Of a stretch of 64,000 bases of DNA, positions 1 through 64,000 are shown one piece after another. Under the pieces are notes generated by a model. That model worked only from the letters and a program-made list of their open reading frames with translations, made no database searches and had not been told where the DNA came from. Origin of the DNA: Noviherbaspirillum soli. GTDB lineage: Bacteria; Pseudomonadota; Gammaproteobacteria; Burkholderiales; Burkholderiaceae_D. The DNA lies in the NCBI RefSeq assembly GCF_015352955.1, contig NZ_JACYOX010000018.1, positions 1 through 64,000 of the forward strand, given 5' to 3'. The number at the start of each line of letters is the position of its first letter. Within the stretch, counting starts at the first letter, position 1. The position numbers and the translations under genes are program-made.

Positions 1-123
1 AATTCTTTAACAAACTCAAGCAATATCGCAGCATTGCCACCCGCTACGATAAGACCGCCCGCAACTTCCTCGGCGCCATCCATCTTGCTGCCGTTGTTGT
101 CTGGCTTAATTGATGACACGCCC
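1..123 (+). mobile_element. 3' end of an IS5-family insertion sequence (transposase C-terminus and right end)
   Basis: Positions 3-113 read as the last 36 codons of a transposase, ending in TGA at 111-113. The residues KLKQYRSIATRYDKTARNFL followed by a hydrophobic tail ending VVVWLN match the well-known C-terminus of IS5-family (IS427/IS1031-like) transposases. The sequence TGATGACACGCCC just after and across the stop (111-123) is a plausible right terminal inverted repeat, since IS ends of this group often read GGGCGTGTC inward; the left end is outside the window, so this is inferred. The element is probably intact upstream. Confidence 0.8.
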
Positions 124-734
124 TAGAAATTTTTAACACTTTTTCTACTCCAGACTCATACCGGCGCGCCTCCTTCGAAAGCGGCCTGGTCAATACAGGT
201 CAAAGCCAGGCTGCAGACGCGATCGGAGCGCAACATGACCAATCACAGCAGTATTTATTTCCTACAATAAATATTACTATGAAGAAACGAATTATCCAAG
301 AAGCATTTAAACACAGAACATTCGCACGTCCGGCAATACATGCTGCAGTGCATCATGCACCCGCAGCCTTATTGCGGCTTTCGATATTCGATTGTCGCAT
401 CGATACGACTCACAGATATCAAAAAGTCACTAGATTTCCGAACTGCATCAAACTTTCTTGGCATTACAATAAGACTATGGACTACTGGGCGGCATTCCAC
501 AGTTGTTATAGCCAGGCTCGATATAACGCAAACCTTGCGCAGCGCATTTCAATAAATTTCCTATAAGCAGCACCATAACCGCCCAGTATTTCGGCAAGCG
601 CACATAGTAAACATGTGACAAGTCTTGGCAAGAAATAATGCCCTGCAGTTGATTGATAGCAATATTGCATCAAGGTTTTCCATCCACAGTGACTTGCCCC
701 TTTTTGATGAACCATCCCATGCACCGTAACGTCG
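124..734. other. AT-richer intergenic region without a convincing gene
   Basis: About 600 bases between the IS end and the first gene. Base composition is clearly lower in GC than the neighbourhood. Short open frames of 70-95 codons occur on both strands but have no ribosome binding site, no recognisable motif and no family-like composition. A 10-base inverted repeat TACTGGGCGG (483-492) / CCGCCCAGTA (579-588) is present with arms about 90 bases apart. I see no promoter match that I would defend. Confidence 0.5.
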
Positions 735-1835
735 ATGTTTGCCGCTGAAGCCTATTCACGTTTTCCCGATATGCCGGAACAGGCGTCCGCATTGTTTGAA
801 CAGGCGCTGGAACAAAGAGGGCTGTTCCTCAGCCTTCCCTGGTTCACGCACCTGGCCGCGACCGGGCTCGAAGGCAATGTGCAGCTGCGCCTCTACGGCG
901 TGCGCGAGCAGAGCAACGGCAACCTGGCATTCGTGCTGCCCCTGCGCGAAGCCGCGGGCCGTCGCGGCATGCGTCAGCTGGAAGGCCTGTCGAACTGGTA
1001 CAGCTCCCTTTATGGTCCCGTCGGCAGCGACGAAGCCGGCCTGCGCCAGGCGATGACAGCCCTGGCGGCGGCGATTGCCGCCGAACGGCCGCGGTGGGAC
1101 ATCCTGGACCTGCATCCCCTGGACCCCGAAGACCCGTCCTTCGAGGCATTGCTGCAGGCGCTGCGCGCGGCCGGCATGGCGACCCAGCGCTATTTCTGCT
1201 TTCACAACTGGTACCTCGATGTCGCCGGGCGCTGCTACGACGACTATGCGGCCGGATTGCCGTCGCGCCTGAAGAACACGCTCAAGCGCAAGGGACGGCA
1301 ACTGGAAAAGTCGGGCCGGGCGCGGTTCGAGATCGTGACCGGCGGAGCGCAGCTGGAAAGCGCCATTGCCGCCTATGAACAGGTATATGCAGCAAGCTGG
1401 AAGTCGCCCGAGCCGTCATCGGACTTCATGCCCGGCCTGATGCGGCTTTGCGCCGGCCAGGGCTGGCTGCGGCTGGGCATTGCGACGGTCGACAACGAGC
1501 CGGCCGCCGCGCAGCTCTGGATCGTCTGCGCCGGCGTTGCCTCGATCTACAAACTGGCCTATGACGAAAAATTTGCCAGCCTCTCCATCGGCTCCCTGCT
1601 CACCGAGCGGCTGATGCGTCAAGTGATCGATATCGACCGGGTCAGGGAAGTCGACTACCTGACCGGGGACGACGCCTACAAACGCGACTGGATGTCGCAC
1701 AGCCGCGAGCGCTGCGGGATTATCGCGTTCAATCTGCGCTCTGTACGCGGCATCGCGGCGGCGGCCCTGCATCTCGGCGGCGGACTGCTGAAAAACGGCT
1801 TGCGGCGGCTGCGCCGCGCACCGGACGCGGCATAG
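735..1835 (+). CDS. GNAT/FemAB-type N-acetyltransferase (CelD/BioF2-like)
   Basis: A 366-residue protein with the layout of the large GNAT-fold group annotated as cellulose biosynthesis CelD-like or BioF2-like acetyltransferases. The central part (about residues 165-310) carries the features of that fold, including the basic stretch LKNTLKRKGRQLEK, the YEQVYAASWK segment, and the typical ending with YLTGDDAYKRDW. Such proteins transfer acyl groups to amino groups of sugars or lipids; the substrate here is unknown. It is convergent with the exosortase-associated hydrolase genes, which suggests a shared role in modifying exopolysaccharide or its lipid carrier. The ATG at 735 has no clear Shine-Dalgarno sequence, so the start is moderately certain. 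Confidence 0.72.
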   Translation: MFAAEAYSRFPDMPEQASALFEQALEQRGLFLSLPWFTHLAATGLEGNVQLRLYGVREQSNGNLAFVLPLREAAGRRGMRQLEGLSNWYSSLYGPVGSDEAGLRQAMTALAAAIAAERPRWDILDLHPLDPEDPSFEALLQALRAAGMATQRYFCFHNWYLDVAGRCYDDYAAGLPSRLKNTLKRKGRQLEKSGRARFEIVTGGAQLESAIAAYEQVYAASWKSPEPSSDFMPGLMRLCAGQGWLRLGIATVDNEPAAAQLWIVCAGVASIYKLAYDEKFASLSIGSLLTERLMRQVIDIDRVREVDYLTGDDAYKRDWMSHSRERCGIIAFNLRSVRGIAAAALHLGGGLLKNGLRRLRRAPDAA

Positions 1836-1873
1836 TCGCCGCCGGGCAGGAAGCGCCGCCTCGCCGCCCCGGC

Positions 1874-2740
1874 TTACCAGCGCTGCAGCCAGTCGGCAGT
1901 CCAGCGCGCCACCTGGTTGCGCCATTCAATGCGTGAAAAGGTGTGGTCGGCATCGCGCAGGCGTTCGCGGGCCACCCGCTTGCCGCGCATGGCCCTGCGC
2001 CAGTCGCGTCCGGACGCAAGCGCCTCGAATTCACGGGCGGTGAGGTCGGCGCCGCTGGTAATAAACAGCGTGTGCCCGCGGAACCGGGAATAGCCCTCCA
2101 GCATCCTCTGCGGCAGCGGCTGGGCGACGGCTTGCGCGGCTGCTCCTGGCTGGCTGGATGCCGCGGCGCCGCGCGTGGCCTTGCCAAGCAGCCCCCGGAA
2201 CGAGCGCAGCGCCGCGGCCGGGTTGAAACGGCCGGCGGCGATCTTCTTCCACAGCCCCGGATCGAACAGCCTTGTCAGGTAGTAATGCCGCAGGTAGGCG
2301 CGCGCCGCCCCCTCCTCGGTGCGGGCCCAGGGATTAAGCAGCACCATGCCGGTCACCCGCTGGTCGTGGTGCGCATAGAGCATGGCTGCCGATGCGGCAT
2401 CGCACAGGCCCCACAGGACAACTTCCGTTGTGCTGGGCACTTCGAGGAAAAACGCGTCGATTGCGGCGCGCAGGTCCGGTTCCACGTCGGAGAAGTCCCG
2501 CAGATCGCCTTCGCTGTCACCCATGCCGCGGTAATCGAAGCGCAGCACCGGCACCCCCTGCGATGCCAGTTCGCGCGCCAGCAGGGTGAACTGGCGATGG
2601 CTGCCGACCCGGTATTGCGGGCCGCCAACCACCAGCACCACGCCGCGTGCCGACGCCGGCATGGCCGCCGGCAGCGACAGCACGCCGTACAGCCAGCAGC
2701 CTGCGCAGTGAAAACCGACGCCCCGCTCCTCGATGTTCAC
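1874..2740 (-). CDS. Exosortase A system-associated alpha/beta hydrolase 1
   Basis: Alpha/beta-hydrolase of 288 residues. The early VVGGPQYRVGSHRQF motif and the FDYRGMGDSEG turn are hallmarks of the hydrolase-1 family found beside exosortase A loci. The nucleophile elbow, normally GxSxG, reads WGLCDAAS, so cysteine would be the nucleophile; DADHTF near the C-terminus gives the His. I chose GTG at 2740 because it overlaps the stop of hydrolase 2 by four bases (GTGA), a translational-coupling arrangement; a longer upstream reading frame is only a shadow of the neighbouring gene. Role is unproven; the family is thought to act with the acyl carrier protein encoded upstream. Confidence 0.85.
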   Translation of the reverse strand: MNIEERGVGFHCAGCWLYGVLSLPAAMPASARGVVLVVGGPQYRVGSHRQFTLLARELASQGVPVLRFDYRGMGDSEGDLRDFSDVEPDLRAAIDAFFLEVPSTTEVVLWGLCDAASAAMLYAHHDQRVTGMVLLNPWARTEEGAARAYLRHYYLTRLFDPGLWKKIAAGRFNPAAALRSFRGLLGKATRGAAASSQPGAAAQAVAQPLPQRMLEGYSRFRGHTLFITSGADLTAREFEALASGRDWRRAMRGKRVARERLRDADHTFSRIEWRNQVARWTADWLQRW

Positions 2741-3579
2741 GCGGTCTCCCCGGCCAGCAATGCCAGGCTGGCATCGAGCAGCGCGGGCGCCTCGGCAATT
2801 TCCTGGCTGCTCCAGAAGGCCGGCCCCTGCACCGTCTGCGTCAACAGTTGCCAGCCCTGCTCCACGCAGCGTGCCGCAGCCGCGGCGCGCGCCGGCGCCA
2901 TGCCGCGCCCTGCCTGCGGCACCGTATCCAGCCAATGCAACGGACATGCCGGCGCAACCATGCCGGCCAGTGTTGCAGCGTCGATCGCCGCAGCCAGCGC
3001 CGGCGTCAGGGCATAGCCGGCAATTTCCAGCATGGCGCCCTCGCCCAGGCGGCGGCGCAGAGCATCGACGCCGCCGGCCTCGCCCTTGCCGGCGGCCAGC
3101 ATGTCGGCCGCCAGTTTCAGCCGCAGGAACTGGGTGAGGTAGGCTGCGCCGTCGGTGACCGGCTGCCATAGCAGCAGAGAGGCAAGGTCAGGCCGCTGCT
3201 GCGCCACGTCGAGCGCGAGCAAGGCGCCCAGCCGCAGACCCCACAAGGTCGGCGCGATGTCGGCCTGCATGCGCATCCAGTCCAGCGCGCAGGCGACGTC
3301 GGCGCGCCAGATTTCCCATCGGGCATCGCCGGCATCGCCTTCGCTGTCGCCGCATCCGTAGAGATCAAGCTGGAGAACGCCGAAGCCGTGCTGGGCCAAC
3401 AGACGAGACTGGCATGCCACCATGCGGCGCGACTTGTTCATTTCCTCGGCATGGGCCGGCAGGTGCAGCACCATTCCACGCGTTGCGCCCTGTGGCGGGT
3501 GATAGAGGCAGAAGCGTTTGCCGGGACTGGCTTGCAGGAAGAACGGGCGCGCCGGCGGATGGCTGGGCGCGGCCTGCAT
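2737..3579 (-). CDS. Exosortase A system-associated alpha/beta hydrolase 2
   Basis: A 280-residue alpha/beta-hydrolase-fold protein. It shows the PAHAEEMNKSRRM segment, the LDLYGCGDSEGD turn and a nucleophile-elbow region reading LWGLRLGALLAL, which lacks both Ser and Cys at the expected position. These are the marks of the second hydrolase family tied to exosortase A loci. With no obvious nucleophile it may bind rather than hydrolyse an acyl ligand; that is inference. The gene lies between the acyl carrier protein (one-base TGATG overlap) and hydrolase 1 (four-base overlap), so the three are one tightly coupled operon. Confidence 0.85.
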   Translation of the reverse strand: MQAAPSHPPARPFFLQASPGKRFCLYHPPQGATRGMVLHLPAHAEEMNKSRRMVACQSRLLAQHGFGVLQLDLYGCGDSEGDAGDARWEIWRADVACALDWMRMQADIAPTLWGLRLGALLALDVAQQRPDLASLLLWQPVTDGAAYLTQFLRLKLAADMLAAGKGEAGGVDALRRRLGEGAMLEIAGYALTPALAAAIDAATLAGMVAPACPLHWLDTVPQAGRGMAPARAAAAARCVEQGWQLLTQTVQGPAFWSSQEIAEAPALLDASLALLAGETA

Positions 3580-3827
3580 CAGGCAAGCTTCCGGTCGACG
3601 AAAGCGGCGAGGCTGCGCAGGGTTTCGAACACCTCCGCGCTGATCTCGTCATCGGCGATGCTGAAGCCATACTGCTCTTCCAGCGCGGTGATCAGGTTGA
3701 TCACCGCCATCGAGTCCAGCTCGGGAATCGCGCCCAGCAGGGGACTGTCCGCGGTCAGGTTGGCGCCGCGTTCACCCAGGCCGAGGGTGTCGCTGACAAG
3801 GTTTTTCACGTCTTCGAGGGAATGCAT
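3579..3827 (-). CDS. Acyl carrier protein of the exosortase-associated accessory operon
   Basis: Small acidic protein of 82 residues with the acyl-carrier fold. The phosphopantetheine attachment serine lies in PELDSMAV and is followed by the usual helix II sequence INLITALEEQYGF. The ATG at 3827 fits the normal ACP length; the frame stays open further upstream but that extension is basic and unlike an ACP. It is the first gene of the three-gene operon with the two hydrolases. In comparable loci an acyl-CoA ligase and a PLP-dependent decarboxylase also accompany this ACP, but neither is present here. It probably carries an acyl or amino-acyl group used in exopolysaccharide or lipid modification; the substrate is unknown. 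Confidence 0.87.
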   Translation of the reverse strand: MHSLEDVKNLVSDTLGLGERGANLTADSPLLGAIPELDSMAVINLITALEEQYGFSIADDEISAEVFETLRSLAAFVDRKLA

Positions 3828-3898
3828 GCTGCTGTAGCCGTCCTGTAGCTGTGAGCGCCCGACAAGAATGCGCGCCGGCGGTCTCCGGCCGTGCATGC

Positions 3899-3914
3899 TG
3901 CCGCAGAGATGCCA
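3899..3914 (-). promoter_or_regulatory. Possible sigma-54-type promoter upstream of the acyl carrier protein operon
   Basis: On the minus strand the sequence TGGCATCTCTGCGGCA has the GG-N10-GC spacing required for sigma-54 promoters and a near-consensus -24 element (TGGCA). The -12 element (CGGC) is poor compared with TTGC. It would start transcription about 60 bases upstream of the ATG at 3827. A weak match on its own; it gains some weight from the better site at 48584-48600 in the same system. Confidence 0.3.
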
Positions 3915-3990
3915 GAGCCAAATTGTCAGGCGCTCTGTGATTGATCTGATAACGATAAGCCGGGATCATACATCATGGGTCCGACGCGGT

Positions 3991-4022
3991 TATCGGCCGC
4001 CGGCGCCAGGCGGCGGCCGATA
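3991..4022. repeat. Perfect 12-bp hairpin between divergent operons
   Basis: TATCGGCCGCCG (3991-4002) and CGGCGGCCGATA (4011-4022) form a perfect 12-base-pair stem with an eight-base loop. It sits between the divergent acyl carrier protein operon and prsT. There is no T-run on either side, so a simple intrinsic terminator is unlikely; an operator, a transcript-stabilising hairpin or a REP-like element are alternatives. Confidence 0.6.
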
Positions 4023-4081
4023 TCTGCGTTTCCTCAAAACAAGTGCAATTCTATAAAGAATCGGGTGTCAACGCCGGGCGG

Positions 4082-4110
4082 TTGGTGTACTCTCATGCCA
4101 AACTGATATA
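4082..4110 (+). promoter_or_regulatory. Candidate sigma-70 promoter for prsT
   Basis: TTGGTG (4082-4087) and GATATA (4105-4110) are separated by 17 bases, a good housekeeping promoter layout. The start site would fall near 4117, about 140 bases before the prsT ATG. Confidence 0.4.
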
Positions 4111-4259
4111 AGGCAGTCATCGCTCACCGCTCAGCGCAACACGCTCCCGCAGGAACATGTGTAATACCTGCACGATCCGGCAGCGGTGCGCCCTGTCAGA
4201 ATGCGTCGTCACGATCGATGTGCCGACCGCACCGCCACACCAAGTTCAGAGGAAAAGTC

Positions 4260-7040
4260 ATGCCAAGTAAGAAGACGAAGCTGGCCACATCGGCCGTCGT
4301 AATGTCCGGAGTTTTGCTGCTCGGGGGTAGCCTTGCAGGCTGCGGCCGCAGCGACAGCCCGGAAGCGCTGGTGGCGGAAGCTGCCCAGTACCGCCAGAAG
4401 GGCGACCAGAAGGCCGCCATCATCCAGCTGAAGAATGCGCTGCAGAAAAAGCCGGACGACGCCGAGGCGCGCTTCATGCTCGGCAGCATCTACAACGAAT
4501 CCGGCGATCCCCTGTCTGCCGAGAAGGAAATCCGCCGCGCCATGGATCTCGGCGTGGCCAAGGACAAGACCGCGCCCCAGCTCGCCAGGTCGCTGATGGC
4601 GCAGGGCAAGCAGCAGGAAGCGCTGGATGCGCTGAACGCCGCCGGCAGCCTGAGCGACGCCGGCGCGCAGGTCATCCGCGGCGACGCCTATACCGCGCTG
4701 AACAAGATCCCGGAAGCCAAGGCCGCCTACAACGACGCCCTCAAGATCACGCCCGACACGCCGCTGGCGCTGGTGGGCCTGGCCCGCATTGCCTATGCCG
4801 AAAAGGATGTGGCGGGCGCCACCCGCATGGTGGACCAGGCAGTGGCGAAGAATCCGCAGAGCACCGAGGCCCTGATCGCCAAGGCCGACCTGCTGCGCGC
4901 GCAGAACAAGAATGACGAGGCGATGGCAGCCTATGACGCGGCCATCAAGATCAAGCCCGACCATGTGCAGAACCGCATCGCCAAGGCCAATCTCGAGATT
5001 GCGATGAAGCGCTTCGACGAGGCCAAGGCCGAGATCGAGGCCGCGCGCAAGCTCTCGCCCGGATCGCCCAGCGTCAGCTATGCGCAGGCGCTGCTGGAAT
5101 TCAGCCAGAGCAATCACAAGCAGGCGCTGGAGTCGATCCAGCAGGTGCTCAAGGTCGCGCCCGACCACATGCCCAGCCTGCTGCTGGCCGGCGCCATCCA
5201 GTTTGCGCTGGGCTCCAACGAGCAGGCCGAACGCAACGTCAAGCGCTATATCGATGCCAATCCCGGCAATCCCTATGCAACCAAGCTCCTCGCTTCCATC
5301 CTGCTGAAGAACAATGATCCGCAGCGTGCGCTGGCGGTGCTCGGCCCGATGATGCAGCAAACCCAGTCAGACCCGCAGATGCTGAGCCTGGCTGGCGAGT
5401 CCTACATGAAGTCGAAGGACTACGAGAAGGCCACCGAGTACTTCGAGAAGGCCACCACGCTGGCGCCGCAGGCGCCGATGATCCGCACCGCGCTGGGCAT
5501 GAGCAAGCTGGCGCAGGGCGAGAATGCCAGCGGCATGGCCGAGCTCGAGATGGCCAGCAACCTCGACAACAAGAATACCCAGCCCGGCATGCTGCTGGTG
5601 ATGAACCATCTGCGCCTGAAGGAATACGACCAGGCGCTGGCCGCGGTGAAGAAGCTGGAAAAGGAAAAGCCGAACGACGCCACCATCAAGACCCTAAAGG
5701 GCAATGTCCACCTGGCCCGACGCGAGTTTCCGCAGGCACGCGCCAGCTTCGAGGAAGCGGCCAAGCTGCAGCCGACCTACTTCGCGCCGGTCGTGAACCT
5801 GGCCCAGGTCGACGTGGCCGAGAAGAAGCCCGATGCCGCCAAGGCGCGCATCGAAGCCTTCATCGAGAAGGACAAGAACAATGTCGAGGCCATCACCGCG
5901 CTGGCCAGCCTGGCCAAGTCGCAGGGCAAGAACGACGAGGCCACAGCGCTGTACGAGCGCGCCGCCAACGTCAACGCCAACGACCTGCCGGCCGCGCTGC
6001 GCCTGGGCAACCACTACCTGCAGATCAACGACAAGCAGAAGGCGCAGGCGCTGGCGCAGCGGCTGCTGGTCAGCAATCCAAGCAGCCCCGAAGTGCTGGA
6101 CTTCTCCGGCCAGACCGCGCTGGTCAATGGCGACAAGGAAGGCGCGCTCGACACCTATCGCAAGCTGGCTGGCCTGGTGCCGAATTCGGCGCTGGCGCAG
6201 TACCGCATCGCCACGGTGCAGATGCTGATGCAGAACCAGGGCGCGGCCATCGACTCGCTGAAGAAAGCCGTTTCCCTGAAGCCCGACTATCTCGAAGCGC
6301 AGGTGGCGCTGGCGGCGGTGCAGGCACGCACAGGCAAGCCGCAGGACGCGCTGGCCACCGCGCGCGAGATCCAGAAGCAATTGCCCAAGCTGCCTGTCGG
6401 CTATTCGCTCGAAGGCGACCTGATGATGCTGCAGCAGAAGCCGGCGGAAGCCGTCAAGCCGTATGAGCAGGCAATGGCTGCCAATGGCGGCAACGCGGTG
6501 CTGGTCAAGCTGCATGAGGCGCTGACCAAGGCCGGTCGCGCCAAGGACGCCGACGCCACGGTGGCTGCCTGGCTGAAGGCCCATCCGCAGGACACCGCGG
6601 TGCGCCTGCATATGGCCACGATGAGCCTGAACAACAATGACAGCAAGAGCGCCATCGAGCAGTTCCAGGCCGTGCTGAAGCAGGAGCCCAACAACATCGG
6701 CGCGCTGAACAACCTGGCGATGGCCTACCAGGCGCAGAAGGATGCGCGCGCGGTGGAGTATGCGGAAAAGGCGCTGGCGCTGGCGCCCAACAACCCGGCG
6801 GTGATGGACACGCTGGGCTACATCCTGGTGGAGCGCGGCGACATCAAGCGCGGCCTGCCTTACCTGGAAAAAGCCGCCGCAGCCGCGCCCGGCGCGATCA
6901 ACATCCGCTACAACCTGGCGATGGCCCAGATGAAGGCAGGCGACAAGGAAGCCGCCCGCAAGAACCTGGAGGAAGTCGTCGCCAAGGGTGGCGCGTCAGG
7001 CAAGGCGGAGGAAGCCAAGGCCGCGCTGAAGACGCTGTAA
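4260..7040 (+). CDS. prsT: PEP-CTERM/XrtA system TPR-repeat lipoprotein PrsT
   Basis: A 926-residue lipoprotein. The N-terminus has a basic start, a hydrophobic core and the lipobox LAGC, so the mature protein should be lipid-anchored by Cys. The rest is a long array of tetratricopeptide repeats (for example KGDQKAAIIQLKNALQKKPDD, with many similar units to the C-terminus). The size and architecture match PrsT, the TPR lipoprotein that accompanies exosortase/PEP-CTERM loci and is thought to be a scaffold in the envelope. I placed the start at 4260, preceded by AGAGGAAAAG, instead of an in-frame ATG at 4218, because only this start gives a proper signal peptide. Transcribed alone and closed by a strong terminator. 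Confidence 0.9.
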   Translation: MPSKKTKLATSAVVMSGVLLLGGSLAGCGRSDSPEALVAEAAQYRQKGDQKAAIIQLKNALQKKPDDAEARFMLGSIYNESGDPLSAEKEIRRAMDLGVAKDKTAPQLARSLMAQGKQQEALDALNAAGSLSDAGAQVIRGDAYTALNKIPEAKAAYNDALKITPDTPLALVGLARIAYAEKDVAGATRMVDQAVAKNPQSTEALIAKADLLRAQNKNDEAMAAYDAAIKIKPDHVQNRIAKANLEIAMKRFDEAKAEIEAARKLSPGSPSVSYAQALLEFSQSNHKQALESIQQVLKVAPDHMPSLLLAGAIQFALGSNEQAERNVKRYIDANPGNPYATKLLASILLKNNDPQRALAVLGPMMQQTQSDPQMLSLAGESYMKSKDYEKATEYFEKATTLAPQAPMIRTALGMSKLAQGENASGMAELEMASNLDNKNTQPGMLLVMNHLRLKEYDQALAAVKKLEKEKPNDATIKTLKGNVHLARREFPQARASFEEAAKLQPTYFAPVVNLAQVDVAEKKPDAAKARIEAFIEKDKNNVEAITALASLAKSQGKNDEATALYERAANVNANDLPAALRLGNHYLQINDKQKAQALAQRLLVSNPSSPEVLDFSGQTALVNGDKEGALDTYRKLAGLVPNSALAQYRIATVQMLMQNQGAAIDSLKKAVSLKPDYLEAQVALAAVQARTGKPQDALATAREIQKQLPKLPVGYSLEGDLMMLQQKPAEAVKPYEQAMAANGGNAVLVKLHEALTKAGRAKDADATVAAWLKAHPQDTAVRLHMATMSLNNNDSKSAIEQFQAVLKQEPNNIGALNNLAMAYQAQKDARAVEYAEKALALAPNNPAVMDTLGYILVERGDIKRGLPYLEKAAAAAPGAINIRYNLAMAQMKAGDKEAARKNLEEVVAKGGASGKAEEAKAALKTL

Positions 7041-7062
7041 GTCGCGTCGATCGGCAAAATAG

Positions 7063-7086
7063 AATGGCGCCCGCGGGCGCCATTTT
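7063..7086. terminator. Bidirectional intrinsic terminator between prsT and the yceH-like gene
   Basis: A perfect 22-base palindrome (7063-7084) with the GC core GGCGCCCGCGGGCGCC, flanked by an A-rich stretch on the left and TTTTC on the right, lies 22 bases after the prsT stop and before the convergent gene. Confidence 0.85.
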
Positions 7087-7121
7087 CATTGCATCGTCTC
7101 GTTGGCAAGCCACCAGCGCGG

Positions 7122-7775
7122 CTACTCCAGCAGGCGCCTGAACTCGGTGAACTCCGCCGACAGCCTGGCCAGTTCCTCCCGCAACTGCGCCACCTCCGCC
7201 TCCAGCTGCGACACCCGGTCCTGCCGCGGTGCGGCGACTGCCTGCCCGGCAGCCTGCTCCGTGCCCTCGGCCGGTTCGCCCGACAGCAGATGCGCATGGC
7301 GCGCTTCCTTGGCGCCGGGCGCGCGCGCCAGCTTCACCGCCAGCGGCGGGTATTTATCGATCAGGAACTGCAGCGCTTCCTCGACCGCGGCAACGTTGCC
7401 AAATTCATGCATGCGGCCGGCGCGGCTGCGCACCTCGGCCGCGGTCTGCGGGCCGCGCAGCATCAGCATCACCAGCGCGGCCAGCCGGTCCTGCTCCAGC
7501 GTCCAGCGCAGGCGCATGCGGTGCTCGTATTTCGCCACGCGCGCACCGGCCTGGCTGACCTCGGCAGCCAGCTTCTTCGCCATGAGCCGGTCCAGCGCGT
7601 CCTGCACTTCCTCTTCGGCCAGCGTCATCACAGGGTCGCGGCTGGATAGCTGGTTACAGCCGCCAACCAGCGCATTGAGCGACATCGGATAATTGTCCGG
7701 CGTCAGCTGCTCCTTTTCGGCCAGCACCGCCAGCACACGCACTTCAACCGCATCCAGCGGCAGATCGTCGCTCAT
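7122..7775 (-). CDS. YceH family (DUF480) protein
   Basis: A 217-residue protein of the conserved YceH/UPF0502 family. The N-terminal motif ARVLAVLAEKE-type sequence (here VEVRVLAVLAEKEQLTPDNYP), the NALVGGCNQLSSRDPVM block and the LRGPQTAAEVRSRAGRMHEF block are characteristic winged-helix segments of this family. The C-terminal 40 residues are a predicted coiled coil (QLEAEVAQLREELARLSAEF). Function is not established; the fold suggests DNA binding. The ATG at 7775 has GGAG six bases upstream, so it is preferred over a TTG one codon earlier. Nine bases downstream of cysE, likely co-transcribed. Confidence 0.88.
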   Translation of the reverse strand: MSDDLPLDAVEVRVLAVLAEKEQLTPDNYPMSLNALVGGCNQLSSRDPVMTLAEEEVQDALDRLMAKKLAAEVSQAGARVAKYEHRMRLRWTLEQDRLAALVMLMLRGPQTAAEVRSRAGRMHEFGNVAAVEEALQFLIDKYPPLAVKLARAPGAKEARHAHLLSGEPAEGTEQAAGQAVAAPRQDRVSQLEAEVAQLREELARLSAEFTEFRRLLE

Positions 7776-7784
7776 CAAACTCTC

Positions 7785-8534
7785 CTATTCCACCAGCCGG
7801 TTGAGCTGGTCGGGGTCGAAACGGTCAAGGTCGGCCAGCTTGTCGCAGGCAATGCCCGCCGCCTGCAGCGCAGACAGGATGCGCTGGAGCTGGGCTTCCT
7901 GGGTGGCGGTCTGGTTGATCAGGCCATGCAGCGCCCTGGACAGCGGATCGTCGGCATCGGGCGTGACGCCATAGGCGGCAAACATCCGCGCCGCCGCCTG
8001 CCGGGCCGGGCTGGCATCGTCCTTTTCGATGATGCGCGCCGGATTGCCGACCGCGGTGGCGCCCGCCGGCACCGGCTTGACCACCACGGCATTGGAACCC
8101 ACGGTGGCGCCTTCGCCCACGGTAAAGCCGCCCAGCACCTTGGCGCCTGCGCCGATCAGCACGCCGCGCTCCAGCGTCGGATGGCGCTTTGCGCCCTTGA
8201 CCAGCGAGGTGCCGCCCAATGTCACCCCCTGGTAGATGGTGCAGTCGTCGCCGACTACCGCGGTTTCGCCGATCACCACGCCGAAACCATGGTCGATGAA
8301 GACCCGGCGACCCAGGGTGGCGCCGGGATGAATCTCGATGCCGGTGAGAAAACGGCCGATATGGGAGAGGAAGCGCGCGGTCCAGTGCAGGCCGCGCTTC
8401 CAGCACCGATGCGCCAGGCGGTGCAGCAGGACCGCATGCAGTCCTGGATAGCAGGTCAGCACTTCCCAGCGGCTGCGCGCCGCCGGGTCGTGCTGCATGA
8501 TGTTGGCGATGTCCTCGCGCAGCCGGGTAAACAT
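7785..8534 (-). CDS. cysE: Serine O-acetyltransferase
   Basis: A 249-residue serine acetyltransferase, the first enzyme of cysteine synthesis from serine, transferring acetyl from acetyl-CoA to L-serine. Visible features are the N-terminal helical part ([26 protein letters not shown]) and the left-handed beta-helix with hexapeptide repeats starting at [18 protein letters not shown], with [21 protein letters not shown] following, as in the CysE family. The ATG at 8534 gives the normal N-terminus. It precedes the yceH-like gene by nine bases on the same strand and follows rlmB after an 83-base gap. Confidence 0.95.
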
Positions 8535-8617
8535 GGAATGGATTAAATCGAAACGGGAGACAGCGATGGTAGCGGCAAATCGCGCCGCGCTGGCATCATT
8601 AGCCGGTCAAGGCGCTG

Positions 8618-9361
8618 TCACACGCCCTTGACCATGCGCTGGCGGCGCGCCTCGTACAGGCACACGCCCGAAGCCACCGACACATTCAGGCTTTCCACCG
8701 AACCCATCATCGGCACGTTGACCAGCAGGTCGCAGGTCTCGCGGGTCAGGCGGCGCATGCCCTCGCCTTCCGAGCCCATCACCAGCGCGGTGCCGCCGCT
8801 GAAGTCGGCCTCGTACAAGCCCTTTTCCGCGTCGTCGGCGGTGCCGATCAGCCAGATGTCGCGCTCCTTGAGCTCGCGCATGGTGCGGGCCAGGTTGGTG
8901 ACGGTGATGTAGGGCACGGTGTCAGCCGCGCCGCTGGCCACCTTGGCGGCAGTGGCATTAAGGCCAACCGCCCTGTCCTTGGGGGCAATGACTGCATGCG
9001 CGCCGGCGCCGTCGGCAACCCGCAGGCAGGCGCCGAGATTGTGGGGATCGGTGATGCCGTCGAGGATCAGCAGCAGCGGCGGGCCGACCACCACATCCAG
9101 CAGTTCGTCGAGATTGCGCGCCAGCGAGATGGCGCCGGCCTTGGCCACCACGCCCTGGTGCCTGCGGCTGCCCACCATGCTCGACAGGCGCTGCTCGTCG
9201 GCCTGGATCACCCGCACGCCGGCGGCCTGCACTGCCCGCAGCAACTCGCGCATGCGCGGGTCGTGACGCCCCGCGTCAACATAGATTTCCTCGATGCTTT
9301 CCGCTTCATGGCGCAGCCGGGCGGTGACGGCGTGGAAGCCGAAAATCAGTTTGCTTTTCAT
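8618..9361 (-). CDS. rlmB: 23S rRNA (guanosine(2251)-2'-O)-methyltransferase RlmB
   Basis: A 247-residue SpoU/TrmH-class (SPOUT) methyltransferase. The substrate-binding N-terminal domain ([23 protein letters not shown]) is followed by the methyltransferase domain with motif 1 [16 protein letters not shown], motif 2 [12 protein letters not shown] and motif 3 [17 protein letters not shown], which form the SAM-binding knot. It modifies G2251 in the peptidyl-transferase region. Its ATG follows the rnr stop with no gap, the usual betaproteobacterial rnr-rlmB operon. Confidence 0.95.
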
Positions 9362-11905
9362 TTACTTTTGTCGTTTCTTCTTGCCGCCGGCCTTGTCGCC
9401 GGCGCTTTTGCGGGAGGTGCGTGCCTTGGGCGCAGCGCCTGCCGCACTGCGTGGCTTGCGGTTGCCGCCATTGCTACTATTGCTGATGTTGTCGGCATTG
9501 CCGCCGCGCGCCTTGTGCGGCGCCTGCCGGGCGTCGACAGCCGTCTCGACCGACGACTCGCCGGCCGGAGCGGCCGGGCTGCTTGCCGGCACGTCGTCCG
9601 CCTTGCCGCGCCTCTTCTTGCGCCCACCCTGCTCGCTGTCTGCCCGCCGCGCCTCGTTCTTCAACTGGGTATGGATGCCAGGCTCGTTGACCAGTCGCAG
9701 GTCGATCTTGCGCGCATCGAGGTCGACCCGGCTGACCTGCACCGTGACCCGGTCGGTCAGCTGGTAGCGCATGCCGGTACGCTCGCCACGCAATTCATGG
9801 CGGGTGTCGTCGTACTGGAAGTAATCGGCGCCCAGTTCGGTCACATGCACCAGTCCCTCGATGAACAGGGTGTCGAGCTGGACGAAGATGCCGAAGGGCG
9901 CAACGCCCGAGATCGTGCCGGTGAACTCTTCGCCCAGACGGTCGCGGATGAAATAGCACTTCAGCCAGGCCTCGACATCGCGCGAAGCCTCGTCGGCGCG
10001 ACGCTCGTTGGCCGAGCAGTGCACGCCCAGCGATTCCCAGATCGCGTAATCGCCATCGAGCTTCTTCTTGCCGCTGGCCTTGTCCTGCGCCGCCTTGCGC
10101 CGGCCGGCCGGCGACAGCTGGGTATTGAGTTCGCTGACCTCGATGCCGCGCGGATCGTAGCGCTTGCCTTGCAGGATCGCCTTGATCGCACGGTGCGTCA
10201 GCAGGTCGGGATAGCGCCGGATCGGGCTGGTGAAGTGGGCATAGGCTTCATAGGACAAGCCGAAGTGGCCGATGTTTTCCGGGCTGTAGACCGCCTGCTG
10301 CATCGAGCGCAGCAGCATGGTCTGCAGCAGCAGCGCATCGGGACGCAGCTTGATCTTCGGCAGCAGCTCGGCATAGTCGGACGCGCTGGGCGAGTCGCCG
10401 CCACCCAGGTTCAGGCCCATCTGCTTCAGGAAGGTGCGCAGCTGGTCCAGCTTTTCCTTGCTCGGGCTGGCATGCACCCGGAACAGCGTCGGGTGCTTGT
10501 GCCGCTCCAGCAGGTCGGCCGCGCAGACATTGGCCGCCAGCATGCATTCCTCGATCAGGCGGTGCGCGTCATTGCGGGTGCGCGGCAGGATCTGCTCGAT
10601 CTTGCCGGCGCCGTTGATGACGATATAGGTTTCGGTGGTTTCGAAATCGATCGCGCCGCGTGCATGGCGGGCCTGCAGCAGCACGTGGAACAGGTCGTAC
10701 AGGTTCTGCAGGTGCGGCACCAGTTCCTGCCGCCGCGCCGCTTCCACGCCGCGGGTATTGGTCAGGATGGCGGCGACCTCGTTGTAGGTCAGGCGCGCGG
10801 CCGAGTGGATCACCGCCGGATAAAACTGGTAAGCCTTGATCTCGCCCTTGGCGGTGACGACCGCGTCGCAGACCAGCGTCAGGCGGTCGACGTTGGGATT
10901 CAGGGAGCACAGCCCGTTCGACAGCTTTTCCGGCAGCATGGGAATCACGCGGCGCGGGAAATACACCGAGGTGCTGCGTTCCAGCGCATCGGCATCGAGC
11001 GCGTCGTTGGGACGCACGTAATGGCTGACGTCGGCAATGGCCACGATCAGGCGGTAGCCCTTGCTGCGGCCGATCTTCACCGGCTCGCAATAGACGGCAT
11101 CGTCGAAGTCGCGGGCATCCTCGCCGTCGATGGTCACCATCGGGATGTCGCGCAGGTCGACCCGGCCGTCCAGGTCGGCCTCGAGCACTTCCGCTGGCAG
11201 CTTGGCAGCCTGCTTTCTGGCCGCGTCGGAAAACTCGTGCGGCACGCCGAACTTGCGCACCGCGATCTCGATCTCCATGCCGGGGTCGTCGATGTCGCCC
11301 AGCACTTCGATCACCCGGCCCACCGGCTGGGTATAACGGGACGGCTGTTCGGTCAGTTCGACGCTCACCACCTGTCCGCTCCTGGCCTTGCCCGGCGAGC
11401 CGGCCAGCAGGATATCCTGGCCGATGCGCTTGTCTTCTGGCACCACGATCCAGGCGCCGTTCTCGTTGAGCAGGCGGCCGATCACACGGCTGTTGGCACG
11501 CTCCACCACTTCGACGATGGTGCCTTCAGGCCGGCCGCGGCGGTCGGTGCCGGAAACGCGCGCCTTCGCCCGGTCGCCATGCAGCACCTTCTGCATTTCC
11601 TTCTCGGACAGGAACAGGTCGTCGCCGCCATCGTCGGGGATCAGGAAGCCGTAGCCGTCCCGGTGCCCGCTGACCCTGCCTTCGACGAAGTTGGGCATAT
11701 GGCTCAGCTTGTAAATGCCGCTGCGCTCCGAGCTGATCTGGCCGTCGCGCTCCATCGCATTCAGCCGGCGCATCAGACCCTCGGTTTCATCGGGTCCCAC
11801 ATGCAGCGCCGCAGCGATGGTGCTGGCGTCTTGCGGTTCGCTTGCGGTACGGAGGATGCCGAGGATGTCTTCGCGGCTGGGTATGGAATAGGGAAATTGG
11901 CTCAA
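9362..11905 (-). CDS. rnr: Ribonuclease R
   Basis: An 847-residue 3'-5' exoribonuclease of the RNB family. In order: an N-terminal helix-turn-helix (residues about 10-75), cold-shock domains with the GYGFLIPDDG motif, the catalytic RNB domain including IDGEDARDFDDAVYCE with the metal-binding aspartates, an S1 domain (EEFTGTISGVAPFGIFVQLD) and a basic low-complexity tail rich in Lys, Arg and Ala. It degrades structured RNA and defective rRNA and tRNA. The likely start is TTG at 11905; no earlier in-frame start fits the family and no clear Shine-Dalgarno site is visible. Confidence 0.94.
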   Translation of the reverse strand: MSQFPYSIPSREDILGILRTASEPQDASTIAAALHVGPDETEGLMRRLNAMERDGQISSERSGIYKLSHMPNFVEGRVSGHRDGYGFLIPDDGGDDLFLSEKEMQKVLHGDRAKARVSGTDRRGRPEGTIVEVVERANSRVIGRLLNENGAWIVVPEDKRIGQDILLAGSPGKARSGQVVSVELTEQPSRYTQPVGRVIEVLGDIDDPGMEIEIAVRKFGVPHEFSDAARKQAAKLPAEVLEADLDGRVDLRDIPMVTIDGEDARDFDDAVYCEPVKIGRSKGYRLIVAIADVSHYVRPNDALDADALERSTSVYFPRRVIPMLPEKLSNGLCSLNPNVDRLTLVCDAVVTAKGEIKAYQFYPAVIHSAARLTYNEVAAILTNTRGVEAARRQELVPHLQNLYDLFHVLLQARHARGAIDFETTETYIVINGAGKIEQILPRTRNDAHRLIEECMLAANVCAADLLERHKHPTLFRVHASPSKEKLDQLRTFLKQMGLNLGGGDSPSASDYAELLPKIKLRPDALLLQTMLLRSMQQAVYSPENIGHFGLSYEAYAHFTSPIRRYPDLLTHRAIKAILQGKRYDPRGIEVSELNTQLSPAGRRKAAQDKASGKKKLDGDYAIWESLGVHCSANERRADEASRDVEAWLKCYFIRDRLGEEFTGTISGVAPFGIFVQLDTLFIEGLVHVTELGADYFQYDDTRHELRGERTGMRYQLTDRVTVQVSRVDLDARKIDLRLVNEPGIHTQLKNEARRADSEQGGRKKRRGKADDVPASSPAAPAGESSVETAVDARQAPHKARGGNADNISNSSNGGNRKPRSAAGAAPKARTSRKSAGDKAGGKKKRQK

Positions 11906-12007
11906 GAGCGTGTGGTGTTGGTGGTTAAAAATTGAGCGGGTAGTGTAACGGACTAAGGCTTCATTCGCCTAGAACTATGCCAGTTGCAAGAAATCGCTCA
12001 AGCCATG

Positions 12008-12035
12008 TTGACTTCGGGGAATTTGTCTCTATAAT
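12008..12035 (+). promoter_or_regulatory. Sigma-70 promoter of the tRNA-Leu gene
   Basis: TTGACT (12008-12013) and a consensus TATAAT (12030-12035) separated by 16 bases, ending 33 bases upstream of the mature tRNA 5' end. A strong match and correctly placed. Confidence 0.85.
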
Positions 12036-12068
12036 GCCAGTCTTCTTTGGGAAGCAGCAGATCCCAAG

Positions 12069-12153
12069 GCCCACGTGGCGGAATTGGTAGACGCGCATGG
12101 TTCAGGTCCATGTGCCGCGAGGTGTGGGGGTTCGAGTCCCTCCGTGGGCACCA
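12069..12153 (+). tRNA. tRNA-Leu (anticodon CAG)
   Basis: The acceptor stem GCCCACG pairs with CGTGGGC, followed by A73 and an encoded CCA. The anticodon arm CATGG-TTCAGGT-CCATG places CAG at positions 34-36. A variable arm with GCCGCGAGGTGT and the T arm GGGGGTTCGAGTCCCTC complete a class II tRNA. A consensus promoter precedes it and an intrinsic terminator follows. Confidence 0.97.
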
Positions 12154-12160
12154 CGATTTG

Positions 12161-12198
12161 AAAGGCCGGTTGACATCGTCAACCGGCCTTTTTCTTTT
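12161..12198 (+). terminator. Intrinsic terminator after tRNA-Leu
   Basis: AAGGCCGGTTGAC and GTCAACCGGCCTT form a 13-base-pair stem with a three-base loop, followed by TTTTTCTTTT. It starts seven bases after the tRNA CCA. The adjacent stretch to 12296 holds nothing else I can recognise. Confidence 0.92.
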
Positions 12199-12296
12199 GG
12201 CGGGCCTGGCGCGCCGTCGAACCTCGATGTCCGATGCCGCCATCGCTTCAGCGGCCCGTGGCAGCGGGGCCGGCAGACCCCGCCGCATGACCATCC

Positions 12297-13319
12297 TCAG
12301 TCGTCGCCAAAGCCTTCCGGATTACCGCTCTGCCAGCGCCAGTGGTCCTCGCACATCTGGCGCATGCCCTTCTCGGCGCGCCATCCCAGCAATTGCGCCG
12401 CCAGGTCCGGCGAGGCGTAGCAGCTGGCGATGTCGCCCGGACGGCGCGGCACAACCTGATACGGCACCGGCCGGCCGCTTGCCTCTTCGAATGCCTTCAC
12501 CGTTTCCAGCACGCTGTATCCCTGCCCGGTGCCGAGATTGACCGTGAAGCCGCCGTCGTGCGCGAACAGGCGGTTCAATGCCGCCACATGGCCCTTGGCA
12601 AGGTCCACCACATGGATGTAGTCACGCACGCCGGTGCCGTCCGGCGTCGGATAGTCATTGCCAAACACCGACAGCTTCTCGCGCCGTCCCACCGCCACCT
12701 GCGCGATGAAGGGCATCAGGTTGTTTGGAATGCCGCGCGGGTCCTCGCCTATCAGCCCGCTCTCATGCGCGCCGACCGGATTGAAATAGCGCAGAACGCC
12801 GATGCGCCAGGAGGCGTCGGAGTGCTCCAGGTCGCCCAGTATCTGTTCCACCATGAGCTTGGAGCGGCCGTAGGGATTGGTGACGGACAGGCGCGCGCTT
12901 TCCACCAGCGGCAATGCCTCCGGGTCGCCATAGACCGTGGCCGAGGAGCTGAACACGAAGACCTTGACGCCGGCATCGGTCAGCGCCTCGAGCAGGTTGA
13001 CGCTGCCGGCCACGTTATTGTCGAAGTACAGCAGCGGCTTTTCCACCGATTCGCCCACTGCCTTCAGGCCGGCGAAATGGATCACCGCATCGACCCGGTG
13101 CCGGGATAACAGCGCGTCCAGAGCGGCACGGTCACGGATGTCGGCCTCGTGCAGCGGGAAGTCCTTGCCGGTGATCTGGCGCACCCGGTCGAGCGCCTTG
13201 CGCGAACTGTTGCAGAGGTTGTCCAGCGCGACGATATCAAACCCGCTCTGCAGCAGTTCGACGCAGGTATGCGAGCCGATGAATCCGGAAGCTCCGGTCA
13301 CGAGTATGGTTTTTGGCAT
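12297..13319 (-). CDS. galE: UDP-glucose 4-epimerase
   Basis: A 340-residue extended short-chain dehydrogenase that interconverts UDP-glucose and UDP-galactose. The NAD-binding motif TGASGFIGSHTC is at residues 8-19, the catalytic YGRSK motif is in NPYGRSKLMVEQIL, and the sugar-binding segment VGAHESGLIGEDPRGIPNNL is diagnostic of GalE. I placed the start at 13319, where MPKTILVTGASGF matches the family; the frame remains open for 28 further codons without a matching sequence. Divergent from the VanZ-like gene. It can supply UDP-galactose to the exopolysaccharide pathway. Confidence 0.95.
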   Translation of the reverse strand: MPKTILVTGASGFIGSHTCVELLQSGFDIVALDNLCNSSRKALDRVRQITGKDFPLHEADIRDRAALDALLSRHRVDAVIHFAGLKAVGESVEKPLLYFDNNVAGSVNLLEALTDAGVKVFVFSSSATVYGDPEALPLVESARLSVTNPYGRSKLMVEQILGDLEHSDASWRIGVLRYFNPVGAHESGLIGEDPRGIPNNLMPFIAQVAVGRREKLSVFGNDYPTPDGTGVRDYIHVVDLAKGHVAALNRLFAHDGGFTVNLGTGQGYSVLETVKAFEEASGRPVPYQVVPRRPGDIASCYASPDLAAQLLGWRAEKGMRQMCEDHWRWQSGNPEGFGDD

Positions 13320-13448
13320 AGAGAGGAAAGCCTTGTGAAGGTGGAATACGGGATAGCCATGTGCCGCAGGCGGCAACGCGCGTGCCATTTTACTCGCGTA
13401 CAATCCGCCTCCACCCGGGTCTGATCAAGTTTGACGCTCCCCTCTCCC

Positions 13449-14693
13449 ATGCCGCACGACCTTCCTCTCGTTACGCCCCTCGTTCCCGCCCGCTCCGCAT
13501 GGCGCATGCTGGCCGCCCTGCTTTGCTATGCCGCGCTGCTGGCCTACGGCAGCCTGTATCCGTTTGCGCACTGGCACGCGCCGGAACTGCCGGCAATGGC
13601 ATTTCTGCTGATCTGGCCGGCCCATCTCGACAAGGCGGACGTGCTGCAGAATGTGCTGGTGTATGCACCCTTCGGGCTGCTCGCTGCACTCTGGCTGGCA
13701 GGGACGATGCGCGCCACGCGGGCGGCGCTGCTGGCCACCCTGATGGGAAGCGGACTCAGCCTTGCCATGGAGTGCCTGCAGCAGTTCAACCCGGCGCGGG
13801 TCGCTTCGCCGGTCGATATCGCGATGAATGCGCTGGGCAGCGGCCTGGGGGCCCTGCTCGCCGGCACCATGCTGCGGCATACGCTGTCCGGTGCGCTGAC
13901 GCTGGCCTGGCGCGACCGCTGGTTCCGACAAGGCGCGCTTGCCAATACCGGATTGGTGATCGTGTGCCTGTGGCTGCTGTCGCAAACCAGCCCGCTGGTG
14001 CCGACCCTGGATGTAAGCCATCTGCGCCGCGCCCTGTCCGGCCTGTGGCATGCGCTGCATGATCCGCAACTCATCGTCATGGCGCAGTTGCTGACCTACG
14101 CCTGCCTGTTCACCAGCATGAGCGCGATGGTCCTGCTGCTGGCGCGTCCGGGCAAGCCGGCGCTGGCGCTGTTCGCGCTGACGCTGCTGTCGCTGCTGGC
14201 GGCCAAGGCGCTCATCGTTGGCCGGGTGCTGTCGCTCGAGGCTTGCGCCGGCGCCTGCATCGCGCTGCTGGCAAGCCTGCTGCTGCGCCATCTGCCGCTG
14301 CGGATTCTGCCGTGGCTGGGCATGCTGACGATCGTGCTCGGGTTTACGGTTGCGGAACTGGCGCCGGGCGCGCCGTGGATGGTGGCGACCTTCAACTGGA
14401 CGCTGTTTGCCGGCCAGATGCACAGCGTCGCCGGCCTGTCGAACATTCTCGAACTGCTGTGGCTGTTCATGGCGCTGGCCTGGTTCTTGCGCATCGCGCG
14501 GCCCAACGGCGGAGCGCGGCGAACGGCATTCGCTGGCGCCGTACTGACCGCCGTGGCGGTATTTGCGCTCGAATGGCAGCAGCAATGGCATGGCCGCTAT
14601 GGCGACATCACCCAGGTCATGCTGTGTGTGGCGGGCTGGATCATTCCGTGGTGCGTGCCAGCGTCAGACCGCCCGATCGATCCGCCTATTTGA
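13449..14693 (+). CDS. VanZ-like integral membrane protein
   Basis: About 414 residues with roughly ten hydrophobic helices. The N-terminal part contains the VanZ-family signature: ALLAYGSLYPFAHW, then DKADVLQNVLVYAPFGLLAALW and SLAMECLQQFNPARVASPVDIAMNALGSGLG. VanZ-type proteins are membrane proteins of poorly known function; the original VanZ gives teicoplanin resistance. Here VanZ is followed by a second membrane half (from about residue 160). The ATG at 13449 is used; a TTG at 13431 is also possible and neither has a clear ribosome binding site. It ends eight bases inside the convergent transglycosylase gene. VanZ-like proteins often occur near exosortase loci. Confidence 0.8.
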   Translation: MPHDLPLVTPLVPARSAWRMLAALLCYAALLAYGSLYPFAHWHAPELPAMAFLLIWPAHLDKADVLQNVLVYAPFGLLAALWLAGTMRATRAALLATLMGSGLSLAMECLQQFNPARVASPVDIAMNALGSGLGALLAGTMLRHTLSGALTLAWRDRWFRQGALANTGLVIVCLWLLSQTSPLVPTLDVSHLRRALSGLWHALHDPQLIVMAQLLTYACLFTSMSAMVLLLARPGKPALALFALTLLSLLAAKALIVGRVLSLEACAGACIALLASLLLRHLPLRILPWLGMLTIVLGFTVAELAPGAPWMVATFNWTLFAGQMHSVAGLSNILELLWLFMALAWFLRIARPNGGARRTAFAGAVLTAVAVFALEWQQQWHGRYGDITQVMLCVAGWIIPWCVPASDRPIDPPI

Positions 14694-15597
14694 CGCCCGG
14701 AGAGCCGGGAGAACCGGAAGAGGCGGCAAGGATGGGCGAAGCCTGCACCAGTCCTTCCCGGTAAGGATGGGTGGTCTTGCGGTAGAGCGCGGTGATGCGG
14801 CGCACATAGTCGCGGGTTTCCGGGTAAGGCGGAATGCCGCGATAACGCTCCACCGCTCGCTCGCCTGCATTGTAGGCAGCCGCCACCAGCGGCACATTGC
14901 CCTTGAAAAACGCCAGCAGCCACTGCAGGTACGCGACCCCGCCCTTGATGTTGTCTTCGGCGTTGAAGGCGTCCTTGACGCGGAAGCGCTGCGCGGTTTC
15001 GGGGATCAGCTGCATCAGGCCCTGCGCATTCCTTGGCGACACCGCCTTGGCATTGAAGCCGGATTCCACGGCAATGAATGCCAGCACCAGTTCCGGATCG
15101 ATTTCATATTTGAATGACACCTTGCCGACCGTGTTGTAGATATGGCCGCGCGGATAGTTCGGCGCCGCGCCAGCTGGCACGGAGACTGCGGCAACGGCTG
15201 GCGGCGGCACCATGCAGGGCGGGACGACGGGCTTGATGGAAGCGAGCTGGCGCATGGTGGCCGCCTGCGCATGCCCCTGCTCGGCGGCCAGCCCAAACAG
15301 ATGCGCTGCAATGCCGTCATCGCGCGCAACGCCACGACCGTTGGCATACATCCATGCCAGCCCGTACTGCCCATCGGCATTGCCGGCCCTGGCCGCCGCG
15401 CAATACAGATCGATGGCGCGGGCATAATCGCGCGGCACGCCTTCCGCATGCTCATAACGTGCAGCCTCTTCGACCAATGCCTGCGGCTTGCGGCTACCCT
15501 GACCGTACCCGGCGCCTGCGCTGTCGGCGTGCGCTGCCATGCTGCCGGACAACACGGCGACGCTACAGACAAACCTGGCGAAAAGCGGAAAACGCAT
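14686..15597 (-). CDS. Lytic transglycosylase with Sel1-like repeats
   Basis: A 303-residue exported protein. Signal peptide at residues 1-25 (ending MAAHA-DS), then two Sel1/TPR-like repeats (ALVEEAARYEHAEGVPRDYARA; GLAWMYANGRGVARDD), then an SLT domain with the catalytic glutamate in AFIAVESGFN, the GLMQLIP motif and NIKGGVAYLQWLL, AAYNAGE. It would cleave peptidoglycan between MurNAc and GlcNAc, forming 1,6-anhydro products. The ATG at 15597, after GAAAGG, gives the proper signal peptide. Related transglycosylases assist assembly of envelope-spanning machines, and this one is next to the exopolysaccharide region. Confidence 0.88.
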   Translation of the reverse strand: MRFPLFARFVCSVAVLSGSMAAHADSAGAGYGQGSRKPQALVEEAARYEHAEGVPRDYARAIDLYCAAARAGNADGQYGLAWMYANGRGVARDDGIAAHLFGLAAEQGHAQAATMRQLASIKPVVPPCMVPPPAVAAVSVPAGAAPNYPRGHIYNTVGKVSFKYEIDPELVLAFIAVESGFNAKAVSPRNAQGLMQLIPETAQRFRVKDAFNAEDNIKGGVAYLQWLLAFFKGNVPLVAAAYNAGERAVERYRGIPPYPETRDYVRRITALYRKTTHPYREGLVQASPILAASSGSPGSPGVK

Positions 15598-15916
15598 GAA
15601 ACGACCTTTCAATAAGATTCTTGTTGACCGAATTCGCATCGGCCACGCAGAACACATGCGATAATTTAATTATATTCTTTGCAACTTTCTATGCAAAATC
15701 TCTGCCTGGCATTGAGTAAGCCATGCTGCGCTGGGCGTTTTTAGGACATGATGCCGACAAACGACTGAAGTGATGTGATATTTGCAACTTCCTGTTGCGT
15801 GGCATCAAAGCAATAGCAAGCAGATATCATTCTGATTGTCAACTTTGAATCGCATTCTGTTAGTATTTGAGTAGACGGTTAAAATTACGTCAATTGAAGA
15901 TACGGGAGTTCACAAC
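15598..15916. other. AT-rich divergent regulatory region
   Basis: This 319-base gap separates the transglycosylase (minus) from the HprK-related operon (plus). It is clearly AT-rich. It holds two related TTTGCAACTT elements, an insert reading TGGCATTGAGTAAGC (15707-15721) with GG-N10-GC spacing on the plus strand, and a weak -35/-10 pair TTGTCA (15836-15841) and TAGTAT (15861-15866) with a long 19-base spacer. No coding sequence is apparent. Confidence 0.5.
15678..15800. repeat. Two related TTTGCA-type elements (candidate operators)
   Basis: TTTGCAACTTTCTATGCAAA (15678-15697) is an inverted repeat with 6-bp arms TTTGCA/TGCAAA and eight bases between. TTTGCAACTTCCTGTTGCGT (15781-15800) repeats its left half almost exactly and keeps a partial right arm. 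The pair, 103 bases apart in a divergent intergenic region, looks like two binding sites for a dimeric regulator; that is inference. Confidence 0.4.
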
Positions 15917-16615
15917 ATGACGATGGAAAATTCTGGACATGAGGAAACGGGTCGCCAGCCGGAAAACGGCGCAGCGGCGACGCCTCCGCAGGTGCGTAAT
16001 CCATCGCGCCGCAGGTTCACCCGGGCTGGCGTGGGTGCATCCGCGGTCATTCTGACGCTTACCAGTCGTTCCGCGCTGGCGCAGGTCGCCTGCAAGTCCC
16101 CTTCCGGCTTTGCTTCCGCGAACCTGAGCCAGCAGAACACCGAGGCGGCCGCCTGCGATGGCATTACCGCGGCCAACTGGCTGGACCCGAACCGCAAGTG
16201 GCCTGTGCCCAAGGAAACACGCTTCATCGACATCTTCGGCAGTTCCAGCCTGATGTTTCGCACTGGTGCGCCGCAAAAATTCTACGACGCCTTTCCCAGC
16301 CGCGCCGACAAGAAGGACTTGCCGCCAGGCCAGGCGGCCAAGAGCACTTCTCTGGACGAGGCGACGCTGTACGACGCATTGAATGGCGGCGAAACGCCGG
16401 CAGTCGTGAAGTCCATCATCGCCGCTTACCTCAACTTCAAGGCCGGCCTGAATAAATATCCGACAGACCTGCAGGCCATCGCCATCTTCAAGGAATGGCA
16501 GGCCAATGGCATTTACACGCCCAGCGCCGGCATCAGGTGGGGTGAAGACGACATCATGAGCTACCTGGGCGCCACCCAGGGCCTGCCATTCACGCAACCG
16601 CGCAAGCTCGGCTGA
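15917..16615 (+). CDS. Tat-type exported protein of unknown function heading the HprK-related operon
   Basis: A 232-residue protein I do not recognise by family. It starts with a polar N-region, then SRRRFTRAG, which fits the twin-arginine motif (S-R-R-x-F), a hydrophobic stretch VGASAVILTLTSRSALAQ and a likely cleavage after ALA at about residue 55. The mature part has two Cys residues (VACKSP and AACDG) and a mostly polar, folded-looking sequence with IDIFGSSS and GIRWGEDDIMSYLGATQG near the end. There is no PEP-CTERM tail. It is the first gene of an operon with PqqD-like, HPr-kinase-like and nucleotidyltransferase genes, and could be the target handled by them; this is inference. GGGAG ten bases before the ATG supports the start. 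Confidence 0.75.
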   Translation: MTMENSGHEETGRQPENGAAATPPQVRNPSRRRFTRAGVGASAVILTLTSRSALAQVACKSPSGFASANLSQQNTEAAACDGITAANWLDPNRKWPVPKETRFIDIFGSSSLMFRTGAPQKFYDAFPSRADKKDLPPGQAAKSTSLDEATLYDALNGGETPAVVKSIIAAYLNFKAGLNKYPTDLQAIAIFKEWQANGIYTPSAGIRWGEDDIMSYLGATQGLPFTQPRKLG

Positions 16616-16637
16616 TGCAACTGCATTCTGCGTCCAG

Positions 16638-16910
16638 ATGAACTGGAAGCTGCGCGCCGGGCAGCGCCTGCGCATGCTGTCGGACGCCGAGGAAACGGTT
16701 GTCTACAACGACCTCTCCGGCGACACCCATCTACTGAGCGGCATCGCGGCCAGCCTGCTGGAACGGCTGCGGCAAGGCCCTGCGGATCGCGACAGCCTGG
16801 CCGCCTTTCTCGCCAGCGAATGGGAGCTGGACGCCGACGACGCACCTGCCACGCTGGCCGAGCAACTGCTGTCCGAACTTGCCGCCCTCAGCCTGATTGA
16901 GCACACCTGA
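16638..16910 (+). CDS. PqqD family protein of the HPr-rel-A system
   Basis: Small protein of 90 residues with the PqqD-like winged fold: the beta-hairpin VVYNDLSGDTHLLSGIAASLLERL is typical of PqqD homologues, which bind and present peptides to modifying enzymes in PQQ and other RiPP pathways. It lies 22 bases after the exported-protein gene and two bases before the HprK-like gene. This trio matches the gene neighbourhood known as the HprK-related kinase A (HPr-rel-A) system, whose reaction is not known. A peptide-chaperone role is inferred from the fold. Confidence 0.82.
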   Translation: MNWKLRAGQRLRMLSDAEETVVYNDLSGDTHLLSGIAASLLERLRQGPADRDSLAAFLASEWELDADDAPATLAEQLLSELAALSLIEHT

Positions 16911-16912
16911 CC

Positions 16913-17830
16913 TTGAAGATTTCCGAACTGCCAGACGCCGACCTGCGCTTGCGTTTGATGGCCGATGGCGTGTATTTCCGTACCGGGACTTTCACTGCCT
17001 GCCTGCGCACCCGCCTCGACCGGGTGGCGGACTCCTTCGGCCTGCTCTACAGCGACTACCCGCTTGTTGACGGCCCCTTTGCCGACTTCCACGTCGAACT
17101 CGCGCCGCCGCGCGGCTTGCGTCGCTGGTTCAGGCCGCAGGTGGACTTCATCGCCGACGGCCATGCGCCGTTCGCCGCGCTTCCCGCCAGCCAGGCATTC
17201 CCGATGTTCGAATGGGGACTGAACTGGTGCGTCTCCAGCCATGCGCATCATTACCTGATCATTCATGCCGCCGTGATCGAAAAGAATGGCCATGCCGCCA
17301 TCCTTCCGGCGCCTCCCGGCTCGGGCAAGAGCACCCTGTGCGCCGCACTGATCCATCATGGCTGGCGGCTGCTGTCGGATGAATTGACGCTGATCCGCCG
17401 TGATGACGGCGCGCTGGTTCCCTTGCCCAGGCCGGTGAGCCTGAAGAATGCCTCGATCGATGTGATCAAGCGCTACGTGCCGCATGCCACCTTCAGCCCC
17501 AGCGTAATGGATACGGTCAAGGGAACAGTGGCGCAGATGAAGGCGCCAAGCCGCAGCATCGAATGCGCCGACCAGGTTGCCAGGCCCGGATGGATCGTGT
17601 TTCCGCGCTATGAGGCAAATGCAGCGCTCTCGCTGGCGCCGGTGCCGCGCAGCCGCGCCTTCATGCGGGTGGCCGACAATGCCTTCAATTACACCCGGCT
17701 CGGTGCGGCCGGCTTCGAAGCGCTCAGAGGCGTCGTTGCGCACTCCGATTGCTACGACTTCCGTTACAGCAGGCTTGACGAAGCGATTGCCGCATTCGAC
17801 CAGCTGGCGAGCCAGGCAGGCGCGCGGTGA
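16913..17830 (+). CDS. HprK-related kinase A
   Basis: A 305-residue protein related to the C-terminal domain of HPr kinase/phosphorylase. The P-loop LPAPPGSGKSTLC is at about residues 131-143, followed by LLSDELTLIRR, which in HprK-like folds supplies the acidic metal and phosphate site. HIHAA-like LIIHAAVIEKNG precedes the P-loop as in true HprK. There is no HPr, ptsI or ptsN gene nearby, so phosphorylation of HPr is unlikely; the substrate might be the first gene's product or a small molecule. The start is TTG at 16913, two bases after the upstream stop, and the end overlaps the next gene by four bases. Confidence 0.86.
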   Translation: MKISELPDADLRLRLMADGVYFRTGTFTACLRTRLDRVADSFGLLYSDYPLVDGPFADFHVELAPPRGLRRWFRPQVDFIADGHAPFAALPASQAFPMFEWGLNWCVSSHAHHYLIIHAAVIEKNGHAAILPAPPGSGKSTLCAALIHHGWRLLSDELTLIRRDDGALVPLPRPVSLKNASIDVIKRYVPHATFSPSVMDTVKGTVAQMKAPSRSIECADQVARPGWIVFPRYEANAALSLAPVPRSRAFMRVADNAFNYTRLGAAGFEALRGVVAHSDCYDFRYSRLDEAIAAFDQLASQAGAR

Positions 17831-18903
17831 GGGCGGCACCCGTCCTGGTGCGGGTCCTGCGCGACCCGGAACGGCTGCGCGAGTTGTCTCTGGCGGAATG
17901 GGACCTGCTGCTGCGCCAGGCGCGCGCGGCCCAGCTGCTTGCGCGCATCGCCCTGCTGGCGAAGCGCCATGCGCCCGACGCGATTGCACCGCAGGCAGTG
18001 CCCCATTTCGAGGGCGCCCTGCTGGTCGCGCAGCGCCACCGGGAAGCGGTGGAGTGGGAAATCACGCAGATCGGGCAGGCGCTTGGCAGCGCCGGGCTGC
18101 CGCTGATCCTGCTCAAGGGCGCAGCCTATCTGGCGGCAGGCGCGCCCGCCGCCAGCGGCCGCAGCTTTGCCGACATCGATATCCTGGTGCCCAAGGCGCG
18201 CATCAACCAGGCCGAAGCCGCACTGATGATGCATGGCTGGGCCACCAGCCACCATAGCGCCTACGACGACCGCTACTACCGCGCATGGATGCATGAACTG
18301 CCGCCCATGCAGCATGGCCGGCGCATGACCGTGGTCGACGTGCATCATGCAATCCTGCCGACGACGGCATCCAGCAAGCCGGACTCGGCCAGGCTCATTG
18401 CCGCCGCCCGTCCGCTGCCGGGACGGCCCGGCGTGCTGGTGCTGGCCCCGGTCGACATGGTGATCCACAGCGCCTGCCATCTGTTTCATGAAGAGGAGCT
18501 TGAAAAGGGTTTGCGCGACCTGAGCGATCTCGACCTGCTGCTGCGCGATTTTGCCACCCTGCCCGGCTTCTGGTCCGAACTGCTGGCACGGGCAAGCGAG
18601 CTGGATCTGGAACGCGCCGTGTTCTATGCCCTGCGCTTTTCGGCGCATCTGCTGGGAACGCCGGTACCGCCGGCAACACTGCAGGCCGCGGCGCGCCTTG
18701 CGCCGGGACCAATGACGATGCGCCTGATGGATGCGCTGTATGGCCGGGCCCTGCTGCCGCATCATCCAAGCTGCGGCGACGGCTTTACCGGGCTGGCCCG
18801 CCGCCTGCTGTTCGTACGCGCGCACTGGCTAAGGATGCCGCCTGGGCTGCTCGTGCGTCACCTTGCGCACAAGGCTGCGGTTGCCGCCAGAGGGGAAGAA
18901 TAG
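17827..18903 (+). CDS. Nucleotidyltransferase-fold protein
   Basis: A 358-residue protein of the uncharacterised nucleotidyltransferase group. The catalytic core LPLILLKGAAYLAAG followed by GRSFADIDILVPK contains the Gly-Ser/Arg-Ser turn and the paired aspartates (DIDILV) of the nucleotidyltransferase fold. A conserved VVDVHHAILP block follows and the C-terminal half is helical. Start GTG at 17827 overlaps the HprK-like stop (GTGA), so the genes are translationally coupled. Family members often sit with PqqD and HprK-like genes and with exopolysaccharide loci. Target is unknown; it might adenylylate a protein or a small molecule. Confidence 0.8.
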   Translation: MRAAPVLVRVLRDPERLRELSLAEWDLLLRQARAAQLLARIALLAKRHAPDAIAPQAVPHFEGALLVAQRHREAVEWEITQIGQALGSAGLPLILLKGAAYLAAGAPAASGRSFADIDILVPKARINQAEAALMMHGWATSHHSAYDDRYYRAWMHELPPMQHGRRMTVVDVHHAILPTTASSKPDSARLIAAARPLPGRPGVLVLAPVDMVIHSACHLFHEEELEKGLRDLSDLDLLLRDFATLPGFWSELLARASELDLERAVFYALRFSAHLLGTPVPPATLQAAARLAPGPMTMRLMDALYGRALLPHHPSCGDGFTGLARRLLFVRAHWLRMPPGLLVRHLAHKAAVAARGEE

Positions 18904-19264
18904 AGGAGCGCTGCGGGCGCCCTCCCTCCTCGCGAAAGCCGGCCGCATCGATTCGGCGCACGCCTTGTCGTTTCTCAATGCGCAGCAATCCGCTTCAATA
19001 CACGGTCAAGGTCTTGAATCACTTGGGACGGCCGATAAGAATGGGATAGGTCGGGACTGGGTTTTTACGCGAACTCAACTATACGGCTTTCATCAATATT
19101 TGGTCATTTGAGCAATGCTATACTCCCTATCAACATTTCCCTAATGCATTATTCTTGGAAGAAATCCGTTGACTATCGCCCGAATGGCCCCTAGCCAACG
19201 TACTTTCCTGCCAGGGCTTCCCCGGTAGTGCGTCCGCGACTCCCCAACATTCAATACAGCCACA
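18904..19264. other. Intergenic region before the flippase operon
   Basis: About 360 bases without a plausible gene. The second half turns AT-rich. A TATACT hexamer near 19117-19126 in an AT-rich context could be a -10 element, but no good -35 partner is visible. No terminator-like hairpin with a T-run was found after the nucleotidyltransferase gene, so read-through into the next operon is possible. Confidence 0.4.
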
Positions 19265-20209
19265 ATGTCCATCATTTCCAAAATACAGCAGCGCCTGAGA
19301 AGAGACTATTACCGCTGGCTACATCAGAAAGCGAGTCGCGGCATCCTGGAAACGCCGCCGCTCAAGCCTGGCACATTGCCGTTCACGCTGCTGTCGATGG
19401 TGCAGAAGCGCGACGTGCTGGCCTACCTGGTCGCCCTGAAGTCCTTTGCAGCATTTGCCTGTCCGCAGCGGGTCGTGGTGGTGTGCGACCCGAGCATCGA
19501 TGACGCGGACCGCAAGATGCTGCAGTCCCATGTGCCGCATATCGAGCTGCGCGCCGCAGATGAGTTTACCCACCCTGACATTCCGCGCGGCGGCACCTGG
19601 GAGCGGCTGCTGGCTATCTGCGATTACGCGCGCGACACCTATGTCGTCCAGCTCGATGCCGACACCGTCACCGTCGACCGACCACAGGAAGTCCTGCAAG
19701 CCATTTCGCGCCGCGTCGGATTCGTACTCGGCGAAGCACCAGAACAAACGCTGATCACGCTGCCCATGACCAGCGCAAACGCCCAGGCCGATCCGGACGG
19801 GCAAAAGCATATCCAGGGTTATGCCGAAGCCTGCATGTCGCAAGTTGGCCTGCCGGCCGACGCGCTCTACGTGCGCGGCTGCTCGGGCTTCACCGGCTTT
19901 CCTCCTTCGGTCGGCATGCGCGAAGCCCTGGTGCATTTTTCCAACTGCATGGCACGCAAGATAGGCCGGCAGCGCTGGTCCGCCTGGGGTACCGAGCAGA
20001 TCACCTCGAACTACCTGGTGGCCAATGCAGCCGGCACCCAGGTGCTGCCCCATCCAAAATACGGCACACCCGACGTGATGAACAGCGACACCGCCTTCAT
20101 TCACTTCATCGGCTCGCTGCGCTTTGTCAGCGACCGCTATGAAAAGACCTCGCGCAAGGTGATCGGGCAGATGAAGGAATCAGCCCTGCTACCCAGCCTA
20201 AGTGCCTGA
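19265..20209 (+). CDS. Glycosyltransferase-like protein of the exopolysaccharide locus
   Basis: A 314-residue soluble protein. It resembles nucleotide-sugar-dependent GT-A enzymes: LLSMVQKRDVLAYLVALKSFAAF (acceptor side), VVVCDPSIDDADRKML, and a DxD motif in YVVQLDADTVTV, which would bind the metal and sugar nucleotide. CSGFTGFPPSV and WGTEQITSNYLVAN follow, consistent with a glycosyltransferase active site. I do not recognise a named family with confidence. It is first in an operon with a flippase (34-base gap) and two further glycosyltransferases, which supports a role in sugar transfer for the exopolysaccharide. The start ATG at 19265 is without a strong ribosome binding site. Confidence 0.6.
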   Translation: MSIISKIQQRLRRDYYRWLHQKASRGILETPPLKPGTLPFTLLSMVQKRDVLAYLVALKSFAAFACPQRVVVVCDPSIDDADRKMLQSHVPHIELRAADEFTHPDIPRGGTWERLLAICDYARDTYVVQLDADTVTVDRPQEVLQAISRRVGFVLGEAPEQTLITLPMTSANAQADPDGQKHIQGYAEACMSQVGLPADALYVRGCSGFTGFPPSVGMREALVHFSNCMARKIGRQRWSAWGTEQITSNYLVANAAGTQVLPHPKYGTPDVMNSDTAFIHFIGSLRFVSDRYEKTSRKVIGQMKESALLPSLSA

Positions 20210-20243
20210 TTCCCCTTTTATACGATAAGAACGCCGCTTCGCC

Positions 20244-21686
20244 ATGACCAATATCCGTCGCTCCCTGGTAATCAATTTCTTCTCGTCCACGGGAGCGACG
20301 ATTGTGCAGTTCATCGTCAGCCTGCTGCTGGCGCGCATGCTCAGCCCCGCCGAGATCGGGGTTTTCTCTATGACGGTCGTGTTCGTCAACATCGCCCACA
20401 TTTTCCGCGACTTCGGTGTCGGCACCTATCTGCAACGCGAACCGGAACTGACGGAAGAGCGAATGCGCGCCGCCATCGGCGTGATGTTTACGACCTCCTG
20501 GCTGATTGCCGTTGCGCTGTTCTTCGCCAGCGGCGCGATCAGCGGGTGGTTCGATGAACCGGCCATGCTGCCGGTGATGCAGGTGCTCGCCATCGGTTTT
20601 ATCTTCATTCCGTTCGGCTCGATTACCCATTCGATGCTGACGCGCGAATTCGCGGCCGGCAAGCAGGCGATCGTCAATGTGGTCGGCACGGCGACCTTTG
20701 CCGTGACCTGCCTGGGGCTGGCAGCCCTGGGCTTCGGCACCATGAGCATGGCCTGGGCCAACCTTGCCAATATCATTGCCTGCGCCATCGCTTACGTTCC
20801 GCTGCGCCCGAAGATCCTGCCGTGGCTGCCCAGCTTTCGCAAATGGCGCCATGTGATGCATTTCGGCGTCGGGTCGCTGCTGTCGAACTGCCTGGGCTCG
20901 ATCAACAATGCGCTGCCCGACATCCTGCTCGGCAAGCTCGGCAATGCCACCCTCGTGGGCCTGTTCAGCCGCGCCAGCTCGACCGTGTCGATCTTTGCCT
21001 ACGTGGCTGGCAGCACGGTCAACTACGGTTCGCTTTCCTACATCTCGCAGGCGCACTACCGGAATGAACCGCTGGGCCCGCTGATCAACCGCGCCACCAG
21101 CCTGCTCACCGGCGTTGGCTGGACCGCTCTGGCACTGACCTACGTGTTCAGCAAGGAAATCATCGTTACGCTGTATGGCGAGAAGTGGCTGCCTGCCGTG
21201 CCGGCAATCGACGCGCTGCTGCTTGCTTCCGCCGTCGGCATGATGTTCAACTACACCTCGACGGCGCTGGCCGCCATCGGCCGGCCCTACCTGTCCGCCA
21301 CGCCCATCGTCGCCATGCTGGCCACGCGCATCGTTTTCGGCTACGTGCTGTTCAAGGGCGACATCGAGAGTTTTTCCTGGTCGATCTGCCTGGCCACCCT
21401 GATTGCGGCGCCGGTGATGATCTACCAGCACTACGCCTACCTTGGCCATCGCTTCAGCACCATGCTTGTGGCCTTGTGGCCGAGCACGGCGGTGGCACTG
21501 ATCTGCCTCGCCGCGGCGCTGATGTTCAAGGCCATCCTCCCGGCATCGCTCCCGCCCATGGCGGTCCTGCTGATCCTGGCGCTTCCGCTGGCAAGCGTCT
21601 GGTATGTCGCATTGCGACTTACCGGGCATCCGCTGTCGGCCGAACTGCACCATGTCGCCAATGGCCTGAAAGCGCGGCTGGCCTGA
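20244..21686 (+). CDS. Polysaccharide repeat-unit flippase (Wzx-like, MOP superfamily)
   Basis: A 480-residue protein with about 12-14 transmembrane helices. The N-terminus (SLVINFFSSTGATIVQFIVSL, then ARMLSPAEIGVFSMTVVFVNIAHIFRDFGVGTYLQR) is the classic beginning of the oligosaccharide flippase family that moves undecaprenyl-linked repeat units to the periplasm. Together with the O-ligase/polymerase, the chain-length determinant and the export lipoprotein elsewhere in the window it gives a Wzx/Wzy-type export route. It is located between two sugar-transferase genes in one plus-strand operon. Confidence 0.88.
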   Translation: MTNIRRSLVINFFSSTGATIVQFIVSLLLARMLSPAEIGVFSMTVVFVNIAHIFRDFGVGTYLQREPELTEERMRAAIGVMFTTSWLIAVALFFASGAISGWFDEPAMLPVMQVLAIGFIFIPFGSITHSMLTREFAAGKQAIVNVVGTATFAVTCLGLAALGFGTMSMAWANLANIIACAIAYVPLRPKILPWLPSFRKWRHVMHFGVGSLLSNCLGSINNALPDILLGKLGNATLVGLFSRASSTVSIFAYVAGSTVNYGSLSYISQAHYRNEPLGPLINRATSLLTGVGWTALALTYVFSKEIIVTLYGEKWLPAVPAIDALLLASAVGMMFNYTSTALAAIGRPYLSATPIVAMLATRIVFGYVLFKGDIESFSWSICLATLIAAPVMIYQHYAYLGHRFSTMLVALWPSTAVALICLAAALMFKAILPASLPPMAVLLILALPLASVWYVALRLTGHPLSAELHHVANGLKARLA

Positions 21687-21771
21687 CCGGAAGCGCCACG
21701 CCGCTTCGTCTTTTTGAAATGGGCCGCCTGCAACGGTGAGGCCCGGCTATTTTTGGAGAATCCCTATCGTG

Positions 21772-22806
21772 ATGCCCACCAACCCGCCCGTGCATGACGA
21801 TGCGGCGCCAGGCAGGCAGACTATCCTGATCAGCATCCTGAACTGGAATTCCGCCGCCGTGACCCTGGAATGCGTCCAGTCGCTGCTTGCGCTGCGTCCC
21901 GGCGCCACTTACGAGGCATCGATCGTGGTGATCGACAACGGCTCGGCCGAGCAGGACTATCAGCTGCTTCGGCAAGGGATAGACCCCAGCCGCGTGACCC
22001 TGCTGCGGCAGGACACCAACCTGGGTTTTGCCGGCGGCCATAATGTCGCAATGCGCATGGCGCTGGCCCAGGACGCGGATTTCATCTGGCTGGTCAACAG
22101 CGACGCCGTGATCGCCCCCGACTGCCTGGAAAAACTGGTGGCGCTGATGCAGGCCCATCCCGACTGCGGCGCCACCTCACCCGTGATCGTCGCGCTCGAT
22201 GATGACCAGGAAATCGACTTCTGCGGCGCCCGGCACGACTGGCCGCGGCTGGAAACGGCCCGTCCCGGCAGCATCGAAGAGGCACGCAACTGGGAAGCCG
22301 GGCATGCCGCCACGATGTGGGTGGCCGGCACCGTGGTGCTGTACCGGGTGGCGGCGCTGCGGCAGGTCGGGCTGCTGGACGAGGCGATGTTTGCCTATTA
22401 CGAGGATACCGATATCGGCGCCCGCCTGTCGCAGGCAGGATGGCGCAGCCTGGTCGCGTTCGAGGCGCGTGCCCGCCACCTGCGCTATCCCTATGACCTT
22501 CTGCACCGGCCGCCGTATTACTTTTACCTGATGACGCGCAACGGCATCCTGTTCTGGACCAGGCATACGCCAGTTGCCTACCGCGGCCGCCTGCGGCTGC
22601 GGCTGCTCGACCGCTCGCTGTTCCTGGCCAACATCCTGATGTCGAAGTCGCAGACCGAGAAGGCGCGCGCCTGCATGCTCGGCGCCCTGGATGGCATGCG
22701 CGGCAAGGGCGGTCCGCCGCAGCTGGAACGGCGGGTGCCGCGCCTGGTGGACTTGTTGCGCAAGCTGCTGCTGGTACAGCACTCCCGGCACATGGCGTCG
22801 AAATAG
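21772..22806 (+). CDS. Glycosyltransferase family 2
   Basis: A 344-residue GT-A glycosyltransferase of the rhamnosyltransferase-like group. It begins with TILISILNWNSAAVTLECVQSLL, has the nucleotide-binding VVIDNGSAEQD, then NLGFAGGHNVAMRMAL, and the metal-binding part is IWLVNSDAVI in place of a canonical DxD. MWVAGTVVLYRVAALRQVGLLDEAMFAYYEDTDIGARL is the typical acceptor-side catalytic block with Glu/Asp. GGAG at 21755-21758 supports ATG at 21772 or the overlapping GTG at 21769; an in-frame GTG at 21736 is less likely. Third gene of the flippase operon, 85 bases after the flippase stop. Confidence 0.86.
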   Translation: MPTNPPVHDDAAPGRQTILISILNWNSAAVTLECVQSLLALRPGATYEASIVVIDNGSAEQDYQLLRQGIDPSRVTLLRQDTNLGFAGGHNVAMRMALAQDADFIWLVNSDAVIAPDCLEKLVALMQAHPDCGATSPVIVALDDDQEIDFCGARHDWPRLETARPGSIEEARNWEAGHAATMWVAGTVVLYRVAALRQVGLLDEAMFAYYEDTDIGARLSQAGWRSLVAFEARARHLRYPYDLLHRPPYYFYLMTRNGILFWTRHTPVAYRGRLRLRLLDRSLFLANILMSKSQTEKARACMLGALDGMRGKGGPPQLERRVPRLVDLLRKLLLVQHSRHMASK

Positions 22807-22863
22807 CAGCGAAGCCGACAGCAATGCATTCCGAAATCAAAAGGCACTACGAGAGGTACACCG

Positions 22864-24159
22864 ATGACACGTAAAAAATTATTGATCCTGACGCAGACCC
22901 TGCCGGCGCTGGGCGGCCAGGGCACGGCAATGCGGCTGGGGAACATGCTGGAAGCGCTGGCGCGCCACTTCGACATCACGATGATCTGCGTGTCGGTGGA
23001 CCGCCCCACCCATCCCGAAATCCTGGCGGAGCGCTGGAAGGACCTGTGCAGCCGCGCCGTGTTCTTCAACGTGGCCGACGAGGGCGAGCCGCTGCGGCAT
23101 CGGCAGCGCAACACCCTGACCAGGCTGATGAATCCGCATCCGAAGCTGCTCTCCACCTGGCCGGTGGACTACGTCATGAGCCGGCTCAGCGAGTTCCGCA
23201 GCGAGCACTTCGATGCGGTGCTGGTATCGCGCATCCGCCTGATGCCGCTGTGGCGGGCGATGCAGGCGCAGCTCGGCGTCTCGGCCGAGCGCAAGATCCT
23301 TGACCTCGACGATATCGAGTCGCGTTCGCAGGCATTGCAGGTGAACATGCTGGGCGTGCCGCACCTGGGCAAGATGGGCTATGTGCTGGAGTGGCTGGAG
23401 GCAAGGAAGCTGGCGCGCGAGGAAGCCCGCGCCTTCAACGAGATGGAACGGGTGCTGCTGTGCTCGCCGGAAGACAAGGCCCTGCTTGGAGAGCGCTTTC
23501 CCGAACGGCAGATCGGCGTGATTCCCAACACGATACGGGTGCCGGCGCAGCATCCCGCGCGCCAGCCGCGCGCGCCGCTGCAACTGCTGTTCGTCGGCAC
23601 GTTGAACTATGCGCCCAATGAAAACGCGGTGAAATGGCTGACGCAGGAAATCATGCCGGCCATACGCAAGCAGGTTGGCCAGGACAATGCGATCCTGACC
23701 GTGATCGGCCGCGGCCCGACCGACTGGATGAAACAGCAGGCAGCGGCAGGCGCCTTCGTGCTGCATGGCGACGTGCCCGATGTCGCGCCTTACTACGAGG
23801 CATGCGATGCCGTTCTGGTGCCCATCCGTGCCGGCGGCGGCACGCGCATCAAGATACTGGAAGCCTTCGGGTATGGCCGGGTGGTGATTTCCACCACGCT
23901 GGGCGCAGAAGGCATCGAGGCGGAACATGGCAGCGAACTGCTGATTGCCAACTACCCTGCGGAGTTCGCCGATGCGGCCGCGAGGCTGCTGCAGGAGCCC
24001 GACCTGTCACGGCAGCTGATCGCCAATGGACGGCAAAAGGTGATGGAACGCTATTCGATGACGGCCTGTGAACAGGCGATCGATGCGGTTTTTGTGCCGA
24101 CGGGGGCTGGCCCGGCTCAGGCTGCGGTGTCGGATACGCAGGCGACCACGACAGGCTAA
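22864..24159 (+). CDS. Glycosyltransferase family 4
   Basis: A 431-residue GT-B glycosyltransferase. The N-terminal Rossmann half begins KLLILTQTLPALGGQGTAMRL with the glycine-rich acceptor loop. The C-terminal half has LLFVGTLNYAPNENAVKWL, then TVIGRGPT and VLHGDVPDVAPYYEACDAVLVPIRAGGGTRIKILEAFGYGRVVIS, the nucleotide-sugar-binding block with a conserved Glu. Such enzymes act on the cytoplasmic side to extend the lipid-linked repeat unit. Start ATG at 22864 follows GAGAGGTAC. Last gene of the operon, closed by a strong terminator. Confidence 0.86.
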   Translation: MTRKKLLILTQTLPALGGQGTAMRLGNMLEALARHFDITMICVSVDRPTHPEILAERWKDLCSRAVFFNVADEGEPLRHRQRNTLTRLMNPHPKLLSTWPVDYVMSRLSEFRSEHFDAVLVSRIRLMPLWRAMQAQLGVSAERKILDLDDIESRSQALQVNMLGVPHLGKMGYVLEWLEARKLAREEARAFNEMERVLLCSPEDKALLGERFPERQIGVIPNTIRVPAQHPARQPRAPLQLLFVGTLNYAPNENAVKWLTQEIMPAIRKQVGQDNAILTVIGRGPTDWMKQQAAAGAFVLHGDVPDVAPYYEACDAVLVPIRAGGGTRIKILEAFGYGRVVISTTLGAEGIEAEHGSELLIANYPAEFADAAARLLQEPDLSRQLIANGRQKVMERYSMTACEQAIDAVFVPTGAGPAQAAVSDTQATTTG

Positions 24160-24176
24160 AACAAATCGGAAAAGAC

Positions 24177-24215
24177 AAAGCGCCGGGCTGCATCTGGATG
24201 CAGCCCGGCGCTTTT
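24177..24215. terminator. Bidirectional intrinsic terminator
   Basis: An 18-base-pair stem (AAAGCGCCGGGCTGCATC with GATGCAGCCCGGCGCTTT) and a two-base loop, with an A-rich left flank and T-run on the right. It separates the plus-strand flippase operon from the minus-strand glycosyltransferase gene. Confidence 0.93.
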
Positions 24216-24248
24216 GCATTGCGGGCCTGACTGGTCTATATGGGACGC

Positions 24249-25226
24249 TCAGGCGCCGTCGCGGCCGGACTGGCTCCAGCGCCATACCACGTCCCGCACC
24301 ATCGGCGGACAGGCCGTGATCGCGCGCTTGAGCTGAAACTTCGGATCGGTGGGCAGGCTTGCAAATTCGGCCGCGGTTTCCCTTGCGGAAGAAAAGTCCC
24401 CGCGGGCATAGGCGATATCGAACGCCTCGCGCCGGCGCTGGTGGATCACGGCCTGCACCTGCTGCCGATGCTGCGCAGCGCCGGGATGCGTCTGCAGCGA
24501 ATGCTCGAGGATGCGTATTTCTCCCTGCAGCATGCGCAGGGTATCGCGGGAATCGTTGCTGTCGTGCTTACGCACGCGCACCAGCGGCATGGTCAGATAG
24601 CCAAGCCGGCCACGGCAGACCGCACGCAGCAGGAATTCAAAGTCCTCGCCGCCAACGCCGTTGAAGCGGGCATCATAGCCGCCGACGGTTTCATAGAAGC
24701 GCTTGCTGAATGCGCTGCCTGAAGGAAAGAACGGCTGATAGCGAAGCACGCGCCGGTACAGGTCCGGAATCTCTGTGCAATAGCCATCGCCGCATCGGGC
24801 GCCTTCCAGCAAATCGGCCGGCGCCTGCGCCAGCTTGTCGGCCTGGTCCCCGTCGCTGGTGAAGGGAATGAAATTGCTATACCAGATGTCGACCCCGGGC
24901 TCCGCGGTCATGGCCCGGCGCACGGTCGCGCAGAATGCCGGATGCAGCAGATCGTCGGAATCGCAGAGCACGACGTGGGAGGAACGGCTTGCGGCAACGC
25001 CGCTGTTGCGGGCTTTCTGAACGCCGGCATTGACGGACGCGAGCACCACGATGCGGTCGCCATATTTTTCGAGCCGGCCGAGCGTGTCGTCCGTTGAACC
25101 ATCGTCGACGACGATGATCTCGTCGAACGGCACTTCCTGATCCAGGGCGGATGCGATGGTCTCATCGATCAGATGGCCACGGTTATAGCTGGGTATGACA
25201 AGGGACAGCGTTTGCAGCACAGGCAT
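24249..25226 (-). CDS. Glycosyltransferase family 2
   Basis: A 325-residue GT-A enzyme. It starts TLSLVIPSYNRGHLIDETIASALDQ, then VVDDGSTDDTLGRLE and the DxD-type VVLCDSDDLLHP, and a conserved GVGGEDFEFLLRAVCRG (the ED catalytic base). This is the standard family 2 layout. I placed the start at 25226 because the sequence before it (72 further codons in frame) is unlike any glycosyltransferase and is rich in Arg and Cys. It lies 91 bases downstream of the deacetylase-glycosyltransferase fusion on the same strand, so it may be the last gene of that operon. Sugar specificity is unknown. Confidence 0.86.
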   Translation of the reverse strand: MPVLQTLSLVIPSYNRGHLIDETIASALDQEVPFDEIIVVDDGSTDDTLGRLEKYGDRIVVLASVNAGVQKARNSGVAASRSSHVVLCDSDDLLHPAFCATVRRAMTAEPGVDIWYSNFIPFTSDGDQADKLAQAPADLLEGARCGDGYCTEIPDLYRRVLRYQPFFPSGSAFSKRFYETVGGYDARFNGVGGEDFEFLLRAVCRGRLGYLTMPLVRVRKHDSNDSRDTLRMLQGEIRILEHSLQTHPGAAQHRQQVQAVIHQRRREAFDIAYARGDFSSARETAAEFASLPTDPKFQLKRAITACPPMVRDVVWRWSQSGRDGA

Positions 25227-25317
25227 GGCGGATCTTTCGTATTGTAAACATGAAGCGCCGTCTACCCGGGCGCAAGCGAAGCGCGCCTGCCTTCGCCAAG
25301 CCCTCCCCCGCAACGCG

Positions 25318-27630
25318 TCAGCGTTGCCGCAGCACGCGTTCCGAAATCTGCACAAACTGCCTGGCCACTGCCTCGGTATTGTTACACCGCGCAATCTCCA
25401 TGCCGCGTGTGCCCAGAAAACGCGCCAGGGCTTCATCGTCAAGCAAGGTCAGAACCCGCCCGGCAATCTCGTCCGGATCCTCGCCATTGACGAGAAAACC
25501 CGACTGGCCGTCGATCACCGCTTCCACCACGCCGCCGGCGCGGCCGCCAATGACCGGCTTGCCGCAGGCATTGGCTTCACGGAACACCAGGCCAAAGCCT
25601 TCGGTATCGCCATCCGGCATCGTGCGGTTGGGCATCAGGAAGAGATCGCATAGCCGGAAATAACGGACCAGATCTTCTTCGGATGCCTTGCCCACCAGCG
25701 TGACGTATTCGCCCAGGTTTTCCTCGGCGATCAGGCGTTCGAGTTCGGGCCGGAGTTCGCCTTCCCCAACGATCAGGTAGCGGACATCGGAGCGCTGCCT
25801 GATGACCTTGGCCATTGCGCGTATGCCCATGTCGGCACCCTTGCGCGCGACCAGGCGACCCAGGGTCAGCACTACCTTGCACGATTGGAGTCCATGCTTG
25901 CTTACAAGTTCCGGATCACGTTCACCCGGCGTGAAGCGTTCGGTATCCACGCCGTTGGGCACCAGTGATACCTGCTCGGCGCGCAGGCCCATCTGCTGGG
26001 TCAGGGCGTCGCAGGTAAAGGCGCTGACCGCAATCACCTTGTCAGCCGCGTTCAGGTACTCGCGCCGCTTGTTGCCATGCAGCCGGCCGCCGGTGGCGGT
26101 GGTGATCTCTTCACCATGCACGTAGATGATGAGCCTGGTGCCGAATATCTTCTTCAGCGCAATGCCGAGCCAGCTGCCCGATACCAGTTCGCCGATGCAG
26201 ATCACGTTGATCTGATGCTGCCTGACCAGCCTGGCCGCCGATATCAGCACGTTGACATACAGCGGAATGTCCTGGAAAGCGAAGCGCGCCAGCGACACGG
26301 CGATATTGGCCGGCGGCGGCTGCATCATCGGCCGCAGCAGCTTGATGCGGTCGACCGGATACACGGCAGCGGCATCATGCTCGCGCCAGCCATCGATCTC
26401 GCGGCCATTAAGATAATTCGTGTGCGCAGTCAGGACCCGCACGCTGCCCGGCGGCATGTGCATGCAGAGGTTTTCATAGACCACGGCCGAGCCGCCATGC
26501 AATGGCGCGAATGTGCTGGCCACCATCAGGCAGCGCACCGGCGTCTGCGCCACGCCCTCCTGCCTGGTCCTGGCCAGGGGAACGGTCACTAACGCCTTGC
26601 GCTCGGGCGTCATCAGATTGCGCGCCAGTTGCAGCGCCATGCGCTCCTTCGTCAGTCCCCACGGGGTAAAGCGCGGCAACTGGTAGATGTCCGACCCTTG
26701 CCGCGCAGCGCCGCCACTGGTGGCGACCGCCGCCTTGTAGCCGCAGGCCCGCACCATGGCGACGTGCCTGCCGTCATAGTCCTTGAGGGGGCGTCCGTTC
26801 GGATAGGCAAAGCTGTGCACCGGACCACCAATGATGGCTTCCAGCCTTTCCTTGCAGCCGCCGATTTCTTCCATGGCCTGTTGATCGCCGCATTCATTCA
26901 GGATGGGATGGCTGACCGTGTGACCGCCGATCTCGAATCCCTGGCTGTGCAGCTGGCGTACCGAGTCGCGGTTGAACGGCTTGGGCCATACCAGCGGCGA
27001 CACGACCTGCGCCTCGATCATCTCGATGGCGCCCAGGCGCTCCGCCAGCGGCGCGTACTTGAGTCGCTCCTGCAATTCGGAAATCAGCCTGATGCGGTTG
27101 CCGGGCTGCTTCAGGTCGGCATAGGCGGCGAACCCATACGGCAGGCGCGCGCCGCTGTCGGGCAGCGCACGTACCGCCGCGATGATGCGTTCATGCCAGA
27201 GCGCCGGCCCATCCAGCTGCTCGGTGGTGACGAAGAAGGTCGCCTGCATGTTGCGCGCACGCAGCGCCGGACTGACGGTGCTGAGCCATTCGTCGTACCC
27301 ATCGTCGAAGGTGATGGAAACCGCCTTCTTTGGCAGCTTGCCGCGCGCGAGCGCGGTTGCGGCATCGGTCAGCGGCAGGACGGTGGCATGCTCCTTCAGG
27401 TAGTCGAGAATGTGCTCGAACTGGGCAAAGACCGGCTCGTTCGGCGTCAGCGGGTCGGCGAACAGGGGCAGCTTGTGAAACAGCAGGATCGTCAGCCGCG
27501 CATTCTGGCCCTGTGGCGAGAGCAGCGAAAACAATCCATTGGAAAAGCGTGCCGCGAGCCCGCGGCTCTGCGGCGGCACATCGCCGCGACGCAGGGGTAA
27601 CAGGGAATTCTGCATGTCAGGCACCGGCAT
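25318..27630 (-). CDS. Bifunctional polysaccharide deacetylase and family 4 glycosyltransferase
   Basis: A fusion of about 770 residues. Residues about 45-340 form a NodB/carbohydrate esterase 4 type deacetylase: TILLFHKLP, AVSITFDDGYDEWL (metal Asp pair), IGGHTVSHPILNE (the H-x3-H metal ligands) and a late FAYPNGRPLKDY. After a short linker, residues about 375-770 form a GT-B family 4 transferase: VASTFAPLHGGSAVVYENL at the start, VLTLGRLVARKGADMGIRAM and LMPNRTMPDGDTEGFGLVFREANACGKPVI (E-x7-E block) at the C-terminus. The start ATG at 27630 has GGAAGG just upstream and overlaps the ligase gene by 14 bases; ATG at 27615 is the alternative. Likely deacetylates and extends the same polymer. 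Confidence 0.84.
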   Translation of the reverse strand: MPVPDMQNSLLPLRRGDVPPQSRGLAARFSNGLFSLLSPQGQNARLTILLFHKLPLFADPLTPNEPVFAQFEHILDYLKEHATVLPLTDAATALARGKLPKKAVSITFDDGYDEWLSTVSPALRARNMQATFFVTTEQLDGPALWHERIIAAVRALPDSGARLPYGFAAYADLKQPGNRIRLISELQERLKYAPLAERLGAIEMIEAQVVSPLVWPKPFNRDSVRQLHSQGFEIGGHTVSHPILNECGDQQAMEEIGGCKERLEAIIGGPVHSFAYPNGRPLKDYDGRHVAMVRACGYKAAVATSGGAARQGSDIYQLPRFTPWGLTKERMALQLARNLMTPERKALVTVPLARTRQEGVAQTPVRCLMVASTFAPLHGGSAVVYENLCMHMPPGSVRVLTAHTNYLNGREIDGWREHDAAAVYPVDRIKLLRPMMQPPPANIAVSLARFAFQDIPLYVNVLISAARLVRQHQINVICIGELVSGSWLGIALKKIFGTRLIIYVHGEEITTATGGRLHGNKRREYLNAADKVIAVSAFTCDALTQQMGLRAEQVSLVPNGVDTERFTPGERDPELVSKHGLQSCKVVLTLGRLVARKGADMGIRAMAKVIRQRSDVRYLIVGEGELRPELERLIAEENLGEYVTLVGKASEEDLVRYFRLCDLFLMPNRTMPDGDTEGFGLVFREANACGKPVIGGRAGGVVEAVIDGQSGFLVNGEDPDEIAGRVLTLLDDEALARFLGTRGMEIARCNNTEAVARQFVQISERVLRQR

Positions 27631-28942
27631 GCGCCCTTCCCGCCTTAAGCGCGGGCTGCGGCTGCATTTCCACGTCCTGGCCAAGCACATTCTTGCGCAC
27701 GGCTGGCGCGAGCTGCCTGGCAACGATGCGCTGGGTGGCAACCAGCGCTGCCATCACATAGTAGAAGTAATCGTAATACGCCAGCGACAGGAAGGCGCCG
27801 CCCACCATGTAGCCGATCATGCTGACCTGTGACATCGCGGCGAAGTCGGCGGCCCATTTAAGCTCGGGATGCATGCGGGTCTTCCTGATGATGCGGTAGG
27901 CCATGTGCCAGGTCGATGCCAGCAGGCTGACGAAGATCGCCAGGCCAATATAGCCATGCTCGCCCAGCACCTGGAAATAGATGCTGTGGGCCGCGTGGAA
28001 ATCGGTTGGGTCCGGCGCATACACCCGGAACATCGCCGGGTTGAACACCATGAAGCCGCCGCCCAGCGCATGGTTCTTCGCCACCTCCATCGCGAAGTAC
28101 CAGGCATTGATACGGCCCAGCGCCGAGCCGTCGGTCTTGTATTCGCCAATGGACGACATGCGCTCGTGCCACTGCTCCGGCATGGCCAGAAACACCAGCG
28201 GGATCATCAGCAGCAGCACCAGGCCGGTGCTGACCTTGTTGCGGCTCTTGAGCCACAGGAAGCCCATCATTACCGCGCCGGCCAGCAGGGCGCCGCGTGA
28301 ATAGGAGCCGGCGGCCGCCACCATGGTCAGCGCAGTCAGCGCCTCCAGGCTGTGGCGCACCCAGCGTTTCTGCGCCTGCAGCCGCAGATACCAGATGATG
28401 GGTGCAGCCATCACCAAGGCCAGCGCCAGGGAATTGTTCTCGGCGATATAGCTGCCGCTCGGCCCGAGCACGCGGTACGAGCCGCCTGTTGCCAGCGTGA
28501 ACAGGCCGCCCTTGGCGCCAAAGATCGCCAGCGACAGCGCCAGGATCCAGATCATCTTCTTCAGGTCATCTTCCTTCTGCACCACCATGATGGTGACGAC
28601 CACCATGACGAATGTCTTGATCACGCGGCTCCATTCCGCGTTGACCAGGAAAGGCGGTGAAATCGCAAACAGGGTCGTGACCGTGGTCCATATCATGAAC
28701 GCCACCAGCAGCACGGTCGGCATCGTGACGGGATACTGCCGCGGCTCCTTCGAAAACAGCACTGCCAGGATCGTGATCGCGGCCACCATCATCGCAAATG
28801 GAAAATCGTGCGCCGGGCCGTAGGCAAGGCGGTGCGGGTTCATCAGGCTGATCCACATGAACACCAGGGCACCGATCGCGGGCCGCTTCCACATCACGGG
28901 AACGAGGCCGAAGATGATGCCGAATATGACTATGTCACGCAT
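27617..28942 (-). CDS. O-antigen ligase/polymerase-like protein, exosortase A system-associated (Wzy-like)
   Basis: A 441-residue polytopic membrane protein (about 10-12 helices). MRDIVIFGIIFGLVPVMWKRPAIGALVFMWISLMNPHRLAYG is characteristic of the exosortase A-associated putative O-glycosylation ligase family. A large periplasmic loop (about residues 245-335, RMSSIGEYKTDGSALGRINAW and HSIYFQVLGEHGYIGL) contains the His and Arg residues typical of Wzy/WaaL proteins. It would polymerise or transfer undecaprenyl-linked repeat units in the periplasm. It overlaps the upstream glycosyltransferase by eight bases and the downstream fusion gene by 14, one operon. Confidence 0.85.
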   Translation of the reverse strand: MRDIVIFGIIFGLVPVMWKRPAIGALVFMWISLMNPHRLAYGPAHDFPFAMMVAAITILAVLFSKEPRQYPVTMPTVLLVAFMIWTTVTTLFAISPPFLVNAEWSRVIKTFVMVVVTIMVVQKEDDLKKMIWILALSLAIFGAKGGLFTLATGGSYRVLGPSGSYIAENNSLALALVMAAPIIWYLRLQAQKRWVRHSLEALTALTMVAAAGSYSRGALLAGAVMMGFLWLKSRNKVSTGLVLLLMIPLVFLAMPEQWHERMSSIGEYKTDGSALGRINAWYFAMEVAKNHALGGGFMVFNPAMFRVYAPDPTDFHAAHSIYFQVLGEHGYIGLAIFVSLLASTWHMAYRIIRKTRMHPELKWAADFAAMSQVSMIGYMVGGAFLSLAYYDYFYYVMAALVATQRIVARQLAPAVRKNVLGQDVEMQPQPALKAGRAHAGA

Positions 28943-30092
28943 GCTTCGGAATCCTTTTAAACAATTCGACGGCGCGTATCGCGTTTTCCCGCCAGGTCAG
29001 TCGCTTCTCGCTGATGGTCTTGCGTGCGTTCTCGCCCATGCGCTCGCGCAGGGCAACGTCGGCGCTGAGCTTGCCGATCGCACCTGCCATGCCATCGGCC
29101 GCCTTCGGGTCGAACAATACCGCATTCTGGCCGTCGGTGAGGATTTCCATCAGGTTTGGTTGCGCAGGGCCAATAATCGCCTTGCCGAGGGCCAGATATT
29201 CAAACAGCTTCAACGGCGAAGCATATTCCACCACCGCCGGCTGCAGGGCGATATCGAAGGCGGCGACATAGCGCGCGACCTCATCGCGCCCGATCACCCC
29301 GGTGAAACTGACGCGATGCCGGATGTTCAGCGCCGTGGCCTGCGCTTCCAGCGCCGCCCGTGCCGGCCCGTCGCCCACCACCAGCAAATGGCGGCTGGAC
29401 TCAGGCGGATCGTCGGCGATCATCGTGATCACCTTGTCCAGGCCATGCCAGTCGCGCACGAAACCGGTGAACCCGAGCACGATGTTGCCGTCAAGCCCGA
29501 GCGCAGCCTTGGCGGCACGGGCCTCGGGCGCCTCGCTGAACTGGCTGGCATTGATCCCGTTGGGAATCACCACGATGCGCTCGCGCGGCACGCCATAGGA
29601 GGCCACGATGTCGCCCAGCACCTGGGTCACCGGCAGCACATAGTCGGCCGCTTTCCAGGCATATGCCTGGGACCAGCGCGCCAGCCCCTTCAACGCTAGG
29701 CCGTCGTAACGGGTACGTTCCTCGAAGATCGGCGCATTTACTTCCAGCAGCATCGGCAGCCCGAACTTGCGCTTGAGCCAGATGCCGGCGGGCAGGAACA
29801 GGTTGTAGCGCTCATACAGGCAATCCGGCCGATGCTCGCGCACCGCCCTGACCAGGCGGCGGTAGGCAACCAGGCTGTAGGCAAGCTCCATCAGCTCATA
29901 CATCCACTGCGGGATGCTGCGCTTGAGCCACGCGACCATGCCGGCGTCGGAGCCAAAGTCCTCGGTTTCGGCGCTGGGCGGCGCGACCACGATGACTTCA
30001 TGGCCAAGCTGGCGCAGCGCGCGGATCATCTCTTCGATATGAACGTATTGCCCGTCCTTGGAACGGGTCCGGTGGTGATACAGTATTTTCAT
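28935..30092 (-). CDS. Glycosyltransferase family 4, exosortase A system-associated
   Basis: A 385-residue GT-B enzyme. It begins KILYHHRTRSKDGQYVHIEEMIRAL, a beginning that I associate with the glycosyltransferases of exosortase A loci. It has LLEVNAPIFEER, VVIPNGINASQF and the C-terminal motif PAVVEYASPLKLFEYLALGKAIIGP. The ATG at 30092 overlaps the upstream glycosyltransferase stop (ATGA), so the pair is coupled. It should add a sugar to the lipid-linked repeat unit in the cytoplasm; the sugar is not predictable from sequence. Confidence 0.88.
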   Translation of the reverse strand: MKILYHHRTRSKDGQYVHIEEMIRALRQLGHEVIVVAPPSAETEDFGSDAGMVAWLKRSIPQWMYELMELAYSLVAYRRLVRAVREHRPDCLYERYNLFLPAGIWLKRKFGLPMLLEVNAPIFEERTRYDGLALKGLARWSQAYAWKAADYVLPVTQVLGDIVASYGVPRERIVVIPNGINASQFSEAPEARAAKAALGLDGNIVLGFTGFVRDWHGLDKVITMIADDPPESSRHLLVVGDGPARAALEAQATALNIRHRVSFTGVIGRDEVARYVAAFDIALQPAVVEYASPLKLFEYLALGKAIIGPAQPNLMEILTDGQNAVLFDPKAADGMAGAIGKLSADVALRERMGENARKTISEKRLTWRENAIRAVELFKRIPKHA

Positions 30093-31267
30093 GCCCTGCC
30101 CTGTGCAGCAATCCTTTGAAATAGCGCGATCTGCCCCTGCGTGGTGTCATCCCAGCTGAATCGCTCGGCATACCGCCTGGTCGCCTCGTGCGACGGGTAA
30201 CTGGCGCGCAGCGCCGCCACCGCCTCGGCCACGCCATTTGGCGTGCGCTCCCGCATCAATACCCCGGCCTCCGGCGACGCCACCACTTCCGGCGTGCCCC
30301 AGACATTGCTCGCCACGACCGGCGTACCGCAAGCCATCGATTCGAGCAGCACGTTGGCCCAGCCTTCCCGGCTGGAAGCCAGCACCAGCGCATCGGCGCC
30401 GCCATACCAGCGCTTGAGCTCGGCTTGCGGCAAGGGGCCAAGGAAGCGCACCCTGTCCTGCACCTTCAGCGACTGGGCCAGGTCTTCGAGCTTTTTGCGG
30501 TCCGGCCCGCTGCCGGCAATATTGAGGTGCACATCGGGCAGCGCCGGCATGGCCTGGATCACCAGTTCGTGGCCCTTGCGGGGTTCGAGGTGGCCAACCG
30601 ACATCAATGTGAAGCCTTCCATGCCAAGCTCGGCCCGCAGCGCGGCGCGGTCGCCCGGCTGGAACAGTTCGAGATTGACGCCATTGCGCAACGGGGTGAT
30701 GCGGCTGCCATCGATGCCCAGCGCCATCATCTCGTCCTTCAACGCATTACAGACGGTGATCATGCCGGCCGCCTGCTCGGCTGCCCAGCGTATCATGCGC
30801 CGCGGCAGACGGTATTGCGGCACCAGGTTGATATCGGTGCCGCGGGCCGTTATGACCACCGGCTTGTTGAAATAGCGGCCCAGCATCACGGCGGCGACGC
30901 CGTCAGGGTAGAAGTAATGGGCGTCGATCAGGTCGAAGTCATAGCCTTCGTCAATAATGCGGCCCAGCGCGGACTTCAGCGAATTGGCCAGCAGCACCGG
31001 CGCTGCACTCATGCCCATCTTCGGGATCACGGGATACCGCGGATGGCTCACGTCCAGGCCGAAGCGCTGCTCGCTGCGCGGCACCTGCGCATAGGTGGCA
31101 TACAGGCCGAATCGCGGATGCGTGAAGGGAAACCAGGGTACCGGGGCGACCACGCGCGACTGCACCTGGCGGCTGGCCACCAGGTAACGCAGGCGGGTCT
31201 CCACGAAAATGCCGTGGTTGGGCCTTTGCTGGTTGGGGAACAAGGTGCTGAACGTAAGTAGTTTCAT
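30089..31267 (-). CDS. Glycosyltransferase family 4
   Basis: A 392-residue GT-B transferase. It starts KLLTFSTLFPNQQRPNHGIFVETRL, continues with DLIDAHYFYPDGVAAVML and VITARGTDINL, and has the standard C-terminal block LMSVGHLEPRKGHELVI plus LVLASSREGWANVLLESMACGTPVVAS. First gene of a minus-strand operon of five or six glycan genes (31267 down to 24249). Its 5' region is a 412-base intergenic shared with the divergent ugd gene. Confidence 0.88.
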   Translation of the reverse strand: MKLLTFSTLFPNQQRPNHGIFVETRLRYLVASRQVQSRVVAPVPWFPFTHPRFGLYATYAQVPRSEQRFGLDVSHPRYPVIPKMGMSAAPVLLANSLKSALGRIIDEGYDFDLIDAHYFYPDGVAAVMLGRYFNKPVVITARGTDINLVPQYRLPRRMIRWAAEQAAGMITVCNALKDEMMALGIDGSRITPLRNGVNLELFQPGDRAALRAELGMEGFTLMSVGHLEPRKGHELVIQAMPALPDVHLNIAGSGPDRKKLEDLAQSLKVQDRVRFLGPLPQAELKRWYGGADALVLASSREGWANVLLESMACGTPVVASNVWGTPEVVASPEAGVLMRERTPNGVAEAVAALRASYPSHEATRRYAERFSWDDTTQGQIALFQRIAAQGRA

Positions 31268-31679
31268 TGTCCTGTCTGAGAGCGGCGCTACCTTGTGTTG
31301 TAGCCTGCGGCCGCGTTTGCACGTGAGAAAAACGCAGCATCATGCCTGATTGACCATAGTCCACAATGAGCCGGCGCATAGTAAAGCAGTTTTGCAGCGG
31401 CGCACTGTTTATTGCGTCAAATCAATTGGAAAACCGGCACAGTTGAATGATAATTCATTCTTGATAACATTTACATTGAGCAATATCTAACGTAGTGCGA
31501 TTTGCGTCGATGTTCTTACCGGTTTGGAAAGCGGCAGTCTGGCCCGGCAAGAATGTTGATGCTGAATCAGCCCGGCGTTATTAGGCCCGGACAGCCCGAC
31601 GTCGCCGCTATACTGCTGACCTTGTGCCAGGCAGAGCCGCTCTGGCATCCGTTTTCGACTCTTAATACTGAATCCGCTT
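31268..31679. other. Divergent intergenic region between a glycosyltransferase operon and ugd
   Basis: An AT-rich stretch of 412 bases (especially 31370-31500) without a gene. A TATACT hexamer (31609-31614) about 65 bases upstream of the ugd ATG is a plausible -10 element; no good -35 is visible at 16-18 bases. No sigma-54-type GG-N10-GC match with a TGGC start was found on either strand. Confidence 0.4.
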
Positions 31680-33047
31680 ATGAAAATTACCATTATCGGC
31701 ACCGGCTACGTTGGCCTGGTTTCCGGCGCCTGTTTCGCCGATGTCGGCAACACGGTCCTGTGCCTGGACGTCGACGCCAGAAAAATCGACATGCTCAACG
31801 CGGGCCAGATCCCGATCCATGAACCGGGTCTGGACAAGCTGGTTGCCAGCAACTCGGCGGCCGGACGGATTCTGTTCACCACCGACTACGACCGCGCGGT
31901 TGCACATGCCGACGTGATCTTCATTGCGGTCGGCACGCCGCCCGATGAAGACGGCAGCGCCGACCTGCGCCATATCCTGTCGGCCGCGCGCAGCATCGGC
32001 CAGCGCATGACGCGCCCGATCGTGGTGGTCGACAAATCGACCGTGCCGGTGGGCACCGCCGACCAGGTGCGCGCCGCGATCGCCGAGGAACTGGCCAAGC
32101 GCGACATGAAGATCGACTACACCGTGGTCAGCAACCCGGAATTCCTGAAGGAAGGCGCGGCGATCGACGACTTCATGCGGCCGGACCGCATTGTCGTCGG
32201 CAGCGACGACCCGCAGTCGACCAGCATCATGCGCAAGCTCTACGCGCCATTCAGCCGCAATCACGACAAGCTGATCCACATGGATGTGCGCAGCGCCGAA
32301 CTGACCAAGTACGCCGCCAATGCGATGCTGGCCACCCGCATCAGCTTCATGAACGAACTGGCCAACCTGGCCGAACTGCTGGGCGCGGACATCGAAGCCG
32401 TGCGCATGGGCATAGGCTCGGACCCTCGCATCGGGCCGCATTTCCTCTACGCCGGCATGGGCTATGGCGGCTCCTGCTTCCCGAAGGACGTCAAGGCGCT
32501 GCTCAAGACCTCGGTCGACCATGGCCGGCGGCTGCATCTGCTCAACGCGATCGAAACGGTCAATGAAGAACAGAAGGCGATCATGTTCGACAAGATCGTC
32601 CGCCATTTCGGCAGCTTCCAGGAATTGCGCGGCAAGACCGTGGCGCTGTGGGGCCTGTCCTTCAAGCCCAACACCGATGACATGCGCGAGGCGCCCAGCC
32701 TGGTGCTGATCAGGAAACTGCTGGAAGCCGGCTGCCAGGTGCGCGCCTACGACCCGGTGGCTTCGTCGGAAGCGCGGCGCCTGCTGCTGCAGGAACATGG
32801 CGAGGAAGCGTTCGGCGGCCAGATCACCCTGTGCGGCAGTGCATGGGAAGCGGTCGAAGGCTGCGATGCGTTGGCCCTGGTCACCGAATGGAAGGAGTTC
32901 CGTTCGCCTGACTTCGAGCGCCTGGCGAAGACGCTGCGCGGCCGCGCCATCTTCGATGGCCGCAACCTGTACGACCCGGCCACGGTGGCCGATGCCGGGC
33001 TGGCCTATTACGGCATCGGCCGGCGCGGCCAGGCCGACGCGCGATGA
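31680..33047 (+). CDS. ugd: UDP-glucose 6-dehydrogenase
   Basis: A 455-residue NAD-dependent dehydrogenase that oxidises UDP-glucose to UDP-glucuronate. The Rossmann motif [21 protein letters not shown] starts at residue 2, the conserved [11 protein letters not shown] and [14 protein letters not shown] blocks follow, and the catalytic cysteine lies in [15 protein letters not shown]. The C-terminal domain shows [21 protein letters not shown]-glucuronate feeds the next gene's epimerase and so the uronic acids of the polymer. The stop overlaps the epimerase ATG (ATGA). No strong ribosome binding site, but the start matches the family exactly. Confidence 0.96.
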
Positions 33048-34051
33048 CGCAGCACACGATCCTCGTGACGGGCGCCGCCGGCTTTGTCGGCAGCTTCGTC
33101 GCCGCGCGCCTGGCCGACATGGGGCACCGCGTGTTCGGCTGCGACAACTTCAACGACTACTACGACCCGCAGCTCAAGCACGACCGCGTCGCGGCGCTGC
33201 TGGCGCCGCGCGGCATCGATTGCCGTCGGCTTGAATTGTCCGACGGCCAGCAGGTGGCCGCGCTGTTCGAGTCGGTGCAACCCACGCATGTGGTGCATCT
33301 GGCGGCCCAGGCCGGCGTGCGCTATTCGCTGGAAAACCCTGCCGCCTATATCCAGTCCAACCTGGTCGGGTTTGCCAACATGCTGGAAGCCTGCCGCCGC
33401 CACCGCACGGCGCACATGGTGTACGCCAGCAGCAGCAGCGTCTATGGCGCCAATACCAAGGTGCCGTTCGCCGAGTCCGACCAGACCGACGCCCCGGTGT
33501 CGCTGTATGCCGCCACCAAGAAGTCCAATGAACTGATGGCCTATTCGTACAGCCATCTGTATGACCTGCCACTGACCGGCCTGCGCTTCTTCACGGTCTA
33601 TGGGCCATGGGGCCGGCCCGACATGGCCTACTTCAGCTTCACCCGCAAGATCGTCAACGGCGAGCCGATACCGGTCTTTGCCAAAGGCGAGCTGGAACGC
33701 GACTTCACCTATATCGATGACATCGTCGAGGGCGTGGTGCGGCTGCTGTTCAAGCCGACGCCGGCTGCGAGCGGGCGCCCGGCGCATGCGGTGTTCAATA
33801 TCGGCAATCATCAGCCCGTGCGGGTGATGGATTTCATCGCCACGCTGGAACAGGCTTTGGGACGCAAGGCGGTGATCGACTTCCAGCCGATGCAGCCGGG
33901 CGATGTGCCGGCGACCTATGCCGATACCGACAGGCTGAGGGACTGGGTTGGTTTTGCGCCGGCTACGCCGCTGGCGCAGGGGCTGGCCGAGTTTTACCGC
34001 TGGTATGCGCAGTGGTCCGACAGCCGCGCCGCGGGCCAAGTACCCGGATAG
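33044..34051 (+). CDS. UDP-glucuronate 4-epimerase
   Basis: A 335-residue extended SDR epimerase. It has the NAD-binding [15 protein letters not shown], the glucuronate epimerase-like [32 protein letters not shown] and the catalytic [10 protein letters not shown], then [14 protein letters not shown] and [12 protein letters not shown]. This combination is characteristic of UDP-GlcA 4-epimerases that make UDP-galacturonate and of related uronate epimerases. Overlaps ugd by four bases. The exact substrate is inferred from motifs and its coupling to ugd. Confidence 0.87.
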
Positions 34052-34064
34052 CCAAGCTCTCAAC

Positions 34065-34132
34065 GACGATCCCAACACCGCCAGACGGAAAGCAATCCGG
34101 TTTCATTCCACGCGCTACGCGTTGGGATCGTC
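34065..34132. repeat. 12-bp inverted repeat at the ends of two convergent genes
   Basis: GACGATCCCAAC at 34065-34076 is repeated as its perfect complement at 34121-34132, the right arm being inside the 3' end of the following minus-strand gene (coding for the DDPN near its C-terminus). The 44-base gap is too long for an ordinary terminator. It may be a small inverted duplication. Confidence 0.55.
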
Positions 34133-34642
34133 ATGCGCGTTGTTGCGTCCCTGATAGGCTGCCACCAGTTGCTTCACGCCCATGGCGGTCAGGCCGAAGG
34201 CGCCTGCGACAGCGGGCAAGGATGCCAGTGCAAGAAACGTGCAAGGATTGGCGCCAAGGGGATCTTTCGAGAGATTCGAGCAAACCACTGCATTCACCGT
34301 CACGATGCCGGCGGCTGCCACGAGGCCCGTCACGGCATTGCGCACGCCATGCACCTTGGCCGCTGTGAGAGCAGATATTTCACATGGCTGCCAGCCCTCT
34401 TCGGGATCAGGTTCGCTATCGATCCCCTGGGAGCCGTATTTGAAGTTCACGTCCCTGAGATTGATGAGATTGATGTCTTCGTCCTTCGACAAAGGCAGGT
34501 CCCTGTCCTGGCCACTGCAAAAGGACCATGTGCAACTGGCGCTGGGACTATCCACGGTTTCATGCTGCGCATCATTCCGGGAAGTTTCCTGCGAATGATA
34601 GGCCGGTGCAGCATTTCTGGCTGGTGCGAAAGATACGCTCAT
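34115..34642 (-). CDS. Small protein with two hydrophobic helices, paired with a SycD-type chaperone
   Basis: A 175-residue protein I do not recognise. Residues 1-90 are polar and unstructured-looking (rich in Ser, Asp, Glu, Gln) and residues 103-122 and 134-156 are two hydrophobic helices with a short loop between, ending in a polar tail. No signal peptide is present. GGAG eight bases before ATG at 34642 supports this start over an ATG two codons earlier. It is 38 bases downstream of a SycD/LcrH-type chaperone gene. In type III secretion loci such chaperones are paired with hydrophobic translocator proteins, so this could be the chaperone's cargo; that is inference. Confidence 0.62.
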   Translation of the reverse strand: MSVSFAPARNAAPAYHSQETSRNDAQHETVDSPSASCTWSFCSGQDRDLPLSKDEDINLINLRDVNFKYGSQGIDSEPDPEEGWQPCEISALTAAKVHGVRNAVTGLVAAAGIVTVNAVVCSNLSKDPLGANPCTFLALASLPAVAGAFGLTAMGVKQLVAAYQGRNNAHDDPNA

Positions 34643-34680
34643 GTGCATCACTCCTGTGCTTGTGGTGTTGATCAATGATT

Positions 34681-35211
34681 TCAGCAGTCCTGGCGATCGA
34701 TGCGTGCCTGCGCCATGTCCTGCAATACGGCGTAATTGAACTGCCCTCGGCAGACGTCGACCGCTCGCGCATAGGCTTGCATTGCTTCGCGAACGAAGCC
34801 CATCGCTTCCAGGCATTCGCCGAGCCGGTAAGCCGCCACGGCATGCGTGCTGTCCAGCTCCAGGCAGATCGCATAGAAAAGCGCGGCATCGGACGCATTT
34901 CCGGTGCGCTGCAGGCAGGAGGCGCACAGGAAGGCAAACCGGCTGTCACGCGGCTTATGCGCTACCAGCTGCAGGGCAACCGGCAAGGCATGGTGGAACT
35001 GCTCCTCGTCGCACAGCCTGCATGCAGCCCGGTAAGCCAGGTCGTGCTCTTCATCCGTGATGCCACGCAGCGAACCCAGGGTCGCGCCGCTTTCCAGCGC
35101 CTTGCGATGACGCTCGAACTCGGCTGGCAACGTGCGCAGCCCCGCACGCATGCGTGCCACGAGCTCGGCCATATCCGGGTCTGATGGCGGATGCTGGTAC
35201 AGGGACGGCAT
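34681..35211 (-). CDS. SycD/LcrH-type (class II) type III secretion chaperone with TPRs
   Basis: A 176-residue protein. Residues about 50-155 form three tetratricopeptide repeats with the SycD/LcrH layout: GITDEEHDLAYRAACRLCDE (repeat 1 with the AYRAA-type helix), HKPRDSRFAFLCASCLQRTGN, and LDSTHAVAAYRLGECLEAMG. This matches the CesD/SycD/LcrH family of class II chaperones, which hold translocator proteins before secretion. No type III secretion structural gene is visible in the window. I chose ATG at 35211 because AAGGAG lies seven bases upstream; the frame is open further but the extension is unlike the family. It follows the terminator of the amidotransferase gene, so it has its own promoter somewhere in 35212-35454. 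Confidence 0.78.
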   Translation of the reverse strand: MPSLYQHPPSDPDMAELVARMRAGLRTLPAEFERHRKALESGATLGSLRGITDEEHDLAYRAACRLCDEEQFHHALPVALQLVAHKPRDSRFAFLCASCLQRTGNASDAALFYAICLELDSTHAVAAYRLGECLEAMGFVREAMQAYARAVDVCRGQFNYAVLQDMAQARIDRQDC

Positions 35212-35454
35212 GGGCAGGCTCCTTGGGAAAACAGGTTCGGGCAGCAACAGCGCGGCAGCCCCCGATGGAAGGACTGGGCAGGCGCTGCTGTTCGCTCACG
35301 GCCTAGGTTACCGGGAAGCCTGATTTGGTTGCATGCAGGTGGATAAAACAGTGCGAACGACGTGGCGCAACGCAGCGGGCAAGGAAGTTCCGGAGGAAGG
35401 GAAAGCACCTGCCGCCTGCATGGCAGGAGGCGGCAAGCACGGCTTGGCGGGCTG

Positions 35455-35480
35455 AAAAAAATGCGGGATACCGTATTCCC
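35455..35480 (-). terminator. Intrinsic terminator of the XrtA operon
   Basis: On the minus strand, 16 bases after the amidotransferase stop, GGGAATACGGTATCCC forms a stem (one bulged A) followed two bases later by a run of seven T residues. It ends the XrtA transcription unit. Confidence 0.75.
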
Positions 35481-35496
35481 AGCGAAGCGAAAGGCG

Positions 35497-37422
35497 TCAG
35501 GCCGCAGCCAGGCTATGCGCCGGCGTCTCCTCCAGGCAGTTGCGCAGGAAGGCCTCGAACATCATCACGGTGTAGATCGGCGCGGTGTAATCGCGCCGGC
35601 CGGACTGGTGCTGCTCCACCATGTCCTGCAGGAAGCGCATGTTGAAGATGCCGGTGCCGGCCAGCGTTGGCCCGAGCAGGGCCTGCTTCACGCGCTCGCG
35701 CAGCGGCCCGCGGAACCAGCTCGCCAGCGGAATCGAGAAGCCCATCTTGTCCCGGTACAGCACGTCATGCGACAGATGCGGCTCCAGCGACTTCTTCAGA
35801 ATGTACTTGCCTTCCTGGCCGCGCAGCTTCAGCGACGACGGCACGCCGGAAGCCCATTCCACGAATTCATGGTCCAGCAGCGGCACCCGCACTTCCAGTG
35901 CATGGGCCATGCTGGCGCGGTCGACCTTGGTCAGGATGTCGCCCGGCAGCCAGGTCTTCATGTCCACATACTGGATCAGCGACAGCGGATCGTCGGTGGG
36001 GCTATTGGCCGCATGGCCGCGCATGACTTCGATGGCACTGTAGCCCTGCAGCGAGCGCTTGAAGCCGTCGGAGAACAGCTGCGCCCTGACCCGGTCCGGC
36101 ATCACCGACACGCCATGAAAATAGCCTTCCACCAGGTCGCGCGCCAGCGCCTCGAAGGTAGTCTTGGCGCGGAACATGCGCGGCGCCCAGTCCGCTTTCG
36201 GATAGACATTGCCGAGGAAGCCGAACACGGGCTTCCTGAGCGAGGAAGGCAGCACCGAACGCACCCGCTGCTCCGCCATCGCATACCGGTAGCGCCGGTA
36301 GCCCGCGAAATTCTCGTCGCCGCCATCGCCGGACAGGGCCACGGTGACGCGCTTCCTGGCCAGCTCGCATACGCGGTAAGTCGGAATGGCGGAGCTGTCG
36401 GCGTACGGTTCATCGTAGAGCCGGGCCAGCGTGTCGATCAGGCCATAGTCGTCCTTGTCGACCACCTCGCGATAATGCGTGGTCTTGTACTGCCGCGCCA
36501 CCTCGGCTGCATACTCCGATTCGTCGTAGGCCTGGTCGTCGAAACCGATGGAGCAGGTACTGACCGGCTCGTCGCTCATGCCGGCCATCATCGCCACCAC
36601 CGCGCTGGAGTCGACGCCGCCGGACAGGAAGGCGCCCAGCGGCACATCGGCCACCGTGTGGCTCTGCACCGCGTCGCGCAGCTTGACGATCAGCTCCTGC
36701 TCGGCTTCCTCGGCCGACATCGGCGCATGCGGCTTGAACGGCACGTCCCAGTATTGCTTCTGCGCCGGCAGCGTGGCCGCGCCGGCCTTCAGCGTCATCA
36801 TGTGGCCCGGCTGCAGCTTGAAGGCGCTCCTGAAGATGGTGCGCGGCTCGGGCACATAGCCATAGGCGAAATAGTCCTCGACCGCATGCGGGTCGAGTTC
36901 GCGCGACAGCCCCGGTATCGACATCAGCGCCTTCAGTTCCGAGCCGAACAGGAACATGCCATCGTCCAGCAGCGCGCAATACATCGGCTTGATGCCGAGC
37001 CGGTCGCGGGCCAGGAACATGGTCTGCTTGTTGCGGTCCCACAGCGCAAAGGCGAACATGCCCCGGAAACGCTGCACGCAGGCCTCGCCCCACTCTTCCC
37101 AGGCATGCACGATCACCTCGGTGTCGCAGCGGGTGCGGAAGGTGTGGCCCAGGCCGGTCAGCTCGTCCATCAGCGCGGCGAAGTTGTATATCTCGCCATT
37201 GAACACCAGCACCACGCTGTGGTCCTCGTTGAACAGCGGCTGCTGCCCCGACGACAGGTCGATGATGGACAGCCGCCGATGGCCGAAGCCGATGCCCGCC
37301 TCGCGATGCACCCCGCCCTCGGTCGGGCCGCGATGGTGCTGGGTTTCATTCATCCGCGTCAGCAGTTGCAGGTCGATGTCGCGCATCTGGCGCATATCGA
37401 AGATTCCGACGATTCCACACAT
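35497..37422 (-). CDS. XrtA/PEP-CTERM system amidotransferase (asparagine synthase-like)
   Basis: A 641-residue class II glutamine amidotransferase fused to an asparagine-synthase domain. MCGIVGIFDM places the catalytic Cys at position 2; HHRGPTEGG and FNGEIYNF belong to the glutaminase part. The synthetase half has the PPi-binding loop LGAFLSGGVDSSAVVAMM and ALSGDGGDENFAGYRRYRYAM. The sequence matches the family found in exosortase A loci, which is thought to amidate a uronic acid or an amino acid in the polymer. It is the last gene of the XrtA operon, two bases after the second glycosyltransferase, and is followed by an intrinsic terminator. Confidence 0.92.
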   Translation of the reverse strand: MCGIVGIFDMRQMRDIDLQLLTRMNETQHHRGPTEGGVHREAGIGFGHRRLSIIDLSSGQQPLFNEDHSVVLVFNGEIYNFAALMDELTGLGHTFRTRCDTEVIVHAWEEWGEACVQRFRGMFAFALWDRNKQTMFLARDRLGIKPMYCALLDDGMFLFGSELKALMSIPGLSRELDPHAVEDYFAYGYVPEPRTIFRSAFKLQPGHMMTLKAGAATLPAQKQYWDVPFKPHAPMSAEEAEQELIVKLRDAVQSHTVADVPLGAFLSGGVDSSAVVAMMAGMSDEPVSTCSIGFDDQAYDESEYAAEVARQYKTTHYREVVDKDDYGLIDTLARLYDEPYADSSAIPTYRVCELARKRVTVALSGDGGDENFAGYRRYRYAMAEQRVRSVLPSSLRKPVFGFLGNVYPKADWAPRMFRAKTTFEALARDLVEGYFHGVSVMPDRVRAQLFSDGFKRSLQGYSAIEVMRGHAANSPTDDPLSLIQYVDMKTWLPGDILTKVDRASMAHALEVRVPLLDHEFVEWASGVPSSLKLRGQEGKYILKKSLEPHLSHDVLYRDKMGFSIPLASWFRGPLRERVKQALLGPTLAGTGIFNMRFLQDMVEQHQSGRRDYTAPIYTVMMFEAFLRNCLEETPAHSLAAA

Positions 37423-37424
37423 AG

Positions 37425-38558
37425 TCAGGCCTTGCTGGTTCTGGTTTTCATTGCGCGCAGGGTGTCGTACAAGCCGGCATAACCGGCCACCATGGCGGCG
37501 ATACTGTTGCTCTTCTCTACCCGCTCGCGGCCGGCGGCGCCGTGCCGCGCGGCGAGCTGCGGGTCTTCCACATACACAGCCAGCGCCCTGGCGAGCGCCT
37601 CGGTGTCCGACGGCGGCGGCATCAGGCCGGTCACGCCCTCCTGCACCACTTCAGGTATGCCGCCCACTCTGGATGCCACCACAGGCAAACCGCATGCCAT
37701 GGCTTCCAGGATGGTGACCGGCGTGCCTTCGGCAATCGACGGCAGCGCGAACACGTCGAAGTCGGCCATCCGTTCCGCGATGTCGGTGCGCGAGCCGGGC
37801 AGCCAGACCACATCCTGCAAGCCCGCCGCATGCACCTTTTCGCGGATGCGCGGCAGCAATGGCCCGTCACCGATGATGGCCAGGCGCAGCCGGCCCGCAT
37901 CCTCGGGAAGCATGTCGCGCAGCCGGACGAAGGCATCGATCAGGCCGCTGTGGTTCTTCACGTCCTGGATGCGGCCGACCGTGCCGATCACGAACTCGCG
38001 GCGCGGATAGTCGCGCTGGCGCGGCGCGAAGCGCTCGGTATCGACACCGTTGGCGATCAGCAGGGTCTTGGCATCCGGCACGCCGACCACCTGGCGCAGC
38101 CAGCGCTGCAGGTCGTCCGACACCGGGATGTAGCGGTCGATGAACGGGGTCACGCCACGCCGCAGCAGGTTGTGCTTGCGGTTCAGTCCATGCGGGTCGG
38201 CCGCATCGCGGCCATGCTCGGCATGCACCCTCACCGGCACGCCGGCAAGCGCGGCGGTGCAGGCATATTCGACCGCGGCCAGGTTATAGCTGTGCAGCAC
38301 GGCCGGCTTCAACCGGCGCAGCAGCTTCCACAGTTTGAGGTGGGTGCCCAGCGCCAGCCCGGGCGGCTTGTCCAGCGCAATGATCTGCACGTCGTCGCGG
38401 CTGATCTTCCTGGCGAACTCGGTGTAACCGGTCAGGCAGACGATCGCATGCCGGTACTGGCGTGCCGGCATGCGGTTGATGCATTCGGCCACCAGGGTTT
38501 CCAGCCCCCCAAAGTCGAAGCGGTAGATCAGGTGGACGACCAGAGGCGCGGCATTCAT
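37425..38558 (-). CDS. XrtA/PEP-CTERM system glycosyltransferase (stp2-like)
   Basis: A 377-residue GT-B transferase. It starts PLVVHLIYRFDFGGLETLVAECINRMP, followed by HSYNLAAVEYACTAALAGVP and VRVHAEHGRDAADPHGLNRK, a set I associate with the second glycosyltransferase of XrtA loci. The C-terminal block FALPSIAEGTPVTILEAMACGLPVVAS contains the sugar-nucleotide-binding Glu residues. The start ATG at 38558 lies 13 bases after the xrtA stop; an earlier ATG at 38591 would overlap xrtA. Two bases before the amidotransferase gene. Confidence 0.9.
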   Translation of the reverse strand: MNAAPLVVHLIYRFDFGGLETLVAECINRMPARQYRHAIVCLTGYTEFARKISRDDVQIIALDKPPGLALGTHLKLWKLLRRLKPAVLHSYNLAAVEYACTAALAGVPVRVHAEHGRDAADPHGLNRKHNLLRRGVTPFIDRYIPVSDDLQRWLRQVVGVPDAKTLLIANGVDTERFAPRQRDYPRREFVIGTVGRIQDVKNHSGLIDAFVRLRDMLPEDAGRLRLAIIGDGPLLPRIREKVHAAGLQDVVWLPGSRTDIAERMADFDVFALPSIAEGTPVTILEAMACGLPVVASRVGGIPEVVQEGVTGLMPPPSDTEALARALAVYVEDPQLAARHGAAGRERVEKSNSIAAMVAGYAGLYDTLRAMKTRTSKA

Positions 38559-38571
38559 CGCTTCAACACCA

Positions 38572-40110
38572 TCAGTGCGCCCGGTTTGCATTCAGCGTTG
38601 CCTCCAGCGAGGGGAGCTGCGCGGCAATGAAGCTGCGCAGCGCGGCACGCGCGGCATCCGGGTTTTCTTCATAGCGGGCATAGACCAGGATGCCGGCGCC
38701 ATCGTCGCCGCGCATCAGCAGGCGCTCCTTGGCCTGCAGCAGCTTGCCCAGATAATCGTTGGCGGTGAAGCCGCCATCGATCCAGTACCACTGCCAGGCC
38801 ACCAGCGCGCCGTCCGGGCCGCGCAGCCGGGTTTCCCGTATCTGCAATTGCCGCCCATTGATGTCCTCGATGCGTGCCGAAGAACCGGTGCGGCGCCATG
38901 GGTCGGTCTCGACATCGCCCACCAGCTGGTTGGTCGAGCTGATCAGTCCGGCGCCCTGCGGCTGGTTGCGGTAATAACGCACCATCAGGCCCACCTGCTG
39001 GCCATCCTGCGCCCGCACCTGGTTCAGGCTGGCGGCTGCCTTGTTCAGGCGCGGCGTCCAGGCCGTGAACGGCTGGCCCGCCGCCCAGGCCGGCTGCAGG
39101 CCGGACAGGCTGGGCGCAGCAGCCGATTCGCTGGCGCGCAGGGTGAAGCCGGCATACAGCGGCCAGAATGCCAGGCAGGCGAGCACCGCTGCCGCAGCCG
39201 CGGCCACCTGCATCGAACTGGCGGCGCTGGCGCCATCGCGGCGCACGGTCTCGGCATCAGCCTCGTCGGCGGCGCTGATGTCCTCGCGCCAGCGGCTGCC
39301 GAGCCAGAACATGATGAACATCACCAGCCCGAAGAACAGCCAGCCATAGATGATGTGATCCACGCCCGTTGCCAGCTCCATGCCGGACAGGTGCCCGATC
39401 ATCACGATCATGTAGGCGCGCAGGCCGTTGGCGACGATGGGCACCAGGATGGAGATCAGCACGAACAGCAGCTGCCGCTTGCGCGAGCGGTAAGTCAGGT
39501 AGGCATACAGGCAGCCCAGCGTGAAGGAGGCAATCAGGTAGCGCACGCCGCTGCAGGCTTCCACCACCGACCAGTTGCCGGTCGGGATGGAAAAATTGGT
39601 GCCGTCGCGCAGCACCGGAATGCCGGTCATCTGCAAGGCCCAGACGGTGAAGTCGGCGGTCACATTGATCAGCGGATCGATGAACACCTCGCCAAACGGC
39701 ACGGCCAGCAGCACATACGCCAGCGGAAAGGCGATGGCCCAGGAGATCCTCAGGCCGCATACCACCACCACGGTGAGCGGCAGCATCGCGGCGAACGCGT
39801 ACTGCCTCACCACCTGCACGTCGCCCATTTCGGCCAGCAGCCAGCCGAAGCCGCACACGGCCAGCGACAGCAGGGCCGGCCAGTAAGGCTGCGGCGACAT
39901 CTGCATCAGCGTCGCGCGCCGCTTCCAGATCAGCCACAGGCTGATCGGCAGGATCACATAGCCGTGGGCAAAGGTTTCCGAGCTGTTCCAGATCGCGACG
40001 ATGGAGCGGGCCGTCGCCGCATAGATGAGGAACGGCGCCAGCACCGCCACGGCGATGGCAATGATCTTGAGCATATCGCGCGGCGCGGCGCGGGTTTCGG
40101 TCAGGAGCAT
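38572..40110 (-). CDS. xrtA: Exosortase A (XrtA) fused to an EpsI domain
   Basis: A 512-residue fusion. Residues 1-270 are the eight-helix exosortase with the catalytic Cys186 in EACSGVRYLIAS, Arg231 in NGLRAYMIV and His252 in GVDHIIYGW, the cysteine-arginine-histidine set of the exosortase transpeptidases that cleave the PEP-CTERM sorting tail. Residues about 300-505 are the EpsI-like domain with one membrane anchor (VLACLAFWPLYAGF) and the conserved NQPQGAGLISSTNQLVGD and WYWIDGGFTANDYLGKLLQ motifs. The fusion of the two is common in betaproteobacteria. It overlaps the upstream glycosyltransferase by ten bases. No PEP-CTERM substrate is visible in the window. Confidence 0.94.
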   Translation of the reverse strand: MLLTETRAAPRDMLKIIAIAVAVLAPFLIYAATARSIVAIWNSSETFAHGYVILPISLWLIWKRRATLMQMSPQPYWPALLSLAVCGFGWLLAEMGDVQVVRQYAFAAMLPLTVVVVCGLRISWAIAFPLAYVLLAVPFGEVFIDPLINVTADFTVWALQMTGIPVLRDGTNFSIPTGNWSVVEACSGVRYLIASFTLGCLYAYLTYRSRKRQLLFVLISILVPIVANGLRAYMIVMIGHLSGMELATGVDHIIYGWLFFGLVMFIMFWLGSRWREDISAADEADAETVRRDGASAASSMQVAAAAAAVLACLAFWPLYAGFTLRASESAAAPSLSGLQPAWAAGQPFTAWTPRLNKAAASLNQVRAQDGQQVGLMVRYYRNQPQGAGLISSTNQLVGDVETDPWRRTGSSARIEDINGRQLQIRETRLRGPDGALVAWQWYWIDGGFTANDYLGKLLQAKERLLMRGDDGAGILVYARYEENPDAARAALRSFIAAQLPSLEATLNANRAH

Positions 40111-41327
40111 GTGGACGCCGTTCTCGGTTGATGGGAAGGGATGTCCAGCAGCGCATCGACCCGCGACATGTTGACGTCCCAGTTATAGCTGGCCTCCACC
40201 TGCGCCCGCGCCGCGCGTCCCAGGTCGGCCGGCAGTTCATCGAGCGCGTCGCAGGCCAGCCCGACGAATTCACTGGCGTCGCTGGCCAGCAGCAGATCGC
40301 GGCCGGCCTGCGCGCTGATGCCTTCCAGCGCCTGCGGCGACACGATCACCGGCTTGGCCATGGCCATGGCTTCCAGCACCTTGTTCTGTATGCCGCGCGC
40401 AATGCGCAGCGGCGCCACCGATAGCTGCGCATGGGCCAGATACGGACGCACATCTGGCACGGTGCCGGTGACATGGATGCCGGGCCGCTGCCCCAGTGCC
40501 TGGACCTGCGGCGCCGGCCGGGAGCCGACGATATAGAAGCGCGCCTGCGGATGCCGCTGCAGGATGGCGGGCAGCATCTCGTCGGCAAACCATTGCACCG
40601 CATCGACATTGGGCCAATAGTCCATGGCGCCGGTGAAGACCATCACGGGCCCGCCTTCCGGATAAGGATTGTCGAAGTCATGCATCGGCGAGAAATAGCC
40701 GCTGTCCACGCCATTGCTGAACCAGCCGATGCGCGCCTGGCTTTCCGGCGCCAGGCCGGAAAAAAGCGCCGCTTCCTGCGCCGAGACGAACAGCGAGGCA
40801 TCGAATTCCCGCGCCACGCGGCGCTCATAGCGCAGCAGCTGCCTGCCCTCGCGGGCATACACCCGGTTCATCGGCCAGGACTTCTGCACTGCATACTGGC
40901 TCCACTTGGCGGAGTCGACATCGACGAAGTCGATCACCTTGCGCGCATAGCGCTGCGGCTCGACGAACTGCGCCATCACCGACGAGAACACCAGCACCCG
41001 CGACACCGGCAGCTTGCGATGCAGCCGCGCCACCCATTCCGACAGCGAGCGGCTGCGGTAATAGTCCAGGCTCAGCGGCCGGTTCGCCAGCAACGCGGTC
41101 GCGCTCATCATGCGCGCGCGGCGGCTGTCCAGTTTCACGAAATGGGTTTCGCCGCACAGCTTCCTGACCGCGTCCACGTACTGCCAGTCATCCGGATCAT
41201 CGATGAAGGTGCCCAGATGCACCTGATAGCGCTCGGACAGGTGCCGCAGCAGATGATAGGAACGGATCTTGTCGCCCTTGTTGGGCGGATAAGGAATCCG
41301 GTGCGCCAGGTAAAGGAGATGCTCCAC
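40101..41327 (-). CDS. XrtA/PEP-CTERM system glycosyltransferase (stp1-like)
   Basis: A 408-residue GT-B transferase. It starts HLLYLAHRIPYPPNKGDKIRSYHLLRHLS, a beginning that is nearly diagnostic for the first glycosyltransferase of XrtA loci, and continues with VLVFSSVMAQFV, the conserved DFVDVDSAKWSQYA and VFTGAMDYWPNVDAVQWFADEM. The start is GTG at 41327, three bases after the FemAB-like gene. It overlaps xrtA by ten bases, so these genes are translationally coupled. Likely adds a sugar to the lipid-linked repeat unit. Confidence 0.92.
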   Translation of the reverse strand: MEHLLYLAHRIPYPPNKGDKIRSYHLLRHLSERYQVHLGTFIDDPDDWQYVDAVRKLCGETHFVKLDSRRARMMSATALLANRPLSLDYYRSRSLSEWVARLHRKLPVSRVLVFSSVMAQFVEPQRYARKVIDFVDVDSAKWSQYAVQKSWPMNRVYAREGRQLLRYERRVAREFDASLFVSAQEAALFSGLAPESQARIGWFSNGVDSGYFSPMHDFDNPYPEGGPVMVFTGAMDYWPNVDAVQWFADEMLPAILQRHPQARFYIVGSRPAPQVQALGQRPGIHVTGTVPDVRPYLAHAQLSVAPLRIARGIQNKVLEAMAMAKPVIVSPQALEGISAQAGRDLLLASDASEFVGLACDALDELPADLGRAARAQVEASYNWDVNMSRVDALLDIPSHQPRTASTCS

Positions 41328-41330
41328 GGT

Positions 41331-42413
41331 TCAGCCCAGGTTCTTGACGATATGCGGGCCGATGAGGTTGGCAAGCGCGATCGGCATTTTCTGCCAGGTG
41401 CGTATCATCAGCTGGTACTTGGGATTGAGCGGATTGGTGTCCGGCACCTCGGTCGCGCGCACCAGCTTGTATTCATAGTGCAGCGGCGTCGGCTCGAAGC
41501 CCCAGTTCTTCTTGAAGTCGTGCGAGCCGGTGCCCTTCTTGCTACGCCCGAAATCGAAGATGCGGTATCCGCGGGTGCAGGTACGGCGCATCAGTTCCCA
41601 ATACATGAAGTCATTGCCGGCGACTTCCCGCGCTTCCGGCATGCCGCCGCCGTAATAAGGCAGCACTTCGTCGCGAAAATAAAAGCTCATCACGCTGCTG
41701 ATCAGGTTGCCATCCTTGGTGATGGTCATCACCTCGCAGTCGTCGCCGAAGGTTTCCTTCAGCAGCCGGAAGTACTTCTTTGAAAAGACCGGCGTGCCGA
41801 GCCGGTGCACGCTGGTGGAATAGGCGGCGAAGAAACGGTCCACATTGGCGTCGATCTCGCTGGCCAGGCCCGCCTTGATGCCCTTGCGCACCATCGCGCG
41901 CTGCTTGCGCGGGATGGCATTCATGTTCTTTTCCGGGTCCGGGTCCATTTCCTTGCGGAAGGTGACGTACAGGTCCTTGGCATGCCAGTCGGCATGGCGC
42001 GGTGCGACGTTGTGATACTCCAGGTGCCCCACCTGCAGCTTCGCTGCCAGCGCCTGGGCTTCGCGGTCGAGCGCATCGGCCACGGCATCGGAGGTGGCGG
42101 CCGGGCCGCCATAGACGCAGAACGGCAGCGAGCCCAGGGAGTGCCCGAACAGGCGGCTTTTGATTTCGGCCAGCGGCAGCACGCCCTCGATGCGGCCGTC
42201 CACCTCGGCGAGGTAAAAATAGGTCTTGTGGCCGAAGGCCTGTTCGATCACCTTCTGCCAGCCGGCGCGGTGAAAGAAGCTGGCTTGCGGGCAGTTCAGC
42301 ACGAACTCATCCCAGCGCGCCGCATCCTGCGGCTGCATCAGGCGGATCTGTGGCGCGGCTTGCGCCGCGTTGGCCCGGGCGCGGTCCTGCGATGCTTCGA
42401 TAATGGCGCTCAT
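41331..42413 (-). CDS. FemAB-like protein, XrtA/PEP-CTERM system-associated
   Basis: A 360-residue protein of the FemAB/GNAT fold. It begins IRLMQPQDAARWDEFVLNCPQASFFHRAGWQKVIEQAFGH, and shows the FemAB block RKQRAMVRKGIKAGL, FYFRDEVLPYYGGGMPEAR and GYRIFDFGRSKKGTGSHDFKKNWGFEPTPLHY, which is typical of the FemAB-like gene in exosortase A loci. FemAB enzymes transfer amino acids from aminoacyl-tRNA to a cell-wall peptide; here an aminoacyl group might be added to the polymer, but this is not demonstrated. Overlaps the deacetylase gene by four bases (ATGA). Confidence 0.92.
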   Translation of the reverse strand: MSAIIEASQDRARANAAQAAPQIRLMQPQDAARWDEFVLNCPQASFFHRAGWQKVIEQAFGHKTYFYLAEVDGRIEGVLPLAEIKSRLFGHSLGSLPFCVYGGPAATSDAVADALDREAQALAAKLQVGHLEYHNVAPRHADWHAKDLYVTFRKEMDPDPEKNMNAIPRKQRAMVRKGIKAGLASEIDANVDRFFAAYSTSVHRLGTPVFSKKYFRLLKETFGDDCEVMTITKDGNLISSVMSFYFRDEVLPYYGGGMPEAREVAGNDFMYWELMRRTCTRGYRIFDFGRSKKGTGSHDFKKNWGFEPTPLHYEYKLVRATEVPDTNPLNPKYQLMIRTWQKMPIALANLIGPHIVKNLG

Positions 42414-43306
42414 GATTTATGCAAGAAAATGTTGTCCATGCGATCCCACTGGAAGTCGCGGGTCAGCGCCCGCAGACGGGTTTCCATGCGATCCAGATTG
42501 ACGTAGTGGCGGAACCGGGTCTTGAAGCCCACGCCATGCTGGCGCGGTTGTCCTGGATCGATTTCCCACGGATGAAAGTAGAAGATGCCGGCCTGCCTGT
42601 CGTCGCGGTTGACCTTGTCGATGAACCAGCGCGACAGCGCATACGGAAAGAAGCGGAAGTAGCCGCCGCCGCCCGCCGGGAAATTGCGGTCCATCACACG
42701 CACCGTGGTGATCGGCACTTCCAGCAGGCCGTCCTCGCCATTGGGATAGAACGCAAAGCGCGGCGCATCGGGCATGCCGTAATGGTCATGCTGGATCGGA
42801 TAGATGCTGGAGCTGTAGCGGTAGCCGGCATTGCGCAGCGTGTCCAGCGCCCACAGGTTGCGGGTGCCGATCGAGAAGCTGGGCGCGCGATAGCCCAGCA
42901 CCTGCTGGCCCGATATGTCTTCCAGCAGCGCCTTGCTGCGGCTGATGTCGTCGCGGAATTCCTCGGCACTCTGGTCGGATGCGCGCAAATGCGCATAGCC
43001 ATGGCTGGCCAGCTCATGGCCGCCGTCGACGATGGCGCGCACCACCTGCGGATAACGCTCGGCGATCCATCCCAGCGTGAAGAAAGTGGCCTTGACGTCG
43101 CGCTCCTTGAGCAAGGCGAGTATGCGATCCACATTGCGCTCGACGCGGCAGTCCATGCTGTTCCAGTTTTCACGCGGGATGTGGGGCGCGAAAGCCGAGA
43201 CCTGGAAGTAGTCCTCGACGTCGATCGTCATTGCATTGCGAATTCCGGCTGCAGGCCGGCCTGTTGCCTGGCCTTGCGCGCCTGAATGTGTAGTGCCTGT
43301 CTGCAT
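42410..43306 (-). CDS. XrtA system polysaccharide deacetylase
   Basis: A 298-residue carbohydrate esterase 4 (NodB) enzyme. Motifs: MTIDVEDYFQVSAF (Asp pair), ATFFTLGWIAERYP, HELASHGYAHLRAS (H-x3-H metal ligands), YRAPSFSIG and FYFHPWEIDP. The DVEDYFQVS signature is diagnostic for the exosortase A-associated deacetylase family. ATG at 43306 has AGGAG six bases upstream, so it is preferred to an ATG at 43360. It would remove N-acetyl groups from the exopolysaccharide in the periplasm or cytoplasm (no signal peptide is visible). Confidence 0.93.
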   Translation of the reverse strand: MQTGTTHSGAQGQATGRPAAGIRNAMTIDVEDYFQVSAFAPHIPRENWNSMDCRVERNVDRILALLKERDVKATFFTLGWIAERYPQVVRAIVDGGHELASHGYAHLRASDQSAEEFRDDISRSKALLEDISGQQVLGYRAPSFSIGTRNLWALDTLRNAGYRYSSSIYPIQHDHYGMPDAPRFAFYPNGEDGLLEVPITTVRVMDRNFPAGGGGYFRFFPYALSRWFIDKVNRDDRQAGIFYFHPWEIDPGQPRQHGVGFKTRFRHYVNLDRMETRLRALTRDFQWDRMDNIFLHKS

Positions 43307-43367
43307 GGTGTGCTCCTGTTCCCCGCCACGGGCGCTGGCGCCGGACAGGGAGCTTTTCAATCAGGTA

Positions 43368-44357
43368 TCAGATTTTCGACGTGGAGATCAGCCGCTTCAG
43401 CACATCCAGCACCGAGGTGACCGAGCGCTCGATCTTGGACAGCCTCTCGTCCAGGTGCTCCATGCTCTCGGCCGTAGTGTCGGCAAAGCCGCGCGGCATG
43501 CCGCCCGCATAGGCCGGCAATGCGCTCATTTCCGGCGGCGGCGGCGTGAACTCTTCCTGGATGTCCTTGATGACTTCGCCCACTTCCTCCGCATTGAACT
43601 GATGCAGTTCCTCGAGGTAGCCCATCAGGAACAGCCTGTCGCACAGGGTATTGATCTTGCGCGGTATGCCGCCCGAGTAGTCGAAGATGGCCGCATAGGC
43701 TTCCGGCGTGATCACGGGATCGCCCTTCCAGCCCGCCGTCTGCAGGCGGTGCTCGATATAGGCCTGGGTCTCGGCGGCATCCATCGGCCCGAGGTGATAG
43801 GTGGCGATCACGCGCTGGCGCAGCTGCTGCATGTCCTCGCTGTGCAATGTGCGGCGGAATTCCGGCTGCCCGAGGAGGAAGGTCTGCAGCAGCGACTTCT
43901 CGTTGGTCTGGAAGTTCGACAGCATGCGCAGCTCCTCCACCGTCTGCGGCGTCAGGTTCTGCGCCTCGTCCACCACCAGCAGCACCCGCTTGCCCTGCTT
44001 GTCGCTATAGCGCAGGAACTGCTCGAACCGCGCCAAGAGGCCGGTCTTGCTCGGGTCGTCGAAAGGCAGGCCGAAGGCGGCCACGACCGAGCGCAGCGTA
44101 TCGTCGGAGTTCAGGTGGGTGTTGACGATCTGGGCCGCAATGATGCGGTTCGATTCGAGCTTGCGAAACAGGTTGCGCACCAGCGTGGTCTTGCCGGCGC
44201 CGACTTCACCGGTGATGACGATGAAGCCCTCGCCTTGCGACAGTCCGTATTCCAGGTAGGACATGGCGCGCTTGTGGCCCTTGCTGCCGAAGAAGAAATT
44301 CGGGTCCGGCCGCAATTGGAAGGGCTTGGCATGCAGCCCGTAGAAAGATTCATACAT
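43368..44357 (-). CDS. XrtA-associated AAA-type ATPase (secretion ATPase, ExeA-like)
   Basis: A 329-residue ATPase. It begins MYESFYGLHAKPFQLRPDPNFFFGS, has Walker A TGEVGAGKTTLVRN at residues 49-62 and Walker B VLLVVDEAQNLT at about 130-141, followed by ELRMLSNFQTN and GIPRKINTLCDRL. This is the ExeA/GspA-like ATPase of exosortase loci, of unknown target. The C-terminal 45 residues are a predicted coiled coil (MEHLDERLSKIERSVTSVLD). It is 16 bases downstream of the beta-barrel gene in the XrtA operon. Confidence 0.93.
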   Translation of the reverse strand: MYESFYGLHAKPFQLRPDPNFFFGSKGHKRAMSYLEYGLSQGEGFIVITGEVGAGKTTLVRNLFRKLESNRIIAAQIVNTHLNSDDTLRSVVAAFGLPFDDPSKTGLLARFEQFLRYSDKQGKRVLLVVDEAQNLTPQTVEELRMLSNFQTNEKSLLQTFLLGQPEFRRTLHSEDMQQLRQRVIATYHLGPMDAAETQAYIEHRLQTAGWKGDPVITPEAYAAIFDYSGGIPRKINTLCDRLFLMGYLEELHQFNAEEVGEVIKDIQEEFTPPPPEMSALPAYAGGMPRGFADTTAESMEHLDERLSKIERSVTSVLDVLKRLISTSKI

Positions 44358-44373
44358 CGATTCAGTTTCTCCG

Positions 44374-45924
44374 CTATAACCGCATGGTCAAGTAGGCCGA
44401 GATCGCGTTCTCGCGGAAATCGGTCCCCGTCTGGCTGTAGGAGCCCTGGTAGCGGCGCAGCTCGACCGTGCCGGTTGTCTTTGGCGACAGTTGATGCGAC
44501 AGGCCCAGCGTGACGAGCGTGTTGTCGTCGGTGCGGTTGCTCAGCAGCGAGGTGGTGCGGTAGTAACGCGCATTCAGGTTCATCGAGGTCAGTGGCGTCA
44601 GCCGCAGATTCCACAGGCCACTGACGCCGCGCTGGCGCGATTCGTCGATGAATAGCTGGTTGCTGGCGGTGAACAGGCCGACATTGTCGGACACGCCCGT
44701 CTGCGGACGGCGCAGGGTGTTATACACCGACACCAGCACCGTGGACTTGCCGGTGTTGAGCGCCACCGAGCCCTGCAACCGCTTCTGCAGGAAGAATCGG
44801 TTGGACAAGCCGGCATTCGGGTTGGCCAGGGTCGCAGGCAGATTGGTGGCGCGGATGAACGCGTCGACCGCCTGCGCGCGCGCCGTCGGGTCTGCGATGG
44901 TCGCGGAAAACACCTGGTCCAGGAAGGCGGTGGTGCTGATCGATCCGGAATCGACCAGCTGCTGCTGGGTGGTGGTGATGTCTTCGTTGTAGCTGACGTT
45001 CCAGGTCGTATAGCGGCTGCGGTGAATGCCGTTCAGGCTGTACGCGTTGCCATAGAAGCGGCGGCCGGCGGTGGCGGCCAGGCTGGTGCGCGACGACGGC
45101 TTCCAGTCGAAACCGACGCTCCACGATGCGCCCCTCGGGCCGTCGCCAATGCTCTGATAGGTGTAGCGGTCATAGCCGGCCGAGCCGGTCAGGCTGAACT
45201 GGTCGGTCAGCTTGTAGCGCAGTACGCCATTGAGATAATCGTTGTCGACCGAATTGAGCGAGTTGTAGCTGCTATGGCGGCGCGATGCGGTCACATCCCA
45301 GCTCACGAGGCGGAATGCCTCGCCGCTGTTGACGAAAAGATTGAGCAGGTCGCTGTTGTAGTTGGAAAAGCCGGCGGTGTCGCTGCTCAGGCCCTGGTGG
45401 GTATAGCGCGCTTCCGCCTGCGCCACGGAACCATAGCGCTGGCGCACATAGGGACTGATCGAATAGGTCCGCACTTCGCTGCGGTTGTTGATCGCATAGC
45501 TGCTGTCGAGCGCCTGCGGTCCGTACGGCGAGGTGCTGAGATTGGTGATGTTGGCCGTACCGTCGATGAACAGCAGGTCGTCGACCAGCTGCGCCGTGCC
45601 GCGGGCATTCAGATAGTTCTGCAGATTGCTGCTGCCGACATCGTTGCTGTAAGTAACGCCACGCGCCTGGTAGGTGGCCTGGAACTGGGAACGGCGACCA
45701 AGGCCGTTCACGGAAATGCCCGGCATGACTTCCGTCACGAATGACGATTGCTCATTGCCGGTTGGCGCGAGCCTGATGTTGTCGCTGTAGGTTTCACGCA
45801 GCGTCAGCGTCGGATTGAAGCGCCATTCGGCTGCCAGCGCGGGCGCTGCCTGCATGCCCAGCACGGCCAGTGCGGCCAGCGCTGCGGGACGACGCACGAA
45901 TTTTTTACATGTAGTACGCGCCAT
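44374..45924 (-). CDS. XrtA/PEP-CTERM system outer-membrane beta-barrel protein
   Basis: A 516-residue protein with a signal peptide (LAALAVLGMQAAPALA, cleaved at about residue 31). The mature part is made of alternating polar and hydrophobic strands with many aromatic end residues (for example TLRETYSDNIRLAPTGNEQSSFV, GVTYSNDVGSSNLQNYLNARG, and the C-terminal AISAYLTMRL ending in a hydrophobic residue), as in outer-membrane barrels. It matches the barrel family of exosortase A loci, proposed to help export the polymer. It overlaps the tyrosine kinase by one base (TGATG). Confidence 0.9.
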   Translation of the reverse strand: MARTTCKKFVRRPAALAALAVLGMQAAPALAAEWRFNPTLTLRETYSDNIRLAPTGNEQSSFVTEVMPGISVNGLGRRSQFQATYQARGVTYSNDVGSSNLQNYLNARGTAQLVDDLLFIDGTANITNLSTSPYGPQALDSSYAINNRSEVRTYSISPYVRQRYGSVAQAEARYTHQGLSSDTAGFSNYNSDLLNLFVNSGEAFRLVSWDVTASRRHSSYNSLNSVDNDYLNGVLRYKLTDQFSLTGSAGYDRYTYQSIGDGPRGASWSVGFDWKPSSRTSLAATAGRRFYGNAYSLNGIHRSRYTTWNVSYNEDITTTQQQLVDSGSISTTAFLDQVFSATIADPTARAQAVDAFIRATNLPATLANPNAGLSNRFFLQKRLQGSVALNTGKSTVLVSVYNTLRRPQTGVSDNVGLFTASNQLFIDESRQRGVSGLWNLRLTPLTSMNLNARYYRTTSLLSNRTDDNTLVTLGLSHQLSPKTTGTVELRRYQGSYSQTGTDFRENAISAYLTMRL

Positions 45925-46829
45925 CAGTTGTATCCATACCCATAGCTGTTGCCGGAAAACGCCTTGGTCTTGTTGTAGACCAGGCTGACGTTGTTGTCGC
46001 TGCCGAGCTGTCGCAGCGCATCCTTGACCGCATGCTGCGTCGTGGTTTCGGCCTCGACAACCATCACGATTTGTCCCATGTGGCTGGCCAGCACCTTGGC
46101 CTCGGTCGTCATCAGCAGCGGCGGCGAATCGAAGATCACGATACGGTCCGGATAGCGGCGCGCGATATCGTCGAGCAGATTGCTCATCGACAGGCTGGCG
46201 AGCAGTTCGGTGGAATTCTTGTGCGGCTGGCCTGCCGGCAGGATGCGCAGCGTATCGACATTGGTACGCAGCATCACATCCGACAGATCGAGCTTGTCAT
46301 TGAGCAGCACATCCATCAGGCCCTCGGTGGCTTCGATGCCGAGATAGCGGGGCACCGACGGACGCGCCACATCGGCGTCGACCAGCAGCACCGTATGGTC
46401 CATTTCCATCGCAATGCTCATTGCCAGATTGATGGCGCAGAAGGTCTTTCCCTCGCCCGGCAGCGCACTCGTCACCATGATCAGGTTGTTGTGGCGCTCC
46501 ACGCCGCCGCCCTTGGACAGCGCGTGCTTGATCAGGGGGCGCTTGATCATCCGGAATTCCTCGGCCACCGGCGTGCGTCCGCCCTCCGGCGTCACCATGC
46601 CCAGCCGGTGCAGCTGCTCCAGGTTGATCTCGACGCGCCGGCTCGGCTGCCCGCTGGGCTGCCGCATGTCCGGCATGGGCTCATGCTGTGGCGCATAGGC
46701 GACCGCGGCTTCCACTACGGGGTCATGGTGACCGAAGTCGCGCGCAAGCGGGTTGTCGATGTCATGTACGAGTGGCTTGTCCACCTTGTTGCGGTCAAGC
46801 CGGCCAGCGGCCTTTTCAATAATGCTCAC
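45924..46829 (-). CDS. XrtA system tyrosine protein kinase (BY-kinase)
   Basis: A 301-residue bacterial tyrosine kinase domain. Walker A SALPGEGKTFCAINLA is at about residues 121-136, Walker A' VLLVDADVARPSVPR at 148-162 and Walker B RIVIFDSPPLLMTTEA. The C-terminus FSGNSYGYGYN is tyrosine-rich, the site of autophosphorylation in this family. It works with the chain-length protein encoded upstream, here as a separate cytoplasmic half. The start GTG at 46829 follows GGGAG by five bases and gives VSIIEKA, the family's usual beginning; a TTG four codons upstream is less likely. Confidence 0.93.
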   Translation of the reverse strand: MSIIEKAAGRLDRNKVDKPLVHDIDNPLARDFGHHDPVVEAAVAYAPQHEPMPDMRQPSGQPSRRVEINLEQLHRLGMVTPEGGRTPVAEEFRMIKRPLIKHALSKGGGVERHNNLIMVTSALPGEGKTFCAINLAMSIAMEMDHTVLLVDADVARPSVPRYLGIEATEGLMDVLLNDKLDLSDVMLRTNVDTLRILPAGQPHKNSTELLASLSMSNLLDDIARRYPDRIVIFDSPPLLMTTEAKVLASHMGQIVMVVEAETTTQHAVKDALRQLGSDNNVSLVYNKTKAFSGNSYGYGYN

Positions 46830-46905
46830 GCTTTCTCCCAATCGTATTCAATGCAATGCATCCGAAGCTGTTGCAGCGGCGGCCAGGGCCGCGCTGATGT
46901 CGTCA

Positions 46906-48420
46906 TCACGTCGTTAGCAGCATGCGCGCCATCACGCCTGCATACAGCGTGATCAGCACCGCCAGGGAGGCGCCGAACGCGTAGAAACTGCGCTTGCGCT
47001 TTGCCCTCTCATGGTCGGTCCAGTTCATCGAGACCGAACCCAGGATAGGCAGACCGGTCGATTCGCGCAGCCCATGCTGGCTGAGGTAAGTCGGACGCAG
47101 CTGGCTCATCAGCAGAGCGATGGCGATGCCGGCGATCAGGGCGCCGACGAACACCAGGGAAGCCAGGCGCAGGCGGTTCGGGCCGGCAGGCGTCAGCGGG
47201 ACGGTTGGCGGGTCAACCACGCGGAACTTCACCATGTCGGTCGTGTTGGACAGGTCGCCGGAAAGCCGTGCCGACTCGCGGCGGGCCACCAGCTGGGAAT
47301 AATTTTCCTTGTTGACCTGGTAGTCGCGGTTGAGCTGTGCCAGCTGCGTTTCAAGCTCGGGGCCGTTCACGCTCTGCGCCTTCAGGCGGTCGTAGCGAGC
47401 CGTGTATTCATCCACCCTGGCGCGCATCGACGCCACCCGCGCCTCGGCCGTCGACAGCGACACGTTGAGCTGTTGCAGCATCGGGCTGTAATGGGCGCCA
47501 CGGTCGCCGCCCGGCTTGGCGCTCTTCGCCTCTTCCGCCTTCTGGCTTTCCAGCTGCTTGATCAGGCGCTTGGTCGAAATGATGTCCGGATGCTGCTCGG
47601 TGAACTGCATGCGCATCGTATCGAGGTTCTTCTGCAGCGTCAGGATGCGCGCATCCAGCTCAGGGTTGACTGCCACCGCGCCATTCGGTCCGGTGCCATT
47701 GCCATAGATCTGCGTCTGGATCGCATTGCGTGCCTGTTCCGCCTCGCGCAGGTCGAGCCGAGCCTGGTTCAGCGCATCGCTGGCTGCCTGCACCTGGGTG
47801 CCATAGTCGCCGCCCTGGGGCAGCGAACCGCTGTGCTTGATCTTGAAGTCCTTCAGCGCATTTTCCGCGGCCACCAGCTTGGTTTCGTAATTCTTGATCT
47901 GCTCGTCCAGAAACTGGATGGCCTTGTCGGAATCGTTCTTCTTGTCGCCGAAGCTGCCCTCGACGAAGATGGTCAGCAGTGCCTGCACCACATCCTTGGC
48001 CACGCGCGGGTTTTCATCGCTGTAGGAAAGCGTGTAGATGTCGTCGCGGCCGGTGCCGACGATCTTGATCTGCTTCATCAGGTCGTTGAGCAACTCCTCT
48101 TTTTCCTTGGGCGTCTTGGCCCGGATGTCGAGGTCCACCATGCGCATGACCTTTTCCACATTGGGACGGCTAAGCAGCGTGCGGCTCATGATGGAAACCT
48201 GCTGCTCGACGTTGGGCAAGGTGGTCATGCCGGCCATCAGCGGCTTCAGGATGCTTTGGGTATCCACGAAGACGCGGGCCGACGCCTGGTAATCGTCGGG
48301 CAGCGTATACACGCGCACCCAGCCGGCGATTGCAATTGCCCAGGCGACGATCACAGCATGCCACCGGTATTTCCATACGCCCTTTAACAGGAAGAGCACC
48401 TGGTTGATCGTTTCTTCCAT
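46906..48420 (-). CDS. XrtA system polysaccharide chain-length determinant (Wzz-like)
   Basis: A 504-residue polysaccharide co-polymerase. A Wzz domain with a membrane helix (AVIVAWAIAIAGWVRVYTLP, about residues 22-42) is followed by a long periplasmic coiled-coil region (residues 165-395, for example DEQIKNYETKLVAAENALKDF), then the GNVR-like VVDPPTVPLTPAGPNRLR and two closing membrane helices (about 428-447 and 480-500). It controls the length of the polymer and activates the tyrosine kinase encoded next. The ATG at 48420 has GGAGAGG upstream. First gene after a 353-base gap with a candidate sigma-54 promoter. Confidence 0.93.
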   Translation of the reverse strand: MEETINQVLFLLKGVWKYRWHAVIVAWAIAIAGWVRVYTLPDDYQASARVFVDTQSILKPLMAGMTTLPNVEQQVSIMSRTLLSRPNVEKVMRMVDLDIRAKTPKEKEELLNDLMKQIKIVGTGRDDIYTLSYSDENPRVAKDVVQALLTIFVEGSFGDKKNDSDKAIQFLDEQIKNYETKLVAAENALKDFKIKHSGSLPQGGDYGTQVQAASDALNQARLDLREAEQARNAIQTQIYGNGTGPNGAVAVNPELDARILTLQKNLDTMRMQFTEQHPDIISTKRLIKQLESQKAEEAKSAKPGGDRGAHYSPMLQQLNVSLSTAEARVASMRARVDEYTARYDRLKAQSVNGPELETQLAQLNRDYQVNKENYSQLVARRESARLSGDLSNTTDMVKFRVVDPPTVPLTPAGPNRLRLASLVFVGALIAGIAIALLMSQLRPTYLSQHGLRESTGLPILGSVSMNWTDHERAKRKRSFYAFGASLAVLITLYAGVMARMLLTT

Positions 48421-48773
48421 TTCTACCTCTCCATCTATCTGCCGCTAACCGACGTCCTCGTGAATTTCATGTTGCATTGCCGCACGATCATTGCGGATGA
48501 TGAAAAACCGGAACAACGGGTGAAATTATACGTTTGCCATCAAGGCGCGGCTTAACGAACATCTGTTATCTAAACAATTTGCGCCGCAACATTATGGCCA
48601 TTTACAAAACGATCGGGGATGCTGAATCAATCCGTAACAATTTATTTTAAGCAATTTTTCCTGCTGCATACGGAGTTTATTTCTTTACAGGAAGAGCTGC
48701 ATTGTCTTGAGTCGTATTCCGCGACTGCGCGGCACTATCCGAATGCAGCCCTTCACGGCTATTACTGGTGCGG
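48421..48773. other. AT-rich gap inside the XrtA operon with promoter elements
   Basis: 353 bases between the export lipoprotein and the chain-length gene, both on the minus strand. The stretch 48530-48690 is strongly AT-rich, unlike the neighbours. It holds the sigma-54-type promoter candidate at 48584-48600 and no convincing coding sequence; open frames on the plus strand are short and lack a ribosome binding site. Confidence 0.5.
48584..48600 (-). promoter_or_regulatory. Candidate sigma-54 promoter for the chain-length/XrtA operon
   Basis: Minus strand reads TGGCCATAATGTTGCGG: the -24 element TGGC, exact GG-N10-GC spacing, and a perfect -12 element TTGC. It would start transcription about 150 bases before the ATG at 48420. 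In other bacteria the PrsK/PrsR pair acts with RpoN on PEP-CTERM genes, which makes such a promoter plausible. Best match of this kind in the window. Confidence 0.55.
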
Positions 48774-49412
48774 TCAGAAAAAGCTTTCCGGAATGACCAG
48801 AATGTCGCCCGGACGCATCGCTGCATTCGCAGACAGATCGCCGCGCTTGATCAGGTCATTCAGGCGCACTGAATACGTCTGCTGCTTGCCATCCACATTA
48901 CGCACGATGACGGCACGATTTCCGGAAGCGAATTCAGTGACACCACCGACTGCAATCAGCACATCCATCAGGGACATGTTTTCACGGTACGGAAGAGCCT
49001 GGGGCTTGGCGGCCTGGCCAATCACGCGGATCTGCTCGCTGTAGGGCCCCACGAATCCGGTCACGATCACGGTGACGATCGGCTGCTGGATGTATTTCTC
49101 CAGCGACTTTTCCATGTCACGGGCAAGCTGGGTCGCGGTCTTGCCGCTGGCACTCATATCCTGGACCAGAGGGGTGGTGATCTTGCCATCCGGCCGAACC
49201 GGCACACTCAGCGACACTTCGGGATTGCGCCAGACGGTGATATTGACCGTGTCGCCCGGGCCAATCAGGTATTCATGCTTGGGCGCCTCGGTACGGTCGG
49301 CTGACAGCGATGGATAGTCGGGCGTGGTGACGCAGCCGGTCAGGGCCAGCATCGCGCCGATCAATGCAACGCTGGCGGTCCGCCTGATGAGATGGGCTTG
49401 ATTGAACTTCAA
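48774..49412 (-). CDS. XrtA/PEP-CTERM system exopolysaccharide export lipoprotein (OPX, Wza-like)
   Basis: A 212-residue outer-membrane polysaccharide export protein. The lipobox is in LIGAMLALTGCVTTPDYP. The mature part has the export domain HEYLIGPGDTVNITVWRNPEVSLSVPVRPDGKITTPLVQDMSASG, with the PRPDG-type loop of the Wza family, and an SLBB domain (VTGFVGPYSEQIRVIGQAAKPQALPYRENMSLMDVLIAVGG). It forms the export channel with the beta-barrel protein. Start TTG at 49412 has AAGGAG eight bases upstream. First gene of the XrtA locus; a promoter-like site is at 49514-49529. Confidence 0.93.
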   Translation of the reverse strand: MKFNQAHLIRRTASVALIGAMLALTGCVTTPDYPSLSADRTEAPKHEYLIGPGDTVNITVWRNPEVSLSVPVRPDGKITTPLVQDMSASGKTATQLARDMEKSLEKYIQQPIVTVIVTGFVGPYSEQIRVIGQAAKPQALPYRENMSLMDVLIAVGGVTEFASGNRAVIVRNVDGKQQTYSVRLNDLIKRGDLSANAAMRPGDILVIPESFF

Positions 49413-49513
49413 TTGGTCTTCTCCTTGCTTTATGGGTAAATGCGCTCCGGGCGGATGCGGCAGGAAATCTGGTGATGGCTGTGAAGAGAAACGAAACTTG
49501 CCGTTCTGTTACG

Positions 49514-49529
49514 CGCGGTTAGCATGCCA
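49514..49529 (-). promoter_or_regulatory. Weak sigma-54-type site upstream of the export lipoprotein
   Basis: Minus strand TGGCATGCTAACCGCG keeps GG-N10-GC spacing and a TGGCA -24 element but a poor -12 element. About 100 bases before the TTG start. Alone it is close to chance; listed because it repeats the pattern of the other two. Confidence 0.25.
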
Positions 49530-49591
49530 TAAACAAAAAAATTGGCATAGAGTAATTTTGTATTTTCGGCCACTTTCTGAGGGCGATCAAA

Positions 49592-49620
49592 GCTGGACCC
49601 TTTATCCATAAAGGTCCAGC
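49592..49620 (-). terminator. Intrinsic terminator of the poly-Gly lipoprotein gene
   Basis: GCTGGACC-CTTTAT and ATAAAGGTCCAGC form a near-perfect hairpin with a one-base bulge, followed on the minus strand by a T-rich TTTGAT. It lies 56 bases after the lipoprotein stop. Confidence 0.75.
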
Positions 49621-49675
49621 CCTGCACGTGCGCTGTTTCACAAAAGAAAATCAACAGCAAAAAAGCGGATCAGAT

Positions 49676-50716
49676 TTAGTTTTTGACGACATTCGTGAGG
49701 TCAATATTCGTCTCGGTGAGGAACTTGTCCCTATCCGTCGTCGGCTCGCCGCCTGGATAGGAGCGCACGCCCCTGTATTTCACGTTTCGGCCGAGAATCG
49801 GATCAAACCAGACCGTAACGGTTTGCTGATAACCCTTGCCCGGCAAGCGCAGGTCCGTGCTGTTGGTTACGACAGTCTTGGTCTCGATGCTGAATGCCCT
49901 GAACACGCCACCGGCAGTAGTCACCTGCTCATAGGGTCCGACGACGGCGCTGAACGTTTCCAGCTGGCTGTCCGGCGCGCAGGAGGTTGTCCAGCTGCTG
50001 CCGTAAGTCTTGCCCTGGACCAATGGAAATTCGAGCAGCTTCTCTTCCGGGTTGAACAGCGCGTTCTTGCAGCCGTTCGGATCGTTGGCCGTAGCCTGGT
50101 AGCCGATACGATTGCCGTTCTTGTTGAAATTGACTTTCGACATCACAACCGGGCCGGGATTGGCAAAGTCCTCATCCCATCCAGCCGCGGTCAGCGCGGT
50201 GACGATGTGCGTGGACAGAGGGAACGGCACGGTAGTTCCGGCCAATGTCTTGTCGGTTTCGGCGTATGTGAAACGATCGCCCACTTTCGGCGTGACTGCA
50301 TTGAAGCTGGTGTCGCTGCTGCTGACTGTAATGACGACGCCGGCGGTGTTGAGCGGATTTGTCGATTGCGCAAAGACGCGCTTTGCAATCGTGTGCTGGG
50401 TCGTCGTGAAACGGGCTCGGTAATTCGTGTCGGTCTTGGCCAGCTCTGCTGCGCTGGCGGCGCCGTTATCGGTCGTGAGCAGGGTGGACGGAGCGTTGGC
50501 GATAATTTCCACGTCCTGCCCAGTGGTAATGCCGAGAACCTTGCTTTCGCCTGGCTTGACGGTGAAGTTGGGGACATCCACACCGTTTATCCGTGCGGTG
50601 AGCTGGTATGCCACGCTCGTATCGATGCCACTACCGCCACCGCCACCACCTCCACCGCCGCCGCAAGCAACAAGCGATGCGCCCAGGAACGTTATGGTCA
50701 ATAATTTTAGTTTCAT
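49676..50716 (-). CDS. Lipoprotein of unknown function with a poly-glycine linker
   Basis: A 346-residue protein not assigned to a family. The signal region MKLKLLTITFLGASLVACGG ends in a lipobox (LVAC), and immediately after the Cys comes a run of ten glycines, a flexible linker encoded by GCC/ACC-type repeats. The mature part is rich in Thr, Val and Asn and contains YQLTARINGVDVPNF, then a repeat-like VVITVSSSDTSFN and VTTAGGVFRAFSIETKTVV blocks, suggesting beta-sandwich domains. There is no PEP-CTERM tail. It is an isolated gene between the XrtA export gene and the tRNAs. Start ATG at 50716; a longer open frame to 50923 is not credible. Confidence 0.7.
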   Translation of the reverse strand: MKLKLLTITFLGASLVACGGGGGGGGGGSGIDTSVAYQLTARINGVDVPNFTVKPGESKVLGITTGQDVEIIANAPSTLLTTDNGAASAAELAKTDTNYRARFTTTQHTIAKRVFAQSTNPLNTAGVVITVSSSDTSFNAVTPKVGDRFTYAETDKTLAGTTVPFPLSTHIVTALTAAGWDEDFANPGPVVMSKVNFNKNGNRIGYQATANDPNGCKNALFNPEEKLLEFPLVQGKTYGSSWTTSCAPDSQLETFSAVVGPYEQVTTAGGVFRAFSIETKTVVTNSTDLRLPGKGYQQTVTVWFDPILGRNVKYRGVRSYPGGEPTTDRDKFLTETNIDLTNVVKN

Positions 50717-50973
50717 GGTTGTCTCTTTTTCCAAAAAAGTGTCTGCGATCTTGTGCTTGAACCGCCTCCCCGCATGCCAGCGCGGTCCGGAGATCGCTCT
50801 GTCAGTGCTCAGCGCGGCTTCAGTATGTACAGATTTTTTGATACAGACTTGAGGACAAACAATAGACTCTTCGACAACATTTGTATGTGCGGAAACACAC
50901 ACAAAAACATTGTCTAAACGCAAATGGATGAAGGAAAGAAACGCAAGCAGACGGAAAAGGGGAAACGGACAAC

Positions 50974-51003
50974 AAAAAAGCCGACCAGGACCGGTCGGCT
51001 TTT
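50974..51003 (-). terminator. Intrinsic terminator after tRNA-Val
   Basis: AAAAGCCGACC and GGTCGGCTTTT form an 11-bp stem with a six-base loop, 26 bases after the tRNA-Val 3' end; six A/T residues flank both sides. Confidence 0.88.
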
Positions 51004-51028
51004 CCAGGCAGGTATGCTGCCGCTATTC

Positions 51029-51105
51029 TGGTAGGCGCGAGTGGATTCGAACCAATGACCCCTACCATGTGAAGGTAGTGCTCTAACCAGCTGAGCTACG
51101 CGCCT
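51029..51105 (-). tRNA. tRNA-Val (anticodon CAC)
   Basis: The acceptor stem AGGCGCG pairs with CGCGCCT, followed by A73 and encoded CCA. The anticodon arm CTACC-TTCACAT-GGTAG gives CAC, reading GTG (valine). T arm GGTTCGAATCC is complete. Precedes a terminator and follows tRNA-Cys by 18 bases. Confidence 0.96.
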
Positions 51106-51123
51106 GAAGCGTCAAGAGAAGGA

Positions 51124-51197
51124 TGGAGGCGGGGGTCGGGATCGAACCGGCGTACACGGCTTTGCAGGCCGCTGCATAACCACTTTGCTACCCCGCC
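51124..51197 (-). tRNA. tRNA-Cys (anticodon GCA)
   Basis: The acceptor stem GGCGGGG pairs with CCCCGCC, then T73 (the Cys identity base) and encoded CCA. The anticodon loop CTGCAAA gives GCA. T arm CCGGTTCGATCCCG is complete. Upstream partner of tRNA-Val. Confidence 0.97.
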
Positions 51198-51305
51198 ATT
51201 GACTCAATGACTGTACTGCCTTACTACGTTCCAGCACATGCATGCATGCACCGGACTACTGCTTTCGCCATCGTGCATTTCGTTCCAGCACGTTGACGAG
51301 GCGTG

Positions 51306-51311
51306 ATTATA
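51306..51311 (-). promoter_or_regulatory. -10 element (TATAAT) upstream of tRNA-Cys/tRNA-Val
   Basis: Minus-strand TATAAT in GCGTATAATCACG with no strong -35 partner at 16-18 bases. The transcription start would be about 100 bases before tRNA-Cys. It lies downstream of the tRNA-Gly terminator, which implies a separate promoter for the Cys-Val pair. Confidence 0.45.
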
Positions 51312-51425
51312 CGCATTTATCGACAGACGTACAGCCCAGCCAGGCATTTTTATTCAGGCAAGAAAAGCACCTGAATGCTTGCTGGCTGAACAGGAACCGG
51401 TTCATGTTCCCCGCCTGCCTGAAAC

Positions 51426-51455
51426 AAAAAAGGAAGTCCTCGCGGACTTCCTTTT
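51426..51455 (-). terminator. Intrinsic terminator after tRNA-Gly copy nearest the Cys-Val pair
   Basis: GGAAGTCC/GGACTTCC with loop TCGC, followed on the minus strand by six T residues. It is a few bases after the 3' end of tRNA-Gly (51462). Confidence 0.92.
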
Positions 51456-51461
51456 CGAATC

Positions 51462-51537
51462 TGGAGCGGGAGAAGAGTCTCGAACTCTCGACCTCAACCT
51501 TGGCAAGGTTGCGCTCTACCAACTGAGCTACTCCCGC
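51462..51537 (-). tRNA. tRNA-Gly (anticodon GCC), copy 1
   Basis: The acceptor stem GCGGGAG pairs with CTCCCGC, then T73 and encoded CCA. The anticodon arm CAACC-TTGCCAA-GGTTG gives GCC. Identical in sequence to the other two copies over its whole length. Confidence 0.97.
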
Positions 51538-51608
51538 ATTTCACCTGCTACAACGCACTGCCCTGCGTCTCCGGAACCACTTCATCATGCATGGCCCCAG
51601 ATTTATTC

Positions 51609-51684
51609 TGGAGCGGGAGAAGAGTCTCGAACTCTCGACCTCAACCTTGGCAAGGTTGCGCTCTACCAACTGAGCTACTCCCGC
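51609..51684 (-). tRNA. tRNA-Gly (anticodon GCC), copy 2
   Basis: Same 76 bases as copies 1 and 3, anticodon GCC, encoded CCA. A TTGCAA/TATAGT promoter lies 17-44 bases before its 5' end, so it can be transcribed independently of copy 3. Co-transcription with copy 1 (71 bases further) is likely. Confidence 0.97.
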
Positions 51685-51700
51685 ATTTTTTCGAGCCGCC

Positions 51701-51728
51701 ACTATAGACGATTCAGCCAATTTTGCAA
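51701..51728 (-). promoter_or_regulatory. Promoter for tRNA-Gly copies 2 and 1
   Basis: Minus-strand -35 TTGCAA (51723-51728) and -10 TATAGT (51701-51706) with a 16-base spacer, 17 bases upstream of the tRNA 5' end at 51684. Near-consensus. Confidence 0.75.
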
Positions 51729-51781
51729 GTGGGAATCTTCAAAAATTTCTTCAGATCCACTCGCTTCCAGCTTTTTCCCGT

Positions 51782-51807
51782 AAAAAAAGAAGCCGGACAG
51801 GCCTCTT
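51782..51807 (-). terminator. Intrinsic terminator between tRNA-Gly copies 3 and 2
   Basis: AAGAGGCC and GGCTTCTT (one G-T pair) form an 8-bp stem with a five-base loop followed on the minus strand by seven T residues. It is 13 bases after the 3' end of copy 3, so copy 3 is a single-gene transcription unit. Confidence 0.82.
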
Positions 51808-51820
51808 TCTAACGATACTT

Positions 51821-51896
51821 TGGAGCGGGAGAAGAGTCTCGAACTCTCGACCTCAACCTTGGCAAGGTTGCGCTCTACCAACTGAGCTACTCCCGC
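51821..51896 (-). tRNA. tRNA-Gly (anticodon GCC), copy 3
   Basis: Same 76 bases as copies 1 and 2, anticodon GCC, encoded CCA. Preceded by a full-consensus promoter and followed by its own terminator. Confidence 0.97.
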
Positions 51897-51914
51897 GTCA
51901 CTGGAGAAGCCAGC

Positions 51915-51942
51915 ATTATAGAGATTTGAACTTGTGTGTCAA
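51915..51942 (-). promoter_or_regulatory. Full-consensus sigma-70 promoter for tRNA-Gly copy 3
   Basis: Minus-strand TTGACA (51937-51942) and TATAAT (51915-51920), both perfect, with a 16-base spacer, ending 19 bases before the tRNA 5' end at 51896. It overlaps the intergenic just after the pgsA stop. Confidence 0.9.
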
Positions 51943-51949
51943 GCACGCA

Positions 51950-52546
51950 TCATTTTATTCCGGACGACTGGGCCCGCTCGGTCGCCTGTATCAGCGGCCA
52001 TGCCTTGCGCAGGTAGTAGAACATCGACCAAACGGTCAGCAGCGCGGCGATCACCAGCAGGATCTGGCCCCAGAAACCGGTGTCGATCGCGCCGAACAAC
52101 TCACCGTAGTACAACAGCATCGGAATCGCCATCATCTGGGCAGTCGTCTTGATCTTGCCGATCGAACTGACCGCCACCGATTTGGAGGCGCCGATCTGCG
52201 CCATCCATTCGCGCAAGGCGGAAATCGCGATTTCGCGGCCGATGATGATGAAGGCCAGGATCGAGTCGGCGCGGCCCAGCTGCACCAGCAGCAGCAATGC
52301 GCCGGCCACCATCAGCTTGTCGGCAACCGGATCGAGGAAGGCGCCGAAAGCCGAGGTTTCATTCCAGCGCCGCGCCAGGTAGCCGTCGAACCAGTCCGTA
52401 ACGGCGGCGGCAATGAAGATGGCGGTGGACGCCACGCCCTTGTCGAAGAGCGAGATCCAGCTGTCTGGCAGATAAAACACGCCAACGATCAGGGGAATCA
52501 TGGCGACGCGCAGCCAGGTGAGCAGAATCGGAATATTCAGCGGCAT
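51950..52546 (-). CDS. pgsA: CDP-diacylglycerol--glycerol-3-phosphate 3-phosphatidyltransferase
   Basis: A 198-residue membrane enzyme that forms phosphatidylglycerol-phosphate from CDP-diacylglycerol and glycerol 3-phosphate. The CDP-alcohol phosphotransferase motif reads DGYLARRWNETSAFGAFLDP (about residues 54-73), continuing with VAD, i.e. D-G-x2-A-R-x8-G-x3-D-x3-D. Several hydrophobic helices surround it, with NIPILLTWLRVAMIPLIV at the start. It follows uvrC by 62 bases on the same strand. pgsA after uvrC and ahead of a tRNA-Gly is a familiar order in betaproteobacteria. Confidence 0.96.
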   Translation of the reverse strand: MPLNIPILLTWLRVAMIPLIVGVFYLPDSWISLFDKGVASTAIFIAAAVTDWFDGYLARRWNETSAFGAFLDPVADKLMVAGALLLLVQLGRADSILAFIIIGREIAISALREWMAQIGASKSVAVSSIGKIKTTAQMMAIPMLLYYGELFGAIDTGFWGQILLVIAALLTVWSMFYYLRKAWPLIQATERAQSSGIK

Positions 52547-52608
52547 AAGTCAGTTCTTGTTGTAAAAGGTTGGCGGCGCGCGAACGCGGTGGCGACGCAG
52601 GCCGTAAT

Positions 52609-54468
52609 TTAATGGAGTTGCCGGTAAATGTCTTCCGCAAGCTGACGTGAAATGCCATCGACGGACGCCAGGTCCTCGACGCTGGCGGCCATTACGCCGC
52701 GCAGGCCGCCGAAACGCGCCAGCAACTTCTGCCTGCGCTTGGCGCCTATGCCCTCGATTTCCTCCAGCCGCGAGGTCTGGCGCGCCTTGGCCCGCTTGGC
52801 GCGCATGCCGGTGATGGCGAAACGATGCGCCTCGTCGCGGATCTGGGCGATCAGCATCAGCGCCGCCGAGTCGCGCCCGAGTTCCTGGGGTGCGCGGCCG
52901 TCGGCGAAGATCAGCGTTTCCAGGCCGACCTTCCTGCCCTCCCCTTTGGCCACGCCGACAATCTGGCTGATGTCCAGCCCAAGTTCCTCGAACACCTGGC
53001 GCGCCATCTCCACTTGTCCCTTGCCGCCGTCAACCAGCACGATGTCCGGCATCACGCCATCGCCATTGGCCACCTTTTCGTAGCGCCGCATCAGCACCTG
53101 GCGCATTGCCGCATAGTCGTCGCCAGGCGTGATGTCATTGATGTTGTAGCGGCGGTATTCGCCGTTCTGCATCGCATGATGATGGAACACGACGCAGGAA
53201 GCCTGGGTTGCCTCGCCCTGGGTGTGGCTGATGTCGAAGCATTCGATGCGCAGGGTTTCGATGTCCTCGCTTTCCAGCGCCAGCGCCTCGACCAGGGACC
53301 GGGTGCGCGCCTGCTGCGAGCCCTGCTCGGACAGCAGCCTGGCCAGCGCGATTTCGGCGCCCTTCTGCGCCATCTCCAGCCACTGTCGGCGCTGGCCCTG
53401 CGGCTGGAATACCAGGTTGATGCGATGGCCGCATTGCTCCATCAGCGCCACCATCAGTTCCGGTTCGTTCAGCTCCATGTTCAGCACCAGGGTCGCCGGG
53501 ATGAACTTGTCCAGATAATGCTGGGCCAGAAAGGCTTTCAGCACTTCCTGCTCGACCGGCTCGTCGCTGGCATTCATGCCGTTTTCCAGATGCAGCGGGA
53601 AATAGGAGCGGTCGCCCAAGTGCCGGCCGCCGCGCACCATCGCCAGATTGACGCAAGCACGGCCGCCCTGCACCAGCACCGCGATGATGTCGATGTCGGC
53701 ATCGCTGCCGGTTTCCATGGTCTGCTTCTGCAGTACCCGCGACAGCGCGCTGATCTGGTTGCGCACGGCTGCCGCCTGCTCGAAGTGCAGGTCGGCCGCA
53801 TAGGCATGCATCTTCTTCTCGAGGCTGGCCATCAGTTCATTCTGACGGCCGCGCAGGAAGTTGGCGGCATTCTCGACGTCGGCCGCATAGTCTTCCTTGC
53901 TGATCAGGTTGACGCACGGCCCGCTGCAGCGGTGAATCTGATGCAATAGGCAGGGCCGGGTCCGGTTGGCAAAGACCGAATCCTCGCAGGTGCGCAGCAG
54001 GAAGATCTTCTGCAGGATCTGCATCGACTCCTTCACCGCCCAGGCGCTCGGGAAAGGCCCGAAATACTGGTTTTTCTTGTCCACCGCGCCGCGATAGTAG
54101 GCCATGCGGGGAAAGTCCTGCCCGGTCAGTTTCAGGTAAGGATAGGACTTGTCGTCGCGGAACAGGATGTTGTAGCGCGGCTGCAGCGTCTTGATCAGGT
54201 TGTTTTCCAGCAGCAGCGCTTCCGCCTCGCTGCGGGTCACGGTGGTCTCCATGCGCGCGATGCGCTCGACCATCATCGCCGTGCGCGGGCTCGAATGGGT
54301 TTTCTGGAAATAGCTCGACACCCGTTTCTTCAGGTCGCGTGCCTTGCCGACATAGAGAAGATTGTTCTCAGTGTCGAAATAGCGGTACACCCCGGGCAGA
54401 TGCGGCAGCTTGCTGACCGTATCGAGGACGACGGCGCGTGGATCAGGGGTGGTCGGGTCGGACATCAT
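52609..54468 (-). CDS. uvrC: Excinuclease ABC subunit C
   Basis: A 619-residue nucleotide excision repair nuclease. Residues about 15-95 form the GIY-YIG domain ([31 protein letters not shown]), with the 3' incision active site; the UvrB-interacting UVR motif is at about 200-240 ([28 protein letters not shown]); the RNase H-like endonuclease domain for the 5' incision shows [13 protein letters not shown] and [11 protein letters not shown]; the C-terminal helix-hairpin-helix is at [21 protein letters not shown]. It makes both incisions around UvrB-bound damage. Start ATG at 54468 gives the family N-terminus (second ATG next to it). Confidence 0.96.
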
Positions 54469-54504
54469 TCATCAACAAATCCAGGTCGGAATCGGCAAGC
54501 ACCT

Positions 54505-55563
54505 TTACATGGCGCGCAGGGAAAGCGCGAGTTCGCGCGCGGCCAGGTAGCGCGCATCTTGCTGCAATGCCTCCCAGGTGGGGGCGCTCCCCCGCGCCAG
54601 CAAGCCGTCGATGCGCGCAGCCGATCGGGCGCTGCCGGCATCGGGCGGCAACTGCGCCAGCAACTGGCCGGCCTTGTCCGGCGAATTGCAGATCAGGACC
54701 ATGTCACAGCCGGCATCCAGGGCCGCCCGGGCCGCGTCGGTTACCGTGCCGGCGACGCTGGCGCCTTCCATGCTCAGGTCATCGCTGAAGATCACGCCCT
54801 GGAAGCCGATCTGCTCCCGCAGCAGCGTAAGCCAGCGGCGCGAAAACCCGGCCGGCTGGCTGTCGACCTGCGGATAGATCACATGGGCCGGCATCACGGC
54901 AGACAGGCTCATGCCCAGCCAGTCGTACGGCATGGCATCCCTTGCGATGATGTCTTCCAGGCTGCGTTGATCCACCGGCACCGCCACGTGGGAGTCCGCG
55001 GCGACATAGCCATGTCCAGGAAAATGCTTGCCGCAATTGGCCATGCCAGCCAGGGCCAATCCATGATTCAGGCTCTTGGCCAACTGCGCCACCGCGCGCG
55101 GATCATGATGGAGGGCGCGGTCGCCGATCACGCTGGAGCCGCCGTAGTCGAGGTCAAGCACGGGGGTAAAGGACAGATCGACGCCGCAGGCCCGCAATTC
55201 CGAAGCAAGCACGAAGCCGACCGCGGTGGCGGCGCGCGCCGCCGCTTCCGGATCCTTATCCCAGAGTTGGCCCACCAGGCGCATCGCTGGCAAATGAGTG
55301 AAACCGTCGGTGCGGAAGCGCTGCACCCGCCCGCCTTCGTGGTCGACGGCAATCAGCACGCCCGGCCGCACTGCATGGATGGCTTTGGTAAGCGCACAGA
55401 GCTGTGCACGGTCCGTGAAGTTGCGTGCGAACAGGATCACGCCGCCCGTCAGCGGATGCCGGATGCGGCGCGCATCGTCCTCGGTGAGCGTCAGCCCCAC
55501 CACATCCAGCATTACCGGTCCGAGCCGCTTTCCTGCCACCGGCGATTGATCTGCTGCACTCAT
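54505..55563 (-). CDS. nagZ: Beta-N-acetylhexosaminidase
   Basis: A 352-residue family 3 glycoside hydrolase that cleaves GlcNAc from anhydro-MurNAc muropeptides in cytoplasmic peptidoglycan recycling. The diagnostic motif [18 protein letters not shown] carries the mobile His/Asp loop, and [15 protein letters not shown] carries the nucleophile Asp. [14 protein letters not shown] is the usual substrate-binding block. The ATG overlaps the acpS stop (ATGA). It pairs functionally with the lytic transglycosylase elsewhere in the window. Confidence 0.95.
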
Positions 55564-55955
55564 GCGTTTTTCTCCAGGATCACGAAGGCCACCGCGTAAT
55601 CGGCCTCGTCTGTCAGCGTGACCTGCGCGCTCAGGCCGTTGTTGTCCATATATTGTTTCAGTACCCCGCTGGCTACCGCGATCGGCCGCCCGCTTGGCGC
55701 ATTCAGGAATTGCACACCGCGCCAGGTCATGGGCATGCGCATGCCCAGGCCAATCGCCTTGGAAAAGGCTTCCTTGGCGGCAAAGCGGGTCGCCAGGAAA
55801 CGGATGCCGCGCACCGCCACCTTGTCGCGCCGGCGCTGGTATTTGGCGTACTCTTCCGGCCCGAGTATGCGCTGCGCGAAGCGGTCGCCGTTGCGGGCCA
55901 GCGCCGCCTCGATCCGGCTGATCTGGATGATGTCGGTGCCGATGCCGTAGATCAT
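55560..55955 (-). CDS. acpS: Holo-[acyl-carrier-protein] synthase
   Basis: A 131-residue phosphopantetheinyl transferase that attaches the 4'-phosphopantetheine arm of CoA to acyl carrier proteins. [16 protein letters not shown] has the catalytic Asp, and [13 protein letters not shown] is the conserved KEA block that binds magnesium and CoA. Start ATG at 55955 overlaps the pdxJ stop (ATGA); its stop overlaps the nagZ start. A longer open frame upstream is antisense-like and lacks the family N-terminus. It could modify both the fatty-acid ACP and the exopolysaccharide-associated ACP at 3579-3827. Confidence 0.96.
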
Positions 55956-56716
55956 GGCGCGATGCCGCCGCGGCGGGCGGCCACCATGATGGCTTTCATG
56001 TCGCGCACCGCTTTCTGCCAGCCATCGAATACCGCCTGCGCAACGATCGCATGGCCGATATTCAATTCGGCAATCTCGGCAATCTCGGCAATCGCCTGCA
56101 CATTGGTGTAGTGCAGGCCGTGCCCGGCATTGACCTTCAGGCCATGACGGATGCCGTGCGCCACGCCTGCCCGGATGCGTTCCAGTTCCCGTTGCTGGCT
56201 GTTGCCTTCGGCATCCGCATAACGGCCGGTGTGCAGCTCGATGACCGAGGCACCCGCTTCCGAAGATGCCGCGATCTGGTCCGGATCGGCGTCGATGAAC
56301 AGGCTCACGCGTATGCCTTCGGCCTGCAGTTGCCGCACCGCCGCCTGGACAGCCGGGAAATAACGGCGCACATCCAGTCCGCCCTCGGTCGTGACCTCCT
56401 CGCGCCGCTCCGGCACCAGGCACACATCCTGCGGCCGTATTGTGCAGGCAATATCCAGCATTTCCTGCGTCACCGCACATTCGAGATTCATCCGAGTCAC
56501 CAGGCGCGGACGAATCGCCTGCACGTCGGCATCGCGGATATGCCGCCGGTCTTCGCGCAGGTGCAGCGTGATCAGGTCGGCGCCGGCTTCCTCGGCCAGC
56601 AAGGCGGCGCGCAGCGGATCGGGATACACCGTGCCGCGCGCATTGCGCACCGTGGCGACGTGGTCGATATTGACACCCAGTTCAATGACCTGACTGGCCG
56701 GTTGCAGATAACTCAT
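55952..56716 (-). CDS. pdxJ: Pyridoxine 5'-phosphate synthase
   Basis: A 254-residue (beta-alpha)8 barrel enzyme that closes the pyridine ring of vitamin B6 from 3-amino-2-oxopropyl phosphate and deoxyxylulose 5-phosphate. Family marks: [24 protein letters not shown] at the start, [17 protein letters not shown], and [18 protein letters not shown], with the phosphate-binding loop near the C-terminus. Standard neighbour of acpS and recO. ATG at 56716 gives the usual N-terminus. Confidence 0.96.
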
Positions 56717-56742
56717 GGGAGACGGATCCTGAAAGTAGGGTT

Positions 56743-57567
56743 TTACAACTGCATCAGATCGAGCAGGATCTGGCGGGTATTGAGCGGTGCGCCGCCCAGG
56801 TGATGGGCCAGCAGGAAACGCATCAGGAACTTGCTTTGCGACTGGGTCGCCGCATCGGCATAGTCGCCGCGCTGCATGTCCTGCAGCGTCTTGCCCGCCA
56901 CCCGCGGCCAGGTATCGGAAGGCAGAGCGGGCCGCGGGCCGCGCTCGGGATCGACCACATACCAGCCTTCCGGCTCGACTGGCTGGCGCGTCGTTGCATC
57001 GACCGCGATGTCGCCGGCCACGCCGGTCTCGCGCAGCAGCGCCAGTTCGAAGCGCCGCAGTACGATGGGGGCCGCTTCCCCATGCGCCAGCCTGTTCAGC
57101 GCTTCCACATAGTGATCGAACAGCGCCGGATGGGGGTCGTCCCTCGCCAGCAGCTTGACCAGCAGTTCATTGAGATAAAAGCCGCACAGCAAGGCGGACT
57201 TCTCCAGCGGCAGCAGGCCGCCCAGCCATTCGGCCGCCGTCAGGTTGCGCACTTCGGATTTGCCGCTCCAGCCCACCGACAGCGGCTGGAAGGTTTGCAG
57301 GACGCCCCGCAGCTTGGAATGCGGCCGCTTGGCCCCCTTGGCGACCAGCGCCACCCGCCCATAGTCGCGCGACAGCACATCGACGATCAGGCTGGTTTCC
57401 TTGTAGGGATAGCTGTGCAGCACGAAGGCCGGCTGCTCGGCCACCCGCATGTCCCGCTCCGGCGTACGTGGCCGCCTGGCGGGCGCAGCGCTGGACTTGA
57501 CGGCAGGCGCTGCCGCCCTGCGCTCCGCAACATGCCCGTCCTGGTCTAGCTGGCGATCCGCATCCAT
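56743..57567 (-). CDS. recO: DNA repair protein RecO
   Basis: A 274-residue recombination mediator that loads RecA with RecF and RecR. The N-terminal OB fold begins at [36 protein letters not shown] (from about residue 47), which is the classic RecO start; the helical part has [27 protein letters not shown]. The first 45 residues form a basic Ala/Pro-rich extension that other starts would remove; ATG at 57450 is an alternative (235 residues). No zinc-type cysteine cluster is seen. Nine bases after era on the same strand. Confidence 0.92.
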
Positions 57568-57576
57568 CGCCGTGGC

Positions 57577-58479
57577 CTATTCATAACCATAAGCCCGCAG
57601 GCCGGCTTCGTTGTCAGCCCAGCCCGATTTGACCTTGACCCAGATTTCCAGATACACCGGGCCGCCGAACAGTTTTTCCATATCGAGCCGGGACTGGGTG
57701 GAGATTTCCTTCAGCCTGGCGCCCTTCTGGCCGATCAGCATGGCCTTGTGGCTGTCGCGCTCGACCAGGATGGCGGCGAACACACGGCGCAGATTGCCTT
57801 CCTGCTCGAACTTCTCGATCAGCACCGTGCTGGTATAAGGCAGCTCCTCGCCGACGAAGCGGAACACCTTTTCCCGCACGATCTCCGCGGCCAGGAATTT
57901 CTCGCTGCGATCGGTGATGTCATCGGCATCGAAAATCGGCTCATTCTCGGGCAGGCGCTGCTCGATTTCATCCTGCAGGTATTGCAGCTGAAAACGCTGC
58001 TTGGCGGAGACCGGCACCACGGCGGCGAAGGCATGCAGGCTGGCCACTTTCTGGGCAAACGGCATCAGCGCCTTCTTGTCTTTCACATAATCCGACTTGT
58101 TGATCACCAGAATGCAGGGCACATTGGCCGGGATCAGGTCCAGCACCTGCTGGTCGGGCTGCCCCCAGGTGCCAGCCTCCACGACGAACAGGATCACATC
58201 CGACGCAGTCAGGGTATCGCTTACCGTGCGATTGAGTTTCTTGTTCAGCGCATTGGCATGCCGGGTCTGGAAACCGGGCGTATCGACATAGATGAACTGC
58301 GCCCGCTCGGATGTCTGGATCCCGGTGATGCGGTGGCGCGTGGTCTGCGCCTTGCGCGAGGTAATGCTGACCTTGGCGCCAATCAGCGCATTCATCAGGG
58401 TGGATTTGCCGACATTCGGCCGGCCCACGATGGCGATGTAACCGCAGCGAAACGCGGGTGTTGCAACAGATTCTGTCAT
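57577..58479 (-). CDS. era: GTPase Era
   Basis: A 300-residue ribosome-associated GTPase. The G domain has G1 [10 protein letters not shown]3 DTPGF and G4 NKSD, and the C-terminal KH domain contains the 16S rRNA-binding stretch [28 protein letters not shown]. It acts in 30S maturation. Start ATG at 58479 overlaps the rnc stop by four bases (ATGA). The 108 extra codons upstream in frame are a frame-shadow of rnc. Confidence 0.96.
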
Positions 58480-59369
58480 GCGGTCTTGGTATGGGTAGGG
58501 GCCAATGGCTGGCCGGGTGCGCCTTCGTCGGTCGGCTGTGCAGCTTGCTTCTGGCCGACTTCGGCCCGAGATGGCGCTGTCTTTTCCGGCACGGCCTCGT
58601 CTATCGGCAATTCGGCTTGCACCGTGGCAATGCCGGCCAGCTTCAACTGGGAGGCGCGCGGCCTGCTCTTGCGCGCGCCGGCGGGAGATTTCGTCAGGGC
58701 CTTCTGTACGGCTTCCAGCGCCAGCTTGGCGGCAGCCTGCTCGCCAGCGCGCCGGCTTCCGCCAGTGCCGAATACCTGGATGTCCAGCTTGGGCACCAGG
58801 CATTCGATTTCGAACTCCTGGCTGTGCGCCGCGCCGTGCGTCGCCACCACGTTGTATTGCGGCAGCGCGATCTTTTTCCCCTGGAGAAATTCCTGCAACA
58901 GTGTCTTAGCATCCTTGCCCAGCGTCTTCGGGTCGACGGTATCGAGGATCGAGATATACAGCGTGCGTATCACCTTGCGCGCCGCTTCAAAGCCGGCGTC
59001 GAGGAACACGGCGCCAAACAGGGCTTCCAGCGTGTCGGCCAGGATGGACGGCCGCCGGAAGCCGCCGGACTTCAGTTCTCCCTCGCCCAGGCGCAGAAAA
59101 TGCGACAGCTCGAGCTTTTGCGCGATTTCGTACAGGGATTGCTGCTTGACGAGATTGGCGCGCAGCCGGGAAAGGTCGCCTTCGTCGATTTTCGTGTACC
59201 GCTCGAAAAGCAGAGAAGCAACCACGCAGTTCAGTATCGAATCACCAAGAAACTCAAGCCGCTCATTATGCAGACTGCTATGGCTGCGATGCGTCAGTGC
59301 CTGCTGCAATAGCGCGGCGTCCTTGAACGTGTGGCCCAGCCTGTTCTGCAGTAATGTCAAATCCATCAT
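58476..59369 (-). CDS. rnc: Ribonuclease III
   Basis: A 297-residue double-strand RNA endonuclease that processes rRNA and mRNA. The catalytic motif [17 protein letters not shown] includes the metal-binding Glu and Asp; a second acidic set is in [18 protein letters not shown]. The double-strand RNA-binding domain follows at residues about 160-228 ([20 protein letters not shown]). The C-terminal 65 residues form an extra Ala/Pro/Thr-rich tail that is longer than in E. coli. It is 18 bases downstream of the DUF4845 gene. Confidence 0.96.
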
Positions 59370-59387
59370 GTTGGTGTGAGGTGCCTG

Positions 59388-59762
59388 CTATTCGGCCTTC
59401 CTGGACGCCGGATTGGATGAAGTGCTTCCTTCATAGTCCAGCACCAGGCTCGCCGGACCGGCCAGATGTATTACTTTCTGATAAGAGAAACTGACGTCGT
59501 TTTCCTTGCTGATGTCCAGGTCTTTGCCGCTGATGGAACGGATGTAAGCAATCTCGGCATGACGATCGAACGCCGACCGGATTTCCTGAGGCGTCGTTCC
59601 GGCCACTCTGGCTGCGGAGATAGCCTTCTTGACCGCCATGTATTCCGTCACCGATGGCACGATGCGCAAAGCCAGAACGCCAATAAAGCCGAGCACCGCG
59701 AGCAAAAAAATCAGGCCGGTCAGCGAGATGCCGTACTGGTTTTTCTTTGACCACACTTTCAT
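59388..59762 (-). CDS. DUF4845 domain-containing membrane protein
   Basis: A 124-residue protein with one N-terminal membrane helix (SLTGLIFLLAVLGFIGVLALRIVPSVTEY). The first residues, including the GISLTGLIFLLAVLG stretch, look like a type IV pilin-like N-terminus. The rest is a small periplasmic domain with VKKAISAARVAGTTPQEIRSAFDRH. Such proteins are regularly found between lepB and rnc in betaproteobacteria; the function is not known. Start ATG at 59762, 19 bases after the lepB stop. Confidence 0.9.
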   Translation of the reverse strand: MKVWSKKNQYGISLTGLIFLLAVLGFIGVLALRIVPSVTEYMAVKKAISAARVAGTTPQEIRSAFDRHAEIAYIRSISGKDLDISKENDVSFSYQKVIHLAGPASLVLDYEGSTSSNPASRKAE

Positions 59763-59781
59763 TGATTCGCTCCCGCCGTGC

Positions 59782-60693
59782 CTAATGAAAACTGCCTATC
59801 CGCTTCAGATTGCCAAGGTTCATCCAGACAAAAAATGCCTTGCCCACGATGTATTCGTCCGGTACGAATCCCCAGTATCGACTATCCAGACTATTATCTC
59901 GATTATCGCCCATCATAAAATAATGTCCAGCAGGCACTGTGCACACGAATCCTTCCGAGTTGTAGCTGCACAGTTCCTTGCGCGGAAAGGCATCCGGATT
60001 CGGCACATAAGCGGGCGCCCTGTCGTCGTTCAGAATGCGGTGCGCCACCCCGGTCAGGTTTTCCTCGAACTGTTTCGAATACGTCAGGTGCTCTTCATCC
60101 AGATAATCAGGAAGCTGCTTGTAGGAAACGTCTTTGCCGTTGATGATGAGCTTTTTATTCCGGTACTCGACCCGGTCGCCGGGCACACCCACCACCCGCT
60201 TGATGTAATCGAGGGATATGTCTTTCGGATACTTAAAGACCATCACGTCGCCGCGCTGCGGCGTATTGATGTCGATGATCTTCTTGTTTACCACCGGCAG
60301 CCGGATGCCGTAAGTGAATTTATTCACAAGTATCAGATCGCCGATCTGCAGCGTCGGCACCATCGAACTCGAAGGAATCTTGAATGGCTCGAAAAGAAAG
60401 GAGCGCAAGATAAAAACGAGAGCAATGACCGGAAAAAAGCTGCCGGAATATTCCACCCAGGTCGGTTGCTTCAGCAAACGCTCGGCGATGGCGCTACGCC
60501 CATGCGTTTCCTGAGGCATGCCGTCGGCGGCAAGCCGTGCATTGCGGGCATCGAATTCGGCCAGGGCAGCGTCAGCACGCGCCCGGCGCTGCCTGGACAG
60601 ATAAAACACATCCAGAAACCAGACGATGCCGGTCGCTACCGTCAGCACAAACAGAATCAGCGCAAAGTTTCCCAACAATGCTTGCAATGTCAT
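59782..60693 (-). CDS. lepB: Signal peptidase I
   Basis: A 303-residue membrane-bound signal peptidase. After one N-terminal helix ([22 protein letters not shown]) and a second one ([19 protein letters not shown]), the catalytic Ser lies in [10 protein letters not shown] and the general-base Lys in [18 protein letters not shown]. Box E ([20 protein letters not shown]) completes the family signature. It removes Sec signal peptides of exported proteins. The ATG at 60693 overlaps the lepA stop (ATGA). Confidence 0.96.
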
Positions 60694-62483
60694 TTCTCGT
60701 CCACTTGTAAAATTGCCAGGAAAGCTTCTTGCGGAATTTCGACGGATCCCACTTGCTTCATGCGTTTCTTGCCGGCTTTCTGCTTTTCGAGCAGCTTGCG
60801 CTTGCGGCTGATGTCGCCGCCATAGCATTTGGCCAGAACGTTCTTGCGCAAGGCCTTGACGTTTTCACGGGAAATAATGTTGGAGCCGATGGCTGCCTGA
60901 ATTGCCACGTCAAACATCTGGCGCGGGATCAGCTCGCGCATTTTGGCTGCCACTGCGCGGCCACGATACTGACTGTTTGCACGGTGCACGATAATTGCCA
61001 GCGCATCCACCTTTTCGCTGTTGATCAGCATGTCGACCTTCACCACATCCGACGCGCGGTATTCCTTGAATTCGTAATCCATCGAGGCGTAGCCGCGGGA
61101 GGTCGATTTCAATCGGTCAAAGAAGTCCAGCACTATCTCCGCCATCGGCATTTCATAGGTCAGCTGCACCTGCTTGCCGTGGTAGCTCATATTGGTCTGC
61201 ACGCCCCGCTTCTGCGTACAGAGGGTAATGACCGAACCTACATACTCCTGCGGCATGTATAGGTTCACGGTGACGATAGGTTCCCGGATTTCCTCGATCT
61301 TGGACGGTTCCGGCATCTTGGACGGATTGTCCACCATCAGCGTGGAGCCATCGCGCAGGATAACCTCATAGACCACCGTGGGCGCCGTGGTAATCAGGTC
61401 CATGCCAAACTCGCGTTCCAGGCGCTCCTGCACGATCTCCATGTGCAGCAGTCCGAGGAAGCCGCAGCGGAAACCGAAACCCAGTGCCTGCGACACTTCC
61501 GGCTCATACATCAGCGCGGCATCGTTGAGCTTGAGTTTCTCGAGCGAGTCGCGCAGCGCGTCGTACTGGTTTGCCTCGACCGGGAACAGGCCGGCAAACA
61601 CCTGCGGCTGGACTTCCTTGAAACCAGGCAGCGGCGCCGGCGCCGGCTTGGTCGCCAGGGTCACGGTGTCACCGACCTTGGCCGCTTTCAATTCCTTGAT
61701 GCCGGCGATGATGAAGCCTACCTGACCAGCCGACAGGGTTTCCCGTGCAACCGATTTGGGCGTGAAGACGCCGACGCTTTCCACCAGATGCTGGGCCCCG
61801 GTCGCCATCAGCAGGATCTTGTCCTTGGGACGCAGGGTGCCATTCATCACCCTGACCAGCATTACCACGCCGACATAGTTGTCGAACCAGGAGTCGACAA
61901 TCAGCGCCTGAAGCGGCGCATCCGGGTCGCCCTTGGGCGGCGGCACTTTCGCAATCAATGATTCCAGCACATCCTCGACGCCCAGACCGCTCTTGGCGGA
62001 GCACAGCACGGCGTCGCTTGCATCAATCCCGATCACCTCTTCGATTTCGCCCTTGGCATTATCCGGATCGGCGGATGGCAGATCGATCTTGTTAAGAACC
62101 GGCACCACTTCCACACCGAGATCCAAAGCCGTATAACAATTTGCCACCGTCTGCGCTTCCACGCCCTGGGATGCATCCACGACCAGCAATGCGCCCTCAC
62201 AGGCGGACAGGGAACGGCTGACTTCATAACTGAAGTCAACGTGGCCTGGCGTGTCGATCAGGTTGAGGTTGTAGATCTGGCCATCGCGCGCCTTGTACGA
62301 CAGCGCCGCCGTCTGCGCCTTGATGGTGATGCCCCGCTCGCGCTCGAGATCCATCGAATCAAGGACTTGCGCTTCCATTTCACGGTCCGACAAGCCGCCG
62401 CAGAGCTGAATGATGCGGTCGGCCAGCGTGGATTTTCCGTGGTCGATATGCGCGATGATCGAGAAATTGCGTATGTTATTCAT
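60690..62483 (-). CDS. lepA: Elongation factor 4 (LepA)
   Basis: A 597-residue translational GTPase acting on the ribosome under stress. It begins [23 protein letters not shown] with G1 AHIDHGKST, has the switch [20 protein letters not shown] and [10 protein letters not shown], and the C-terminal LepA-specific domain (for example [19 protein letters not shown]). Start ATG at 62483 matches the family; a TTG two codons earlier is unlikely. Its leader contains an unusual hairpin with a T-run 19-64 bases upstream of the start. Confidence 0.96.
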
Positions 62484-62501
62484 TAACAAGATGCCAATTA
62501 C

Positions 62502-62546
62502 AAAAAAGGCGCTCTGAGGGGGAAGCTCTCCCCAGGCGAGCGCCTT
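62502..62546 (-). terminator. Terminator or attenuator hairpin just upstream of lepA
   Basis: AAGGCGCTC (62538-62546 read on the minus strand) and GAGCGCCTT (62506-62514) form a 9-bp outer stem, a GGGGA/TCCCC inner stem nests inside, and six T residues follow immediately (62507-62502). The T-run ends 19 bases before the lepA start codon. It either stops the degP-glutaredoxin transcript or attenuates lepA. Confidence 0.72.
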
Positions 62547-62615
62547 GCTACAGTATGGTTATTCAGCGCCGCATTTTACCGGATTTCACACAGTGACGAT
62601 GCGGAAACTTGGCGT

Positions 62616-62867
62616 TCAGGGAGAAAGGAGAGCGTTCAGCGCTTCCTGATCGAGGAAATAGTGGCAGATCCTGACCTCGGAACCATCAGGCTTTATGCCA
62701 ATTAACACTGGCACCAGCTCATCGTACTGACGTACGAGATCGTCGTCCTCATCAACATCCATTACTCTGACATGAAACTGGCTTGCCTGCGGATGGGCAC
62801 GTAGCGCCGCAAGCATGTCGTCGCATAGATGGCAATAGGACCGTGAATAGAGAATGAAATCGTTCAA
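62616..62867 (-). CDS. Glutaredoxin-like (DUF836) thiol-redox protein
   Basis: A small protein of 83 residues. The redox motif is CHLC at positions 12-15 in ILYSRSYCHLCDDML, near the N-terminus as in the glutaredoxin-like DUF836 group. VLIGIKPDGSEV and HYFLDQEALNALL follow. It is found in the same order after degP/mucD and before lepA in many betaproteobacteria. The partner is not known. Start ATG at 62867. Confidence 0.9.
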   Translation of the reverse strand: MNDFILYSRSYCHLCDDMLAALRAHPQASQFHVRVMDVDEDDDLVRQYDELVPVLIGIKPDGSEVRICHYFLDQEALNALLSP

Positions 62868-62926
62868 GTGCGGTTGTGATCGAGGGCTGGATATGACGTT
62901 AGGAAGTAAGTGTTTCGCAAGAAAGC

Positions 62927-62955
62927 AGCAGGCTGCACCCGGTGTGCGGCCTGCT
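62927..62955 (-). terminator. Possible terminator after the degP-type gene
   Basis: AGCAGGC and GCCTGCT form a stem with an inner CGCAC/GTGCA extension, about 10 bases after the protease stop; the following minus-strand sequence GCTTTCTTG is T-rich but interrupted. Confidence 0.45.
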
Positions 62956-62965
62956 GTGCCGAAGC

Positions 62966-64000
62966 TTATTGCCCGTTTGGTTTGATGGTCACGAACTGGG
63001 AGGCTTCGCCGCGCCTGACGAGCAGGAGCACCGTCTTCTTGGGCTCGAGCTTGGAAACCAGCGCGTTGAACTGCTTTCCATCCTTGACGTCGGTGTTGTT
63101 GATCCGCAGAACGATGTCACCGGGACGCAAGCCTGCACGCGCCGCGGCACCTTCCGCGTTTTCGATCACTGCGCCGCCATCGATCTTCAACTCCCGCTTC
63201 TGCGCTTCGGTCAGGTCCGTCACCGCCAGTCCGAGGGTATTGACTGCCTGTTCAGGTTTGGGCTTTCTTGCCTCTTCCTTGGCTACCCTGTTATCCGGTT
63301 CCATCTCGCCGATATTGATGGTCAAGTCGCGCGCAGCACCCTTGCGCCAGACAGTCACGGTGGAGCGCGCACCAGGCTTGGTGTTGCCCACCATACGCGG
63401 GAGATCGCTGGATTTCTCGATGGCCGCGCCATTGAATTTGACGATGATATCGCCCGCCTCGATACCACCCTTCTCCGCCGGTCCGCCCTGCTCGACCCGC
63501 TGCACCAGCGCGCCATTCGCCTTGGGCAAGCCCAGTGAATCAGCCACATCCTTGGTGACTTCGCCAATCTGCACGCCTATGCGGCCACGCGTCACGCGTC
63601 CCGTGGTCTTGAGTTGCTCGGAAACGCGGATGGCTTCGTCGATCGGCACCGCGAATGAGATGCCCATATAACCGCCCGAGCGGCTGTAAATCTGCGAATT
63701 TATGCCAATGACTTCGCCCCGCATATTGATCAGCGGGCCTCCGGAGTTGCCAGGATTGACTGCAACGTCGGTCTGAATCAGCGGCAGATAATCGCCGGTA
63801 TCCCTTGCCTTGGCGGAGATGATGCCGGCAGTGACGGTGTTGTCCAGCCCAAACGGCGAACCGATCGCGATTACCCACTCACCGACTCGCAGCTTGTTGG
63901 AGTCGCCAAAGTTCAGCCTGGGCAGATTGCTGCCTTCAATCTTGACCAGGGCGACATCGGTACGCTTGTCCGAACCGATGATTTTTGCCTTGTACTCGCG
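62966..64000 (-). CDS. Do/DegP family serine endoprotease (MucD-like), 5' end outside the window
   Basis: The C-terminal 344 residues of a periplasmic HtrA-type protease. Visible are the tail of the protease domain with the catalytic Asp region (KRTDVALVKIEG) and the catalytic Ser in VNPGNSGGPLINMRGEVIGINSQ, followed by two PDZ domains (GRIGVQIGEVTKDVADSLGL; AVTDLTEAQKRELKIDGGAVIEN). The catalytic His and signal peptide lie beyond position 64000. Gene order with the glutaredoxin-like gene and lepA matches the rpoE-rseA-rseB-mucD-lepA segment typical of this group. It degrades misfolded envelope proteins. Confidence 0.94.
   Translation of the reverse strand, partial: REYKAKIIGSDKRTDVALVKIEGSNLPRLNFGDSNKLRVGEWVIAIGSPFGLDNTVTAGIISAKARDTGDYLPLIQTDVAVNPGNSGGPLINMRGEVIGINSQIYSRSGGYMGISFAVPIDEAIRVSEQLKTTGRVTRGRIGVQIGEVTKDVADSLGLPKANGALVQRVEQGGPAEKGGIEAGDIIVKFNGAAIEKSSDLPRMVGNTKPGARSTVTVWRKGAARDLTINIGEMEPDNRVAKEEARKPKPEQAVNTLGLAVTDLTEAQKRELKIDGGAVIENAEGAAARAGLRPGDIVLRINNTDVKDGKQFNALVSKLEPKKTVLLLVRRGEASQFVTIKPNGQ

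Follow-up and report, generated by a model that had tools for sequence, protein, structure and literature searches.

A serine-tagged twin-arginine protein as proposed substrate of an HPr-rel-A operon in Noviherbaspirillum soli

Genes and features of the operon

The window (the whole 64,000-nucleotide stretch of Noviherbaspirillum soli DNA analysed here) contained four plus-strand genes spaced by 22 nt and 2 nt and then overlapping by 4 nt, and because of this spacing we read them as a single operon. All four packed open reading frames reported by a first-pass annotation were found, and its PqqD-like, HPr-kinase-like and nucleotidyltransferase assignments for genes 2 to 4 were borne out by matches over cut-off to TIGR04353, TIGR04352 and PF14907. 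The features were as follows.

15917..16615, + strand, gene 1 (TatX), 232 aa, proposed substrate
16007..16081, + strand, twin-arginine signal of TatX, residues 31-55 (RRRFTRAG...SALA), from reading of the sequence
16091..16129, + strand, serine tag C59-S71 of TatX (CKSPSGFASANLS), candidate modified residues Ser63 and Ser67
16638..16910, + strand, gene 2 (PqqD-like, TIGR04353), 90 aa, 60 bits against a cut-off of 35
16913..17830, + strand, gene 3 (HprK-related kinase A, TIGR04352), 305 aa, TTG start, 394 bits against a cut-off of 200
17318..17335, + strand, P-loop GSGKST of the kinase, residues 136-141, from sequence and conservation
17827..18903, + strand, gene 4 (PF14907 nucleotidyltransferase), 358 aa, GTG start, 184.6 bits against a cut-off of 31.2
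18172..18180, + strand, D-x-D motif of the nucleotidyltransferase (D116, D118), from sequence and conservation
35497..48420, - strand, XrtA/EpsH exosortase polysaccharide locus, outside the core system, often nearby
38572-40110, exosortase A, within the XrtA locus

Genes 2 to 4, described earlier as a known conserved neighbourhood, match the "HPr-rel-A system" of NCBI: the TIGR04352 kinase scored over its cut-off, with the TIGR04353 gene adjoining 2 nt upstream and the PF14907 gene overlapping by 4 nt. PF14907 is labelled "uncharacterised" by Pfam, the NCBIfam search with gene 4 gave no match, and no relative of this nucleotidyltransferase was found among solved structures. TatX matched no model in NCBIfam (threshold E 0.1) or in Pfam (threshold E 1), and the search of solved structures returned a single chance match (E 0.98). 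The first gene is entered as "hypothetical protein" in two plasmid records.

Judged from their sequences, the kinase and the transferase retain their candidate catalytic residues. Kinase residues H118, K139, D156 and E157 were invariant in 132/132 loci (near-copies included) and nucleotidyltransferase residues D116, D118 and D171 in 125/125; we assume a catalytic role for the D-x-D motif, as in its fold class. The PqqD gene was unrecognised by its profile in 15 of 132 loci, and another small ORF takes several of these places.

The twin-arginine signal proposed earlier for the 232-residue first product was confirmed: residues 31-32 are RR, and a hydrophobic stretch and then AxA come after them. 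The first 30 residues, ahead of the signal, may be a leader bound by the PqqD-like protein; in 90 TatX relatives this region had a median length of 29 residues, measured from predicted start codons. Both Cys residues noted before in the mature part were seen in the translation, but the statement that it held no other known motif did not stand, as a conserved serine tag is present. In TatX relatives the N-terminal tag follows the pattern C-x-S-P-S-G-x-x-S-G-N-x-S, and its serines at positions 5 and 9 were invariant in 53/53 rows of alignment A1. In a profile alignment of 133 collected relatives (near-copies included) Ser63 was conserved in 131/132 and Ser67 in 132/132, counts in which the serines were not forced by the search pattern; the family is otherwise variable in sequence despite these fixed residues. 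Alignment A1 omits nine of the 62 non-redundant family-A rows (L032, L033, L035, L039, L063, L078, L097, L131 and L148), which were divergent, near-duplicate, mis-trimmed or contained a masked stretch. In the Vibrio-like family-A proteins L032 and L233 the first tag serine is shifted by one position.

Three other assignments were considered and rejected. The residues ahead of C59 do not fit a lipobox when inspected by eye, so that TatX was not taken for a lipoprotein, and it was not taken for a PEP-CTERM protein as the NCBIfam search, PEP-CTERM models included, was without a match at the threshold given above. The operon was not taken for a lasso peptide cluster: the whole genome gave no match to PF13471 (lasso B2 leader protease), which we take to be the fold of lasso B2 proteins, and the operon contains no asparagine-synthetase-like cyclase, the only such protein found in the window being the XrtA amidotransferase at 35497-37422.

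The first-gene slot and its linkage to the enzymes

A single-sequence search placed a TatX homologue in 71 of 137 kinase loci (window included), always upstream of the kinase and in its orientation, and more were found by profile. Of 131 readable loci, 116 had a twin-arginine ORF in the slot ahead of the kinase, compared with 3/109 to 24/119 (3-20%) at ten shifted control positions; the RR rule was mechanical, and at least one accepted candidate (L041) resembles an out-of-frame ORF. Reading of loci without a rule match added RR genes in L039 and L078, and family-B matches added the first gene in L055 and L057. The family-A genes of L106 and L149 are broken or truncated, and no RR gene was found by any reading in nine loci, some of them at contig ends (L034, L046, L050, L064, L065, L069, L081, L103 and L109).

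The slot is occupied by at least three families (A1, A4 and A5) which lack mutual profile similarity (probability <1%). Where another family stands in place of that of TatX, the product still has twin arginines in most loci. Ten members of the slot families compared with Pfam and NCBIfam gave nothing over cut-off and one sub-cut-off Tat-signal match per library. Families B and C share a C-terminal C-x-x-S, the only stretch aligning between their profiles, and its serine does not vary across the 19 (B) and 8 (C) rows aligned. The conserved serine is thus N-terminal in family A and C-terminal in B and C, and because of this different placement a single recognition rule for the kinase is not obvious. 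Family B was found in 20 of 397 genomes of the phylum, all of them among the 51 kinase-bearing genomes and none among the 346 others; 16 of the 21 family-B matches are rows of the search profile itself, and the five new ones comprise two beside a kinase and three on other contigs. The searches across genomes covered families A and B, with 1988 of 2000 genomes used. In a tree of 60 kinases, families A, B and C each fell to one side of a branch (support 92, 96 and 99), which proves little alone because the kinase clades also track taxonomy.

When ORFs of at least 120 aa near the kinase loci were clustered, the largest clusters were the kinase (120 loci), the nucleotidyltransferase (112) and the first gene (79), followed by one of 44. 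Only these three recurred across lineages, and the commonest remaining clusters, inspected by eye, presumably reflect synteny confined to the relatives of Thiobacillus, and genes for the XrtA polysaccharide. Most PqqD genes are too short for the 120-aa limit and were traced by their own profile.

Among 399 genomes of the order to which the window belongs, 47/47 tagged TatX relatives were found beside the system, together with the kinase (46), the nucleotidyltransferase (47) and the PqqD-like gene (45); the single tagged relative without a kinase lies on a 3.6-kb contig. None of the five relatives with the same domain and no tag was beside the system (0/5), and one genome (G467) carries one tagged and one untagged relative. 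Ten of the 47 came from the earlier collection of kinase loci, so the rule rests on the other 37 (33 at 70% non-redundancy), which are less than 90% identical to those collected earlier and all linked. The untagged proteins represent about two kinds, which leaves few effectively independent tagless cases. As to whether the first gene is widespread without the other three, a point raised by the first-pass annotation, only these five untagged relatives stand apart. TatX is a fourth, near-constant part of the HPr-rel-A system, which is new here, and its role as substrate is well supported.

The operon had been placed next to an exosortase locus, which holds only loosely as the XrtA polysaccharide genes tested lie 16.6 kb from gene 4. 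Of the 51 kinase genomes, 34 had an exosortase over cut-off, as did 48 of the other 346 (Fisher p = 1e-14, uncorrected for kinship), and in 12 of the 34 it lay no more than 60 kb from the kinase.

Proposed modification and its alternatives

The earlier suggestion that an exported first gene product is modified by the other three gene products gains support for the substrate role from the linkage and the RR slot, while the chemistry given here is still an inference. On balance we favour a self-contained protein-modification system with its own first gene as dedicated substrate, in which PqqD-guided serine phosphorylation and addition of a sugar or nucleotide would precede Tat export. The PqqD-like protein, which likely binds the TatX leader, would present the long N-terminal region, HprK-related kinase A would phosphorylate Ser63 and/or Ser67 in the tag that opens mature TatX, and the PF14907 enzyme would next add a sugar or nucleotide to that phosphate. 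The modified, folded TatX would then exit by the Tat pathway, which would be needed because the modification occurs in the cytoplasm. The mark on the TatX serines would probably be a sugar-phosphate.

It is also conceivable, though we think it unlikely, that TatX is the substrate and its mark is a nucleotide, with the PF14907 enzyme adenylylating or uridylylating the serine or phosphoserine without any addition of sugar. The family name and the intact candidate D-x-D and third Asp are in keeping with such a reaction, and the portions of PMC9266682 available leave PsmN nucleotidylation with a host glycosyltransferase possible; against it, the product described in the available portions of PMC8498205 and PMC9266682 bears hexoses and no nucleotide. 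We give less credence still to a kinase target elsewhere, e.g. a factor of exopolysaccharide synthesis, TatX then being no more than a periplasmic partner or sensor under common regulation. Such a target would agree with the greater frequency of exosortase in kinase genomes and with true HprK, which acts on a carrier protein, but 17 of the 51 kinase genomes have no exosortase over cut-off, no further ORF of at least 120 aa recurs across lineages with the kinase, nucleotidyltransferase and first gene, and the tag/linkage rule and the interchangeable RR proteins would be left unexplained.

Least probable, in our view, is that TatX is a RiPP precursor whose tag region is cut off to give a small modified peptide, the remainder being a large follower. 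After TIGR04352, the kinase scores best in NCBIfam against ScmC of the SynChlorMet cassette (35.6 bits, below the cut-off of 125), and PqqD-like and HprK-like proteins are RiPP enzymes (PMC8498205, PMC9266682). The 30 commonest neighbour clusters, inspected by eye, contain no protease, cyclase or exporter recurring across lineages, the genome is without a PF13471 match, and a tag directly behind the Tat signal could be released only after export, all of which argue against such a precursor.

Modification of TatX by the enzymes of its own operon is directly testable, since the substrate and two exact serines are named and a prediction for mass spectrometry is given. If it is right, lasso-peptide-type tailoring extends to full-size exported proteins, cargo that requires chemical marking in the cytoplasm becomes a new reason for Tat export, and the PF14907 family gains a proposed protein substrate. 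More tentatively, the operon may represent a general bacterial protein-marking pathway in which RiPP-type enzymes put a phospho-sugar (or phospho-nucleotide) on a serine tag of folded Tat cargo, the cargo domain being swapped while serine motif and enzymes are kept; near exosortase loci the marked protein could be an anchor or primer of exported polysaccharide.

Comparison with known systems

Genes 2 and 3 exceed the curated cut-offs of the HPr-rel-A system, and gene 4 stands where it normally does; the NCBI models give no reaction, and an RR substrate with a serine tag is added here. Literature searches with the system names, model accessions, domain motif and combinations of parts found no paper on it, and the portion of PMC10040529 available tabulates clusters of lasso B2, nucleotidyltransferase, sulfotransferase and PqqD proteins, not this system. 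With the XrtA/PEP-CTERM system the operon shares a gene region (within 60 kb) in the window and in 11 further genomes, but TatX has a Tat signal and no PEP-CTERM model match. The P-loop and flanking His/Asp region of the kinase align with HprK (PDB 1jb1), a weak match (E 0.87), whereas gene 3 is far below the cut-off of the HPr kinase/phosphorylase model TIGR00679 (16.7 against 240 bits).

By analogy, the closest characterised chemistry is the tailoring of lasso peptides (paeninodin, pseudomycoidin) by PadeK/ThcoK and PsmK-PsmN. According to the available parts of PMC8498205 and PMC9266682, an HprK-like kinase and a nucleotidyltransferase homologue make a phosphoserine-hexose in pseudomycoidin, and PMC9266682 leaves room for true nucleotidylation by PsmN with a host glycosyltransferase acting afterwards. 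A kinase, a nucleotidyltransferase homologue and a PqqD-like carrier (B1) are clustered in both cases, serine is the acceptor there and the candidate acceptor here, and PsmN and gene 4 are likened as nucleotidyltransferases by description. The PadeK-type kinases have the catalytic motif H-K-D-D (available text of PMC9266682), of which His, Lys and the first Asp are in common with gene 3, whereas the fourth position, assigned by eye like the others, is Glu in 132/132 loci, giving H-K-D-E. The operon described here also differs in having neither B2 protease nor cyclase and in a candidate acceptor that is not the final residue, and its candidate substrate is a whole Tat protein with a mature part of 174 residues from C59 rather than a short peptide.

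Composition of the operon and its first-gene slot

The four-gene set proposed in the first-pass annotation was confirmed: four ORFs on the plus strand, spaced as in an operon, occupy 15917-18903 of the window. The last three, described in that annotation as a known neighbourhood, are what NCBI names the HPr-rel-A system.

15917-18903, +, four-gene operon, in order:
gene 1 (TatX), +, no family by Pfam search to E 1 or NCBIfam search to E 0.1
gene 2, +, PqqD-like, TIGR04353 over curated cut-off
gene 3, +, HprK-related kinase A, TIGR04352 over curated cut-off
gene 4, +, nucleotidyltransferase, PF14907 over curated cut-off
19265-20209, +, 314-aa ORF separating the operon from a flippase gene; unmatched in Pfam to E 1, its one NCBIfam match being at chance level (E 0.098)

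XrtA exosortase polysaccharide genes lie on the opposite strand, 16.6 kb downstream of the operon. Of 397 phylum genomes, 51 had a TIGR04352 match above cut-off, and an exosortase (TIGR02602 over cut-off) was found in 34 of these 51 versus 48 of the 346 others (p = 1e-14, uncorrected for kinship). By printed coordinates, kinase and exosortase were less than 60 kb apart in 12 of the 34 genomes, several of them close kin, where about one genome would be expected (at a rough 3% per genome). The exosortase link is common, not required.

Scanning genome contigs yielded 188 relatives, 80 of which entered the sample; together with the window and stretches taken from the phylum genomes, these made up the 137 loci examined. 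Loci L082-L086, which held only sub-cut-off kinases, were excluded, leaving 132 in later counts. In L082 the sub-cut-off HprK homologue (ORF 7675-8829, minus strand) has a weakly nucleotidyltransferase-like neighbour, and an ORF just upstream encodes a 70-residue peptide with a PGGLL end, possibly a RiPP precursor.

A first gene of this kind almost always belongs to the system. A single-sequence search found a TatX relative in 71/137 loci, upstream of the kinase and on the same strand, and on reading the slot in the remaining loci we mostly found twin-arginine proteins from other families. A slot rule (RR and then a hydrophobic run free of charged residues, in an ORF of 100-350 aa on the kinase's strand that ends 150-800 nt ahead of it) was satisfied in 116 of the 131 loci with a readable slot, against 3/109 up to 24/119 at ten shifted control distances. 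Plasmid records of Vibrio alfacsensis and Sphingomonas parapaucimobilis likewise list an RR "hypothetical protein", then the kinase, then the nucleotidyltransferase. The Vibrio system (locus L233) is plasmid-borne (NZ_CP140104.1, 160520-163587), with 2-aminoethylphosphonate uptake genes nearby; the PqqD place is taken by a small ORF (7733-7987 in L233 coordinates) for which the incomplete PLSDB gene table lists no gene.

Cargo families and their serines

At least three cargo families occupy the slot. Family A, which includes the window's TatX and spans betaproteobacteria and some gammaproteobacteria, carries the N-terminal tag C-x-S-P-S-G-x-x-S-G-N-x-S, followed by a domain of about 100 residues with the motifs SPGYWKNHP...WP and H-x-VAALLNA; in TatX itself the GYWK signature is mostly lost. 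Family B (16 aligned rows) ends in S-C-W-x-S-[FLI] and family C, from sphingomonads (7 rows), in T-C-[FY]-A-S-L-Q. Profile-profile comparison of the three gave no kinship (probability 0.1-0.8%), the sole aligned stretch between B and C being C-W-x-S-F with C-x-A-S-L. Two unclassed proteins (L048, L079) also end in C-x-x-S and a third (L073) has the end Ser and no Cys; the C-terminal Ser was invariant in 19 rows of a wider family B alignment and 8 of a family C alignment, L048 being common to both. In a quick tree of 60 kinases each family required one change (support for A, B and C, 92, 96 and 99), with 28 of 57 inner branches weak and 6 rows without class; the pattern also tracks taxonomy.

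In a profile alignment of 133 collected family A proteins, some of them near-copies, the residues at TatX positions 63, 67 and 71 were Ser in 131/132, 132/132 and 121/133, at a mean column identity of only 17%. Tag serines better kept than the surrounding fold suggest an acceptor site. The kinase residues His118, Gly138, Lys139, Thr141, Asp156, Glu157 and Lys178 did not vary in the 132 loci, and Lys97, Gly98, Arg112, Asp116, Asp118 and Asp171 were invariant in 125 PF14907 proteins, so that both look like active enzymes. The kinase here has H-K-D-E, whereas the lasso kinases have catalytic H-K-D-D, according to a section of PMC9266682.

Linkage of the tag to the system

Presence of the tag appears to decide linkage. 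The mature family A profile matched 13 of the 397 phylum genomes; 10 matches lay within 610 nt of a TIGR04352 kinase, all in genomes known beforehand from the kinase search and 7 being profile rows. The other three were partial: two proteins of 750 and 288 aa had a tagless copy of the domain, and neither a kinase nor a PqqD-like gene nor a nucleotidyltransferase was found in their stretch or 7 kb further on each side; the third was weak (E 8.9e-4), and a motif filter yielded no protein for it.

A search of 399 Burkholderiales genomes gave 53 match rows in 51 genomes, or 52 genes, two rows being one gene. Alignments started at profile position 7 or earlier in 47 tagged genes and at 24-27 in 5 untagged ones. 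Around the tagged genes we found the nucleotidyltransferase in 47/47, the kinase in 46/47 (the exception lies on a contig of only 3,580 bases, G741) and the PqqD-like gene in 45/47. None of the three was found in the stretches first fetched around the untagged genes or in 3.4-10.6 kb more on one or both sides. The first-pass annotation's proposed check, whether the first gene occurs without the other three, thus came out in its favour: the tagged genes were linked and the unlinked ones tagless. Ten of the 47 were 100% identical to proteins previously collected beside a kinase; the remaining 37 (33 at 70% non-redundancy) had at most 88% identity to those and all were linked, which gives a test of the rule on genes not used to derive it. 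Since any tagged unlinked gene would have outscored the untagged ones, the search could have picked it up. By eye the 5 untagged proteins are of two kinds, so independent cases in the contrast are fewer than 5. One genome (G467) holds both a tagged, linked gene and an untagged, unlinked one, and at L205, L211, L214, L219, L220 and L230 the gene with the tag follows the nucleotidyltransferase rather than preceding the PqqD gene, with linkage kept.

The domain, with (S/T)PGYWKNH or similar plus VAALLNA, also occurs in other, mostly large proteins with no HPr-rel-A genes nearby, at these loci:

L167, 842-3094, +
L168, 2487-3353, -
L212, L213, L215, L217 and L218

It looks undescribed, since the mature parts of four tagged relatives carrying it or a remnant had no Pfam match.

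Family B was found in 20 of the 397 phylum genomes, all 20 among the 51 with the kinase and none among the 346 without. There were 21 matches: 18 less than 1 kb from the kinase, 16 of which had gone into the profile, and 3 on contigs without it; 2 of the 5 new matches adjoin a kinase. The informative point is the absence from kinase-free genomes.

Proposed chemistry and relation to lasso peptides

As described in parts of two reviews (PMC8498205, PMC9266682), PadeK-type HprK homologues phosphorylate a precursor-peptide Ser and PsmN, annotated as a nucleotidyltransferase, adds one or two hexoses to that phosphate; a passage of PMC9266682 leaves room for true nucleotidylation by PsmN. Because the same enzyme types adjoin a dedicated Ser-tagged protein here, we suggest by analogy that a Ser of TatX, with Ser63 and Ser67 the candidates, would be phosphorylated in the cytoplasm and a sugar or nucleotide then placed on it, and that the modified, folded protein would be exported by Tat. 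Tat is the route needed by proteins folded in the cytoplasm, so the signal fits such a product. Ahead of RR, 90 proteins have a median of 29 residues (with unverified start codons), a long region that could be a leader bound by the PqqD-like protein.

A literature search by names, model accessions and part combinations, with subscription journals mostly outside its scope, found lasso and genome papers and nothing on the system. New here are the fourth component, its tag and a testable site; the proposed manner of working has its precedent in lasso peptides, a group to which the TatX system does not belong.
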